From Cantharellus purpuraceus (taxonomy: Eukaryota; Basidiomycota; Agaricomycetes; Cantharellales; Hydnaceae), in the NCBI GenBank assembly GCA_025174535.1, contig JALBUN010000008.1, positions 310,001-374,000 of the forward strand: DNA of 64,000 bases, written 5' to 3'. Of the stretch, positions 1-64,000 are shown piece by piece. Under the pieces are notes generated by a model. That model searched no databases, was not told where the DNA came from, and saw only the letters and a program-made list of their open reading frames with translations. A program made the translations under genes and the position numbers. How positions within the stretch are numbered: the first letter of the stretch is position 1; each line of letters opens with the position of its first letter.

Positions 1-1375
1 GCATCAGAGATGGTCTCTCGGAGATGTTGGTGTAGTTGATTGAGGTCAGTTACAAATTGGTGGGCTTTGGTGGAGGCAAGTTCTTTCTCAGGGTGGATGG
101 AGATGTTCGGATGGTAGCCTTTATTAGCAAAGAACGGAGAGACGCCAGTAGTCGCGTTTGGCGTGTTGTTGTATGCAAACTCTGCTATTGGAAGTAGGTC
201 AGCCCAGTTGTCTTGTTGATAGTTACAATAGATTCGGAGGTATTGTTCCAGGGACTGATTCATTCGTTCTGTTTGTCCGTCTCCTTCAGGATGGTATCCG
301 GAGGTGAAATGAAGCTTCATGTCGAGAGCCTTTCCTAATGTGCGGAAGAAGGAGGACACGAACTCTGAGCCCCGATTGGACATGACATGCGATGGGACTC
401 CATGTTTAGAGAATACGTGGAGAATGAACAACTTAGTTAGTGAGGTGGAGGTGATGGTGTCATGCATCAGAATGAATAGTGACTGTTTAGTGAACCTGTC
501 GACAATCACGAGTATGGTGTCATATCCAAGCGATGGAGGGAGCTTCTCTATGAAATCCATGGAGATGGAGTTCCATGGTTGCTCCAGGATCGGAAGTTGC
601 TTAAGCGTTCCGTAGGGTTTGTGCCTTTGCGATTTTGAGCGCATACACATGGTGCAGGAGTTACAGTAGTGTTGAATGTATTCCCGCATTTTTGGCCATA
701 CATAGTCTCGTCGGATTAATCCTTGTGTGCAATTTTGCCCAAAATGGCCTGAGATCAGGTGATCATGATAATACTGCAAAACTCGGAGTCGGAGACCGTT
801 GGCATCGGGGTCGTATATCCGGTTGTTGTGTCAGAGGTGTCCTTCGGGGTCAAGTGACCATTTCGGATCGGAAGGGTTGTCCAAGTGTTTAACTGCAACA
901 GGATCGGATCGGAGTGATGAGCGGATGTCGGAGCGGAGTTGGTCGATGTCCATAATGGTGACAGCTTGGAGAGTGGGAGTCATGAGGGTGGATGCTCGTA
1001 GGGACGATGCCAGCTGCTCGTTAGTAAACACAGGACAAAAGTTGTGTGGGTTTACAGTGGCATAGTCGCTATTCCCCTCTTTAGGGTAGACGTCCCATCG
1101 TCTAGTTAAAGCGTCGGGCTTTGCTCTGAGTCGACCAGGACGGAAACGGATAATGAGATTGAACTGAGATAGGTACTCGGACCATTGGACTTGTCTCCGG
1201 GTGAGTAGTTTCGTTGTGGAGAAGTATTCCAAGTTCTTGTGGTCAGTTATGATGTCCACCGGATCGGAGGGACCTTCAAGGTAGTGTCTCCATATCTGGA
1301 AGGCTTCATATGACAAGGAGCTCTTTGTCATGGACATCATAGTTCAGTTTGGGGGGCGTAAATGTACGCGAGTGA

Positions 1376-1530
1376 AAAGCGATCGGGTGGACTTGTCCGT
1401 CGTCCAGAGAGATGATGGACAGGATCGCAGCAAGTGCATAGTCAGAGGCATCAAAGTGATCAGATGGACTTGTCCATCGTCCGGAGAGATGATGGACAGG
1501 ATCGCGGCAAGTGCATAGTCAGAGGCATCA
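1376..1530. repeat. 77-bp tandem duplication in the RNase H region of E1
   Basis: Two adjacent copies begin at 1376 and 1453 and both end in ggcatc. They differ at a few CpG sites. Other family A copies have the unit once. A 77-bp gain is not a multiple of three, so it shifts the RNase H frame. Each unit holds the direct repeat gatggac, which in E5 is the end-point of a deletion at the same place. Confidence 0.85.
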
Positions 1531-1979
1531 GTCTCTAATAGGATAGGAACGTCTGGAACCCAATGAGTCAGTATCGGAGCAGAAGTAAAGCCTTTTTCAA
1601 GGTCTCAAAGCTCTGTCTACATTCATCAGTGAAATTCCATTGGGTACCCTTCCTAGTAAGTTGGGTGAGCGGAACAGTGATATCAGAGTAGCCATAAATG
1701 AAGCGGCAGTAGAAGTTGGCAAACCCCAGGAAGGACTGTACGTCTTTGACTTTCCGGGGTTCCGGCCATTCCTGTATGGCTTTGATTTTGTCATCAGACA
1801 TTGTCAGTCCTGCCAGGGAGAGGATATAGGATATAGCCTAGGTACTCAACCGAGTTGGAGTGGAATTCACATTTGTCAGCGCGGGCGAAGAGGCCATGTT
1901 TTCGGAGACGTCAGAGTACCTCTTGGACATGTGTCCGATGTTCTTCTTCGTTGTCCAAATATACCAGAATGTCGTCTAA

Positions 1980-2521
1980 GACGCTTGTTCGGAATCATGT
2001 CAGTATACAATATTCTGATGTATAGGAGATATACATCAGGATTTCAATGATACATAAAGCCAGGGAGTTACAATTTGGATATCTTAAAAGATTTTGGATG
2101 TGTGAAATTTTCATAAATATAAACATATATTCTATATTTTAATAAACTTTAAAAGATAAGATATTTGGTTGAGATGAACATAATTATTTACATGGATATA
2201 ATTGGTATTATATAGGGTATTTAGATATACAAATACCAGGTGGGGATTAAAGATAGTTCAAATTATGTTACAAGTATTGTATAAGAAAGAATCAATGATA
2301 TTTGGATGTTCCCTCAAGGGAGTTGCCACCACTAAATGGGGAAAAAACAATTATTTTTGAGAATTATGCCAAAATATCAAAATATGTTTTAATCTAGTAT
2401 ATTGTGTAAAATTTGAGAATCATGTTGAAATATGAAAATAAGTTTGAATTGAAGTGTATTGTATAAAATTTGAGGAAAATAGGTTGTACATACGTATTTG
2501 TTGTATTTCTGAACAAGTGTC
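1980..2521 (+). mobile_element. MITE copy 1 (TAA target site)
   Basis: A 542-bp non-coding insertion starts gacgcttgttcggaa and ends ttctgaacaagtgtc, an imperfect 15-bp terminal inverted repeat. It is flanked by TAA at 1977-1979 and 2522-2524. The empty site at about 54310 in E5 has a single TAA, which proves the 3-bp duplication. AT-rich, no ORF. The 3-bp TSD and TIRs fit a PIF/Harbinger-type MITE, but no transposase is in the window to confirm that. Confidence 0.88.
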
Positions 2522-3786
2522 TAAGTAAATGAGGATGGTCACATCGAGGAGGTCGGCAAAGGTATCATTCATGAACCTCTGGAAGGCGGCCGGAGCATTG
2601 GTTAGTCCAAAGGGCATGATGCACCACTCGAAAGATCCATATTGTGTGCGGAAAGTCATTTTCCATTCATCGCCTTCTCAGATGCGGACTAGATGGTAGG
2701 CATGTTGGAGATCTATTTTGGAATAGATCTTAGCCTTTTGAGGACTCTTGAGTAGGTCTGCGGTGTGGGGTATTGGGTATCGGTCTTTCTTGGTGATCTT
2801 GTTGAGTCCATGGAAGTCGACGCATAGACGGAGTGATCCGTCTTTTTTGAGGACAAATAGGACCGGAGCTCCATGAGGAAATAGGGATGGGTGGATGAAG
2901 CCCGTGGCCAAGTTCTCATCTATGAGTGTTTGGAGAGCCAGTAGCTCTTTTTGGGATAGCGAGTAGATAGGACCAAGCGGAGGGGTGGAGTTGTCATCCA
3001 GTTCGATCTTGAGATCGTATGGTCGGTGTTCTGCTAGGGAGTCGGCTTTAGACTTGCTGAACATGTTGGCGAACTCATGATACTCCTTGGGAACCATAGA
3101 GAGGTCCGGTGGAGTTGATCGGGCGGAATGAGCGGCGAGGAATGTCGGATCGGAGAGGTGGACCTGGAATGTGTGAGAACCATCCAGTTTGCTTAGTCTG
3201 GCGAAGACCATAGTGTCCACCATTGATATAAACAGAGGGGTAGATGGAATATCTATCAGAGCGGAGTCCGCAGAGGCGGAAGATAATTTCGCACCTATAG
3301 TTGCTGGTGATGTCAGGGATGACACAGCCTGTGCTGGAGAACGGAATGTGATATGGCCCAATGCCCAGTCAATCAACGGATTGTAGTGGGTGAGCCAGTT
3401 ATGTCTGAGAACCACAGAACAGCTGGAGTCAAGTGGAGTAACATAGAATGTAAGGGTCTGGATTTCTCCGACAGAAAAACGGATAGACAGATCTATAGCT
3501 TGTGAAATAACAGCATTAGTAGTGTCATCAAATAATCGGAGTGGTATCGGAGTTATGGTGTATGTATGGAGTTTATGTAAATCAGAAATAGAGGAATTGA
3601 GGAAACAGTGAGTAGAACCGGAGTCAATTAACGCTTGAATAGTGGTATCGGGAATGGAGTCGGAGTGGACAAGGAGGGTAAGGGAGTCGGAGTGGGAAAG
3701 AGCGGATGCGTTCAGGCGGACCTTGTTTGTTGTATGGGGAGTACCAACCAAGCCCTCAGCCCGTACGGAGGCTATAGGACTGCTTA

Positions 3787-3799
3787 CTATTTTTTTGGG
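3787..3799 (-). promoter_or_regulatory. Putative -1 ribosomal frameshift site, E1
   Basis: In the gag frame the last codons read CCA AAA AAA TAG. The heptamer C CCA AAA fits the X XXY YYZ slippery rule, and the -1 frame enters pol. The same signal occurs in E3 (27385-27397). E4 has A AAA AAA. Frameshift use is inferred. Confidence 0.6.
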
Positions 3800-4884
3800 T
3801 CCATCGTGGCATTGGCGGCACAGCCCTTTGCCTTTGCTGCGGATGAGGTTGCCTTGTTGCAATCCTTGGCTTGGTGACCAGGCTTTCTGCAGAACAGACA
3901 GAGGTTGTTGTCCATGTGGCGCTGGGGTTCCTGCTGGGTAAGTTTTCCGTCCTTCCCCAGCTTGGTGGAGAGGTCCAGAGTACCCTTGCAAGCTCCGGAG
4001 TTATTGCTGGTGCCGGAGTTGTTCTGACCGGAACCGGAAGCGGCAGCATTACCAGTGTTTGACTTCTGGCCTGAGTTGGCAGTGGCCCGCTTATCGGACC
4101 CCTTGTTGGACTTTGGGGTCTTGTCTGATGATTTGTCTGATTTGTTGTTAGCCAAATTTTCGCGGGAGACCTTGGATTGACGTTCCCAATAATGGGCATC
4201 AATGGATTGGGTGAGCTTGCGGAGGGTAGTCAAAGTATCTGGCTTACCAACACGTGATATCTCATCCTTGATGCGGGATGGGAGTCTGATGTAAAATTGG
4301 TGTCGGAGTGCAGCATCGCCCCATTGGACTTTTGGAGCTAGCTGCTGGAAACTCACAATGTATTTTGCGATTTTGTGATTTTCCTTCATCCGAAGTTGAT
4401 CGAGTTCATTCTCGGCATCAGCCTCGGGGTTGTAAGGACCGAAATTGGTTTGAAGTTCAGAGATGAAGTCAGAGTAGTCCTCTGACCATATCGGGTCATC
4501 GGAGTTGTCCATGAGTGCTGGCTTGAAGTAGTCCAGTGTGGTGCCCTTGAGATAGGACATGGCGAAGGTGACCTTTGCCCGATCGGATGTGAATGTGTCA
4601 GGGCGGTTGCGGAAATTCAACCGGCATTGCACCAACAATGGCTGGAGCTTGCGTGGATCGGAGCCATCGAATGGGTCAGGTTCTCGGACCTTGGTCCGGG
4701 ACTTAGGGGCTTGTGGGTTACGGATACTGCTAGCGAGCAGGGAGATGGCTTGCACCAGATTTGGAGAGGGCGGGGTGTCATCTTCTTCATTGACGGCCTC
4801 TATGTGGTCCGTCGGTTCTTTGATGACCTTGGGAATGGTGTTGACGGTTTGTGTGCGTTCGGAATTGGCGGTGGATCATGGCAT
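3787..4884 (-). pseudogene. gag of E1
   Basis: Capsid-like Gag of about 366 codons. The family start ATG is at 4884, but codon 3 is TGA (CGA-type codon mutated), and the frame is open only from about 4755. The body contains the retrotransposon-gag region (WSEDYSDFISEL, FYIRLPSRIKDEI). A Ser/Lys/Asn-rich linker follows, then a CCHC zinc knuckle (CLFCRKPGHQAKDC). It ends at TAG 3787-3789, directly on the shift site. Gag would form the particle and bind element RNA. The premature stop makes this copy a pseudogene. Confidence 0.87.
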
Positions 4885-4916
4885 TGGTAGGAGTGAGTGT
4901 GGCAGTTTGAATATAC

Positions 4917-5445
4917 TGTTACGCACTAGGTCCAATTGGGGGTCGGAGATTGGGTCAGAGGTTGGGTCAGAGGTTGGGTCGGAGTCGGAGTGCGTCGTGG
5001 GGGTCGGAAAGGACTTGGCTTCAGCTTATATGCTGCGCCCTCACTAATACCAGTGTCTGAGATTTCGGAGACAGAGTACGACTTTAGAGAGTTAGGATCA
5101 GACTTAGGAACTAGGTGTGATTTGATATTCGAACTGGGGAATGAAGTCCCCAGTCGGGCAACTTAAATACATATTTGAAATCTAATAATAATTACTCTGG
5201 TGATGGGTCTCCGAGGCCAACGGCCTTACATGAGCTTGTCCGAGTCCGATGGGGATGGATGTCCAGGTTCCTATGGTGATGCTGATGCATCAATTGGAAC
5301 CGGAGACGGATGGGTGGAATCGGCAGTGACAATCGGACAGGTAAATGAAGACGTAGCGGTTTCCAAATGGAGTATAGATTTCATGTGCGCGGGGATCTGA
5401 GTGGATCGGACGGGGATCTGGACGTTAATGAATATAGTCATAACA
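4917..5445 (-). repeat. Family A LTR, 5' LTR of E1
   Basis: A 529-bp LTR, tgttacgcactagg...gaatatagtcataaca as read on the plus strand (TG...CA). It precedes gag, so it is the 5' LTR. It contains the TATA-like tatttaag, the TSS-proximal CTGGGGA/TCCCCAG hairpin, and the variable block of about 11-bp repeats near its 3' end. Confidence 0.93.
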
Positions 5446-7190
5446 CCTAAATGCTCAGCAAGAGAGCGTTTAGCAGCTTTATGAGCTGCTTGGGAGACTC
5501 CCTGAGTCTCCTGCTTTCACTTACCAACCCTAGTGGGCTGGTTAAAAGCTGCTCCAGGGGTGATGTGTTTAGCAAACTCCTCTAATATAGCAGCACGATC
5601 AGGGGTGATGCCTCCCAATCGCCCAAACCAGAGCACAAGCTCTAATTCAGTATGTTCTTTGGGGGAGCGATTCCCCCAATCATATGCTCCAGTGACTGAA
5701 GCGTGAAAGGTGTCACCAAGAGTTGGTGAGAACTTTTGACCACTGGTCAATAATTCCCAGTAGCTGGGATTCTGGAACATAGTCCAGAGGTTCTTCTTAA
5801 ATGCAGAAGAACCCTTCTTGGGAGTGGCCTTTTGCACATCCAGACGTCCACATTGGACAAGTTCATAGTACCATCCAACTCCTGTTGGATGGCCAGGGGG
5901 ACCCCATTAGGGTTTACTTGCCACCCCTGTATGAGGGCAAGTGTGTCTACCGGTGTGGTCAGTAGAGTGACAATAAGCCTTGCATTATCAGCATGAGCCA
6001 GCAGAGTCATTCTCTTGATGACTCTGCGCATCGGTACAGTCCATTCCACAAACAGTGTGGCCAATGCCTTTTTATGGAGCAATACAAACTCCAGAGTGTC
6101 CATATCACAGATGTTGAACCAGTCTGCCCTGATAGGGGCAGACTTGCCCAGAGGTCATGGCAGGTAGCCAGTGACTGCTCTGGGGGGGTCAGCTGCAGTC
6201 ATGAACCACAGTGCCCATTTGGGGAATGATTTCCCTGCATTGGCATGCTTGAGAGCATGTCTGAAATCATCCCAGTGTTTGCGATAATTTGTACACTGGG
6301 CTTCCTCCAGTGTCTTCAATGCTGGGTCTTTTAAGGTATGGCTGGCATCACCAGCCATATATTCCTTTTGAAGCTGATCAATCTCAGCTTCAATTTCTGA
6401 TAGGGCAAACTCAAAGAGTTTGCCCAGTTGCTTAGCACCCTTGGGGATGCTAGCCAGGAGGAGACCACGATGGTTGTATCCCTCCCAGATTGGGTTGGTG
6501 TTGTCCCAATCTTGACCCTTGAACCCTCAAGGATCAATCTGAGGCAATCTGCTTGGGCAATCATCCTCTTTGGTGAGATTGATTGTTTCCCATGACGATG
6601 AAGCCATGGGGTGTGATGACATAATGGCAGGCAATGATTTGCCTGCTGTAGCATGTGATAGTGATGCTACTGGGGCCAAGCACACCATTGTGAGCTTGGT
6701 CTTGAATGTAGGAGGTGCTTTATTAGCAGCCTCCTTCAGTGTTTTTAACTCATCTCTGAGATGAGTTACTTTGGACTTCTCATTGTCAAGAAGTCCTTCA
6801 AGTTCTTGGACCTGCACAAACAGGTCTGAGTTATCCTTGTACATCTTATTGTAGTCTTCACAATAAGGTGTTATGACATCATCTTCGATGTCATGTATCA
6901 GTTGTGGCCATGTGACTCTTAATGCTCTTTCCACCAAAGCGGTGGAAAGATATAGTCGGCCTCCATTTTGGGCCTTGATTAAGTGTGACACATGTGTTGC
7001 ACTTGTTGCACCCATGAGGGTGATGGATGGCAGCGCCACTGTGCCATCCACCAATTTTCCAGGTCATCTCATCTTGATGACCCCTGATCATATCTGCAGC
7101 ACTTGTTACCAGTGCTGCTGCTGTGGAAGTTTGTTCAACTTCCAGGATGAGCATCCATCATCTCCCTTCTGAGAGATGACATTTTGATGG
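5446..7190 (-). pseudogene. Family B gag-like region
   Basis: Minus-strand coding remnants run from about 7172 to 5517 in at least four frame-shifted blocks. The first part (7054-6527) has a predicted coiled coil around LFVQVQELEGLLDNEKSK. Later blocks (6358-6155, 6103-5747, 5837-5517) contain KHWDDFRHALKHANAGKSF and WNLWT/WGNRSP-like segments. No zinc knuckle is visible. I call it gag by its position downstream of an LTR-like region in a lineage whose pol lies at 19490-25517; homology was not confirmed. E1 truncates it at 5446. The DNA is unusually rich in short inverted repeats. Confidence 0.6.
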
Positions 7191-7661
7191 GGGGTTGTGG
7201 TGGTTCAAAGAAACACTGTTAGCCTTTTATGGCTGAGCTCAAAAATTCTTTATTGAGAATTTTTCCAGTGACTATGTCACATGGGTGTAATGCGATTAAT
7301 TATCGCTTACCCCTTTTGTGCTAGTGAACTGCTCCCTGTGGGAGCAGTTTTTTCTACCATCAAGCTGCCTATTGTTATGGTAGCTTATCTAGGAACTACC
7401 ATTTAATTGAGGTAGTTCCTCCTCCCCTTGTTGAGCTACCATCATTGATGGTAGCTCTTTGTCACATCCCACTAGGAGCTACCTTTATTCTTGGTAGCTC
7501 CACTTCTCCCCCTTGAGCCCCATTAGATCTTTGAGGCTCTGTCTCTCTGAGAACTACTGTCTATGAGGTAGTTCTCGCGCTCAAGTCACCCCTCAAAGTT
7601 CTAAATAATCATCTAGAGCTTCTAGGTCCTTAAATGATGTGTAAGGTTCCCAGGTGACATC
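7191..7661 (-). repeat. Family B LTR/leader region built of hairpins
   Basis: Non-coding sequence between family B pol (which continues at 19434) and gag. It contains a run of near-perfect inverted repeats: 7327-7349 (10-bp stem), 7392-7419 (9-bp stem), 7433-7457 (12-bp stem, 1-nt loop), plus related stems near 7470-7500 and 7548-7575. An AATAAA-type signal on the minus strand lies near 7245. The exact LTR ends could not be fixed; TGTTAGCC at 7217 may be the complement of a CA end. The TSD copy acatc of the next insertion is 7657-7661. Confidence 0.6.
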
Positions 7662-7760
7662 TGTTATGCACTAGGTCTGATTGGGGGTTGGAGACTGGGT
7701 TGGAGATTGGGTTGGAGATTGGGTTGGAGTCAGAGTGGAAATCAGGGTGTGTTGTGGGGG

Positions 7761-9210
7761 TGTTTTGGAACCCGCAAAATTATGGTGTTAGGGCAAACTC
7801 TAAATCACCACAATTCCGTGAATGAACAGCTGAGAAGAATATCAAATCCTACTGCAGCACAACTCCAGAAACGATTTAACGTTTGTACTTTGGTTACAAT
7901 CCGTTGTAATGGTCAATGCAGACGATATGCAGGAAGGTAATATGTTTCTTAGCAGTAGGGAATGAATAAGACTTCCAGAGTCTAGAGTTCACGGACGCTT
8001 AGGGGTCCAGATATTCCAAAAAGAGGGGAATGCACTTAGAGGCTAGAGGAAGTAGGTGGATGAATCCGACCGTCCAACCAGTGACACTCTGAAGCGGGTA
8101 ACAGCGATGTGTGAAGTAGTCTAGCAACTGCTTCACACGAGTTCAAGATTCTAATGCTCTGCAAAGGCAGTACACACTAGTAACTTAAACAAGAGCACTA
8201 ATGGCAGGACTATCGACAGACAATCTCACCCTGTAGATTCATAGTCACGTGAGGTAGATACTACACTCACGCCCAAAGCAGGACAATCACTACTTCGAGT
8301 GCAATCGAATACAGTTACACAACTGTAAGCGACCCTTGAACTGGACAATCAACAGTTACTGAGATATAGAGGATGACACTGTATGTCACTCTAGTCACAC
8401 TGATGTGCAAATGATGGGGTAGAAATGGTTATTTATTTCAGAGGCAGAATGGGCTCCTTTTATATTGTATTTACAGGAGCTGACTAATACTACTGGAAAC
8501 TTCTACCTATTAATAGATGGAAACTACTGGAAGCTAGTGGAATATGTGAGAAGGGGGTGGAAGTTTCCTAGCCAATGAGCTGCTTGGATTTGCTCTGACT
8601 CAGGGCATGAGTCATGGATGGAGTCATAGTGTGACTCAGAGCAGGAGTCATAGTATGAGTAATCACAGGAGTCATGGTATGAGTCATGGAAGGAGTCATA
8701 GCATGAGTCATGGCAGGAGTCATAGCATGAGTCACCATTACTCAAATAACTCGGTCAATACTTCGTTTCCCAGGCTGATTAGCACAGATATGGGTAGGCA
8801 CAGCTTCTATTGAACTCTCCACTGAAAATGGAGTCAGGAGGTGCAGTGGTTGCGAAGATATTGAGGATTTACTGGCAGTGGTGACCAGATTGAGTCGGAG
8901 ATTGAAATGAGTCATGTGATTGAAAATGAGTCAGTTGTCCGGGTGACTCCGGCTGACTTTGAGGCTGCTGACATCTGGGAAGGTTTGTGGGTCCATGTGG
9001 GTCCCAAACTTCGCCCAGCAGAACAATAAGTTTGTAGACTCATTTCTGCATGGAAAATTCCCGAAAAAATATGAAAAAATAGAGAATATTTGAATGGCCC
9101 TGAATCAAGAGAAAGCAGATATATGCTGATATTTTAAGGCCATCAAGCGGAATTGTACAGTTTCGGGACTTTAAACAAGATCTTTTTAAGGGAAAACCAG
9201 TTCCCATACA
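7761..9210 (-). mobile_element. Family C solo LTR, copy C1
   Basis: 1450 bp from tgttttggaaccc to ttcccataca as read on the plus strand; in its own orientation it starts TGTATGGGAA and ends CCAAAACA. It is flanked by ggggg at 7756-7760 and 9211-9215. No internal retroelement genes are attached, so it is a solo LTR. It has a TATAAAAG box (complement, 8455-8462) and a TGASTCA array upstream of it. Copy C2 at 22720 is nearly identical. Confidence 0.88.
8599..8742. promoter_or_regulatory. TGASTCA array in C1 promoter region
   Basis: Six TGAGTCA/TGACTCA heptamers and several one-off variants recur with a period near 20 bp. Two more occur at about 8908 and 8930. The array lies about 140-290 bp upstream of the LTR TATA box in the element's orientation. 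TGASTCA is the established Gcn4/AP-1 bZIP binding motif; use by a fungal bZIP factor here is inferred. Confidence 0.65.
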
Positions 9211-9215
9211 GGGGG

Positions 9216-9797
9216 TGTTATGACTATATTCATTAACGCTCAGATCCCTGTCTGATCCACTCAGATCCCTGCGCATATGAAATCTATACTCCATTTGGGA
9301 ACCGTCACATCTCCATTATCTGTCCGATTGTCACCGCTGAATCTCACCCATCCGTGTCCAGTTCCGATTGATGCATTAGCATCACCATAGGAACCTGGAC
9401 ATCAGTCTCCATCAGACTCAGACATACTCATGTAAGGCTGTTGGCCTCAGAGACCCATCACCGGAGTAATTATTATTAGATTTCAAATATGTATTTAAGT
9501 TGCCTGACTGGGACTTCATTCCCCAGTTCGAATATCGAATCATGCCTAGTTCCTAAGTCCGATCCTAACTCTCTAAGTTGTACTCTGTCTCTGAAATCTC
9601 AGACACCGGTATTAGTGAGGGTGCAGCACATAAGCTGAAGCCAAGTCTGTTCTGACCCCCACGATGTACCGGACTCCTTCTCTCTGACCAGACCTCCAAC
9701 CAAACCTCCAACCAAACCTCCAACCAAACCTCCAACCAAACCTCCAACCCAATCTCTGACCCAATCTCCGACCCCAATTTGGACCTAGTGTGTAACA
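9216..9797 (+). repeat. Family A LTR, 5' LTR of E2
   Basis: 582 bp, TGTTATGACT...TGTGTAACA. It is the longest A LTR seen because the 3'-proximal block (about 9690-9760) has extra copies of an 11-bp unit of the type aacctccaacc. The primer-site complement here has one CpG mutation. Confidence 0.93.
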
Positions 9798-9829
9798 GTA
9801 TATTCAAACTGCCATACTCACTCCTACCA

Positions 9830-10975
9830 ATGCCACGGTCCACCACCAATTCCGAATGCACACGAACCGTCGAAGTGCCCACTCCCAGCATTGACACCAT
9901 CCCTGAGGTCGTCGAAGAACCGATGGACCACTTAGAGGCCGTCAATGAAGAGGACAACACCCTGCCCTCCCCAAATCTGGCGCAAGCCATCTCCCTGCTC
10001 GCCAGCAGCATCCATACACCACAAGTTGCTAAGTCCCAGACCAAGGTCCAGGAACCTGACCCATTCGATGGTTCTGATCTGTGCAAGCTCCAGCCATTCT
10101 TGGTGCAATGCCAGTTGAACTTCCACGACCGCCCTGATGCGTTCACATCTGATCGGGCAAAGGTCACCTTCGCCATGTCCTATCTCAAGGGCACCACATT
10201 GGACTACTTTGAGCCAGCGCTCATGGACAACTCCGATGACCCAATATGGTCAGAAGACCACTCCGACTTCATCTCTGAACTTCAGACCAATTTTGGTCCT
10301 TACAACCCCAAGGTCAACACCGAGAATGAACTCGATCAACTTCGGATGAAGAAAAACCACAAAATTGCAAAATACATTGTGAGTTTCCAGCAGCTAGCCC
10401 TGAAAGTCCAATGGGGTGATGCTGCACTCCGACGCCAATTTTACATTGGTCTTCCATCCCGCATCAAGGACGAGATATCACATGTCGGTAAGCCAGATAC
10501 TTTGGTTAACCTTCACAAGCTTGCCCAATCCATCAATGCCTGTTATTGGGAATGTCAATCTGAGGTCTCCTGCGAAAATTCAGCTAACAACAAATCAGAC
10601 AAATCATCGGACAAGACCCCAAAGTCCAACAAGGGGTCCGATAAGAAGACCACCGCCAACTCAGGCCAGAAGTCAAACACTGGTAACGCTGCTGCTTCCA
10701 GTTCTGGTCAGAATAACTCCAGAACTGGCAATAGCTCTGGAGCTCGCAAGAATGCTCTGGACCTCTCCAACAAGCTGGGGGGGATGGAAAACTTACCCAG
10801 CAGGAACGCCAGTGTCACATGGACAACAACCTCTGCCTGTTCTGCAGAAAGCCTGGCCACCAAGCCAAGGATTGCAACAAGGCAACCTCGTCCACAGCAA
10901 AGGCAAAGGGCCGTGCCGCCAATGCCACAATGGACAAGTCCAACGCTAAAGCAACTGACCAAAAAAAATAGTAAG
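9830..10975 (+). pseudogene. gag of E2
   Basis: Starts at the family ATG (9830, MPRSTTNSE). It is open through the capsid-like region (WSEDHSDFISEL, FYIGLPSRIKDEI) and the Ser/Lys-rich linker. A frameshift near 10775 then moves translation into the wrong frame, and the CCHC knuckle (about 10830) survives only in another frame. The A-run and TAG of the shift site are at about 10962-10971. It would be the structural Gag protein if intact. Confidence 0.85.
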
Positions 10976-11589
10976 CAGTCCTATAGCCTCCATACGGGCT
11001 GAGGGCTGTGTTGGTACTCCCCATATGACAAATGCGGTCCGCCTGAATGCATCCACTCTTTCCCACTCCGACTCCCTTACCCTCCTCATCTACTCTGACT
11101 CCATTCCCGATACTGCTATCCAAGCATTCATTGACTCTGGTTCTACTCACTGTTTCCTTGATTCCTCTTTTTCTGATTTACATAAACTCCATACATACAC
11201 CATAACTCTGATATCACTCCTATTATTTGATGGCACTACTAATGCTGTTATTTCACAAGCTATAGATCTGTCTATCCATTTTTCTGTCAGAGAAATCCAG
11301 AACCTTACATTCTATGTTACTCCGCTTGACTCCAGCTGTTCTGTAGTTCTTGGACATAATTGGCTCACCCGCTACAATCCGTTGATTGACTGGGCATTGG
11401 GCCATATCACATTCTGTTCCCCAGTACAGGCTGTGTCATCCCTGACATCACCAGCAACTTTAGGTGCGAAACTATCTTCTGCCTCCACTGACTCCACTCT
11501 GATAGATACTCTGTCTACCCTGCTGTTTATATCACTGGTGGACGCTATGGTCTTCACCAGACTAAGCAAACTGGATGGCTCTCACACGT

Positions 11590-13016
11590 TGTCGGTTCGC
11601 TTAAGGAATAGATCCTATAAGCCTGTGCGCAACGGTCCTAGCAAACAGACGGTGTGTAACGCAGTTGTTCAGCACTCCAAAGATCAATCAGGTCGAGGGG
11701 TAGAGGTAGCACTTAATAACAGGGAAGTGGAATAGTGCTCTGTGATTGGATGAGGATGGGAGCAAAAGGTCAATCCCAATGGCTGATCGTGCTCTGTGAC
11801 TGGATGACAATGTGGAGCCTGGTTGGGAGGTACGTGAAAGCTGGTTTCAGGAGAAGCGACCTCTCAGTGGCGGAGGGAAATCTGATCATTGAACCAAGGT
11901 GTTTTACCTCAGTGTAGAGATGATGGATTGTGATGTAGAGCGTAGAGCGTAGACTTAGAGTGTGGACTTTGACTTTAGAGCATTGGCTGAAAACCTGTTG
12001 ATTCCTTCCAAAGGCAAAAACTAGTGCCCTTTTATATACAAATCCACAGGACACAATGACACAATATGAGGAGCAAATGATGTGATATGATGCAAGAAAT
12101 GCTGATCAAGCCAGCTGACAAAGCATGTGAAGTTGAACTACTAATGGGGAAATCATGGAGAAATGAAATGACAGATAGGGGTAATCTTTGTAAGAATAGG
12201 AGGTGATGAGTAATAAAAGAACCAAAAATAGAACAAGGATGAGTAAGTCGTGTATGAATGAATTAAAAGATGAAACAGGGGTGAGTCATATAAAAGAACA
12301 ATAGAAACATCCACCAATACCATCTTCCATACAGCTCCGAAGGTAAATTGACCCTGAGTCACATGAGGACTTCAGTCAGCATCCACAACAAATACTCCTT
12401 ATTGTCTTAGTGATACGTCTCCATATGGTATCCCGTTCCAAGGGTATTCGGTCCCTTTGCCTGACACGATGTAACCTGAGTTGGATTGAAGTGGGAGGAT
12501 AGGTCGGCAATGGCGACTGAAATTCTACCTCACATTCGACTCGTCTATCCGTGTTACGATATAGAGGCGAAATGCCGAGGAATGTATATGGTTCAACGGA
12601 ATTGTGAAAGAATATGGGATCGCCAATGGCATAAGAGAGACATGGTGGGGATCTTGGACATTGAAAGAGTTTTGGAAGTATTTTGACACGTGGAGGTGGC
12701 TTAACATGTCCATGGAGCTCGGCGTATTTTTGATAGTCCTCTGTGTCCAGAGACCAGTGTGATGTATTATTAGAAGAGATGTTGGAGAGGGGAATAGAAT
12801 TGGAAGCCATGTGAATGATGATGAAAGGATCGGTGTGAATTGAAGGCTGATAATGATCGATGGCGATGAAACACAAGTGACGATCAATGGCTAGAATTAG
12901 AGACTGAGGTGGAGAGGGAGTTGCAGCGCTATTTAAAGGTTGATATGAAAAGACGCTGGCAGAGTTGGACTGTCAGAGTGGTTCGATATACGTCCTCGAT
13001 GCGTCCTGGCTCGTCA
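11590..13016 (-). mobile_element. Element F, copy 1
   Basis: A 1427-bp insertion with TG...CA ends (tgtcggttcgc...ctggctcgtca on plus). It is flanked by the 4-bp duplication acgt (11586-11589 and 13017-13020). E3-E5 show the uninterrupted site. A TATA-like tttaaata lies near the right end in minus orientation, followed by a 144-codon ORF. It may be a solo LTR of about 1.4 kb or a compact non-autonomous element; internal retroelement genes are absent. Confidence 0.82.
12376..12810 (-). CDS. 144-aa ORF of element F (unknown function), copy 1
   Basis: Starts MASNSIPLSNISSNN (12810) and ends ...SICCGC with a stop at 12376. I do not recognise the family. The protein is Pro/Ser-rich at first, has PPPRVKILPKLF and SYAIGDPIFFHNSVEPYTF segments, then a basic C-terminal third (RLHRVRQRDRIPLERD) ending in a CCGC motif. 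The upstream Met at 12876 extends the frame in this copy, but the extension is not conserved in copy 2. MASN was therefore chosen as the start. The same 144 codons are open in copy 2 (34019-34453), with about ten substitutions and no stop. That is unusual among the decayed frames here. A TATA-like element lies about 130 bp upstream. Confidence 0.55.
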   Translation of the reverse strand: MASNSIPLSNISSNNTSHWSLDTEDYQKYAELHGHVKPPPRVKILPKLFQCPRSPPCLSYAIGDPIFFHNSVEPYTFLGISPLYRNTDRRVECEVEFQSPLPTYPPTSIQLRLHRVRQRDRIPLERDTIWRRITKTIRSICCGC

Positions 13017-14873
13017 ACGTTCCAGGTTCACCTCTCCGATCTGATATTCCTCGCCACCCGTTCCACCCGATCAACTCCACCGGACCTATCTATGGTTCCT
13101 AAGGAGTATCATGAGTTCGCCAACATGTTCAGCAAGTCTAAAGCCGACTCCCTAGCAGAACACTGACCATACAATCTCAAGATTGAGCTGGATGACAACT
13201 CCACCCCTCTGCTTGGCCCTATTTACTTGCTATCCCAAAAAGAGCTACTGGCTCTCTGAACATTCATAGATGAGAACTTGGCCACAGGCTTCATCCACCC
13301 ATCCCTATCTCCCCATGGAGCTCTGGTCCTGTTTGTTTGCAAAAAGGACGGATCACTCCGCCTATGCATTGACTTCCGTGGACTCAACAAGATCACCAAG
13401 AAAGACCGATACCCAATACCCCACACCGTGGACCTACTCAAGAGTCCTCAAAAGGCTAAGATCTATTCCAAAATAGATCTCCAACATGCCTACCATCTAG
13501 TCCACATCTGAGAAGGCGATGAATGGAAAATGACTTTCCGCATGCAATATGGATCTTTTGAATGGTGTGTCATGCCCTTTGGACTAACCAATGCTCCGGC
13601 CGCCTTCCAGAGGTTCATGAATGATACCTTTGCTGACCTCCTCGATGCGACCGTCCTCATTTACTTAGATGACATTCTGGGATATTTGGATAATGAAGAA
13701 GAGCATCGGACACATGTCTGAGAAGTACTCTGATCTCTCCGAAAACATGGCCTTTTTGCCCGCACTGACAAATGCGAATTCCACTCTGACTCGGTTGAGT
13801 ACCTAGGCTATATCCTCTCCCTGGCAGGACTGACAATGTCCAATGACAAAATCAAAGCCATACAGGAATGGCCAGAACCCCGGAAAGTCAAAGACGTACA
13901 GTCCTTCCTGGGGTTTGCCAACTTCTACTGCCGCTTCATTTATGGCTACTCTGATATCACTGTTCCGCTCACCCAACTTACTAGGAAGGGTACCCAATGG
14001 AATTTCACTGATGAATGTAGACAGAGCTTTGAGACCTTGAAGAAGGCTTTTACTTCTGCTCTGATACTGACTCATTGGGTTCCAGACGTTCCTATCCTAT
14101 TAGAGACTGATGCCTCTGACTATGCACTTGCCACGATCCTGTCCATCATCTCTCCGGACGATGGACAAGTCCATCTGATCACTTTTCACTTGCGTACATT
14201 TACGCCCCCCAAACTGAACTATGATGTCCATGACAAAGAGCTCCTTGCCATATATGAAGCTTTCTGGATATGGAGACACTACCTTGAAGGCCCCTCCGAT
14301 CTGGTGGATGTCATAACTGACCACAAGAACTTGGAATACTTCTCCACAATGAAACTGCTCACCCAGAGACAAGTCTGATGGTCTGAATACCTATCTCAGT
14401 TCAATCTCGTTATCCATTTCCGTCCAGCAAAGCCCAATGCATTAACTAGATGCTGGGACGTCTACCCTAAAGAGGGGAGTAGCGACTATGCCACTGTAAA
14501 CCCACAAAACTTTTGTCCTGTGTTCACTAACAAGCAGCTGGCATTGTCCCTATGAGCATCCACCCTCCGAGCTGTTACCATTATGGACATCCCAACTCTG
14601 CTCTGACATCCACTCACCACTCTGATCCGATCCTGTTGCAGTTAAACACTTGGACAACCCTTCCGATCTGAAGTGGTCACTTGATCCCGAAGGACACCTC
14701 TGACACAACAACTGGATATACGTCCCTGACGCCAACAATCTCTGACTCTGAGTTTTGCAGTATTACCATGATCACCTGATCTCTGGCCATTTTGGGCAAA
14801 ATTGCACACAAGGATTAATCTGATGAGACTATGTATGGCCAAAAATGCGAGAATACATCCAACACTACTGTAA

Positions 14874-15297
14874 GACACTTGTTCGGAATCATGTCAGTAT
14901 ACAATATTCTGATGTATATGAGATATACATCAGAATTTCAATGATACATAAAGCCAGGGAGTTACAATTTGGATATCTTAAAAGATTTTGGATGTGTGAA
15001 ATTTTCATAAATATAAACATATATTCTATATTTTAATAAACTTTAAAAGATAAGATATTTGGTTGAGATGAACATAACTGTTTATATGAATATAATAGGA
15101 ATGTATGTATTAATATAATTGGTATTATATAGGTTATTTAGATATACAAATACCAGGTGGGGATTGGGGATAGTTCAAATTATGTTACAAGTATTGTATA
15201 AGAAAGAATCAATGATATTTTGAATTGAAGTGTATTGTGTAAAATTTGAGGAAAATAGATTGTATATACATATTTGTTGTATTTCTGAACAAGTGTC
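14874..15297 (+). mobile_element. MITE copy 2 (TAA target site)
   Basis: 424 bp, gacacttgttcggaa...ttctgaacaagtgtc, flanked by taa at 14871-14873 and 15298-15300. E4 at about 41462 shows the empty site with one TAA. It is the same orientation as copy 1 and lacks about 120 bp found there. It interrupts the integrase zinc-binding region of E2. Confidence 0.9.
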
Positions 15298-16620
15298 TAA
15301 CTCCTGCACCACGTGTATGCGCTCAAAATCACAAAGGCACAAACCCTATGGAACGCTTAAGCAACTTCCGGTCCTGGAGCAACCATGGAACTCCATCTCC
15401 ATGGATTTCATAGAGAAGCTCCCTCCATCGCTTGGATATGACACCATACTTGTGATTGTTGACAGGTTCACTAAACAGTCACTATTCATCCTGATGCATG
15501 ACACCATCACCTCTGCCTCACTAGCTAAGTTGTTTGTACTCCACGTATTTTCTAAACATGGAGTCCCATCGCATGTCACATCCAATCGGGGCTTGGAGTT
15601 CATCTCCTCCTTCTTCTGCACATTAGGAAAGGCTCTCAACATGAAGCTTCATTTCACCTCTAAATACCATCCTGAGGGAGACGGACAAATGGAACAAATG
15701 AATCAGTCCCTGGAACAATATCTCCGAGTCTATTGTAACTATCAACAAGACAACTGGGCTGATCTACTTCCAATCGCAGAGTTTGCCTACAACAATGCTC
15801 TGAATGCGACTACCGGTGTCTCTCCGTTCTTTGCTAATAAAGGCTACCTTCCAAACATCTCTGTCCACCCTGAGAAGGAACTCACCTCCACCAAAGCCTG
15901 CCAATTCATAACTGACCTTGACCAACTACACCAACATCTCCGAGAAACCATCTCTGATGCCCAGAAACAATACCAAGTCTCTGCGGACTGACACCGCATA
16001 CTCGGAGACAAAGTATTCGTCAAGGCCAAACACTTCCAGAACACCTGTCCATCAAAGAAACTCTCTGAGAAATACTTAGGTCCTTATGAGGTCATTGCTC
16101 GTGTTGGCAGCAGATCCTTCACCCTCTGCCTCCCTGACCACTGCCAAGCAGTCCATCCGGTCTTCCATATATCAATGCTCAAACCTGCTACTACAAACAA
16201 GATCTCTGGTCACACGCAACCTCCACCTCCCCCAATCATCATCGAAGGAGATAACAAATATGAGATATCTGAGATCCTGGACTCAAAGATTGATCATCAA
16301 TAAAAGTGCAAGCTCCAGTACCTAGTCAAATGGACTGGATACAAAGGTACCAATGAAGAGTCCTCATGGATCTCCATGTCCGAACTCAATCATGCATCCG
16401 AATCCATCTCTGACTTTCACTCTGCTTATCCAGACAAACCTGGCCCTCTTATGAATCTTTAAGTTCAATCACTAATGCTAATTCTATTATTTTGCATCAT
16501 CATTTTATTACAAGTCACAAAGGAATTACAAGTCTGCCCAAAACTCTGAAGGAATCTCACTCCACCTCATTTTTCTCCACTCCAAAAAATAAAAATCATT
16601 TTCATTTTCATTTTTTTATG

Positions 16621-18267
16621 TTATACATTGCATTTCCTTTTTCCCTTCCCCTTGTCTACCTCAGGCTCCATCTCCAACTCACCATCACTCTCTACATCTG
16701 ATACCCAATCTTTCTCATCCCCCATATCTGAATCTTCGTCCAAGGGGGCCATGAACTTCTGCAGCCAACGCAACTCAGCAGTCTGCCGACCCTCCAGAAC
16801 CTCCTTCCATTTCATCGTCTTCACCAAGTCCACTAGCAACCCCTCCATCCGCTGGAGGTACTCCGACTGAAGGTTAACCAGCCAGATAAGCTGGCCCATG
16901 GTACTATTGGGCACAGAGACGTGCCCTGTACCTGCACCTGTCGTTGCCCCTTCTGATCCAACACCACTACCCCTGGCTGCCACAGCACCCATCTCCATCC
17001 ACCGCTCTTTGGTCGGACAACCTTCTGATTCTTTCTCCACCCCTCCTTGTACCACTAGTCGGGGCTTGACACTCCGACTCCAGGGATCGAACTTTTCATC
17101 GATCCTACATCCTCCTTTCTGACCCTGACAATGATTGCAGGACCAAAGGTGGCAAGTTGGGCCGGTAGGCTACACACACTCCACGCCTGCATCATGACAC
17201 AAGTCGCAAATTACGCCAGGCCCGCCGAATGGCTCTGTTGGAGCCAGAGCCTTGGGTGGTCCACTCCTTCTCGATGCGGCCTCCAAGTGCTCCCTCTCCT
17301 CCTCCTTGTCCTGCTGTTCCACTGCTGCCTTCTCCATCTCGCACTTGCGAAGCTGGATTGCTGACCTAGCGACACGCAGCTCCTTCTTACAGGTTGCCAA
17401 CACACAACTCTCTGCCTTGCACCATATGACCCTCTGGTCCACCTCCCGCTTCTCTGTATCAGCACTTGGGTGCGCCTTCAATGAAAAAACCGCAACCTTG
17501 AGGTTCTTCTTGGTGGTAGCAGCATAAAGCTCCACCCTTTTGCGAGCCTTGACCATGGCTACCCAAGCCATCTCCTCATAACAATTTGAGGTCGGATCCG
17601 GCTCCGCATCCATCCCAACATCCATGCCCGCCTCGGGCTCTGCATTTGTGTCGAGCTCCATATTGGCATCAGGATCTGCCTCCACCTCCACCCTCTCCAC
17701 CTCTGCCGCTTCATCTTCCTCAGCCACACCCACTGCAAATAATGGTGAGTCCACCGTAGGGACAGTTGTCAGACAGGTTGTCTCTGTCTGCGTAATTGAG
17801 ATGATGGTGACCTCAGGGGTCCCTGCCCGTATTGGCACACTTGGGCTCCCTGGGTGACTGGTCGCCCCTGCCCCAGTCACCTCCTCTACCTCCATGGCGG
17901 CTTCTAGCTCGTGCGCCTGCTCCTCCACTTCCTTCAGTCTCGTGGCCTCCATTGCGGCTGCAAGTTCCTTGACCCTGCGGGCTCTCTTGGCTTTCGCTTC
18001 CTCCTCTTTCCTTCTCTGTTCCATCTCCGCCACCTCCTTCCATCTCCGCTCCTCCTCCTCCTCCTTCCATCTTCGCTCCTCCTCCTCCTCCTTCTGTCTC
18101 TGCCCCTCCTCCTCCTTCTGTCTCTGTTCTGCCTCCTCCTCCTCCTTCCGTCTCCGTTCTGCTTCCTCCTCCTCTTTCCATCTCTGCTCCTCTTCCTCTT
18201 CCTTCCATCGGGCCAAGAGCAACTGCTCAAGCTCGGCCACACTCATGCTTGCCAAAGGGTTTGACAT
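16621..18267 (-). pseudogene. Antisense coiled-coil / Zn2Cys6-type gene of E2
   Basis: This gene lies between the pol stop and the 3' LTR, on the strand opposite gag-pol. The likely start is MSNPLASMSVAELEQLLL at 18267, 30-40 nt after a TATAAAAG box (complement near 18300). The N-terminal third is a KEEEEAERRR-type charged helix of 10-residue repeats. A spacer with an acidic stretch follows, then a basic helix, then the first Cys block (CDLCHDAGVEC). TGG is mutated to TAG right after it (17170). The second Cys block, an MGQLIWLVNLQ helix and an acidic segment ending KGKGKRK lie downstream to 16621. Inferred to be a nuclear DNA- or chromatin-binding accessory protein; untested. Confidence 0.8.
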
Positions 18268-18408
18268 TGTTGAGGATAAGACCTCAATCATGCCCCTCCT
18301 TTTATATGTCTCCAGACCCACAGCATAACTCCGACTGCACCCAACCGTCTCACCTATTCAATCCACGGACATGAGGCCTCAGGGGCTTGGCCTTAAATGG
18401 AGAGATAC

Positions 18409-18982
18409 TGTTATGACTATATTCATTAATGCCCAGATCCCCATCTGATCCACTCAGATCCCTCCACATATGAAATCTATACTCCATTTGGGAACCGTCA
18501 CATCTCCATTATCTGTCCGATTGTCACCGCCGAATCTTGCCCATCCATGTCTGGTTCCGATTGATGCATCAGCATCACCATAGGAACCCAGACATCAGTC
18601 TCCATCAGACTCAGACATACTCATGTAAGGCTGTCGGCCTCAGAGACCCATCACTGGAGTAATTATTATTAGATTTCAAATATGTATTTAAGTTGCCTGA
18701 CTGGGACTTCATTCCCCAGTTTGAATATCGAATCACGCCTAGTTCCCAAGTCTGATCCTAACTCTCTACGTTGTACTCTGTCTCTGAAATCTTGGACACC
18801 GGTATTAGTGAGGGCACAGCATATAAGCTGAAGCCAAGTCTGTTCTGACCCCCACAATGTACCTGACTCCTTCTCCTTCTCCAACCAGACCTCCAACCAA
18901 ACCTCCAACCAAACCTCTGATCCAATCTCTGACCCAATCTCTGACCCAATCTCTGACCCTGATTTGGACCTAGTGCGTAACA
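18409..18982 (+). repeat. Family A LTR, 3' LTR of E2
   Basis: 574 bp, TGTTATGACT...GTGCGTAACA. It is preceded by the purine-rich aaatggagagatac, the likely polypurine tract for plus-strand priming, and followed by the TSD ggggg at 18983-18987. Confidence 0.93.
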
Positions 18983-19489
18983 GGGGGTCAGAACAGACTT
19001 GGCTTCAGCTTATGTGCTGCGCCCTCACTAATACCAGTGTCTGAGATTTCAGAGATGGAGTACGACTTAGATAGTTAGGATTGGACTTAGGAACTAGGCA
19101 TGATTTGATATTTGAACTAGGGAATGAAGTCCCCAGTTGGGCAACTTAAATACATATTTGAAATCTAATAATAATTACTCCGGTGATGGGAATCTGAGGC
19201 CGACAGCCTTACATGACTATGTCCGAGTCCAATGGGGACGGATGTCTGGGTTCCTATGGTGATGCTGATGCATCAATCAGAACTGGAGACGGATGGGTGA
19301 GATCGGTGGTGACAATCAGACAGATAATTGGAGATGTGATGGTTTCCAAATGGAGTATAGATTTCATGTGTGTGGGGATCTGAGTGGATTGGATGGGGAT
19401 CTGGGCGTTAATGAATATAGTCATAATAACATCTCCCAATGTCCATAGAACTTGAAATTCAAGTTCTTGATCGCTTATCCATCGATGAG

Positions 19490-20530
19490 CTACTCCTGCT
19501 CGTCATCATTCCCAAAGTTGTAAAATGACTTTGCTTCCCATTTTGGGAATCTCACCTCATCATTTGGCACATACGGTTGAATGAGACTGATGTGGAATGT
19601 AGGCGTAATACACCTACTAGTCAGTTCTGGTGGCAGTCCCAGTGTCACCATTGAAGCTTTATTATGGGCTTCGATTATTTTATAGGGTCCGATATACCTG
19701 GGCACTAGTTTGCTGGTTCTACCCTTAGGTAGAGTCAAGTTTTTTGTTGAGAGGTAGACTTTGTCACCTCTCTGGAAGGTTGGACCTTCCCAACATTTCT
19801 TATTAGCATAAAATGTCTGAATGATGTGACTTTCTATAATTGTGTTGTGCACCGCTAGCAGGTTTGTTTGAGCCTGCTGTGCAAATCATTTGACACCCTT
19901 GAACTTGGTGTCATTGTTAATGGGCATGCCTATTCTAGGCATATACCTGTGGTTAAGCTCAAATGGAGTAAACCCCATTGTTGAGCTTATGTTGGAGTTT
20001 AGTGCGAACTCCACCATTGGACACTTGTGTGCCCAATCTTTCTGATCACTTCGTACAACAGTATGAAGTATTTGGCCAATGGAATAATTCACTTGTTCCA
20101 TTGCTCCATCTGTTTGCAGATGGAATGCTGTGGACATGAGGAGTTTCACTCCCATTATCTGCTGTAGTTCATGCCAAAAGATAGATGTGAATTTTGAATC
20201 TCGATCAGACACAATTGAGTCTGGTACACTGTGAAGGTGTACAACTTCTTTAAGGAATAGCCATGCTACTCCTTTTGCTGTTACATGTGTGTCCGTAGGT
20301 ATTATATGTACCTGTGATGTGAAATGATCTATGACTACCAGTATGTAGTCATAGTCATTCAATTTTGGTAATGGACCCATAAAGTCCATACCTATCGATT
20401 GCCAGGGCTGCTCCAGTACTGGCAAGCTATGAAGAAGCCCTGTGGGTTTCTTCATACTGTCTTTATTCATTTGGCACTTCACACATGAAGTGCAGAATGA
20501 TTTGACATTGGTGGTCATGCTTGACCACCA
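19490..20530 (-). pseudogene. Family B integrase
   Basis: Integrase core with CTSCVKCQMNK (zinc-binding C-X2-C half), MDFMGPLPK (first catalytic Asp), VSDRDSKF (second Asp) and TDGAMEQVN (Glu). One stop lies near 19886. The C-terminal domain (GDKVYLSTKNL, LVPRYIGPYKI, FHISLIQPY) ends at 19490. No chromodomain is visible, unlike family A. Catalyses insertion of element cDNA if intact. Confidence 0.85.
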
Positions 20531-21257
20531 GTACGACCATCAATAATTCGCAGTTTTTAGTTGACCAAAATGGCCAACTACTTGGTGCACATGGTCAATT
20601 ATTATCTCAACCAGCCTCCCCCCCTTCAGGAACGCTGAGTGGGGTATACAGACAACATTGTGTTTGTATATATTTTTGGTCCATATTAGACCATCACACA
20701 CACCAAATCATGCATGCTCTTCAGATGCTTCCAGCACCTTAGAAAGGACAGTATCCTTTCTATATGTACCTTGTACAATCTGCATGAGGTTGATCCCATG
20801 CTTGACATGGGATTGCAATGGTGTTCCATCATCATCTGATGAAATCACTCCAATGTCCTCTATTTCTTTAGGGGAATTAGAATCATTGTTCAATGATTCT
20901 GTTTGAACATAGAGTGCTTCAGCTTCTAGCACTCTGTTTTCTTTTTTCTCAAGCAGTCACCTTTAGATGACTGCTGCTGTCCTAATCTCAACAAACTGTT
21001 CCATGGGGAGCAGTTCTCCTTCAGGGTTGAGACATTCATCTGCATTTATGTAGATGTAGTTGGGATGACTCTGTTGGGGAGTCATCAGCATAGTAGCGCA
21101 ATAGACAATCTGCTACTTTGTTCTCTACCCCATCTATATGCAGGGTAGTAAAGTTGAAACAGGATAAGAACTCCCATCACCTAATCTGTCTAGGAGACAG
21201 GTTCTTTTGGGTCTCAAAGTATTTGAGAGCCTTGTGGTCGGTTACTAGGATGAACTT

Positions 21258-22201
21258 TCATCCTAGTAGCTTATCTTCCCATTTCATTAGGGCTTCAAGC
21301 ACAGCTATAGTCTTGTGCTTGTGGGTCTTACAGTGCTGTTGTGCAGCACTAAATTTCTTGGATAGGAATCTGGCAGGCTGACAGGTCTGCCAATCTTTTC
21401 CTTGTCCATAGATGGCTCCGACTCCAGTTTTGGAGCCATCAGTAATAACCCAAATAGTATTGGGGTCATTGACATTGATGGGCTTCAATATTGGAGCCCT
21501 ACATGCTAGGAGCTTGATGCTTTTGAAGCATTTCTCTAGCAGTGGCATCCATAAGAATGGATGATTATTACAAGCACAACCTAATAAAGGGGTTGTGTAT
21601 GCAGTTATGTTGCACCAGATGCTGCACTAGTCCAAGAAAATGTTGGACTTCATGGTATGACCTAGGTCATCTCCACTCTTGTATTCACTGCATTTTATCA
21701 GTGTCTGCATGCACACCTTGGTCATCTATTAGGTGACCAGGGCAATCTATACTTGTTGAGTATAGATCAATCCTATACTTGCTCAGGAACATATGTGCTT
21801 TCCTGAGCTTGGTGAACACCCTCTAGATGGTGTTTGTGCTCTTGTATAATATGAGAGTACACAAATATGTCATCCAGATATACAAATCTTCTGAAGAAGA
21901 TGGCAGTCATGAGCCACTGAAATGTCGAGGGGGCATTGCAGTCCCCTTGCTGCATGACTTGACTGATGAATGTCCCCAAGATGGTTGCAAACACTGTCTT
22001 GGGTATATCCATTGCTCTGACACGTATCTGTTCATACACCTCAGACATATCAAGTTTAGATTGATATGTACAGTGGGCAACATTGTGTCTGATGTTGTCC
22101 TGATTGGGGAAGGGCATTATGTCCTTCACCATATTATCATTCTGTTCATGCAAGTTGAACATAGTGCAGAGCTTCCCATTTTTTTTGGGAATGCATAGCA
22201 T
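21258..22201 (-). pseudogene. Family B reverse transcriptase and RNase H
   Basis: The RT block at 22201-21773 shows LCIPKKNGKLC, SKLDMSEVYEQIR (motif A Asp) and FVYLDDIFVYS (YLDD active site). The RNase H block at 21548-21258 shows WVITDGSKTGVGAIYG and a conserved LEALMKWEDKL helix. The thumb/connection between them is broken by stops. Codons are embedded in dense short inverted repeats, e.g. 21244-21267 (11-bp stem). Confidence 0.85.
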
Positions 22202-22719
22202 TGGTACAGCCTGCCAGGCTGTAGCTGATACCCACCATTTAGCAGTGGTGTATCGCAGGACTTTCTCTGAAAGTTCTGCTCAGTAGTGCTCTGGACACTT
22301 AGGCAAGTGATAATGTATTTGCTTGTCAGGATCCACAAGATTAAGCTTGTGGTTAACTTCCCTAAATGGGGGAAGTTCTAAGGGTATGCTGCCGAATAGG
22401 TGTCAGGGTTCATATGACTCAGTTTCTATTTTTAGTACCTTTCTTATCGCCCCTATCAGCACAGCCTGTTAGGGTGCGCTCTCCTATCTCTCCCCTATTG
22501 TTCCCCTATCTTGGTTCCCCTATTCCTTGCATCATCTAGTATAAAGAACTTGCCTGGTGCAGCACGGTTTCCTCAGCTTGATCCCTGAGAATATCAGGTG
22601 AGTCCCATGTATTTATCAGTGACAATGATATCTGCTGTACCAGCTGGCATTATCTCTTATCAGCTCTCATCTATTGAGTATCTTGTTGTTGTGGCCTCAT
22701 CATTCAGCATAGCCCTCAC

Positions 22720-24169
22720 TGTATGGGAACTGGTTTTCCCTTAAAAAAAGATCTTGTTTAAAGTCCCGAAACTGTACAATTTCGCTTCATGGCCTTAAAA
22801 TATCAGCATATATGTGCTGCTTTCTCTTGATTCAGGGCCATTCAAATATTCTCTATTTTTTCATATTTTTTTGGGAATTTTCCATGCAGAAATGAGTCTA
22901 CAAACTTATTGTTCTGCTGGGCGAAGTTTTGGGACCCACATGGACCCACAAACCTTCCCAGATGTCAGCAGCCCCAAGGTCAGCCGGAGTCACCTGGACA
23001 ACTGACTCATTTTCAATCACATGACTCATTTCAATCTCCGACTCAATCTGGTCACCACTGCCAGTAAATCCTCAATATCTTCGCAACCACTGCACCTCCT
23101 GACTCCATTTTCAGTGGAGAGTTCAATAGAAGCTGTGCCTACCCATATCTGTGCTGATCAGCCCAGGAAACGAAGTATTGACCGGGTTATTTGAGTAATG
23201 GTGACTCATGCAATGACTCCTGCCATGACTCATGCTATGACTCCTTCCATGACTCATACCATGTGTGATTACTCATACTATGACTCCTGCTCTGAGTCAC
23301 ACTATGACTCCATCCATGACTCATGCCATGAGTCAGAGCAAATCCAAGCAGCTCATTGGCTAGGAAACTTCCACCCCCTTCTCACATATTCCACTAGCTT
23401 CCAGTAGTTTCCATCTATTAATAGGTAGAAGTTTCCAGTAGTATTAGTCAGCTCCTGTAAATACAATATAAAAGGAGCCCATTCTGCCTCTGAATAAATA
23501 ACCATTTCTACCCCATCATTTGCACATTAATGTGACTAGAGTGACATATAGTGTCATCCTCTATATCTCAGTAACTGTTGATTGTCCAGTTCAAGGGTCG
23601 CTTACAGTTGTGTAACTGTATTCGATTGCACTCGAAGTAGTGATTGTCCTGCTTTGGGCGTGAGTGTAGTATCTACCTCGCGTGACTATGAATCTACAGG
23701 GTGAGATTGTCTGTCGATAGTCCTGCCATTAGTGCTCTTGTTTAAGTTACTAGTGTGTACTGCCTTTGCAGAGCATTAGAATCTTGAACTCGTGTAAAGC
23801 AGTTGCTAGACTACTTCACACATCGCTGTTACCCACTTCAGAGTGTCACTGGTTGGACAGTCGGATTCATCCACCTACTTCCTCTAGCCTCTAAGTGCAT
23901 TCCCCTCTTTTGGGAATATCTGGACCCCTAAGCGTCCGTGAACTCTAGACTCTGGAAGTCTTATTCATTCCCTACTGCTAAGAAACATATTACCTTCCTG
24001 TGTATTGTCTGCATTGACCATTACAATGGATTGTAACCAAAGTACAAACATTAAATCGTTTCTGGAGTTGTGCTGCAGTAGGATTTGATATTCTTCTCAG
24101 CTGTTCATTCACGGAATTGTGGTGATTTAGAGTTTGCCCTAACACCATAATTTTGCGGGTTCCAAAACA
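22720..24169 (+). mobile_element. Family C solo LTR, copy C2
   Basis: 1450 bp, TGTATGGGAA...CCAAAACA, flanked by ctcac at 22715-22719 and 24170-24174. Nearly identical to C1 in opposite orientation. TATAAAAG lies at 23467-23474. A TGASTCA array lies upstream at 23201-23338. Confidence 0.92.
23201..23338. promoter_or_regulatory. TGASTCA array in C2 promoter region
   Basis: Six exact TGACTCA/TGAGTCA sites plus near matches in about 140 bp, ending some 130 bp before the TATA box. Two further sites lie at about 23003-23030. Same arrangement as C1. Confidence 0.65.
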
Positions 24170-24369
24170 CTCACAATAGGTCAGCATACTTTTCTTTCCA
24201 TTGATCCCTCAACTGAGGGATCTGACCAGCCATGTAAGTAGTTGATCCTTCACAAGATGAGGCTATTCACATTGTGCTCTTATTTGGATCCTCCATTGGG
24301 GGGTCCTTTACTGAGTCTAGTCCTTCTTTTAGAAAGGACTGCATTGTGGGTAGCTTGTGTTTAGAGTTA

Positions 24370-24997
24370 GACGCTTGTTCAGAAATACATCAAATATGTA
24401 TATACAACCCATTTCCTCAAATTTTATATAATATACTTATATTAAAACATATTTTGATATTTCATACATGATTCTCAAATTTATATAATTTACTTAGATT
24501 TAAAACATATTTTGATATTTTGACATGATTCTCAAAAATAATTTTTTTTTTTTTTCATTTACCAGTGGCAACTGCTTCAAGGGAATATTCTACTCCTGCT
24601 ACACTTAATTTCTTTCACTCATTCTTTCTTATACTATACTGGTCAAATAATCTAATGTACCTTGAATATTCATCTGGTATTTGTATATCTAAATATTCTC
24701 TATTATACCAATAATATTAATATATATTACTGTTATATTCATATAAATAATTATGTTCATCCATAACAAACATCTTATCTTTTAAAGTTTATTAAAATAT
24801 GAAATATATATTTATATTTATAAAAATTTAAGATATCCAAAAAAAACTTGGATATCTGAAATCTTTGAAAATATCCAGATTGTAACTCCCTATTTTTATG
24901 ATCATTATTAAAATTCTGATGTATATCTCATATATCCTGATGTACATCTTGTATACATCAGAATATTGTATAACAGCATCCTTCCGAACAAGTGTCT
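24370..24997 (-). mobile_element. MITE copy 3 (TTA target site)
   Basis: 628 bp, gacgcttgttcagaa...ttccgaacaagtgtc, flanked by tta at 24367-24369 and 24998-25000. It is inverted relative to copies 1 and 2, so the duplication is TAA in its own orientation. It is the longest copy and interrupts family B between RT and protease. Confidence 0.88.
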
Positions 24998-25127
24998 TAC
25001 CCCCTTGGTGTCATTTATTCGTGCCAATACTCCTTCTTCGCATCGAGTTTATACCCCATGACAGGGTATGAAGGGCATCAGTATTATGCTCTTCATTGGT
25101 GGGGACTTCTTCAGTTCCCATCATGAT

Positions 25128-25517
25128 TCAGTCTGGGCCATTAAAGTCCAGGCATATTCCTAGCTTTTGTAGGAATGGGGTGCTGAGTATTACATTGTAA
25201 TACTCAACGTTGGTGACATCAAAATATTCTTCAATGTCCCAACTACCAAACTTTATGGTAGTGTGAGTACCATAATTTATGGTACTCCTGCTCCCAACCC
25301 ATACTAATTGCAGTGCAATGGGTTGCTCTAGCATGAAGGTTTTCATACCTGTTGTGCATGTGAATTCAGGGGATATCATTATCCCCTTGCTTCCACTGTC
25401 TAATAGACAGTGAGCAAGTGTTCCACCAATCTCCCAATATCCAGAGATTGTTTTATTGTCTATGCATGGTCTATCTGGTTGTGCTGTTGGCTTCTGTCGG
25501 CTCCTATGATTATACAT
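25128..25517 (-). pseudogene. Family B protease
   Basis: Retropepsin-like domain: GGTLAHCLLDSGSKGIMIS carries the active-site DSG, and YYNVILSTPFLQKLG fits the conserved ILG/STPFL region. Open for about 130 codons. It would cleave the Gag-Pol polyprotein. Gag is not present upstream because family E sequence starts at about 25586. Confidence 0.78.
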
Positions 25518-25585
25518 AGGTTTGGCTGATCTGTCAATGCTGACAGCAGCTATATGCAGCTGTCACCAGAATCTCTGATATCTCA

Positions 25586-25738
25586 TACTATGGTTCTCCA
25601 TCTATGACAACAGGAGGGACTGGAGTTGGTTCTTGACCAGAGAATGGATCTGGAGTTGAGGGTTCGAGCATGGAAACGTGGAAGATGGGGTGAATGGAAA
25701 GCATGCTTTCTTGTAGATGGAGGGTAAAGGAGTTAGAG
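25586..25738 (-). pseudogene. Family E integrase C-terminus (right-hand fragment)
   Basis: Minus-strand reading gives FTLHLQ...HPIFHVSMLEPSTP and a Pro-rich tail, the post-core part of a chromovirus integrase. The fragment ends at tagag (25734-25738). Its reading frame continues in frame from the plus-strand family E fragment ending at 47894 with ctcta, the complementary TSD. The two are interpreted as halves of one element split by an inversion. Confidence 0.72.
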
Positions 25739-26249
25739 TGTTATGACCATATTCATTAATGCCCAGATCCCTGTCCGATCCACTCAGATCCCCATGCATA
25801 TGAAATCTATACTCCATTTGGAAACCGCCATGTCTCCATCTACCTGTCTGATTGTCACCGCCGATTCTGCCCATCTGTCTCCGGCTCCAATTGATGCATC
25901 AGCATCACCATAGGAACCTGGACATCCATCCCCATCGGACTCAGACATACTCATGTAAGGCCGCTGGCCTTGGAGATCCATCACCGGAGTAATTATTATT
26001 AGATTTCAAAATATGTATTTAAGTTGCCGACTGGGGACTTCATTCCCCAGTTCGAATATTGAATCACACCTAGTTCCTAAGTCCGATCCTAACTCTCTAA
26101 GTTGTACTCCATCTCTGAAATCTCAGACACCGGTATTAGTGAGGGTGCAGCACATAAGCTGAAGCCCATGATGTGCTCCGACTCCGACCCAACCTCCAAC
26201 CTGACCTCCGACCCAATCTCCAACCCCCAATTGGACCTAGTGCGTAACA
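25739..26249 (+). repeat. Family A LTR, 5' LTR of E3
   Basis: 511 bp, TGTTATGACC...GTGCGTAACA. The left flank is tagag (25734-25738). The 12-nt primer match CAGTTCGAATAT is intact. Confidence 0.93.
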
Positions 26250-26281
26250 GTATATTCGAACTGCCATACTCACTCCTACCA

Positions 26282-27397
26282 ATGCCACAATCCACCGCCA
26301 ATTCCGAACACGCACGAACCATCGAGGTGCCCGCTCCCAGCATCGACACCATCCCCGAGGTCATCAAAGAACCGATGGACCACATAGAGGCTGTCAATGA
26401 AGAAGATGACACCCCGCCCTCTCCAAATCTGGCACAAGCATCTCCCTGCTCGCCAGCAGCATCCGTAACCCACAAGCTCCTAAGTCCCGGACCAAGGTCC
26501 GAGAACCCAACCCATTCGATGGCTCCGATCCATAAAAGCTCTAGCCATTCTTGGTGTAATGCTAGTTGAATTTCCATGACCGCCCTGACGCGTTCACATC
26601 CGATCAGGCGAAGGTCACCTTCGCCATGTCCTATCTCAAGGGCACCGCACGGACTACTTTGAGCCAGCGCTCATGACAACTCCGATGACCCAATATGGTC
26701 AGAGGACTACTCTGACTTCATCTCCAAACTTCAGACCAATTTCGGTCCTTACAACCCCGAGGCCAATGCTGAGAATGAACTCAATTGACTTTGGATGTAG
26801 GAAAATCACAAAATCGCAAAATACATTGTGAGTTTCCAGCAGCTAGCCCCAAAAGTCCAATGGGGCAACGCCACACTCCGACACCAATTTTATGTTGGAC
26901 TCCCATCCCGCATCAAGGACAAGATATCACACGTCAGTAAGCCAGATACTTTGGTTAACCTCCGCAAACTCACCCAATCCATCAATGCCTGTTATTGGGA
27001 ACGTCAATCCAAGGTATCCCGCAAAAATTCGGCCAACAACAAATCGGACAAATCATCGGACAAGACCCCAAAGTCCAACAAGGGGTCTGATAAGAGGACC
27101 ACCGCCAACTCAGGCCAGAAGTCAAACACTGGTAATGCTGCCGCTTCCGGTTCCAGTCAGAATAACTCCAGAACCAGCAATAACTCCAGAGCTCGCAAGA
27201 GCACTCCGGACCTCTCCACCAAGCTGGGGAAGGACGGAAAACTTACCCAGCAGGAACCCCAGCGCCACATGGACAACAACCTCTGTCTGTTCTGCGGAAA
27301 GCCTGGTCACCAAGCCAAGGATTGCAACAAGGCAACCTCGTCCACAGCAAAGGCAAAGGGCTGTGCCGCCAACGCCACGATGGACCCAAAAAAATAG
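26282..27397 (+). pseudogene. gag of E3
   Basis: Starts at the family ATG (26282). The first part is disrupted by a 1-nt loss near 26430 and several stops and deletions at 26530-26800. From 26828 to the TAG at 27397 it is open, covering the capsid end (FYVGLPSRIKDKI), the Ser/Lys/Asn linker and an intact CCHC knuckle (CLFCGKPGHQAKDC). Confidence 0.85.
27385..27397 (+). promoter_or_regulatory. Putative -1 frameshift site gag/pol, E3
   Basis: CCCAAAAAAATAG: in the gag frame C CCA AAA AAA TAG. Slipping one base back on C CCA AAA enters the pol frame (IVSSP...). A stop immediately after the slippery run is common for -1 sites. No downstream pseudoknot was worked out. Confidence 0.6.
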
Positions 27398-30300
27398 TAA
27401 GCAGTCCTATAGCCTCCGTATGGGCTGAGGGCTGGGTTGGTACTCCCCATATGACAAACGAGGTCCACCTGAATGCATCCACTCTTTCCACTCCAACTCC
27501 CTTACCTTCCTCATCTACTCCGACTCCATTCCCAATACCACTATTCAAGCATTAATTGACTCTGGTTCTACTCACTGTTTCCTTGATTCCTCTTTTTCCA
27601 ATCTACATAAACTCCATACATACACCATAACTCCGATATCACTCTGATTATTTGATGGCACTACTAATGCTGTTATTTCACAAGCTATAGATCTGTCTAT
27701 CCGTTTTTCTGTCAGAGAAATCCAGAACCTTACATTCTATGTTACTCCACTTGACTCCAGCTGTTCTGTAGTTCTCAGACATAACTGGCTCACCCGCTAC
27801 AATCCGTTGATTGACTGGGCATTGGGCCATATCACATTCCATTCTCCAGTACAGGCTGTGTCATCCCTGACGTCACCAGCAACTTTAGGTGCGAAACTAT
27901 CTTCCACCTCCGCTGACTCTGCTCTGATAGATACTCCGTCTGCCCCGCTGTTTATATCACTGGTGGACACTATGGTCTTCACCAGACTAAGCAAACTGGA
28001 TGGTTCTCACACATTCCAGGTCCACCTCTCCAATCTGATATTCCTCGCCACTCGTTCCACCCGATCAACTCCACCGGACCTATCTATGGTTCCTAAGGAG
28101 TATCATGAGTTCGCCGACATGTTCAGCAAGTCTAAAGCCAACTCCCTAGCAGAACACCGACCATACGATCTCAAGATCGAACTGGATGACAACTCCACCC
28201 CTCCGCTTGGCCCTATCTACTCGCTATCCCAAAAAGAGCTACTGGCTCTCTGAACATTCATAGATGAGAACTTGGCCACAGGCTTCATCCACCCATCCCT
28301 ATCTCCCCATGGAGCTCCGGTCCTATTTGTCCGCAAAAAGGATGGATCACTCCGTCTATGCGTTGACTTCCATGGACTCAACAAGATCACCAAGAAAGAC
28401 CGATACCCAATACCCTGCACCGCAGACCTACTTGAAAGTCCTTGAAAGGCTAAGATCTATTCCAAAATAGATCTCCAACATGCCTACCATCTAGTCTGCA
28501 TCTGAGAAGGTGACAAATGGAAAACGACCTTCCGCACACAATATGGATCTTTTGAGTGGTGCATCATGCCCTTTGGACTAACCAATGTGCTGGCCGCCTT
28601 CCAGAGGTTCATGAATGATACCTTCGCTGACCTCCTCAATGTGACCATCCTCGTTTACTTAGACGACATTCTAATATATTCGGACAACGAAGAAGAACAT
28701 CGGACACATGTCCAAGAGGTACTCTGATGTCTCCAAAAACATGGCCTCTTCGCCCACACTGACAAATGCAAATTCCACTCTGACTCAGTTGAGTACCTAG
28801 GCTATATCCTCTCCCCGGCAGGACTGACAATGTCTGATGACAAAATCAAAGCCATACAGGAATGGCCGGAACCCTGGAAAGTCAAAGACGTACAGTCCTT
28901 CCTGGGGTTCGCCAACTTCTACCGCCGCTTCATTCATGGCTACTCCGATATCACCATTCCGCTCACCCAACTTACTAGGAAGGGTATCCAATGGAATTTC
29001 ACTGATGAATGTAGACAGAGCTTTGAGACCTTGAAAAAGGCTTTTACTTCTGCTCTGATACTGACTCATTGGGTTCCAGATGTGCCTATCCTATTAGAGA
29101 CTGATGCCTCTGACTATGCACTTGCCGCGATCCTGTCCATCATCTCTCTGGACGATGGACAAGTCCATCTGATCACTTTTCACTTGCGTACATTTACGCC
29201 CCCCGAACTGAACTATGATGTCCATGACAAAGAGCTCCTTGCCATATATGAAGCCTTCTGGATATGGAGACACTACCTTGAAGGCCCCTCCGATCTGGTG
29301 GATGTCATAACTGACCACAAGAACTTGGAATACTTCTCCACAACAAAACTGCTCACCCAGAGACAAGTCTGATGGTCCGAATACCTATCTCAGTTCAATC
29401 TCATTATCCATTTCCGCCCAGGTCGACTTGGAGCAAAGCCCGACGCTTTAACTAGACGATGGGACGTCTACCCTAAAGAGGGGAATAGTGACTATGCCAC
29501 TGTAAACCCACACAACTTTTGTCCTGTGTTTACTAACGAGCAGCTGGCATTGTCCCTACGAGTGTCCACCCTCATGACTCCCACCCTCTGAGCTGTCACC
29601 ATTATGGACATCGACCAACTCTGCTCCGACATCCGCTCATCACTCCAATCGGATCCTGTTGCAGTTAAACACTTGGACAACCCTTCCGATCCGAAATGGT
29701 CACTTGACCCCAAAGGACACCTCCGACACAACAACCAGATATATGTCCCCAATGCCAACAGTCTCCGACTTCAAGTTTTGCAGTATTACCATGATCACCC
29801 GATCTCAGGCCACTTTGGGCAAAATCACACACAAGGATTAATCCGACGGGACTATGTATGGCCTAAAATGCGAGAATACATTCAACACTACTGTAACTCC
29901 TGCACCACATGTATGAGCTGCAAATCGCACAAACCCTACAGAACGCTTAAGCAACTTCTGGTCCCGGAGCAACCATGGAACTCCATCTCCATGGATTTCA
30001 TAGAGAAGCTCCCCCCATTGCTCAGATACAACACCATACTTGTGATTGTCGACAGGACAGTCACTATTCATTCCGATGCATGACACTATCACCTCCGCCT
30101 CACTAGCTAAATTGTTCGTTCTCCATGTATTCTCTAAACATGGAGTCCCATCGCATGTCACATCCGATCGGGGCTCAGAGTTTGTGTCCTCCTTCTTCCG
30201 CACATTAGGAAAGGCTCTCGACATGAAACTTCACTTCACCTCCGGATACCATCCTGAAGGAGACGGACAAACAGAACGAATGAATCAGTCCCTGGAACAA

Positions 30301-31051
30301 TATCTCCGAATCTATTGTGACTATCAACAGGACAACTGGGCTGATCTACTTCCGATAGCAGAGTTTGCCTACAACAACACTCCGAACGCAACTACTGGCG
30401 TCTCTCTGTTCTTTGCTAATAAAGGCTATCATCCGAATATCTCCATCCACCCTGAAAAAGAACTTGCTTCCACCAAAGCCTGCCAATTTGTAACCGACCT
30501 CGACCAACTACTCCAAGAAACCATCTCCGATGCCCAGAAACAATATCAAGTCTCTGCAGACCAACGCCGCATTCCGGCTCCGGACCTGCAAATCAGAGAC
30601 AAAGTATTTGTTAAGGCCGAACACTTCCGGACCACCTGCCCATCGAAGAAACTCTCTGAGAGATACTTAGGTCCTTATGAGGTGATTGCTCATGCAGGCA
30701 GCAGGTCCTTCACCCTCCGCCTCCTGGACCACTTCCAAACAGTTCATCCAGTCTTCCATATATCAATGTCGAACCCGCTACTATGAACGAGATCTCCGGT
30801 CGCACGCAACCTCCACCTCCCCCGATCATCATTGAAGGAGACAATGAATATGAGATATCTGAGATCCTGGACTTGAAGATCGACCATTGATACAAGTGCA
30901 AGCTCCAGTACTTAGTCAAATGGGCTGGATACAAAGGCCTGATGAAGAGTCTTCATGGATCTCCGCATCCAAACTCGATCATGCATCCGAATCCATCTCT
31001 GACTTTCACTCTGCTTATCCAGACAAACCTGGCCCTCTTATGAATCTTTAA
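27388..31051 (+). pseudogene. pol of E3
   Basis: Protease (DSGSTHCFL at about 27558). RT with KIDLQHAYH at about 28460, FGLTN at about 28575 and YLDD at about 28655. RNase H at 28830-29372 with [13 protein letters not shown]. Integrase with HFGQNHTQGLIRRDYVW (29810), MDFIEKLPP (29990), TSDRGSEF (30160) and GHPEGDGQTERMNQS-like (30240-30290); one 10-12 nt loss lies in the core near 30050. The chromodomain near 30900 is frameshifted. Stop TAA at 31049-31051. Decayed but with long open stretches. Confidence 0.88.
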
Positions 31052-32559
31052 GTTTGATTACTAATGCTAATTCTATTATTTTGCATCATCATTTTATTAC
31101 AAGTCACAAGGGAAATTACCAGCCTGCCAAAAAAACTCCAAAGGAATATCACTCCAACTCATTTTTTTCCACTCCGAAAATTATAATCATTTTCATTTTT
31201 TATTTTTATACATCACGTTTCCTTTTTCCCTTCCCCTTATCTACCTCAGGCTCCGTCTCCGACTCATCATCACTCTCTACATCTGACACCCAATCTTTCT
31301 CATCCCCCATGTCCAAATCCATCCAAAGGGGCCATGAACTTCCACAACCGACGTAACTCGGCTGTCCACCGACCCTCCAGAACCTCCTTCCGTTTCATCA
31401 TCTTCACCAAGTCCACTAGCAACCCCTCCATCCGCCGGAGGTGCTCCAACTGAAGGTTAACCAGCCGGATAAGCTGGCCCATGGTACTATTGGGTGCAGA
31501 GATGCGCCTCGTACCTGCACCGGTCATTGCCCCTTCCAATCCGACACCACTACCCCCGGCTGCCACAGCACCTGTCTCCGTCCACCACTTTTTGGTCGGA
31601 TGACCTTCTGATTCTTTCTCTGCCCCTCCTTGTACCACTAGTCGGGGCTTGACGCTCTGACTCTGGGGATCAAACTTTCCATCGATCCTACACCCTCCTT
31701 TCTGACCCCAACAATGATCGCAGGACCAAAGGCGGCGAGTTGGGCTGGTAGGCCACACGCACTCCACACCCACATCACAACACAAGTTGCAAGTTACACT
31801 GGGCCTGCCAAATGGCTCCGCTGGAGCCAGAGCCTTGGGTGGTCCGCCCCTTCTCACTGCAGCCTCCAAGTGTTCCCTCTCCTCCTCCTTGTCCTGCTGT
31901 TCTGCCGCCACCTTCTCCATCTTGCACTTGCGAAGCTGGATTGCTGACCTCACGACACGTAGCTCCTTCTTACAGGTTGCCAACATGCGACTCTCCGCCT
32001 TGCACCATATGGCCCTCCGATCCACCTCCCGCTTCTCCGTATCAGCACTCGGGTACGCCTTCAATGAAAAGACCGCGACGTCGAGATTCTTCTTAGTGGT
32101 AGCAGCATAGAGTTCCACTCTTTTGCAAGCCTCGACCGTGGCTACCCAAGCCATCTCCTCGTAACAATTTGAAGTTGGATCTGGCTCCGCATTCGTCCTG
32201 ACATCCACACCTGCCTCAGGCTCCACATTTGCGTCGAGCTCCATATTGGCATCAGGATCCACCTCCACCTCCGCCCTCTCCACCTCCGCCGCTTCATCTT
32301 CCTCAGCTGCACCCAACCCAAATAATGGCCGTGTCCATGGACGTAACGGCGAGTCCTCTGCAGTGACAGTTTTCAGACGAGTTGTCTCCATCCATGTAAT
32401 GGAGATGATGGCGACTTCAGGGGTCCCTGTCCATATAGGCACGCTTGGACTTCCTGGACTGGTTGCCCCTGCCCTGGTCACCTCCTCCTCTACCTCCATG
32501 GCAGCTTCTAGCTTGTGCACCTGCTCCTCCACTTCCTTCAGTCTCGTGGCCTTCATCAC

Positions 32560-33074
32560 TGTTATGACTATATTCATCAACGTCCAGATCCCCATCCGAT
32601 CCACTCAGATCCCTGTGCATATGAAATCTATACTCCATTTGGAACCCGCCGTCTCCATCTACCTGTCTGATTGTCACCACCGATTCCGCCCATCCATCTC
32701 CGGTTCCGATTGATGCATCAGCATCACCATAGGAACCTGGACATTTGTCCCCATCGGACTTGGACATACTCATGTAAGGCCGTCGGCCTTGGAGACCCAT
32801 CACCGGAGTAATTATTATTAGATTTCAAAATATGTATTTAAGTTGCCCGACTGGGGACTTCATTCCCCAGTTCAAATATTGAATCATGCCTAGTTCCTAA
32901 GTTCGATCCTAACTCTCTAAGTTGTACTCTGTCTCTGAAATCTTGGACACCAGTATTAGTGAGGGCGCAGCACATAAGCTGAAGCCAAGTCCGTTCCAAC
33001 CCCCATGATGTGCTCCAACTCCGACCAAACCTCCAACCCAATCTCCGACTTCCAATCTGACCTAGTGCGTAACA
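32560..33074 (+). mobile_element. Solo family A LTR in the antisense gene of E3
   Basis: 515 bp, flanked by atcac (32555-32559) and atcgc (33075-33079). These are one duplication differing at a CpG. No internal sequence remains, so it arose by LTR-LTR recombination. Confidence 0.88.
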
Positions 33075-34018
33075 ATCGCAGCCGCAAGTTCCTTGACCCT
33101 GCAGGCTCTCTCGGCCTTCGCTTCCTCCTCTTTCCTTCTCCATTCCGTCTCCACCACCTCTTTCCGCCTCTGCTCTTCCTCCTCCTTGTGTCTCCGTTCC
33201 ACCTCCTCCTCCTCCTTGCATCTCCGCTCTGCTGTCAGTTCGCTTAAGGAATAGATCCTATAAGCCTGCGCGCAACGGTCCTAGCAAACAGACGGTGTGT
33301 AACGCAGTTGTTCAGCACTCCAAAGATCAATCAGGTCGAGGGGTAGAGGTAGCACTGAGTAATAGGGAAGTGGGATAGTGCTCTGTGGTTGGATGAGGAT
33401 GGGAGCAAAAGGTCAATCCCAATGGCTGATCATGCTCTGTGACTGGATGACAATGTGGAGCCCGGTTGGGAGGTATGTGAAAGCTGGTTTCAGGAGAAGC
33501 GACCTCTCGGTGGCGGAGGGAAATCTGATCGTTGAACCAAGGTGTTTTACCTCAGTGTAGAGATGATGGATTGTGATGTAGAGCGTAGAGCGTAGACTTA
33601 GAGTGTGGACTTTGACTTTAGAGCATTGGCTGAAAACCTGTTGATTCCTTCCAAAGGCAAAAACTAGTGCCCTTTTATATACAAATCCACAGGACACAAT
33701 GACACAATATGAGGAGCAAATGATGTGATATGATGCAAGAAATGCTGATCAAGCCAGCTGACAAAGCATGTGAAGTTGAACTACTAATGGGGAAATCATA
33801 GAGAAATGAAATGACAGATAGGGGTAATCTTTGTAAGAATAGGAGGTGATGAGTAATAAAAGAACCAAAAATAGAACAAGGATGAGTAAGTCATGTATGA
33901 ATGAATTAAAAGATGAAACAGGGGTGAGTCATATAAAAGAACAATAGAAACATCCACCAATACCATCTTCCCTACAGCTCCGAAGGTAAATTGACCCTGA
34001 GTCACATGAGGACTTCAG

Positions 34019-34453
34019 TCAGCATCCACAACAAATACTCCTTATTGTCTTAGCGATACGTCTCCATATGGTATCCTGTTCCAAGGGTATTCGGTCCCTT
34101 TGCCTGACACGATGTAACCTGAGTTGGATTGAAGTGGGAGGATGGGTCAGTGATGGCGACTGAAATTCTACCTCACGTTCAACTCTTCTATCCATGTTAC
34201 GATATAGAGGTGAAATGCTGAGGAATGTATATGGTTCAACGGAATTGTGAAAGAATATGGGATCGCCAATGGCATAAGAGAGACATGGTGGGGATCTTGG
34301 ACGTTGAAAGAGTTTTGGAAGTATTTTGACACGTGGAGGTGGCTTAACATGCCCATGGAGCTTGGCGTATTTTTGATAGTCCTCTGTGTCCAGAGACCAG
34401 TGTGATGTATTATTAGAAGAGATGTTGGAGAGGGGAATAGAATTGGAAGCCAT
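34019..34453 (-). CDS. 144-aa ORF of element F (unknown function), copy 2
   Basis: Same protein as at 12376-12810: MASNSIPLSNISSNN start, PPPRVKILPKLF, SYAIGDPIFFHNSVEPYTF, basic C-terminus ending SICCGC. All 144 codons are open despite about ten substitutions relative to copy 1. G is inserted about 20 bp upstream of the ATG, so this copy is cut off from the likely F promoter. Family not recognised. Confidence 0.55.
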   Translation of the reverse strand: MASNSIPLSNISSNNTSHWSLDTEDYQKYAKLHGHVKPPPRVKILPKLFQRPRSPPCLSYAIGDPIFFHNSVEPYTFLSISPLYRNMDRRVEREVEFQSPSLTHPPTSIQLRLHRVRQRDRIPLEQDTIWRRIAKTIRSICCGC

Positions 34454-35342
34454 GTGAATGATGATGAAAGGATGTTCTGGAACCGTGAACTTCAACCTAA
34501 ACTGTGGTGTTAATTGTTATTTGGAAGACTGGACTTCTAGGGAGAAAGGGGAGAGGGGAACAGAGGGGGAACAGAGGTGATAGGAGGGACAGGAGCACAT
34601 AGGAGGCTCAGGAGGTTGAGGGGGAGGTAGGAAAGCGAGGGGAAATGGTTAGGAGGGAAGAGGAGAAGCCCCTGTAAGCTCCACACCCATCAGATCATTC
34701 TCCTATATTTCTTTTATATTTTATTTCATCATTTTTCCCCTATTGGCTCCACCCCCCATTTCGTTTTTATCACAAGTTTCTTTCCCATGTTTCAAATGAC
34801 TCAGGACTTTTATCACATGTTTTAAAGACACATATCCTGTATAAAACACGCTTAGCTAGATATGAAATTGACTAGAGAATTTCCTCTCACCTGTTTCTCT
34901 TGTCTGTGTTTGAACTATTCGTGGAATAACTCCAGAACGAACACGTATCCCATCACTTCCTCTGTCCCTACTCGAAATCTACTCTCCACTCACCCCCAGC
35001 AAGGTGAAAATTTTGTTTTTCAACATTAATCACAATCTAAGTTTAGCCCAAGGATGTATGACCTTTCAAGGCTAGCAATAAGCTTGAAACTATTTTAACG
35101 GAGAACCCAATTAAGAAATTATACTCCGGTGAACAATCACAATCAATGTTGCCACAGGAAGTGAAGCAATAGAGATTTATGCTTGTCATGTGTAGTTCAC
35201 GCTTTACTGCTGATGCAATGTAAAGTCAAAGATTGACAGGCGTTCAAGGGTTCAGATACTTCAAAGGGGGAAGTAACCTAGTGCCTTAGTACCATGAGTT
35301 AAGTGGATTAAAGCTAACAATAATCCCTTCAATGTAAAAAGA

Positions 35343-35883
35343 TGTTACGCACTAGGTCCGATTGGGGGTTGGAGATTGGATCGGAGGTTGGGTTGGAGTT
35401 AGGGTCGGAGGTTGGGTCGGGGTCGGAGTACGTCGTGGGGGTTGGAACAGACTTGGCTTCAGCTTATGTGCTGTGCCCTCACTAATACCGGTGTCCGAGA
35501 TTTCGGAGACGGAGTACGACTTTAGAGAGTTAGGATCGGACTTAGGAGCTAGGCATGATTCGATATTCGAACTGGGGAATGAAGTCCCCAGTCGGACAAC
35601 TTAAATACATATTTGAAATCTAATAATAATTACTCCGGTGATGGGTCTCCGAGGCCAACGGCCTTACATGAGTATGTCCAAGTCCAATGGGGACAGATGT
35701 CCAGGTTCCTATGGTGATGCTGATGCATCAATCGGAACCGGAGACGGATGGGCGGAATCGGTGGTGACAATCGGACAGGTAAATGGAGACGTAGCAGTTT
35801 CCAAATGGAGTATAGATTTCATATGCGCGAGGATCTGAGTGGATCGGATGGGGATCTGGTCATTAATGAATATAGTCATAACA
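35343..35883 (-). mobile_element. Solo family A LTR in G
   Basis: 541 bp, tgttacgcactagg...atagtcataaca, flanked by aaaga at 35338-35342 and 35884-35888. It is the innermost insertion of the stack antisense gene / F2 / G / A. Confidence 0.93.
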
Positions 35884-36043
35884 AAAGATAGATATGCACT
35901 TGAACACTTCCTTCTGAACAAGCGTATTCACTGTACGTGTTTATCCGTGATAGAATCAACAGTCAAGGGATATCAATCTCATCTCAAAGAGGTGAGTTAA
36001 TAGACTGTGTTGTTGATTTATTGAAATGCCCACAATTGAACCA

Positions 36044-36253
36044 ACCAATCAATAGCAAAGTATGTGTTAACCTGACTAACCTCAGAGTCTCAATTAAATG
36101 TGCAGTATTCTTGACCAATCAATAGCCTAGTATGTATTAACCTGACTAACCTCAGAGTCTCAATTAAATGTGCAAGATTCTTGATTATAACCAATAGCCT
36201 GATACGTGATAATTTGGCTAACCTCAGTCATTACATGTGTAAGGTTCTTGATC
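36044..36253. repeat. Three imperfect tandem repeats of about 70 bp in G
   Basis: Units start at accaat in 36044, 36114 and 36190. Shared core: aatagc, ttaacctgactaacctcag, and a cluster ending in ttcttga. Units 1 and 2 are almost identical and unit 3 is diverged. No function assigned. Confidence 0.8.
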
Positions 36254-37491
36254 AATGAATAACAATTAATACACTTCAAGTTACTGCTCCGAGTGGGCTT
36301 GTAGTGTGTTAATTACTAATCAGTTACTCCATATTAACCTCTTCTCCGAGTTTGAATAATATTAGAGCCTGCTGTGCTTGTAATATAATAACTTCTGGCT
36401 TCTCCGAGAGTCAATCAAAGTTAATATACACTAAGAGTAGCTGATATAAGTGTGATGCTTATGTGATGATTACTCAATGCTTGAGTAGACACTGCTGTGT
36501 GTGTGTGGTAAAAAGATATTATTTTTGCACTGCTGTTGCAGCCCTTTTTATATACATGGACTATCTAGCTTATGTAACTAATCAGAGAACATTCCTGGCA
36601 CTTAGGGAAGCCCCTGGAAGGAAAGAGAAGGCCAGGGAACCTTGTGGAAGGTCCAGGAAGGTGTCAGAAGCTTCTGTGGCCGCTTTTGGCTGAAGTGTGC
36701 AAACTCCAATGATTATGTAATGCACACGTCGTTCGCTCGGGCACGAGTGCTCGTCGGAGTTGAATGACAGATTATATCAGCAACCGACCCCTTGTGTACA
36801 CTTGTACACTTGTGGGCTCAAATACACAAAAAAGCAAATATAAGTACATTCAATAGAACATTTGAAATACCTTTAAACTACTAAATAATAGTCCTTATTT
36901 GAAGTAGTTTAGAACTGCATATACCCCAACAAAGGATCGGTGTGAATAGAAGGCTGATAATGATTGATGGCGATGAAACATGAGTGACGATTGATGGCTA
37001 GAATTAGAGACTGAGGTGGAGAGGGGAATTGCGGTGCTATTTAAAAGTTGATACGAAAAGACGCTAGCGGAGTTGGACTGTCAGAGTGGTTCGATATATG
37101 TCCTCGAGGTGTCCTGGCTCATCACCGCCTCCTCCTCCTTGCGTCTCCGTTCCGCCTCCTCCTCCTCCTTGTGTCTCCATTCCGCCTCCTCCTCCTCCTT
37201 CCGTCTCCGTTCCACCTCCTCCTCCTCCTTCTGTCTCCGTTCTGCTTCCTCCTCCTCTTTCTGTTTCCGCTCCTCTTCCTCTTCCTTTCATCGGGCCAAG
37301 AGCAACTGCTCAAGCTCGGCCACGCTCATGCTTGCCAAAGGGTTTGACATCGTTGAGGATAAGACCTCAATCATGCCCCTCCTTTTATATGTCTCCAGAC
37401 CCCCAGTATAACTCTGACTGTGCCCCACCGTCTCACCTATTCAATCCGTGGACATGAGGCCTCAGGGGCTCGGCCCTACATGGAGAGATAC

Positions 37492-38004
37492 TGTTATGAC
37501 TATATTCATTAACAACCAGATCCCCATCCGATCCACTCAGATCCCCACGCATATGAAATCTATACTCCATTTGGAAACTGCCACGTCTCCATCTACCTGT
37601 CCAATTGTCACTGCCAATTCCACCCATCCATCTCTGGTTCCGATTGATGCATCAGTCACCATAGGAACCTGGACATCTGTCCCCATTGGACTTGGACATA
37701 CTCATGTAAGGCCGTCGGCCTTGGAGACCCATCACCGGAGTAATTATTATTAGATTTCAAATATGTATTTAAGTTGCCCGACTGGGGACTTCATTCCCCA
37801 GTTCGAATATTGAATCACGCCTAGCTCCTAAGTCCGATCCTAACTCCCTAAGTCGTACTCCGTCTCCGAAGTCTTGGACACTGGTATTAGTGAGGGTGCA
37901 GCACATAAGCTGAAGCCAAGTCCGTTCCAACCCTCACGACATACTCCGACTCCAACCCGACCTCCAACCCGATCTCCGACCCCAATCGGACCTAGTGCAT
38001 AACA
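37492..38004 (+). repeat. Family A LTR shared by E3 (3') and E4 (5')
   Basis: 513 bp, TGTTATGACT...GTGCATAACA. Preceded by the E3 polypurine tract (acatggagagatac) and followed at once by the primer site and gag of E4. Confidence 0.93.
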
Positions 38005-38018
38005 GTATATTCGAACTG
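37766..38018 (+). promoter_or_regulatory. LTR promoter, predicted TSS and self-primer pair
   Basis: A TATA-like tatttaag lies at 37766. CAGTTCGAATAT at 37799-37810 lies 33 nt downstream, where transcription should start. It is a perfect 12-nt complement of ATATTCGAACTG at 38007-38018, just after the LTR. In the Tf1/sushi chromoviruses the RNA 5' end pairs with such a site to prime reverse transcription. A CTGGGGA/TCCCCAG hairpin (37782-37801) overlaps the predicted start. Confidence 0.65.
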
Positions 38019-38036
38019 CCATACTCACTCCTACCA

Positions 38037-39155
38037 ATGCCACAATCCACCGCCAATTCCAAACACGCCCGAATCGTCGAGGTACCCGCCCCCAGCATCG
38101 ACACCATCCCCAAGGTCGTCAAAGAACCGACGGACCACATAGAGGCCGTCAATGAAGAAGACGACACCCCACCCTCTCCAAATCTGGCGCAAGCCATCTC
38201 CCTGCTCGCTAGCAGCATCCGTAACCCACAAGCTCCCAACTCCCGGACCAAGGTCCGAGAACCCAACCCATTTGATGGCTCCGATCCACGAAAGCTCCAG
38301 TCATTCTTGGTGCAATGCCGGTTGAATTTCCGCAATCGCCCCGATGCATTCACATCCGATCGGGCAAAGGTCACCTTCACCATGTCCTATCTCAAGGGCA
38401 CCGCACTGGACTACTTTGAGCCAGCGCTCATGGATGACTCCAATGACCCGATATGGTCAGAGGACTACTCCGACTTCATCTCCGAGCTTTGGACCAATTT
38501 TGGTCTGTACAACCCCGAAGCCGATGCCGAGAATGAACTCGATTGACTTCGGATGAAGGAAAATCACAAAATCGCAAAATACATTGTGAGTTTCCAGCAG
38601 CTAGCTCTGAAAGTCCAATGGGGCGACGCCGCACTCCGACGCCAATTTTACGTTGGACTCCCATCCCGCATCAAGGATGAGATATCACGCGTCAGTAAGC
38701 CGGATAGTTTGGCTACCCTTCGCAAGCTCGCCCAATCCATCGACGCCCGTTATTGGGAACGTCAATCTGAGGTCTCCCGCGAAAATTCGGCTAACAACAA
38801 ATCGGACAAATCATCGGACAAAACTCCAAAGTCCAACAAGGGGTCCAATAAGCAGGCCACCGCCAACTCAGGCCAGAAATCAAACACTGGTAACGCTGCC
38901 GCTTCCGGTTCCGGTCAGAACAACTCCGGCACCAGCAATAACTCCAGAGCTCGCAAGAGTACTCCGGACCTCTCCACCAAGCTGGGAAAGGATGGGAAAC
39001 TTACCCAGCAGGAACACCAGCACCGCATGGACAACAACCTCTGTCTGTTCTGCGGGAAGCCTGGTCACCAAGCCAAGGATTGCAACAAGGCAACCTTGTC
39101 CGCAGCAAAGGTGAAGGGCCGCACCGCCAACGCCATGACGGACCAAAAAAAATAG
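38037..39155 (+). pseudogene. gag of E4 (one premature stop)
   Basis: 372 codons from ATG 38037 (MPQSTANSKHARIVE) to TAG 39153-39155. The only obvious defect is TGA at 38544-38546. Both parts are otherwise open. Capsid-like region (WSEDYSDFISEL, RRQFYVGLPSRIKDEI), Ser/Asn/Lys linker, zinc knuckle CLFCGKPGHQAKDC. It is the least decayed gag in the window. It ends on an A-run (A AAA AAA T AG), the frameshift site for pol. Confidence 0.88.
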
Positions 39156-42100
39156 TAAGCAGTCCTATAGCCTCCGTACAGGCTGAGGGCTGGGTTGGTA
39201 CTCCCCATACGACAGACGAGGTCTGCCTGAACGCATCCACTCTTTCCCACTCCGACTCCCTTACCCTCCTCGTCCACTCCGACTCCATTCCCGATACCAC
39301 TATTCAAGCATTAATTGACTCCGGTTCTACTCACTGTTTCCTCGATTCCTCTTTTTCTGATTTACATAAACTCCATACATACACCATAACTCCAATACCA
39401 CTCCGATTATTTGATGGCACTACTAATGCTGTTATTTCACAAGCTATAGATCTGTCTATCCGTTTTTCTGTCGGAGAAATCCAGACCCTTACATTCTATG
39501 TTACTCCGCTTGACTCCAGCTGTTCTGTGGTTCTCGGCCATAACTGGCTCACCCGCTACAATCCGTTGATTGACTGGGCATTGGGCCATATCACATTCCA
39601 TTCTCCAGTACAGGCTGTGTCATCCCTGACGTCACCAGCAACTCTAGGTGTGAAATTATCTTCCGCCTCTGCTGACCCCGCTCCGATAGATGCTCCATCT
39701 ACCCCTCCGTTTATATTGATGGTGGACGCTATGGTCTTTGCCAGACTAAGCAAGCTGGACAGTTCTCACACATTCCAGGTCCACCTCTCCGATCTGATAT
39801 TCCTCGCCGCTCGTTCTGCCTGATCCACTCCACCGGACCTCTCTATGGTTCCCAAGGAGTATCATGAGTTCGCCAACGTGTTCAGCAAGTCTAAAGCCAA
39901 CTCCCTAGCAGAACACCGACCATATGATCTCAAGATCAAACTGGATGACAACTCCACCCCTCCGCTTGGCCCTATCTACTCGCTATCCCAAAAAGAGCTA
40001 CTGGCTCTCCGGACATTCATAGATGAGAACTTGGCCACAGGCTTCATCCGCCCATCCCTATCTCCTCATGGAGCTCCGGTCCTATTTGTCCGCAGAAAGG
40101 ACAGATCACTCCGTCTATGCGTTGACTTCCGTGGGCTCGAGTGGTGTGTCATGCCCTTCGGACTAACCAATGCTCCGGCTGCCTTCCAGAGGTTCATGAA
40201 TGATGCCTTTGCCGACCTCCTCGACGTGACCGTCCTCGTTTACTTAGACGACATTCTGGTATATTCGGACAACGAAGAAGAACATCGGACATGTCCAAGA
40301 GGTACTCTGACGTCTCCGAACACCTGTGCTGACAAATGCGAATTCCACTCTGACTTGGTCGAATACCTAGGCTATATCCTCTCCCCGGCAGGATTGACAA
40401 TGTCCGACGACAAAATCAAAGCCATACAGGAATGGCTGGAACCCTGGAAAGTCAAGGACATACAGTTCTTCCTCGGGTTCGCCAACTTCTACTGCCGCTT
40501 TATTCACAGCTACTCTGATATCACTGTTCCGCTCACCTGACTCACTAGGAAGGGTATCCAATGGAATTTCACTGATGAATGTAGACAGAGTTTTGAGACC
40601 TTGAAAAAGGCCTTTACTTCTGCTCCGATACTGACTCATTGGGTTCCAGACGTTCCCATCCTTTTAGAGACCGACACCTCCGACTATGCACTTGCCGCGA
40701 TCCTGTCCATCATCTCTCCAGATGACGGACAAGTCCACCCGATCGCTTTTCACTCGCGTACATTTACGCCCTCCAAACTGAACTATGATGTCCATGACAA
40801 AGAGCTCCTTGCCATATATGAAGCCTTCTGGATATGGAGACACTACCTTGAAGGTCCCTCCGATCTGGTGGATGTCATAACTGACCACAAGAACTTGGAA
40901 TACTTCTCCACAACAAAACTGCTCACCCAGAGACAAGTCTGATGGTCCGAATACCTATCTCAGTTCAATCTCATTATCTGTTTCCGTCCAGGTCCACTCA
41001 GAGCAAAGCCTGACGCGCTAACTAGACGCTGGGACGTCTACCCTAAAGAGGGGAATAGCGACTATGCCACTGTAAACCCCCACAACTTTTGTCCTGTGTT
41101 TACTAACGAGCAGCTGGCATCATCCCTACAAGCATCCACCCTCATAACTCCCACCCTCTGAGCTGTCACCATTATGGACATTGACCAACTCCATTCCGAC
41201 ATCCGCTCATCACTCCGATCCGATCCTGTTGCAGTTAAACACTTGGACAACCCTTCCAATCCGAAATGGTCACTTGACCCCAAAGGACACCTCCGACACA
41301 ACAACCGGATATACGTCCCCAACGCCAATGGCCTCCGACTCCAAGTTTTGCAGTATTATCATGATCACCCGATCTCCGGCCACTTCAGGCAAAATTGCAC
41401 ACAAGGATTAATCCGATGAGACTATGTATGGCCAAAAATGCGGGAATACATTCAACACTACTGTAACTCCTGCACCACGTGTATGCGCTCAAAATCGCAA
41501 AGGCACAAACCCTATGGAACGCTCAAACAACTTCTGATCCCAGAGCAACCATGGAACTCCATCTCCATGGACTTCATAGAGAAGCTCCCCCCATCACTTG
41601 GATATGACACCATACTCGTGATTGTTGACAGGTTCACCAAACAGTCACTATTCATTCTGACGCATGACACCATCACCTCCACCTCGCTAGCTAAATTGTT
41701 TGTTCTCCACGTATTCTCTAAACACAGAGTCCCGTCGCATGTCACATCTGATCAGGGCTTGGAGTTTGTGTCCTCCTTCTTCCGCACATTAGGAAAGGCT
41801 CTCGACATGAAGCTCCATTTCACCTCCGGATACCACCCTGAAGGAGACGGACAAACGGAATGAATGAATCAGTCCCTGGAACAATATCTCTGAATCTATT
41901 GTAACTATCAACAAGACAACTGGGCTGATCTACTTCTGATCGCAGAGTTTGCCTACAACAATGCTCCAAACGCGACTACCGGCATCTCTCCGTTCTTTGC
42001 TAATAAAGGCTACCATCCGAACATCTCCGTCCACCCCGAGAAAGAACTTGCCTCCACCAAAGCCTGCCAATTCGTAACCGACCTTGATCAACTACACCAA

Positions 42101-42590
42101 CATCTCCAAGAGACCATCTCCGATGCTCAGAAACAATATCAAGTCTCCGCAGACCGATGCCGCATCCTGGCTCCGGACCTGCAAATCAGAGACAAAGTAT
42201 TCGTTAAGGCTGAACACTTCCGGACCACCCGCCCATCGAAGAAACTCTCCGAGAAATACTTAGGTCCTTATGAGGTCATTGCTTGCGCGGGCAGCAGGTC
42301 TTTCACCCTCCGCCTCCCAGACCACTTCCGAGCAGTTCATCCGGTCTTCCATATATCAATGCTCGAGCCTGCTACCACGAATGAGATCTCCGGTCGCACG
42401 CAACCTCCACCTCCCCCGATCATCATCAAAGGAGATAATGAATATGAGATCTGAGATCCTGGACTTGAAGATTGACCGTCAATACAAGTGCAAGCTCCAG
42501 TACTTAGTCAAATGGACTGGGTATGAAGGCACCGATGAAGAGTCTTCATGGACCTCTGCATCTGAACTCGATCACACATCCGAATCCGTC
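39146..42590 (+). pseudogene. pol of E4 (RT motif A deleted)
   Basis: Protease DSGSTHCFLDSS at about 39320 and RT to VDFRGL at 40139. An in-frame deletion of about 174 bp follows, removing the KIDLQHAYH motif-A block with its catalytic Asp. [13 protein letters not shown] and YLDDILVYS (about 40240) remain. RNase H ([13 protein letters not shown], 40670). Integrase (MDFIEKLPPSLGYDTILVI at 41560; TSDQGLEF; EGDGQTE at 41850). Chromodomain (LVKWTGYEGTDEESSW) at about 42505. It is truncated near 42587 by a deletion that fuses it to the middle of the antisense gene. Confidence 0.88.
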
Positions 42591-43949
42591 CACCTCTTTT
42601 TGGTCAGACGACCCTCCGATTCCTTCTCTGCCCCTCCTTGTACCACTAATCGGGGCTTGACGCTCCGACTCCGGGGATCAAACTTCCCATTGATCCTACA
42701 CCCTCCTTTCCGACCCCGACAATGATCGCAGGACCAAAGTCGGCGAGTTGGGCCGGTAGGCCACACACACTCCACACCCGCATCATGACATAAGTCGCAA
42801 GTAAAGCCGGGTCCACCAAATGGCTCCGTTGGAGCCCAGAGCCTTGGGTGGTCCACCCCTTCTCGCTGCGGCCTCCAAGTGTTCCCTCTCCTCCTCCTTG
42901 TCCTGCTGTTCTGCCGCTGCCTTCTCCATCTCACGCTTCCGAATCTGAATTGCCGACCTTGCAACATGCAGCTCCTTCTTACGGGTTGCCAACACGCGAC
43001 TCTCCACCTTGCACCATATGACCCTCCAGTCCGCCTCTCACTTCTCCATATCAGCACTCAGGTAGGCCTTCAGGGAAAAGACCACGATGTCGAGTTTCTT
43101 CTTAGTGGTAGCGGCATAGAGCTCCGCTCTTTTGCGAGCCTTGACCACAGCTACCTAAGCCATCTCCTTGTAAGAATTCAAAGTAGGATCCGGCTCCGCA
43201 TCCATCCCAACATCCATGCCCACCTCGGGCTCCGCAGTTGCATCGAGCTCCATATTGGCATTGGGATCTGCTTCCACCTCCACCCTCTCCATCTCCGCCG
43301 CATCATCTTCCTCAGCTGCCCCTAACTCAAATAAGGGCCATGCCCGTGGGCGTAACGGCGAGTCCTCCGCAGTGACAATCCTTGAACAAGTCGCCTTTGT
43401 CCGTGTAACGGAGATGATGGCAACTTCTGGGGTCCCTGGCCGTATTGGCACACTTGGACTTCCTGGGTGGCTGGTTTCCCCTGCCCCGGTCACCTCCTCC
43501 TCTACCTCCATGGCCGCCTCTAACTCGTGCGCCTGCTCCTCCACTTCTTTCAGTCTCACAGCCTCCATCGCTGCCACAAGTTCCTTCACCATGCGGGCCC
43601 TCTCAGCCTTCACTTCCTCCTCTTTCCTTCTCCATTCCGTTTTCACCGCCTCTCTCCGTTCCGCCTCCTCCTCCTCCTTGCGTCTCCATTCCGCCTCCTC
43701 CTCCTCCTTGCGTCTCCGTTCCGCCTCCTCCTCCTCCTTCCGTCTCCGTTCCATCTCCTCCTCCTCCTTCCGTCTCCGTGCTGCCTCCTCCTCCTCCTTC
43801 CGTCTCCGTTCTGCCTCCTCCTCCTCCTTCCGTCTCTGTTCTGCTTCCTCCTCCTCTTTCCGTTTCTGCTCCTCTTCCTCTTCCTTCCGTTGGGCCAAGA
43901 GCAACTGCTCCAGCTCGGCCACGCTCATGCTTGCCAAAGGGTTTGACAT
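42588..43949 (-). pseudogene. Antisense coiled-coil / Zn2Cys6-type gene of E4 (3' truncated)
   Basis: Start MSNPLASMSVAELEQLLL at 43949. About seven or eight 10-residue charged repeats (RKEEEEAERR type) lie at 43900-43620. The VKELVAAMEAVRLKEVEEQ helix is followed by an acidic spacer to about 43155. The VARSAIQIRKREMEKAAAEQQDKEEE helix and the six-Cys cluster (CDLCHDAGVEC ... SCDHCRGRKGGC) follow in a shifted frame. The C-terminal helix and basic tail are deleted at the 42587 junction with pol. Confidence 0.82.
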
Positions 43950-43980
43950 CGTTGAGGACAAGACCTCAATCATGCCCCTC

Positions 43981-43988
43981 CTTTTATA
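43981..43988 (-). promoter_or_regulatory. TATA box of the antisense gene, E4
   Basis: TATAAAAG on the minus strand, about 105 bp inside the 3' LTR junction. The ATG of MSNPLAS lies 39 nt downstream of the box, giving a very short leader if transcription starts 28-34 nt after TATA. The same box and spacing occur in E2, E3 and E5. Confidence 0.6.
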
Positions 43989-44090
43989 TGTCTCCAGACC
44001 CCCAGTATAACTCCAACTGCGCCCAATCGTCTCACCTATTCAATCCACGGACATGAGGCCTCAGGGGCTCGGCCTTAAATGGAGAGATAC

Positions 44091-44617
44091 TGTTATGACT
44101 ATATTCATTAACGCCCAGATCCCCGTCTGATCCACTCAGATCCCCACACACATGAAATCTATACTCCATTTGGAAACCGCCACGTCTCCATTTACCTGTC
44201 TGATTGTCACCGCCGATTCCACCCATCCATCTCCGGTTCCGATTGATGCATCAGCATCACCATAGGAACCCGGACATCCGTCCCCATCAGACTCAGACAT
44301 ACTCATGTAAGGCCGTTGGCCTCGGAGACCCATCACCGGAGTAATTATTATTAGATTTCAAATATGTATTTAAGTTGCCCGACTGGGGACTTCATTCCCC
44401 AGTTCGAATATTGAATCATGCCTAGCTCCTAAGTCCAATCCTAACTCCCTAAGTCGTACTCCATCTCCGAAGTCTCGGACACTGGTATTAGTGAGGGCGC
44501 AGCACATAAGCTGAAGCCAAGTCCGTTCCAACCCCCACGACATACTCCGACTCCAACCCGACCTCCAACCTGACCTCTGACCCAATCTCCGACCCCAATC
44601 GGACCTAGTGCGTAACA
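44091..44617 (+). repeat. Family A LTR, 3' LTR of E4
   Basis: 527 bp, TGTTATGACT...GTGCGTAACA, preceded by aaatggagagatac. The right flank gtgga belongs to a family C LTR that this element interrupts. Confidence 0.93.
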
Positions 44618-45614
44618 GTGGATACCCTTCTTTTTGCCTGATCAGTGCCTAGTTCAGGGATCAGATCAGGTGATTGCCTTGAAATATTCTACCCCTTTCC
44701 ATAACATTCTAGCTGTTTCCTTCTATTATTAGATAGAACATTCCAGAACCATTATTCAGCTCCTGATCAGTGTCATTGCAGTGATCAGAACCTGTGATTG
44801 GCTTGGAATATTCTACCCCTTTCTTCCACCTTCCACAACTTTCCAGTATTTCATCTATTAATAGGTATAATATTCCAGAAGCATTAGTCAGCTCCTGTAA
44901 ATACAATATATAAGGAGGTCATTCTGCCTCTGAAAGAAGAACATATTCAACCTATTCTACCCATCTTCTGCACACCAGTGTGACTAGAGTGACATACAGT
45001 GTCATCCTCTATCTCAGTAACTGTTGATTACCAGTTCAAGGATCTTTTACAGTTGTGTAACTGTACTTGATTGCACTCAAAGTAGTGATATTCCTGCTTT
45101 GGGCATGAGTGTAATATCTGCCTCACGTGACTACGAATCTACAGGGTGAGATTGTCTGTCGATAGTCCTGCCATTAGTGCTCTTGTTTAAGCTACTAGTG
45201 TGTACTGCCTTTGCAGAGAATTAGGATCTTGAACTCGTGTGAAGCAGTTGCTAGACCACTTCACACATCACTGTTACCCGCTTCAGAGTGTCACTGGTTG
45301 GACAGTCGGATTCATCCACCTACTTCCTCTAGCCTCTAAGTGCATTCCCCTCTTTTGGGAATATCTGGACCCCTAAGCGTCTGTGAACTCTAGACTCTGG
45401 AAGTCTTATTCATCTCTTGCTGCTAAGAAACATATTACCTTTCTGTGTATAGTCTGCATTGACCAATACAAAGGATTGTAACCAAAGTACAAACATTAAA
45501 TTGTTTCTGGAGTTGTGCTGCAGCAGGGTTTGATATTCTTCTCAGCTGTTCATTCATGGAATTGTGGTGATTTAGAGTTTGCCCTAACACCATAATTTTG
45601 CAGGTTCCAAAACA
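44618..45614 (+). mobile_element. Family C LTR, copy C3 (5' part missing)
   Basis: The 3' 997 bp of a C LTR, ending ...GGTTCCAAAACA. It matches C4 from 50323 onward. It contains TATATAAGG (about 44918) and TGATCA motifs in place of the TGASTCA array. Its 5' part should carry a gtgga duplication but is not adjacent, consistent with the rearrangement described under findings. Confidence 0.82.
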
Positions 45615-47894
45615 GGAAGGCTTGATTCTTCACCAAAATTGATCTCCAGCATGCTTACCATCTTGTCCAGATTCACAAAGGTGATGAATGGAAAACTGTG
45701 TTTCGCACTTGATATGGCTCATTCAAGTAGTGCGTTATGCCCTTCAGACTTACCAATGCTCCAGCAGCATTCCAACATCTTATGAATGACATCTTCTCTG
45801 ACCTCCTGGATATATGCATCCTCATGTACTTGGATGATATCCTGATATACTCTGACAACTCCAAAGAACACAGCAACCATGTCTGTGAAGTCCTTCTCAG
45901 ACTCCAGAAAAACAAGCTGTATGCTCAAGCTGACAAATGTTCTTTCCATGAAAGCACAGTTGAGTACCTCAGATATATATTGTCTCCAAACAGACTTACT
46001 ATGGACTCCAGCAAAGTCCAGGTAATGCAAGATTGGCCAGAACCCCACAAAGTCAAAGATGCACAATCCTTCTTAGGATTTGCCAATTTCTATAGGTGTT
46101 TCATATTCAACTACTCCGATCTCACATGTCCACTGACTTGTTTAACTCATAAAGGAACTCCATGGGAGTTCTTGGACTCCTGCCAGACATCCTTCGAAAT
46201 GTTAAAGAGAGCTTTCACTACAGCTCCAGTCTTATCACAATGGAACCCAGGATCTCCAATCATTGTAGAGACCAATGCCTCTGACTATGCACTAGTGGCC
46301 ATTCTATCAACCATCTCTCCAGCAGACAACAAGGTTTATCTGATAGCTTTCCATTCTTGGACTTTCACTCTGGCAGAACTCAACTATGATGTCCATGATA
46401 AAAAACTACTTGCAATCTTTGAAGCTTTCAAGTCCTGGCAACATTACCTTGAAGGATCTCCAACTCCAGTCGATGTCATCACAGACCACAAAAACCTCAA
46501 ATATTTTTCAACTACCAAACTCCTTACTAGGTGGCAAGCCCACTGGTCCAAATTCCTGTCCCAGTTTAATCTGGTAATCTGTTTCCATCCCAGAAAACTC
46601 AGTACAAAACCAGACTCATTAACTAGATGATGGGACATCTATCCTAAAGAGGGAGGAAATGATTACACAGCAGTAAATCCACATAATCTTAGGCCTGTGT
46701 TCACTGACGAACAGTTAACCACTTCCCTCTGAGCAATGGCATTCTATTCCCCAGTCCTCCAAGCAGCCATCACTATGGACATCAATACACTCCACTCTGA
46801 TATCTGATCTGCACTCCAATCAGATCCAGCCATCTCCAGACATCTCATTAAACTGACCAATCACTGGTCCATTGACCCAGAAGGCTTACTCTGTCTTGAC
46901 AACCGCATCTATGTTCCTGATGTGAACAATCTCCAGCTCCACATACTCCAGAACAAACATGACCATCTGGTCTCCAGTCATTTTGGACAGAACCGAACTA
47001 TAGAACTAGTCAGGTGGGACTATGTCTGGCCTGAACTCCATAGTTCTGTTAAGTCCTACATCAAGTCTTGTACCACTTGTATGCACTCAAAGTCACAGAG
47101 ACATCATCCTTATGGACTACTCAAGCAACTCCCCATTCTGGAGAGTCCATGGAACTCCATATCCATGATCTTCATCAAGAAGCTTCCAGCATCCTCCGGT
47201 TATGACACCATCTTAGTTATTGTGGACCACCTTACCAAACAGTCCATTTTTATTCCTACAGTCGACACCATCACAGCTCCTATGCTTGCAAAACTATTTG
47301 TGCTCCATGTCTTTTCCAAGCATGGAGTTCCATCACACATTACCTCCAACTGTAGTACAGAGTTTGTGTCCTCCTTTTTCTGAACCCTTGGAAAAGCTTT
47401 GGACATCAAACTCCATTTCACCTCTGAATACCACCCGGAAGCCAATGGACAAACCAAATGAATGAACCAGACCATGGAACAGTATCTCCAAGTCTACTGC
47501 AACTACCAACAGGACAACTGGTCTGACTTACTTCCCATCGCAGAATTCGCATATAATAATGCTCCAAACACCACTACTGGCTTATCTCCATTCTTTGCCA
47601 ACAAGGGTTATCACCCAAACATCTCCATACATCCCAAATGAGACCTTGCTTCCTCAAGAGCTTAAAACTTTACTGTGGACCTCAATGAACTCCATCAGCA
47701 TCTCTGAAAGACCATCTCCGATGCTCAACTCTGATACTCCACCTCTGCTGACCACCACCAATCCCCAGCCCCAGACTTCAAGGTTGGAGACAAGGTTTTC
47801 ATCAAATCTGACAATATCTGTACAACAAGACCTTCCAAGAAACTATTGGAAAAATACCTCGGTCCTTTCAAAATCATCACTCAAGCGGGCTCTA
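45615..47894 (+). pseudogene. Family E chromovirus pol: RT, RNase H, integrase (left-hand fragment)
   Basis: RT starts within [19 protein letters not shown] (45640), with [13 protein letters not shown] and YLDDILIYS (45830). RNase H (TNASDYALVAILS at 46270, [11 protein letters not shown] at 46505). Integrase (HFGQNRTIELVRWDYVW at 46980, CTTCMHSKSQRHH, MIFIKKLPAS, TSNCSTEF, YHPEANGQ at 47430). About as open as family A but clearly diverged from it. Several stops. It ends at ctcta 47890-47894 where the E5 3' LTR begins. The remainder lies inverted at 25586-25738. Confidence 0.85.
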
Positions 47895-48397
47895 TGTTAC
47901 GCACTAGGTCCGATTGGGGGTCGGAGATTGAGTTGGAGGTTTGGTCGGAGTCAGAGTACGTCGTGGGGGTCAGAACAGACTTGGCTTCAGCTTATATGCT
48001 GTGCCCTCACTAATACTGGTGTCCGAGACTTCAGAGATGGAGTACAACTTAGAGAGTTAGGATTGGACTTAGGAACTAGGCGTGATTCAATATTCGAACT
48101 GGGGAATGAAGTCCCCAGTCAGCAACTTAAATACATATTTTGAAATCTAATAATAATTACTCCAGTGATGGATCTCCGAGGCCAGCAGCCTTACATGAGT
48201 ATGTCCGAGTCCAATGGGGACAGATGTCCAGGTTCCTATGGTGATGCTGATGCATCAATTGGAGCCGGAGACGGATGGGCGGAATCGGCGGTGACAATCA
48301 GACAGGTAGATGGAGACATGGTGGTTTAGATTTCATATGCGTGGGGATCTGAGTGGATCAGATGGGGATCTGGGCGTTAATGAATATGGTCATAACA
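47895..48397 (-). repeat. Family A LTR, 3' LTR of E5
   Basis: 503 bp, tgttacgcactagg...atatggtcataaca. A short gap near 48325 removes part of the block that elsewhere reads ttccaaatggagtat. The left flank ctcta is the complement of tagag at 25734-25738. Confidence 0.92.
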
Positions 48398-48499
48398 GTA
48401 TCTCTCCATTTAAGGCCAAGCCCCTGAGGCCTCATGTCTGCGGATTGAATAGGTGAGATGGTTGGGTGCAGTCAGAGTTATACTGGGGGTCTGGAGACA

Positions 48500-48507
48500 T
48501 ATAAAAG
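48500..48507 (+). promoter_or_regulatory. TATA box of the antisense gene, E5
   Basis: TATAAAAG, about 100 bp from the E5 3' LTR edge. The ancestral ATG (48539) lies 39 nt downstream, matching E4. Confidence 0.6.
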
Positions 48508-48550
48508 GAGGGGCATGATTGAGGTCTTATCCTCAACGATGTCAAGCCAT

Positions 48551-51500
48551 GAGTGTGGCAGAGCTTGAGCAGTTGCTCTTGGCCTGACGGAAAGAAGAGG
48601 AAGAGGAGCGGAAACGGAAAGAGGAGGAGGAAGCAGAACAGAGACAGAAGGAGGAGGAGGTGGTGGAATGGAGACGGAAAGAGGAGGAGGAGGCAGAATG
48701 GAGACGCAAGGAGGAGGAGGAGGCAGAATGGAGACGGAAGGAGGAGGAGGAGGTGGAACGGAGATGCAAGGAGGAGGAGGCGGAACGGAGACGCAAGGAG
48801 GAGGAGGAGGCGGAATGGAGACGCAAGGAGGAGGAGGAGGCGGAACGGAGACGCAAGGAGGAGGAGGAGGTGGAACGGAGACGGAAGGAGGAGGAAGAGC
48901 AGAGGCGAAAAGAGGCGGCGAAGATGGAACGGAGAAGGAAAGAGGAGGAAGTGAAGGCCAAGAGAGCCCACAGGGTCAAGGAACTTGCGGCCGTGATGGA
49001 GGCCACGAGACTGAAGGAAGTGGAGGAGCAGGCGCACAAGCTAGAAGCTGCCATGGAGGTAGAGGAGGAGGTGACCGGGGCAGGGGCAACCAGTCCAGGA
49101 AGCCCGAGTGTGCCTATACGGACAGGGACCCCTGAAGTCACCATCATCTCCATTACATGGACGGAGACAACTCGTCCGAAAACTGTCACTGCGGAGGACT
49201 TGCCATTACGTCCACGGGCACGGCCATTATTTGGGTTGGGTGCAGCTGAGGAAGATGAAGCGGTGGAGGCGGAGAGGGTGGAGGTGGAGGCGGATCCCGA
49301 TGCCAATATGGAGCTCGACGCAAATGCGGAACCCGAGGCGGGTGTGAATGTCAGGACGAATGCGGAGCCAGATCTAACTTCAAATTTTACGAGGAGATGG
49401 CTTGGGTAGCCACGGTCAAAGCTCGCAAAAGAGCGGAGCTCTATGCCGCTACCACTAAGAAGAATCTCGACGTCACGGTCTTTTCATTGAAGGCATACCC
49501 GAGTGCTGATACAGAGAAGCAGGAGGTGGATCGGAGGGTCATATGGTGCAAGGCGGAGAGTCGCGTGTTGGCGACCCGTAAGAAGGAGCTGTGTGTCGCT
49601 AGGTCGGCAATCCAGCTTCGCAAGTGCAAGATGGAGAAGGCGGTGGCAGAACAGCAGGACAAGGAGGAGGAGAGGGAACACTTGGAGGCTGCAGCAAGAA
49701 GGGGCAGACCACCCAAGGCTCTGGCTCTAGCGGAGCCATTTGGCAGGCCCGGCGTAACTTGCAACTTGTGTCATGATGCAGGCATGGAGTGTGTGTGGCC
49801 TACCGGCCCAACTCGCCACCTTTGGTCCTGCAATCATTGTCGGGGTCAGAAAGGAGGGTGTAGGATCGATGGAAAGTTTGATCCCCAGAGTCGGAGCGTC
49901 AAGCCCTGACTGTATGGGAACCACCTTTTCCCTATCAAATTCCATTTATGCAGCACCAATGTGCTATTCTTTGCTTTTCCATTCCTAAATATCAGCATAT
50001 ATTTGATGCTTGTACCTGGAATGGACTTATTCAAATATTCTCTATTTTTCCATATTTTTTCGGGAATATTCCATGCAGAACTCAGCTCAGAATCATTTAT
50101 TTCTGCTGTGCTACAGTTGTGGACCCATAGGCGCCCACAAACCTTCGCGCAGCCGGCTCTCCCCTTTTGGACCAGGCATTTGGCCTGAATTCAAGCTCAG
50201 ATGTCTCTGATCAATAAATATTCTGTAACTTAACAACCACAGCCTCTCAGGGCACTATTTTCCGTGCAGATCATCACCTGACATGTGGCTATCCATGGCT
50301 GTCCAAACCAGTGCAGAAAACAGGGTGGACACCCTTCTTTTTGCCTGATCAGTGCCTAGTTCAGGGGTCAGATCAGCTGATGGGTGATCAAATCAGGTGA
50401 TTGCCTTGGAATATTCTACCCCTTTCCATAACATTCTAGCTGTTTCCTTCTATTATTAGATAGAACTTTCCAGAACCATTATTCAGCTCCTGATCAGTGT
50501 TAGTGCTGTGATCAGATCCTGTGATTGGCTTGGAATATTCTACCCCTTTCTTCCACCTTCCACAACCTTCCAGTAGTTTCCATCTATTAATAGGTACAAT
50601 ATTCCAGAAGCATTAGTCAGCCCCTGTAAATACAATATATAAGGAGGCCATTCTGCCTCTGAAAGAAGAACATATCATCATCATATTCTACCCATCTTCT
50701 GCACACCAGTGTGACTAGAGTGACATACAGTGTCATCCTCTATCTCAGTAACTGTTGATTACCAGTTCAAGGATCTTTTACAGTTGTGTAACTGTACTTG
50801 ATTGCACTCAAAGTAGTGATATTCCTGCTTTGGGCATGAGTGTAATATCTGCCTCACGTGACTACGAATCTACAGGGTGAGATTGTCTGTCGATAGTCCT
50901 GCCATTAGTGCTCTTGTTTAAGCTACTAGTGTGTACTGCCTTTGCAGAGCATTAGAAGCTTGAACTCGTGTGAAGCAGTTGCTAGACTACTTCACACATC
51001 ACTGTTACCCGCCTCTGAGTGCCACTGGTTGGATGGTTGGATTCATCCACCTACTTCCTTTAGCCTCTAAGTGCATTCCGATCTTTTCAGAATATCTGGA
51101 CCCCTAAGTGTCCGTGAACTCTAGACTCTGGAAGTCTTATTCATTTCTTGCTGCTAAGAAACATATTACCTTTCTGCGTATAGTCTGCATTGACCAATAC
51201 AAAGGATTGTAACCAAAGTACAAACGTTAAATTGTTTCTGGAGTTGTGCTGCAGCAGGGTTTGATATTCTTCTCAGCTGTTCATTCACGGAATTGTGGTG
51301 ATTTAGAGTTTGCCCTAACACAATAATTTTGCGGGTTCCAAAACACTGACTAGTGGTACAAGGAGGGGCAGAGAAAGAATCAGAAGGTCATCCAACCAAA
51401 AAGTGGTGGATGGAGACAGGTGCTGTGGCAGCCAGGGGTAGTGGTGTCGGATCGGAAGGGGCAACGACCGGTGCAGGTACGGGGTGCATCTCTGTGCCCA

Positions 51501-51799
51501 ATAGTACCGTGGGCCAGCTTATCCAGCTGGTTAACCTTCAGTCGGAGCACCTCCAGTGGATGGAGGGGTTGCTAGTGGACTTGGTGAAGACGATGAAATG
51601 GAAGGAGGTTCTGGAGGGTCGGCAGACAGCCGAGTTACGTCGGTTGCAGAAGTTCATGGCCCCTTTGGATGAGGATTTGGACATGGGGGATGAGAAAGAT
51701 TGGGTGTCAGATGTAGAGAGTGATGATGAGTCAGAGACGGCATCGGAGGCGGAGCCTGAGGTAGATAAGGGGAAGGGAAAAAGGAAACGCGATGTATAA
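48551..51799 (+). pseudogene. Antisense coiled-coil / Zn2Cys6-type gene of E5 (split by C4)
   Basis: A 13-nt loss after the ancestral ATG (48539) leaves the second Met, MSVAELEQLLL (about 48551), in frame; a TGA follows at the usual Arg codon. The charged 10-residue repeats (48600-48900) are open from 48660 to 49409. A 1-nt loss near 49390 shifts the frame, and 49397-49909 is open with all six Cys (CNLCHDAGMEC ... SCNHCRGQKGGC). C4 then interrupts. From 51353 to the TAA at 51797-51799 it is open again: QLIQLVNLQSEHLQWMEG helix, acidic DEDLDMGDEKDW segment, tail KGKGKRKRDV. AATAAA-like signals follow the stop. It is the least damaged copy apart from C4. Confidence 0.85.
49911..51345 (+). mobile_element. 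Family C solo LTR, copy C4
   Basis: 1435 bp, TGTATGGGAA...CCAAAACA, flanked by ctgac at 49906-49910 and 51346-51350. Variant of C1/C2: instead of the TGASTCA array it has several TGATCA motifs (50346, 50384, 50491, 50509) and a partial duplication of about 124 bp of a segment beginning tggaatattctacccc. TATATAAGG lies near 50636. Confidence 0.9.
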
Positions 51800-51952
51800 A
51801 AATAAAAAATGAAAATGATTATAAATTTCAGAGTGGAGGAAAATGAGTCAGAGTGATAATCCTTCGGAGTTTTTGGGCAGGCTGGTAATTTCCCTTGTGA
51901 CTTGTAATAAAATGATAATGCAAAATAATAGAATTAGCATTAGTAATCAAAC

Positions 51953-54900
51953 TTAAAGATTCATAAGAGGGCCAGGTTTGTCTGGATAAGTAGAGTGAAA
52001 GTCGGAGACAGATTCGGATGCATGATCGAGTTCGGATGCGGAGATCCATGAAGACTCTTCATCGGTGCCTTCGTATCCAGTCCATTTGACTAAGTACTGG
52101 AGCTTGCACTTGTATTGATGGTCAATCTTCAAGTCCAGGATCTCAGATATCTCATATTCATTGTCTCCTTCGATGATGATCGAGGGAGGTGGAGGTTGCG
52201 TGTGACCGGAGATCTTGTTTGTAGTAGCGGGTTCGAGCATTGATATATGGAAGACCGGATGAACTGCTCGGAAGTGGTCCAGGAGGCGGAGGGTGAAGGA
52301 CCTGCTGCCTGCACGAGCAATCACCTCATAAGGACCTAAGTATTTCTTGGAGAGTTTCTTCGATGGGCGGGTGGTCCGGAAGTGTTCGGCCTTAACAAAT
52401 ACTTTGTCTCCAATTTGCAGGTCTGGAGCCGGAATGCGGCATCGGTCTGTGGAGACTTGATATTGTTTCTGGGCATCGGAGATGGTGTAGTTGATCAAGA
52501 TCAGTTACAAATTGGCAGGCTTTGGTGGAGGCAAGTTCTTTCTCAGGGTGGACGGAGATATTCAGATGATAGCCTTTATTAGTAAAGAACAGAGAGACGC
52601 CAGTAGTCGCGTTCGGAGTGTTGTTGTAGGCAAACTCTGCGATCGGAAGTAGATCAGCCCAGTTGTCTTGTTGATAGTTACAATAGACTCGGAGATATTG
52701 TTCCAGGGACTGATTCATTCGTTCTGTTTGTCCGTCTCCTTCAGGATGGTATCCGGAGGTGAAGTGAAGTTTTATGTCGAGAGCCTTTCCTAATGTGCAG
52801 AAGAAGGAGGACACGAACTCCAAGCCCCAATCAGATGTGACATGCGATGGGACTCTGTGTTTAGAGAATACGTGGAGAATGAACAATTTGGCTAGTGAGG
52901 CGGAGGTGATGGTGTCATGCGTCGGAATGAATAGTGACTGTTTAGTGAACCTGTCAACAATCACAAGTATGGTGTTGTATCTGAGCGATGGGGGGAGCTT
53001 CTCTATGAAATCCATGGAGATGGAGTTGCTCTGGGACCGGAAGTTGCTTAAGCGTTCTGTAGGGTTTGTGCCTTTGCAATTTTGAGCGCATACACGTGGT
53101 GCAGGAGTTACAGTAGTGTTGAATGTATTCTCGCATTTTAGGCCATACATAGTCCCATCAGATTAATCCTTGTGTGTGATTTTGCCCAAAGTGGCCTGAG
53201 ATCGGGTGATCATGGTAACACTGCAAAACTTGAAGTCGGAGACCGTTGGCATTGGGGACATATATCTGGTTGTTGTGTCGGAGGTGTCCTTTGGGGTCAA
53301 GTGACCATTTCGGATCGGAAGGGTTGTCCAAGTGTTTAACTGCAACAGGATCCGATTGGAGTGATGAGCGGATGTCGGAGTAGAGTTGGTCGATGTCCAT
53401 AATGGTGACAGCTCAGAGGGTGGGAGTCATGAGGGTGGATGCTCGTAGGGACAATGCCAGCTGCTCGTTAGTAAACACAGGACAAAAGTTGTGTGGGTTT
53501 ACAGTGGCATAGTCACTATTCCCCTCTTTAGGGTAGACGTCCCATCATCTAGTTAAAGCGTCGGGCTTTGCTCCAAGTCGACCTGGGCGGAAATGGATAA
53601 TGAGATTGAACTGAGATAGGTATTCGGACCATCAGACTTGTCTCTGGGTGAGCAGTTTTGTTGTGGAGAAGTATTCCAAGTTCTTGTGGTCAGTTATGAC
53701 ATCCACCAGATCGGAGGGGCCTTCAAGGTAGTGTCTCCATATCCAGAAGGCTTCATATATGGCAAGGAGCTCTTTGTCATGGACGTCATAGTTCAGTTCG
53801 GGGGGCGTAAATGTACACGAGTGAAAAGTGATCGGATGGACAGGATCATGGCAAGTGCATAGTCGGAGGCATTGGTTTCTAATAGGATAGGCACATCTGG
53901 AACACAATGAGTCAGTATCGGAGCGGAAGTAAAGGCCTTTTTCAAGGTCTCAAAGCTCTGTCTACATTCGTCAGTGAAATTCCATTGGATACCCTTCCTA
54001 GTGAGTCAGGTGAGTGGAATGGTGATATCGGAGTAGCTGTGAATGAAGCGGCGGTAGAAGTTGGCGAACCCTAGGAAGGACTGTACGTCTTTGACTTTCT
54101 GGGGTTCCGGCCATTCCTGTATGGCTTTGATTTTGTCATCAGACATTGTCAATCCTGCCGGGGAGAAGATATAGCCTAGGTATTCGACCAAGTCGGAGTG
54201 GAATTCACATTTGTCAGCACGGGTGAAGAGGCCATGTTTTTGAAGACGTCAGAGTACCTCTCGGACATGTGTCCAATGTTCTTCTTCGTTGTCCAAATAT
54301 ACCAGAATGTTGTCTAAGTAAACGAGGACAGTCACATCGAGGAGGTCAGCGAAGGTATCATTCATGAACCTCTGGAAGGCAGCCAGAGCATTGGTTAGTC
54401 CAAAGGGCATGACGCACCACTCAAAAGATCCATATCGTGTGCAGAAGGTCGTTTTCCATTTGTCACTTTCTCGGATGTGGACTAGATGGTAGGCATGTTG
54501 GAGATCTATTTTGGAATAGATCTTAGCCTTTCAAGGACTTTCAAGTAGGTCTGCAGTGCGGGGTATTGGGTATCGGTCTTTCTTGGTGATCTTGTTGAGT
54601 CCACGGAAGTTGACACATAGATGGAGTGATCCATCCTTTTTGCGGACAAATAGGACCGGAGCTCCATGGGGAGATAGGGATGGGCAGATGAAGCCCGTGG
54701 CCAAGTTCTCGTCTATGAATGTTCAGAGAGCCAGTAGCTCTTTTTGATAGCGAGTAGATAGGGCCAAGCGGAGGGGTGGAGTTGTCATCCAGTTCGATCT
54801 TGAGATCGTATGGTTGGTGTTCTGCTAGGGAGTCAGCTTTAGACTTGCTGAACATGTCGGCGAACTCATGATACTCCTTAGGAACCATAGATAGGTCCGG

Positions 54901-55567
54901 TGGAGTTGATCGGGTGGAATGAGTGGCAAGGAATATCAGATCAGAGAGGTGGACCTGGAATGTGTGAGAACCATCCAGTTTGCTTAGTCTGGTGAAGACC
55001 ATAGTGTCCACCAGTGATATAAACGGTGGGGTAGATGGAGTATCTATCGGAGCAGAGTCAGCAGAGGCGGAAGATAGTTTCGCACCTAAAGTTGCTGGTG
55101 ATGTTGGGAATCACACAGCCTGTACTGGAGAATGGAATGTGATATGGCCCAATGCCCAGTCAATCAATGGATTGTAGCAGGTGAGCCAGTTATGTCTGAG
55201 AACCACAGAACAGCTGGAGTCAAGCAGAGTAACATAGAATGTAAGGTTCTAAATTTCTCCGACAGAAAAACGGATAGACAGATCTATAGCTTGTGAAATA
55301 ACAGCATTAGTAGTGCCATCAAATAATCGGAGTGATATCAGAGTTATGGTGTATGTATGGAGTTTATGTAAATTGGAAAAAGAGGAATCAAGGAAACAGT
55401 GAGTAGAACTGGAGTCAATTAATGCTTGAATAGCGGTATCGGGAATGGAGTCGGAGTGGATGAGGAAGGTAAGGGAGTTGGAGTGGGAAAGAGTGGATGC
55501 GTTCAGGTGGACCTTGTTTGTCGTACGGGGAGTACCAACACAGCCCTCAGCCCGTACGGAGGCTATA
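51953..55567 (-). pseudogene. pol of E5
   Basis: Protease (about 55400, with DSG altered to DSS) from the C5 junction. RT with FGLTN-type block (about 54400) and YLDN near 54300. RNase H at 54000-53640 with a deletion between gatggac repeats. Integrase with the HFGQNHTQGLI region (53190), MDFIEKLPPSLRY (53000), TSDWGLEF and GDGQTERMNQSLEQ (52740). The integrase C-terminus and chromodomain (LVKWTGYEGTDEESSW, about 52075) are open to the TAA at 51953-51955. The last 181 codons form the best-preserved chromodomain region in the window. Confidence 0.88.
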
Positions 55568-55871
55568 TGTTTTGGAACCCACAAATTTATGGTGTTAGGG
55601 CAAACTCTAAATCACCACAATTCTGTGAATGAACAGCTGAGAAGAATATCAAACCCTGCTGCAGCACAACTCCAGAAACAATTTAATGTTTGTACTTTGG
55701 TTACAATCCGTTTTAATGGTCAATGCAGATGATACACAGGAAGGTAATACGTTTCTTAGCAGTAGGGAATGAATAAGACTTCCAGAGTCTAGAGTTCACG
55801 GACGCTTAGGGGTCCAGATATTCCAAAAAGAGGGGAATGCACTTAGAGGCTAGAGGAAGTAGGTGGATGAA
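55568..55871 (-). mobile_element. Family C LTR fragment, copy C5
   Basis: About 304 bp matching the TGTTTTGGAACCC end of C LTRs (minus orientation), broken at ggtggatga. It replaces about 850 bp that in E1 span the gag/pol junction, so insertion was followed by a deletion taking part of C5 and most of gag. Confidence 0.82.
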
Positions 55872-56155
55872 CAGCATTGCACCAAGAATGGCTGGAGCTT
55901 TCACGGATCGGAGCCATCAAATGGGTTGGGTTCTCGGACCTTGGTCCGGGACTTAGGAGCTCGTGGGCTACGGATGCTGCTGGCAAGCAGGGAGATGGCT
56001 TGCACCAGATTTGGAGAGGGCGGGGTGTCATCTTCTTCATTGACAGCCTCTATGTGGTCCGTTGGTTCTTCGACAACCTTGGGGATGGTGTCGATGCTGG
56101 GAGTGGGCACCTCGACGGTTCATGCATGTTCGGAATTGGCGGTGGATTGTGGCAT
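55872..56155 (-). pseudogene. gag of E5 (N-terminal remnant)
   Basis: About 95 codons from ATG 56155. The N-terminal segment includes VEEPTDHIEAVNEEDDTPPSPNL, then KVREPNPFDGSDP, before the deletion joined to C5. Capsid and zinc knuckle are missing. Confidence 0.8.
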
Positions 56156-56187
56156 TGGTAGGAGTGAGTATGGCAGTTCGAATATAC

Positions 56188-57242
56188 TGTTATGCACTAG
56201 GTCCGATTGGGAGTTGGAGATTGGGTCGGAGGTTGGGTCGGAGGTTTCGTTGGAGTCGGAGAATGTCGTGGGGGTCAGAACAGACTTGGCTTCAGCTTAT
56301 GTGCTGTGCCCTCACTAATACCGGTGTCCGAGATTTCGGAGACAGAGTACAACTTAGAGAGTTAGGATTGGACTTAGGAACTAGGTGTGATTCAATATTC
56401 AAACTGGGGAATGAAGTCCCCAGTTGGGCAACTTAAATACATATTTTGAAATCTAATAATAATTACTCCGGTGATGGGTCTCTGAGGCCGATGGCCTTAC
56501 ATGAGTATGTCCAAGTCCGATGGGGACAGATATCTGGGTTCCTATGGTGATGCTGATGCATCAATCGGAACCGGAGACAGATGGGCAGAATCGGCGGTGA
56601 CAATCTGTTATGACTATATTCATTAACGCCCAGATCCCCGTCCGATCCCCTCAGATCCCCGCGCATATGAAATCTATACTCCATTTGGAAACCGCTACGT
56701 CTCCATTTACCTGTCCGATTGTCACTGCCGATTCCGCCCATCCGCCTCCAGTTCCGATTGATGCATCAGCATCACCATAGGAACCTGGACATCCATCCCC
56801 GTCGGACTCGGACATACTCACGTAAGGCCGTCAGCCTTGGAGACCCATCACCGGAGTAATTATTATTAGATTTCAAATATGTATTTAAGTTGCCCAACTG
56901 GGGACTTCATTCCCCAGTTCGAATATTGAATCACGCCTAGCTCCTAAGTCTGATCCTAACTCTCTAAGTCATACTCCATCTCCGAAATCTCGGACACCGG
57001 TATTAGTGAGGGCGCAGCACATAAGCTGAAGCCAAGTCCGTTCCGATCCCCACAACGTACTCCGACTCTGACCCAACCTCCAACCCAACCTCTGATCCAA
57101 TCTCCAACCCCCAATCGGACCTAGTGTGTTCGGACAGGTAGATGGAGACGTGGCAGTTTCCAAATGGAGTATAGATTTCATATGCGTGGGGATCTGAGTG
57201 GACCGGACGGGGATCTGGTCGTTAATGAATATAGTCATAACA
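56188..57242 (-). repeat. Family A LTR, 5' LTR of E5 (interrupted 56606-57129)
   Basis: tgttatgcactagg at 56188 to atagtcataaca at 57242, split by a plus-strand A LTR. The primer complement cagttcgaatat lies just before it, at 56176-56187. The right flank aagaa has no partner on the other side. Confidence 0.88.
56606..57129 (+). mobile_element. Solo family A LTR inside the 5' LTR of E5
   Basis: TGTTATGACT at 56606, inserted after caatc. The right end stops at cctagtgtgt without the final AACA or a second TSD copy, so a small deletion followed insertion. Confidence 0.85.
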
Positions 57243-57370
57243 AAGAAGAGGTTTGTTCCATAAGAAGAAACTACTTATGGAGAACAATAAGAAAAGGAGT
57301 TCAGAGTTGATGGAGGTGGAGTAGAAAGATGGAGATGGAGTTGGAGATGGAGTCTGGAGATCGGACTTGG
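57243..57370. other. Short unassigned segment between LTRs
   Basis: 128 bp, purine-rich (gatggagatggagttggag), no ORF or family match seen. Confidence 0.5.
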
Positions 57371-57804
57371 TGTTACAGGATGTAACAACCATTGTTTCTG
57401 CCTATACATCTCCAGTTTTGTTGATACATCAGCATCACCATAGGAACCCAGACACCCATCCCCATTGGACTCAGACATACTCATGTAAGGCTGTCAGCCT
57501 TGGAGACCCATTAACCAGAGTAATTATTATTAGATTTCAAATATGTATTTAAGTTATACTACTGGGGACTTCATTCCCTCAGTTTGAATATTGAATCACA
57601 TCTGGGTCCCAAGTCTGATCTGAAACTATCTAAGGCATACTCTGTCTCTGAAACCTTGGACACCAGTATTAGTGAGAGCACAGCACGTAAGCTGAAGCCA
57701 AGTCTGTTCTGACCATCACAACTTTACCCCAACTCTGACTCTGATTCTGACTCTGACTTTGACTCCAAAGATCTGACCCCTCCCATTGGACCCAGTGCAT
57801 AACA
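57371..57804 (+). repeat. Diverged family A-like LTR
   Basis: From about 57420 to 57804 it follows the A LTR order (gatacatcagcatcaccatagg, the actggggacttcattcc hairpin, tgaatattgaatcaca, cccagtgcataaca), but with many non-CpG differences and a CT-rich repeat block. The 5' border (TGTTACAGG at 57371) is uncertain and no TSD was found. Probably a solo LTR of a related subfamily. Confidence 0.65.
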
Positions 57805-58374
57805 ATGGTGTGGCAGGTAAGCCTACCAAAACATCACACCACACTAACTTCACTTGTTCTCCATGCCTGGAGAACATACCATCAACAATATGTTATGATG
57901 GCCCCTTCCACCTTTCTATTCCAGCACTCAATGTTTGTACCTGTCCCTGCCTTCATTTCAGCTCTCACCTGCTCTTGCATTCATCCTTGCCCCTGCATCT
58001 GCCCTTGCAATTGCTTTTGTTCCAGCTCTCACCTTCATTCTGACACTTGGCACTCAGACTCACTCTTGTGCATGCTTGCTTATGTACTCAACACTTGCAG
58101 TTGCTCTCATCATATGAGGGACTGCTACTTCATAATAGTAAATGTATTTTTATGACCTAAATCAAAGTATAATGTCACTTTCTTGAGCCCCCAAGTTGCT
58201 CATACAGCTATAATGTGCACTAAAAAAAAGGCGCTAGGGGCACTTCTTGTGCAGTCAGTACTACTAAAGCTCTGTACACAGTAAAGGGAAGAAAAGTACT
58301 GAATTTAAGTGTCTTATGTACTGAAGATGGTCAGTGCAAACAGTACTGAAATTTAGTGCGAGTTTTTTCTACAG
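57805..58374. other. Non-coding or unrecognised sequence
   Basis: No convincing gene. Low-complexity Pro/Cys/Ser-type frames at 57786-58155 look spurious. The stretch 58214-58357 has cactaaa...tttagtg ends and repeated agtact motifs, possibly a small degenerate repeat. Confidence 0.4.
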
Positions 58375-58559
58375 TGGCTACAGATGAAAGGTCTGTCTCC
58401 GACAGCGGCAATACGGCATCGATTCCCAAAATTGCACGTATCGGATTTCCAAAACTTAGAGGGCTACAGGGCACGGATTCGTCACGCCATGACACATTGA
58501 GTGACCTCGAATGTAGTACTGGGGAGGATCTGGGTGCAGCGGGGGCTACGGTGACATAG
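58375..58559 (+). pseudogene. Possible 3'-terminal exon of a truncated host gene
   Basis: A good acceptor (gttttttctacag, ending 58374) opens a frame of about 61 codons (ATDERSVSDSGNTASIPKIA...) to TAG 58557-58559. Ser/Asp/Gly-rich, without retroelement features. CpG content is higher than in the repeats. No upstream exon remains, as transposon-derived sequence lies there. Family not recognised. Confidence 0.35.
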
Positions 58560-58757
58560 TTTTTGATCATTCATTCAAGGTGAGAGCGACTGGAAATGAA
58601 GGAGAGTCTCCACCCCGATGATAAAATATAACCAGAGAATTGTTCAATTACATGCGAGGGAGATCCTTGGATCGCTGTCAGTCCAGTGGATCATCTGGTT
58701 ACAGTAATGGCGTATTTGGCCCTGTATTTCCACCTATTTATCTCTCCACTCTTAACA

Positions 58758-59379
58758 TTATATTTCCAACCATACACTCTCAGCTATAATATGTGGTTCC
58801 GACCCAATATGCCATTGAAATAGATGGGTTCGATGACCAGGACATCTAAATAGCATTTGCCTGAACACCTCGTTCATACCGATCTGTTACAGCGCGTCCC
58901 TGTCCTCCCAGAGATACTCGCGCTTGGTAAGGTTGCAGAACACCAGGGATTGTGGTAGTGCGTCGAGCACAGGCCACTCGCTGCTGTCAGAATGAAGCCT
59001 CCGCGGTATTGAACTGTCCGGCACCTGAACTCCTGGAACGTCACACGGAGAACGCGCATAACATCCTCCGTGGATGCACATTATCGTCATAACTACGTCT
59101 TGAGCTCCGCGAAGTCGGCATCAGTGAGCATATCGGGTGGTGTGTTAAACACTCAATCGCTGACGTAGCTGATGACCAAAGCATGGTGTATTTGTCTGGG
59201 AGGAGCACAAACACTTCTTCCCAACCATCCAGAAGGCGGAGCAAGTAAGTGCGAGCATCGTCACGCTGGAAATCCTTGAGCATCGCAAACATGATGTCCG
59301 CAGGAAGCATGTCCAGCGTAGCCGGACGACGCGCCAAGAAAGGGTCTGTCGCTGTAGTGCTATCATGCGTTAGGATCAT
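58758..59379 (-). pseudogene. Fragmented host-type protein gene (F-box-protein-like)
   Basis: Minus-strand frames from ATG 59379: MLPADIMFAMLKDFQRDDA resembles the LP-x-x-I opening of fungal F-box domains, followed by TYLLRLLDGWEEVFVLLPDKY. A shifted frame then gives PPDMLTDADFAELKT ending in TAG near 59095. Further down, LPQSLVFCNLTKREYLWEDRDAL, a TAA, and a tail to 58758. Whether the shifts are introns or mutations cannot be settled by eye. The F-box assignment rests on general resemblance only. Confidence 0.4.
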
Positions 59380-60020
59380 TCCGTCAGGGTCACTCCCAAC
59401 ATGTCAAGGGAGGCATCTACTCATGTTCTTTCGAACCTTATAATATTTCCGCCCTCGGGAAAGAAGTGGTTTAAAGGGGCCTCTCATGCCTTCGCAGGAA
59501 GAAGACTAGTAGCTAATTCTCGTGTCCCTGACATCAGCGTGAGTTATACGCACCTTTAGTAGAGCAGTGTTATTTTGTACATCTCAGCGCTGAGTTGTCT
59601 ACCGGATCAAATCTTTTAAGGAGATGTTGTCTACTTCTAGTTAGCTGAGATCGACGGTAAGCTCTTTCTGCCGGCGCGAAGGGTTCCCAGAGCGGGCCGG
59701 CGCGTATGTCGAAGCCTGGGAGGTGAATTGATATACCATCATTCGACTGGTATATAATGAGTCCCACCATGACTAGGGTCTTTCTGGGCTATATCTCACA
59801 ATCATTGCGTGACTGAGTGCACGACGGAGGGTACTCTATTCCGGAGTAGCTCAAGGCACAACTCAAGTTCCTGGTCTGCAACTGGGTTCTCTTCGGAAAT
59901 CAGCACAGGTACGGAGGGTGAGCGAGTCCGATGCGAGTTCCAATAGCAGTTGTATTATAACTCTCCCATGTCTTGACTGCTGCTGCTCCCTCCCAATCCC
60001 TTCTAGTCGTCACTATACCC
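59380..60020. other. Intergenic region and promoter of the oxidoreductase gene
   Basis: No supported gene. A TATA-like attataa at about 59954-59960 lies roughly 60 bp upstream of the ATG at 60021 and is followed by a pyrimidine-rich stretch (ctgctgctccctcccaatcc), common near fungal transcription starts. Confidence 0.45.
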
Positions 60021-63000
60021 ATGCACCTTCTTCTGGTCATCCCCACCGCAGCTCTCCTAACCTCCGTACAGGCGGTAACACATGACCAAACACCCTTCTC
60101 CTTACATTACAATGCTACTCCACCTATCCTTGCAGTGTCTCCAGCCAGATGGGCCACACTCAATGCATCCGTAGGTGGTAGACTCGTCTCAGGAGTTCCT
60201 TTCGCGAGGCCGTGCTATGCAGCGTATCAGGGGTTGGCGCCAGGTGTTGAAACAGAGGAGTGTGTGCGAGTGCGGAAGGCATATCGGAATGAATGCAAGT
60301 CACCAATTCGCATTTAGTGGTGCTCTGTGTTAACTGTGGTAACGTTGCTAGCGATACGAACAAGTACTCCAGGCGCCCATATCAATACCCAGTGGGAGAC
60401 GTGTCAGGCTCATAGCCAAGCATGCCTCCTCGACTTTGCGGATCCGTTCGACCCGGAGGCAGCCACGCCGCCTAACAAATGCCATCAGGGCAGTGTGTCT
60501 AGTTATTATGTACCGCCTCTCATATCCCTGCCATCGAGTTTGCATTGACTCTCTACAGATAGACGTTCGTACTTCAGGCGACATCCAAGCAGCCCTCGCC
60601 TTTGCGCGTGCAACTGCTGTACCCCTTGTCATCAAGAACACAGGCCACGATTACAAGGGCCGCAGTAGTGCCCCATATTCCCTTGCCTTATGGATGCATA
60701 ATCTCAAAGAGGTGAATATTGTGATGTCAGGCACAGGTTGAAGTTCCGGATAACCGTGTCATTTCAACGATTCACTCTCTATGATTTTCACCCTGGCGTG
60801 CGGAATGACGTTTTACCTTCTTTGCGTACTTCCCATGTGACGCATTGGGTGAGGCGTGCACGTTGACTGTTTAAATATGTCTTTGTGTATTTTTACCGTC
60901 TCTCTTTTTCAACCAGATCACAATCATCTTCCATGTTTCTTTTCTTCCCCAGCTCGCTATGAGCTTCTTCCTACTCCTCATTCCTATTGCTTTGCAGTAC
61001 GGCTAATTTCCACCTGTAGATGTTGTACCACGCCGTGTTTGCGCCTACCTGTCCTGACCATGACACTGAATACGGTAAGGGGGCGGCCGTAACCCTCGGT
61101 GCGGGAGTGCAATGGTTCGAGGCGTACGCATTTGCGGAGAAGAAGGGTATTACACTGGTTGGAGGTGAGAGTCATTCCCTTGCTTCATCGTTATCATGTT
61201 TTCGTTGGGGAAGCATTTGAGGAGATGTTTGACCAGGGGGTGTTTGCAAAACTTGGCAGTGAAATGTGCAGGGTAACATTTTATGTGTTGTACTGCGAAC
61301 TTCTGCGTCACTGCCTTGCTCATGATTTCATACACTCAATGTGGTCGTTTTCTATCTTTCCCGTGATTGGTCGCATTTTCTTTCAATTCATTCCGTGTTT
61401 ACTATCGATACCTATCATTGTTGACACACTCAAATCATTTCTAGGCGCAGATAGAACAGTTGGTGCTGTTGGTGGATGGTTGCAGGTGAGTGCGCATGGA
61501 TGTGGGTGGCTTTGATCACAGGCTCGACGTCTGATACGTGTGACCATGGTCTTGGTCTGGTGAGCTATGATGTGAGGATGGCCGTCTGCACGGAGCACAA
61601 TGTAACATTTTGCCATGACGCAGACGTTGCGCAAAAAGGCTGCAGAGGTCATAGTATAGTCTAGCCCAGACCAAACATTTCTGCCATTTTTCAACCCATT
61701 TGACCAACTTTTGCTAATCCGCAATTGTCCCCAGGGTGGCGGCCACGGAGCCCTCTCCAATACGCTTGGCATGGGTGCTGACCGTGTCGTACGTACATTC
61801 CACTCCCCCCAATGTCTCACGCAAAACTTCTAATAACCGATCGTTATCTAGCTGGAATTTGTGGTTGTAACACCGGATGGAGAGGTGCGCATCGCGAATC
61901 ACTGCCAAAATCAGGTGCGTTTGTCATATCGTCACAACTTATGCTTGCTTCATCCCTGTGCTCTCTAGGACCTCTTCTTTGCCCTGCGCGGAGGTGGTGG
62001 TGGGACTTTTGGCGTCGTACTGTCAGCCACAATACGTGCAGATCCAAAAGTAACGATTCAGGCTGTCTTGGTGCAGTTTCCGCCTGGACTGCGTGCCGAG
62101 GGTGGGTATCATGATTATCCTTGTTTTTTATCTATTGTAAAGGGTTACAGGGAGCACAGGTGTGAATGATAAAGGAGACCTAAGTGGTGATAGTCATGAA
62201 TCGGACGACCCCCTTGCTTTTACTCGATCCCTCTGGTCTCTCCTAATAACACATGCTCTTCGATGGGTTACTGAAGGTTGGGGCGCGTATGTCAATGCGA
62301 ATTCCGCTTTGTATATCAATCCTGTCCTCGGAAAGGAAGAATCACAGGAGAGCATGCGAGAGCTGGTTGAATGGGCCCAGAAGCTTAAAACCTCTGCTGG
62401 CGGACCAGAAGGGAAAGGAAAGGAGGGAGTGGTGGTGATCCAAGGCGAATATGACTCGTGGGCCCACTTTTACAATCTTTTTGCGGATGGGAATTCTGCA
62501 GTAAGTCCTACCATCCGACAAGAACAACCGTCAATGTTGACACGTCTGCCCGTAGGATCTTGGCCAACCACTTGCACTGGCCTCTCGTCTCATCCCCGCT
62601 TCGTCGTTCGCGACTAATGAGTCCCGCGCTGAGCTCCTGGATGCACTCCTTGCTGCTGAACGAGATGCTCCTGGTGTGAGGTTGCTGAAAACCACGCCAT
62701 TTAATTATCCGAAATCCAGCACATCTTCGTATGACGTGCAGGAGTTAGCGATTAACCCAGCCTGGCGCTCGTCTGTCATTCATGTGACGGCCGTCGCACC
62801 ATGGAACTGGAACGCGACGCTCACGGAAGTGCATGCACAGTACGAGACTGCGAGCAGGGCGATTGAACATCTTAGGAAGATTACTGGCAAGGAAATGGGT
62901 GAGGGGGCCGCTTATGTGAATGAGGCAGATGTTTATGAAGTCGATCATGAGCGTGGGTGATCACTTCACTTTGACTCTCCACAATCCTCGTATTTTTCCG

Positions 63001-63329
63001 TTCTTTGCTTTTGCTTATTCGTTCAGATCTAATGTGACATGGATTGACGCACACATTCGTGTTATAGAGACGTTCTGGGGGAAACATTATCAACGGCTGT
63101 TGGAAATTAAAAACAAGTAGTGCGTTTCACCCTCAAATACGGCTCCGTTCTTGCACTTACTGTCTCTTTCGGGGCAACTTAGCGATCCTGATCGTTTGCT
63201 TGATTGTTGGCATTGCGGTAAGTTTGTTTGACTTATTATCGACGTCTCGTTGTTAAGTTCATCACCGGTTTCATCTTGTGTCTAGTTGGATGGAACCCAG
63301 ATTCGTCGCGATTCTCATGTTACCTATAG
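60021..63329 (+). CDS. Secreted FAD-linked oxidoreductase, berberine bridge enzyme-like (13 exons)
   Basis: Spliced exons: 60021-60298, 60365-60509, 60559-60711, 61020-61164, 61445-61485, 61735-61788, 61852-61914, 61969-62101, 62151-62500, 62556-62952, 63068-63116, 63183-63217, 63286-63329. These total 1887 nt (628 aa) with GT-AG junctions and consistent phase throughout. Residues 1-18 form a signal peptide (MHLLLVIPTAALLTSVQA). The FAD-binding (PCMH-type) domain has NTGHDYKGRSS, with His171 the expected flavin-linked residue, then GGWLQGGGHGALSN and LFFALRGGGGGTFGVV. The C-terminal BBE region ends CWHCVGWNPDSSRFSCYL. No Cys precedes GGWLQ, so single rather than double flavin attachment is likely. 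Family members oxidise sugars, alkaloids or phenolics; the substrate here is unknown. Introns 3-5 (308, 280, 249 nt) are long beside the others (49-115 nt). It looks intact. Confidence 0.9.
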
Positions 63330-63730
63330 AGTATACAAGCAAATGGTCGTGTAGGTTGTAACGGGTGACGGACGGAAGATTTACGCATGGTGGGTGACAT
63401 TGATATCGATGCGAAACACGTTATTCTATTAGATCTGTGCAGTCAGAAGATTTGACTACTGTACGCCTCCGGTTTGTCGGAGCACTTTGTCAGCATGTTA
63501 TATCGCGTTTATATCTGTGGCTAAAGCGGTCGACACGTGGCTATCGTAAGGGAGGGTCGTGGTGAACAATTGACCGATATAGCAATCAAATTAAAGACGT
63601 CGGTTTTGAAAACTTAAGCAAGGTCCAATTATATCAAGCATTCTATATTCAAGCTCAGGCTGAATGGAACGTATGTCTACCAAGGAAACAAGCACAGCGT
63701 CATAGTGAGAACAGTGCCACTTGCTTTTCT
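63330..63730. other. Intergenic, no gene seen
   Basis: Region downstream of the oxidoreductase stop. No ORF with recognisable content and no clear repeat. Confidence 0.5.
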
Positions 63731-64000
63731 ATGCCTCAATTCGTGCACGATTCAAAGCCACCGACGACAGCGCTTGATATCACCCTTCTCGGCATCCGGC
63801 ACCCCTGCATAGACAGCATCGAGATCCGTGTTTTAGAGATTAGTGAACACATTGTGGATTTATTGGCTTTTGCCACAAGGGCGTGATGGTTGCGGTGATC
63901 AAGGCATTGGTGAAGCTGGATCACCTGTGCGTTTCTCGAGTCCCTTTTGATTTGGGGCCGGAGAGACTGGATAGGATTTCCATATATACATTACTAGCGT
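63731..64000 (+). pseudogene. Partial leucine-rich-repeat-like host protein
   Basis: ATG 63731 opens 51 codons (MPQFVHDSKPPTTALDITLL... ISEHIVDLLAFATRA) to TGA 63884-63886. One frame over, KALVKLDHLCVSRVPFDLGPE continues to the window end. The alternating Leu/Ile pattern resembles the LRR half of fungal F-box proteins. An unseen intron or a frameshift lies near 63870. The gene runs past the window. Confidence 0.4.

Follow-up and report, generated by a model that had tools for sequence, protein, structure and literature searches.

A chromovirus lineage of Cantharellus purpuraceus carries a gene on the strand opposite to gag-pol, between the end of pol and the 3′ LTR, which is spread over the lineage and has been kept under purifying selection between rounds of transposition. 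A conserved element-borne gene of this kind, with coiled coil, acidic regions, a cysteine cluster and a basic tail, had been proposed from one 64,000-nucleotide stretch of DNA (the window), and open frames elsewhere in the genome as well as the selection analysis support that original prediction. As to what the gene does, we lean towards reading it as an accessory gene that belongs to a lineage of fungal chromoviruses and encodes a coiled-coil, probably dimeric regulator or desilencer of the LTR with a half-swapped Zn2Cys6-like cluster.

The element copy in which the gene was recognised (the target copy) is a Ty3/gypsy chromovirus on the plus strand, bounded by two LTRs (Table 1). It was classed as a chromovirus because frames of sister copies gave the Pfam set from gag to chromodomain. 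Scans of the frames of loci L009, L011 and L018 returned gag, RVP_2, RVT_1, RT_RNaseH, Integrase_H2C2, rve, SH3_Tf2-1 and Chromo and, together with the LTRs, bore out the predicted class; the chromodomain match was obtained on the sister copy L011, not on the target copy. The order gag-PR-RT-RH-IN, the C-terminal chromodomain and the flanking LTRs are the features that define a chromovirus. LTRs of these elements run from TGTTA to TAACA, and target-site duplications of 5 bp are visible at L009, L010, L015 and L023. At 37125-38004 of the window two chromovirus copies stand next to each other in a tandem arrangement, with one LTR between them.

Table 1. Features of the target copy, the other gene copies of the window and the repeat-bearing LTR tails (window positions unless a locus is given).
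Feature	Position	Strand	Remark
5′ LTR of target copy	37491..38004	+	directly after the end of another copy; common to both copies
gag C-terminal piece, CCHC zinc knuckle	38553..39155	+	zf-CCHC, E 2.1e-4
Protease piece	39080..39823	+	RVP_2 (Pfam)
Reverse transcriptase piece	39845..40540	+	pol runs on to the chromodomain near 42580
Antisense gene, broken copy	42587..43949	-	between the end of the pol chromodomain and the 3′ LTR
Six-cysteine cluster C-X2-C-X6-C-X12-C-X2-C-X6-C of target gene copy	42698..42799	-	
TATAAAAG box, 5′ of antisense start	43981..43988	-	
3′ LTR of target copy	44090..44617	+	TGTTA...TAACA; distal CCGA-type repeats at 6/12-bp steps
Second window gene copy	16621..18267	-	stop within the cysteine cluster
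Third window gene copy	31206..37350	-	divided by nested insertions; piece 31300-32604 with the whole cluster
Fourth window gene copy	48551..51799	+	insertion at about 49911-51348; C-terminal piece open
LTR tails with CCGA repeats	window 44500-44617; L018:8364-8868; L016:9241-9840; L021:5483-6058		

The start of the target gene at 43949 (reading MSNPLASMSVAELEQLLL), its strand, the order of its motifs and the spacing of the six cysteines were all present in the sequence as predicted. From this start the copy keeps the coiled coil, the acidic spacer, the second helical region and the cysteine cluster. Compared with the copy in L009 it is about 580 bp short at window 42585-42590, and the gap comprises the end of pol and the C-terminus of the antisense gene, so that the leucine-rich helix, the acidic segment and the KGKGKRKR tail are gone. 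The rest contains in-frame stops and a frameshift ahead of the cysteine cluster; the target copy is dead. Four copies with constant parts had been claimed for the window, and the gene is indeed found in all four, but the target copy does not have the C-terminal parts; each of the four is broken or interrupted, the fourth by an insertion of 1.4 kb. Three MSNP starts, at 18267, 37350 and 43949, were also found independently. The window also holds a 1.4-kb repeat at 49911-51348, 7760-9222, 22708-24170 and 44797-45614; two of its copies are 97% identical, and over part of its length the repeat is related to the insertion in the fourth gene copy. A second chromovirus family, with a pol about 67% identical, lies at 45633-47724 and a diverged LTR at 57401-57804; no antisense gene was found beside this second pol, where another element follows directly downstream.

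The 40.15-Mb, 50-contig assembly that contains the window was then searched with two protein searches, matches within 600 bp being merged into one gene place. At least 196 gene places were listed, a count in which a copy split by an insertion may figure twice. Of 144 listed pol ends, 93 were followed within 9 kb by a listed gene on the opposite strand, in 81 cases at no more than 1.3 kb from the pol end; 6 of the 144 had a listed gene on the same strand within 9 kb. Among the 51 pol ends with no listed gene, nine of the first ten carried it nevertheless, in the right orientation and several in pieces; at the tenth (L029) another element follows. Absence from other elements of the lineage, which had been named in advance as an argument against the gene, was therefore not what we found. 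At L021:7955-8824 (minus strand) a diverged relative of the gene (58%) lies beside a diverged pol (65-87%) in the same layout; this gene has decayed, with stops and lost cysteines, and L021 represents an older lineage. Capture of a host gene on a single occasion, the other argument foreseen, is rejected as a description of the present state by the listed and sampled pol ends and by this second, diverged element. No source host gene appeared among the best matches listed in the genome.

An uninterrupted frame from MSNP to a KGKGKRKR-type tail, 549-649 aa long, was present at nine of 20 loci that had been chosen because their frames looked open, the tail being judged by pattern (L009, L010, L013, L015, L017, L018, L020, L025 and L027). 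The variation in length lies mostly in the ten-residue repeats of the coiled coil. In L014 and L023 the frame is open but its start is altered; L011, L012 and L026 begin normally and have lost the tail through a late frame change. L012 and L022 share a stretch of 9.8 kb, element included, at 99.2% identity and are segmental or assembly duplicates.

The 175 bp upstream of the start are nearly identical among copies, and 27 of 29 rows (from 28 places, since L003 and L009 are one) have the TATAAAAG box ahead of the start; it is missing in L024 and L027, both of which are rearranged there. All 35 distinct tails in which the frame reaches its normal end stop with TAA, and in 22 of the 35 an AATAAA follows within 45 bases of the stop. 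With a TATA box, an uninterrupted frame and a TAA stop, the gene has the appearance of a self-contained transcription unit.

Selection on the protein was assessed by comparing copies codon by codon, leaving out all positions at which any of them has a CpG. Changes common to at least two copies, most of them older than the latest transposition, were tallied separately from singletons. In 25 copies, the 60 shared changes at residues 262-577 comprised 14 nonsynonymous, 46 synonymous and no stop changes, where 39.9, 18.4 and 1.7 were expected (omega 0.14). Singletons of the same residues gave 1.19, as expected from decay after insertion. At the end of pol, tested in the same way, shared changes gave 0.08 and singletons 0.43, and residues 110-262 of the gene gave 0.31 for shared changes. 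A second sample, not selected for openness, consisted of the window copies and of ten loci from pol ends where no gene was listed; it gave a shared omega of 0.18 with no stop among 65 changes, and 0.59 for singletons; singletons are thus not cleanly neutral everywhere, as the 0.59 for the gene and the 0.43 for pol show. Because L012 and L022 are duplicates within the 20 loci, some late changes may have been counted as shared, which can only raise the shared omega. The dN/dS comparison with CpG sites masked, proposed as a check on the original prediction, came out far below 1 in both samples, and the protein is kept between transpositions nearly as strictly as pol.

The same counts were made in five other frames, where shared omega was 1.88, 4.72, 1.82, 5.37 and 0.26; the last of these values belongs to an opposite-strand frame whose third positions coincide with those of the gene, and this frame has three stops. 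The gag-pol-strand frames of the gene region accounted for 1.82, 5.37 and 0.26, against 0.14 in the gene frame, and for 2.61, 1.96 and 0.40, against 0.18, in the second sample. Both a shadow frame of the purine-rich coiled coil and an ORF on the gag-pol strand were rejected by these frame tests.

Zn2Cys6 domains (PF00172) have the spacing C-X2-C-X6-C-X5-12-C-X2-C-X6-8-C, and the C-X2-C-X6-C-X12-C-X2-C-X6-C of the antisense protein falls within this range in all 12 aligned proteins. A Pfam scan of the 577-aa frame gave no match at E values up to 10; among the 12 relatives two were listed for Pfam Zn_clus, the better with an E value of 9.7, and the cut-off was not reached. The genome as a whole yielded 42 Zn_clus matches, 32 of them above cut-off, and none of the 42 lay within 2.5 kb of 113 listed gene places. 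Three host Zn2Cys6 domains were readable among eight loci, and in each of them the basic half (e.g. CDACRARKVRC) comes first. The element cluster begins with a neutral to acidic half, and its basic half, CDRCRSRKAGC, is the second, so the basic DNA-contact residues that mark the first CX2CX6C half of a Zn2Cys6 domain were not found in that position. Profile comparison with the same three host domains, a small test, aligned the cluster over 14 columns in natural order (probability 34.6) and over 42 columns when the halves were swapped (probability 61.8), which suggests a resemblance to Zn2Cys6 as two halves in reverse order. Of the predicted Zn2Cys6 type, then, the spacing stood, but the Pfam family was not convincingly reached and the basic half is the second.

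An AlphaFold model built for a clade of metagenomic relatives (38 sequences) predicted long helical regions at 10-78 and 114-223, mostly with pLDDT above 90, a C-terminal helix at 353-411, mostly with pLDDT 81-86, and one short helix at each CX2C, the cluster itself having pLDDT of about 47-73. An earlier model, with a mean pLDDT of 46.1, was too weak for use. Fold searches of the PDB and of viral models returned generic coiled coils and no match at E ≤ 0.001. Searched with a profile, the PDB sequences yielded a single chance match (E 1.7), and a single-sequence search gave coiled-coil matches, the best being eIF3a at E 0.001.

Outside this genome, single-sequence searches found one JGI metagenome protein (P0001, 39% identity), and a profile of seven sequences reached 33 metagenome proteins, all from JGI and each from one contig. 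One of these, P0006, is complete at 448 aa and has its parts in the same order as here: a MSSSVENMSIADIEKLL start, coiled coil, an acidic stretch, a helical region with EKAAAEQQ and the cluster, followed by PAKRRR, a glycine-rich stretch and a C-terminal helix, without the KGKGKRKR tail. In an alignment of ten of the 33 with two proteins of this genome, between-clade identity is 34-36%, and the six cysteines are invariant in all 12, as are a tryptophan two residues after the third cysteine and a lysine four after the fifth. Both clades have a matching start motif (in the complete proteins), the cluster and a C-terminal GQL..LV..Q.EH block. The complete six-cysteine pattern occurs in 13 of the 33; in P0014 and P0022 the first cysteine has been lost, and the other 18 show no recognisable cluster surroundings, 12 of these having no cysteine at all. 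Variation between metagenome copies runs from Arg to Trp or Gln, and from this resemblance to CpG decay alone the relatives may be genes of a multicopy retroelement. Five of them (P0010, P0017, P0018, P0027 and P0028) are named SlyX or aspartate beta-hydroxylase by their source, probably misnamings from coiled-coil similarity. A prokaryote or virus origin was also considered and rejected: scans of viral and of prokaryote contigs, with two patterns in each, found no relative.

Zn2Cys6 proteins bind CGG triplets, and the LTRs of the elements are rich in CCG/CGG, with CCGA repeats at 6/12-bp steps near the 3′ end. The end was located in 37 of 39 LTRs, and among these the number of 12-bp units per LTR lies between 0 and 8; it differs even between the two LTRs of one element, with 7 and 3 in L011 and 7 and 1 in L019. 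In the L018 LTR, CCG stands at -115, -96, -90, -78, -66, -54, -42 and -30. Distances of 24, 6, 30 and 12 between CCG triplets are favoured in the last 160 bp of the 37 LTRs; the 6-bp step is also the most frequent one elsewhere in the LTR and so is not special to the tail. At its end, the diverged window LTR has six-base repeats in decayed form. When the two LTRs of an element were compared, in ten pairs, most differences were of CpG type: 21 of 23 in L009, 22/24 in L010, 14/15 in L015 and 24/24 in L023, the four with visible target-site duplications; 33/35 in L028, 25/29 in the target copy (tandem arrangement) and 21/24 in L011. The share was lower in L017 (10/16, tandem), L019 (39/54) and L018 (23/31, the 3′ LTR being cut by the end of the stretch). 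Since the elements decay so heavily at CpG, a means against methylation would pay. The genome search for Tet_JBP gave two matches, both below cut-off; with the CpG-type decay and the 32 Zn_clus matches above cut-off, these would be in keeping with a basidiomycete.

It is likely that the protein acts as a nuclear DNA-binding regulator or anti-silencing factor of the element's own LTR. The antisense gene would be transcribed independently, against gag-pol, from its own TATA box, to give a coiled-coil and probably dimeric product with a half-swapped Zn2Cys6-like cluster and with acidic and basic, NLS-like stretches. Such a protein would be nuclear and bind two zincs, and its cluster may recognise short sites with CGG/CCG, among which the CCGA repeats of the LTR are the most plausible; once bound there it would regulate the LTR or relieve CpG-directed silencing. 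Against this reading stand the lack of a convincing Pfam or fold match, the distance of the genome's Zn_clus matches from the gene places, the modest model confidence in the cluster, the singletons that are not cleanly neutral, and the LTR repeats themselves, whose unit number varies and whose 6-bp step recurs outside the tail. In the most specific version, a basidiomycete-type chromovirus lineage encodes its own sequence-specific factor, a coiled-coil dimer whose half-swapped Zn2Cys6 cluster reads the LTR repeats with CCGA at 6/12-bp steps and so opens the element in the face of CpG methylation. This version is put forward tentatively and is rather unlikely; if true, it would provide a retroelement counterpart of VANC and add a new layout to the fungal binuclear cluster.

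A place in integration or in the particle is an alternative that we take seriously while thinking it rather doubtful. The coiled-coil protein would then accompany the Gag/integrase complex, and nuclear import, chromatin tethering or cDNA handling, instead of transcription, would be what its basic tail and cluster assist. The three long helical regions of the model and the basic tail would suit such an adaptor, the gene adjoins a chromodomain integrase, and its omega is of the same order as that of pol. The promoter-like box of its own, however, points to expression at a level and a time separate from those of gag-pol, as one would expect of a regulator more than of a particle protein. It is quite improbable that the cysteines form a zinc fold unrelated to Zn2Cys6, as in a structural protein or nucleic-acid chaperone that contacts protein or RNA. 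This would agree with the failure of Pfam and fold searches to give a convincing match, and with a neutral to acidic first half in an order absent from the three host domains read, but the spacing lies within the Zn2Cys6 range and the second half resembles the DNA-contact half of host domains.

The antisense transcript rather than the protein might also be what matters, forming dsRNA with the gag-pol transcript and so controlling copy number; the position of the gene is right for this, and such a role has been discussed for plant antisense ORFs (PMC7264820). The low omega and the lack of stops among 60 shared changes speak for the protein, since the wrong frames gave 1.82-5.37 apart from the 0.26 frame with its three stops, and antisense RNA as the sole function is largely refuted and, in our estimate, very improbable.

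Placed among known systems, the protein family appears to be new, no account of a cysteine-cluster antisense gene in a fungal chromovirus having been found in titles and abstracts of the open-licence literature, whereas an antisense extra gene as such is of a known kind. The brtn gene of Botrytis cinerea, reportedly first described by Zhao et al. in 2011, is likened to it here from the description in citing papers and not by sequence. It is an extra antisense gene of a fungal Ty3/gypsy element, Boty / BcGypsy1 (PMC7264820, PMC8365987), and antisense extra ORFs between pol and the 3′ LTR were already in print, also for a fungus (PMC7264820). Tcn1-like chromoviruses, again likened by description only, have an extra ORF of unassigned function (PMC2864245).

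The aORF-3R genes of plant LTR retrotransposons (Grande gene23, RIRE2 and Retand TRP28; PMC7264820, PMC11963269) resemble the gene in position, orientation, presence in most copies and conservation about like that of other element proteins, which for the protein here is 0.14 and 0.31 against 0.08 for pol. That of Grande has its own upstream promoter, to which the conserved box here may correspond, and a nuclear or DNA-binding role has been suggested for plant aORF-3R proteins as well (PMC7264820); the Retand TRP28 protein is predicted to bind DNA and has tandem repeats nearby (PMC11963269). Unlike the gene described here, aORF-3R genes have plant hosts and TRP28 or SMC domains, and Retand belongs to a non-chromovirus lineage; a six-cysteine cluster is not described for them in the accessible text of these two papers. 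Nor does the accessible literature hold an agreed function for antisense extra genes of LTR elements. With its many copies, clean selection evidence, deep homologues, recognisable metal-cluster layout and candidate LTR target, the present gene makes the question of regulation or desilencing directly testable.

Fungal Zn(II)2Cys6 factors (PF00172) share with the protein the spacing, an RK-rich CX2CX6C half and, in the model, a short helix at each CX2C, but differ in that the halves are reversed here, the Pfam model is not reached and the gene is borne by a transposon; Pfam found no other transcription-factor domain in the antisense protein. A half-swapped Zn2Cys6-like cluster, if true, would indicate how much freedom there is to rearrange the fungal cluster. 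VANC of the Arabidopsis VANDAL elements would offer a parallel in function, as an element-encoded factor that acts on short motifs repeated in tandem in non-coding DNA (PMC5735166, PMC10398659). It belongs to a plant DNA transposon and its activity has been demonstrated, whereas a counterpart role here is proposed by analogy, and no relation to VANC was found by name or domain. HBZ of HTLV-1 resembles the proposed regulator, by general description only, as an antisense gene that begins near the 3′ LTR and encodes a dimerising nuclear regulator; it differs in being a spliced bZIP gene of a human retrovirus. An antisense promoter is described for HTLV (PMC7264820).
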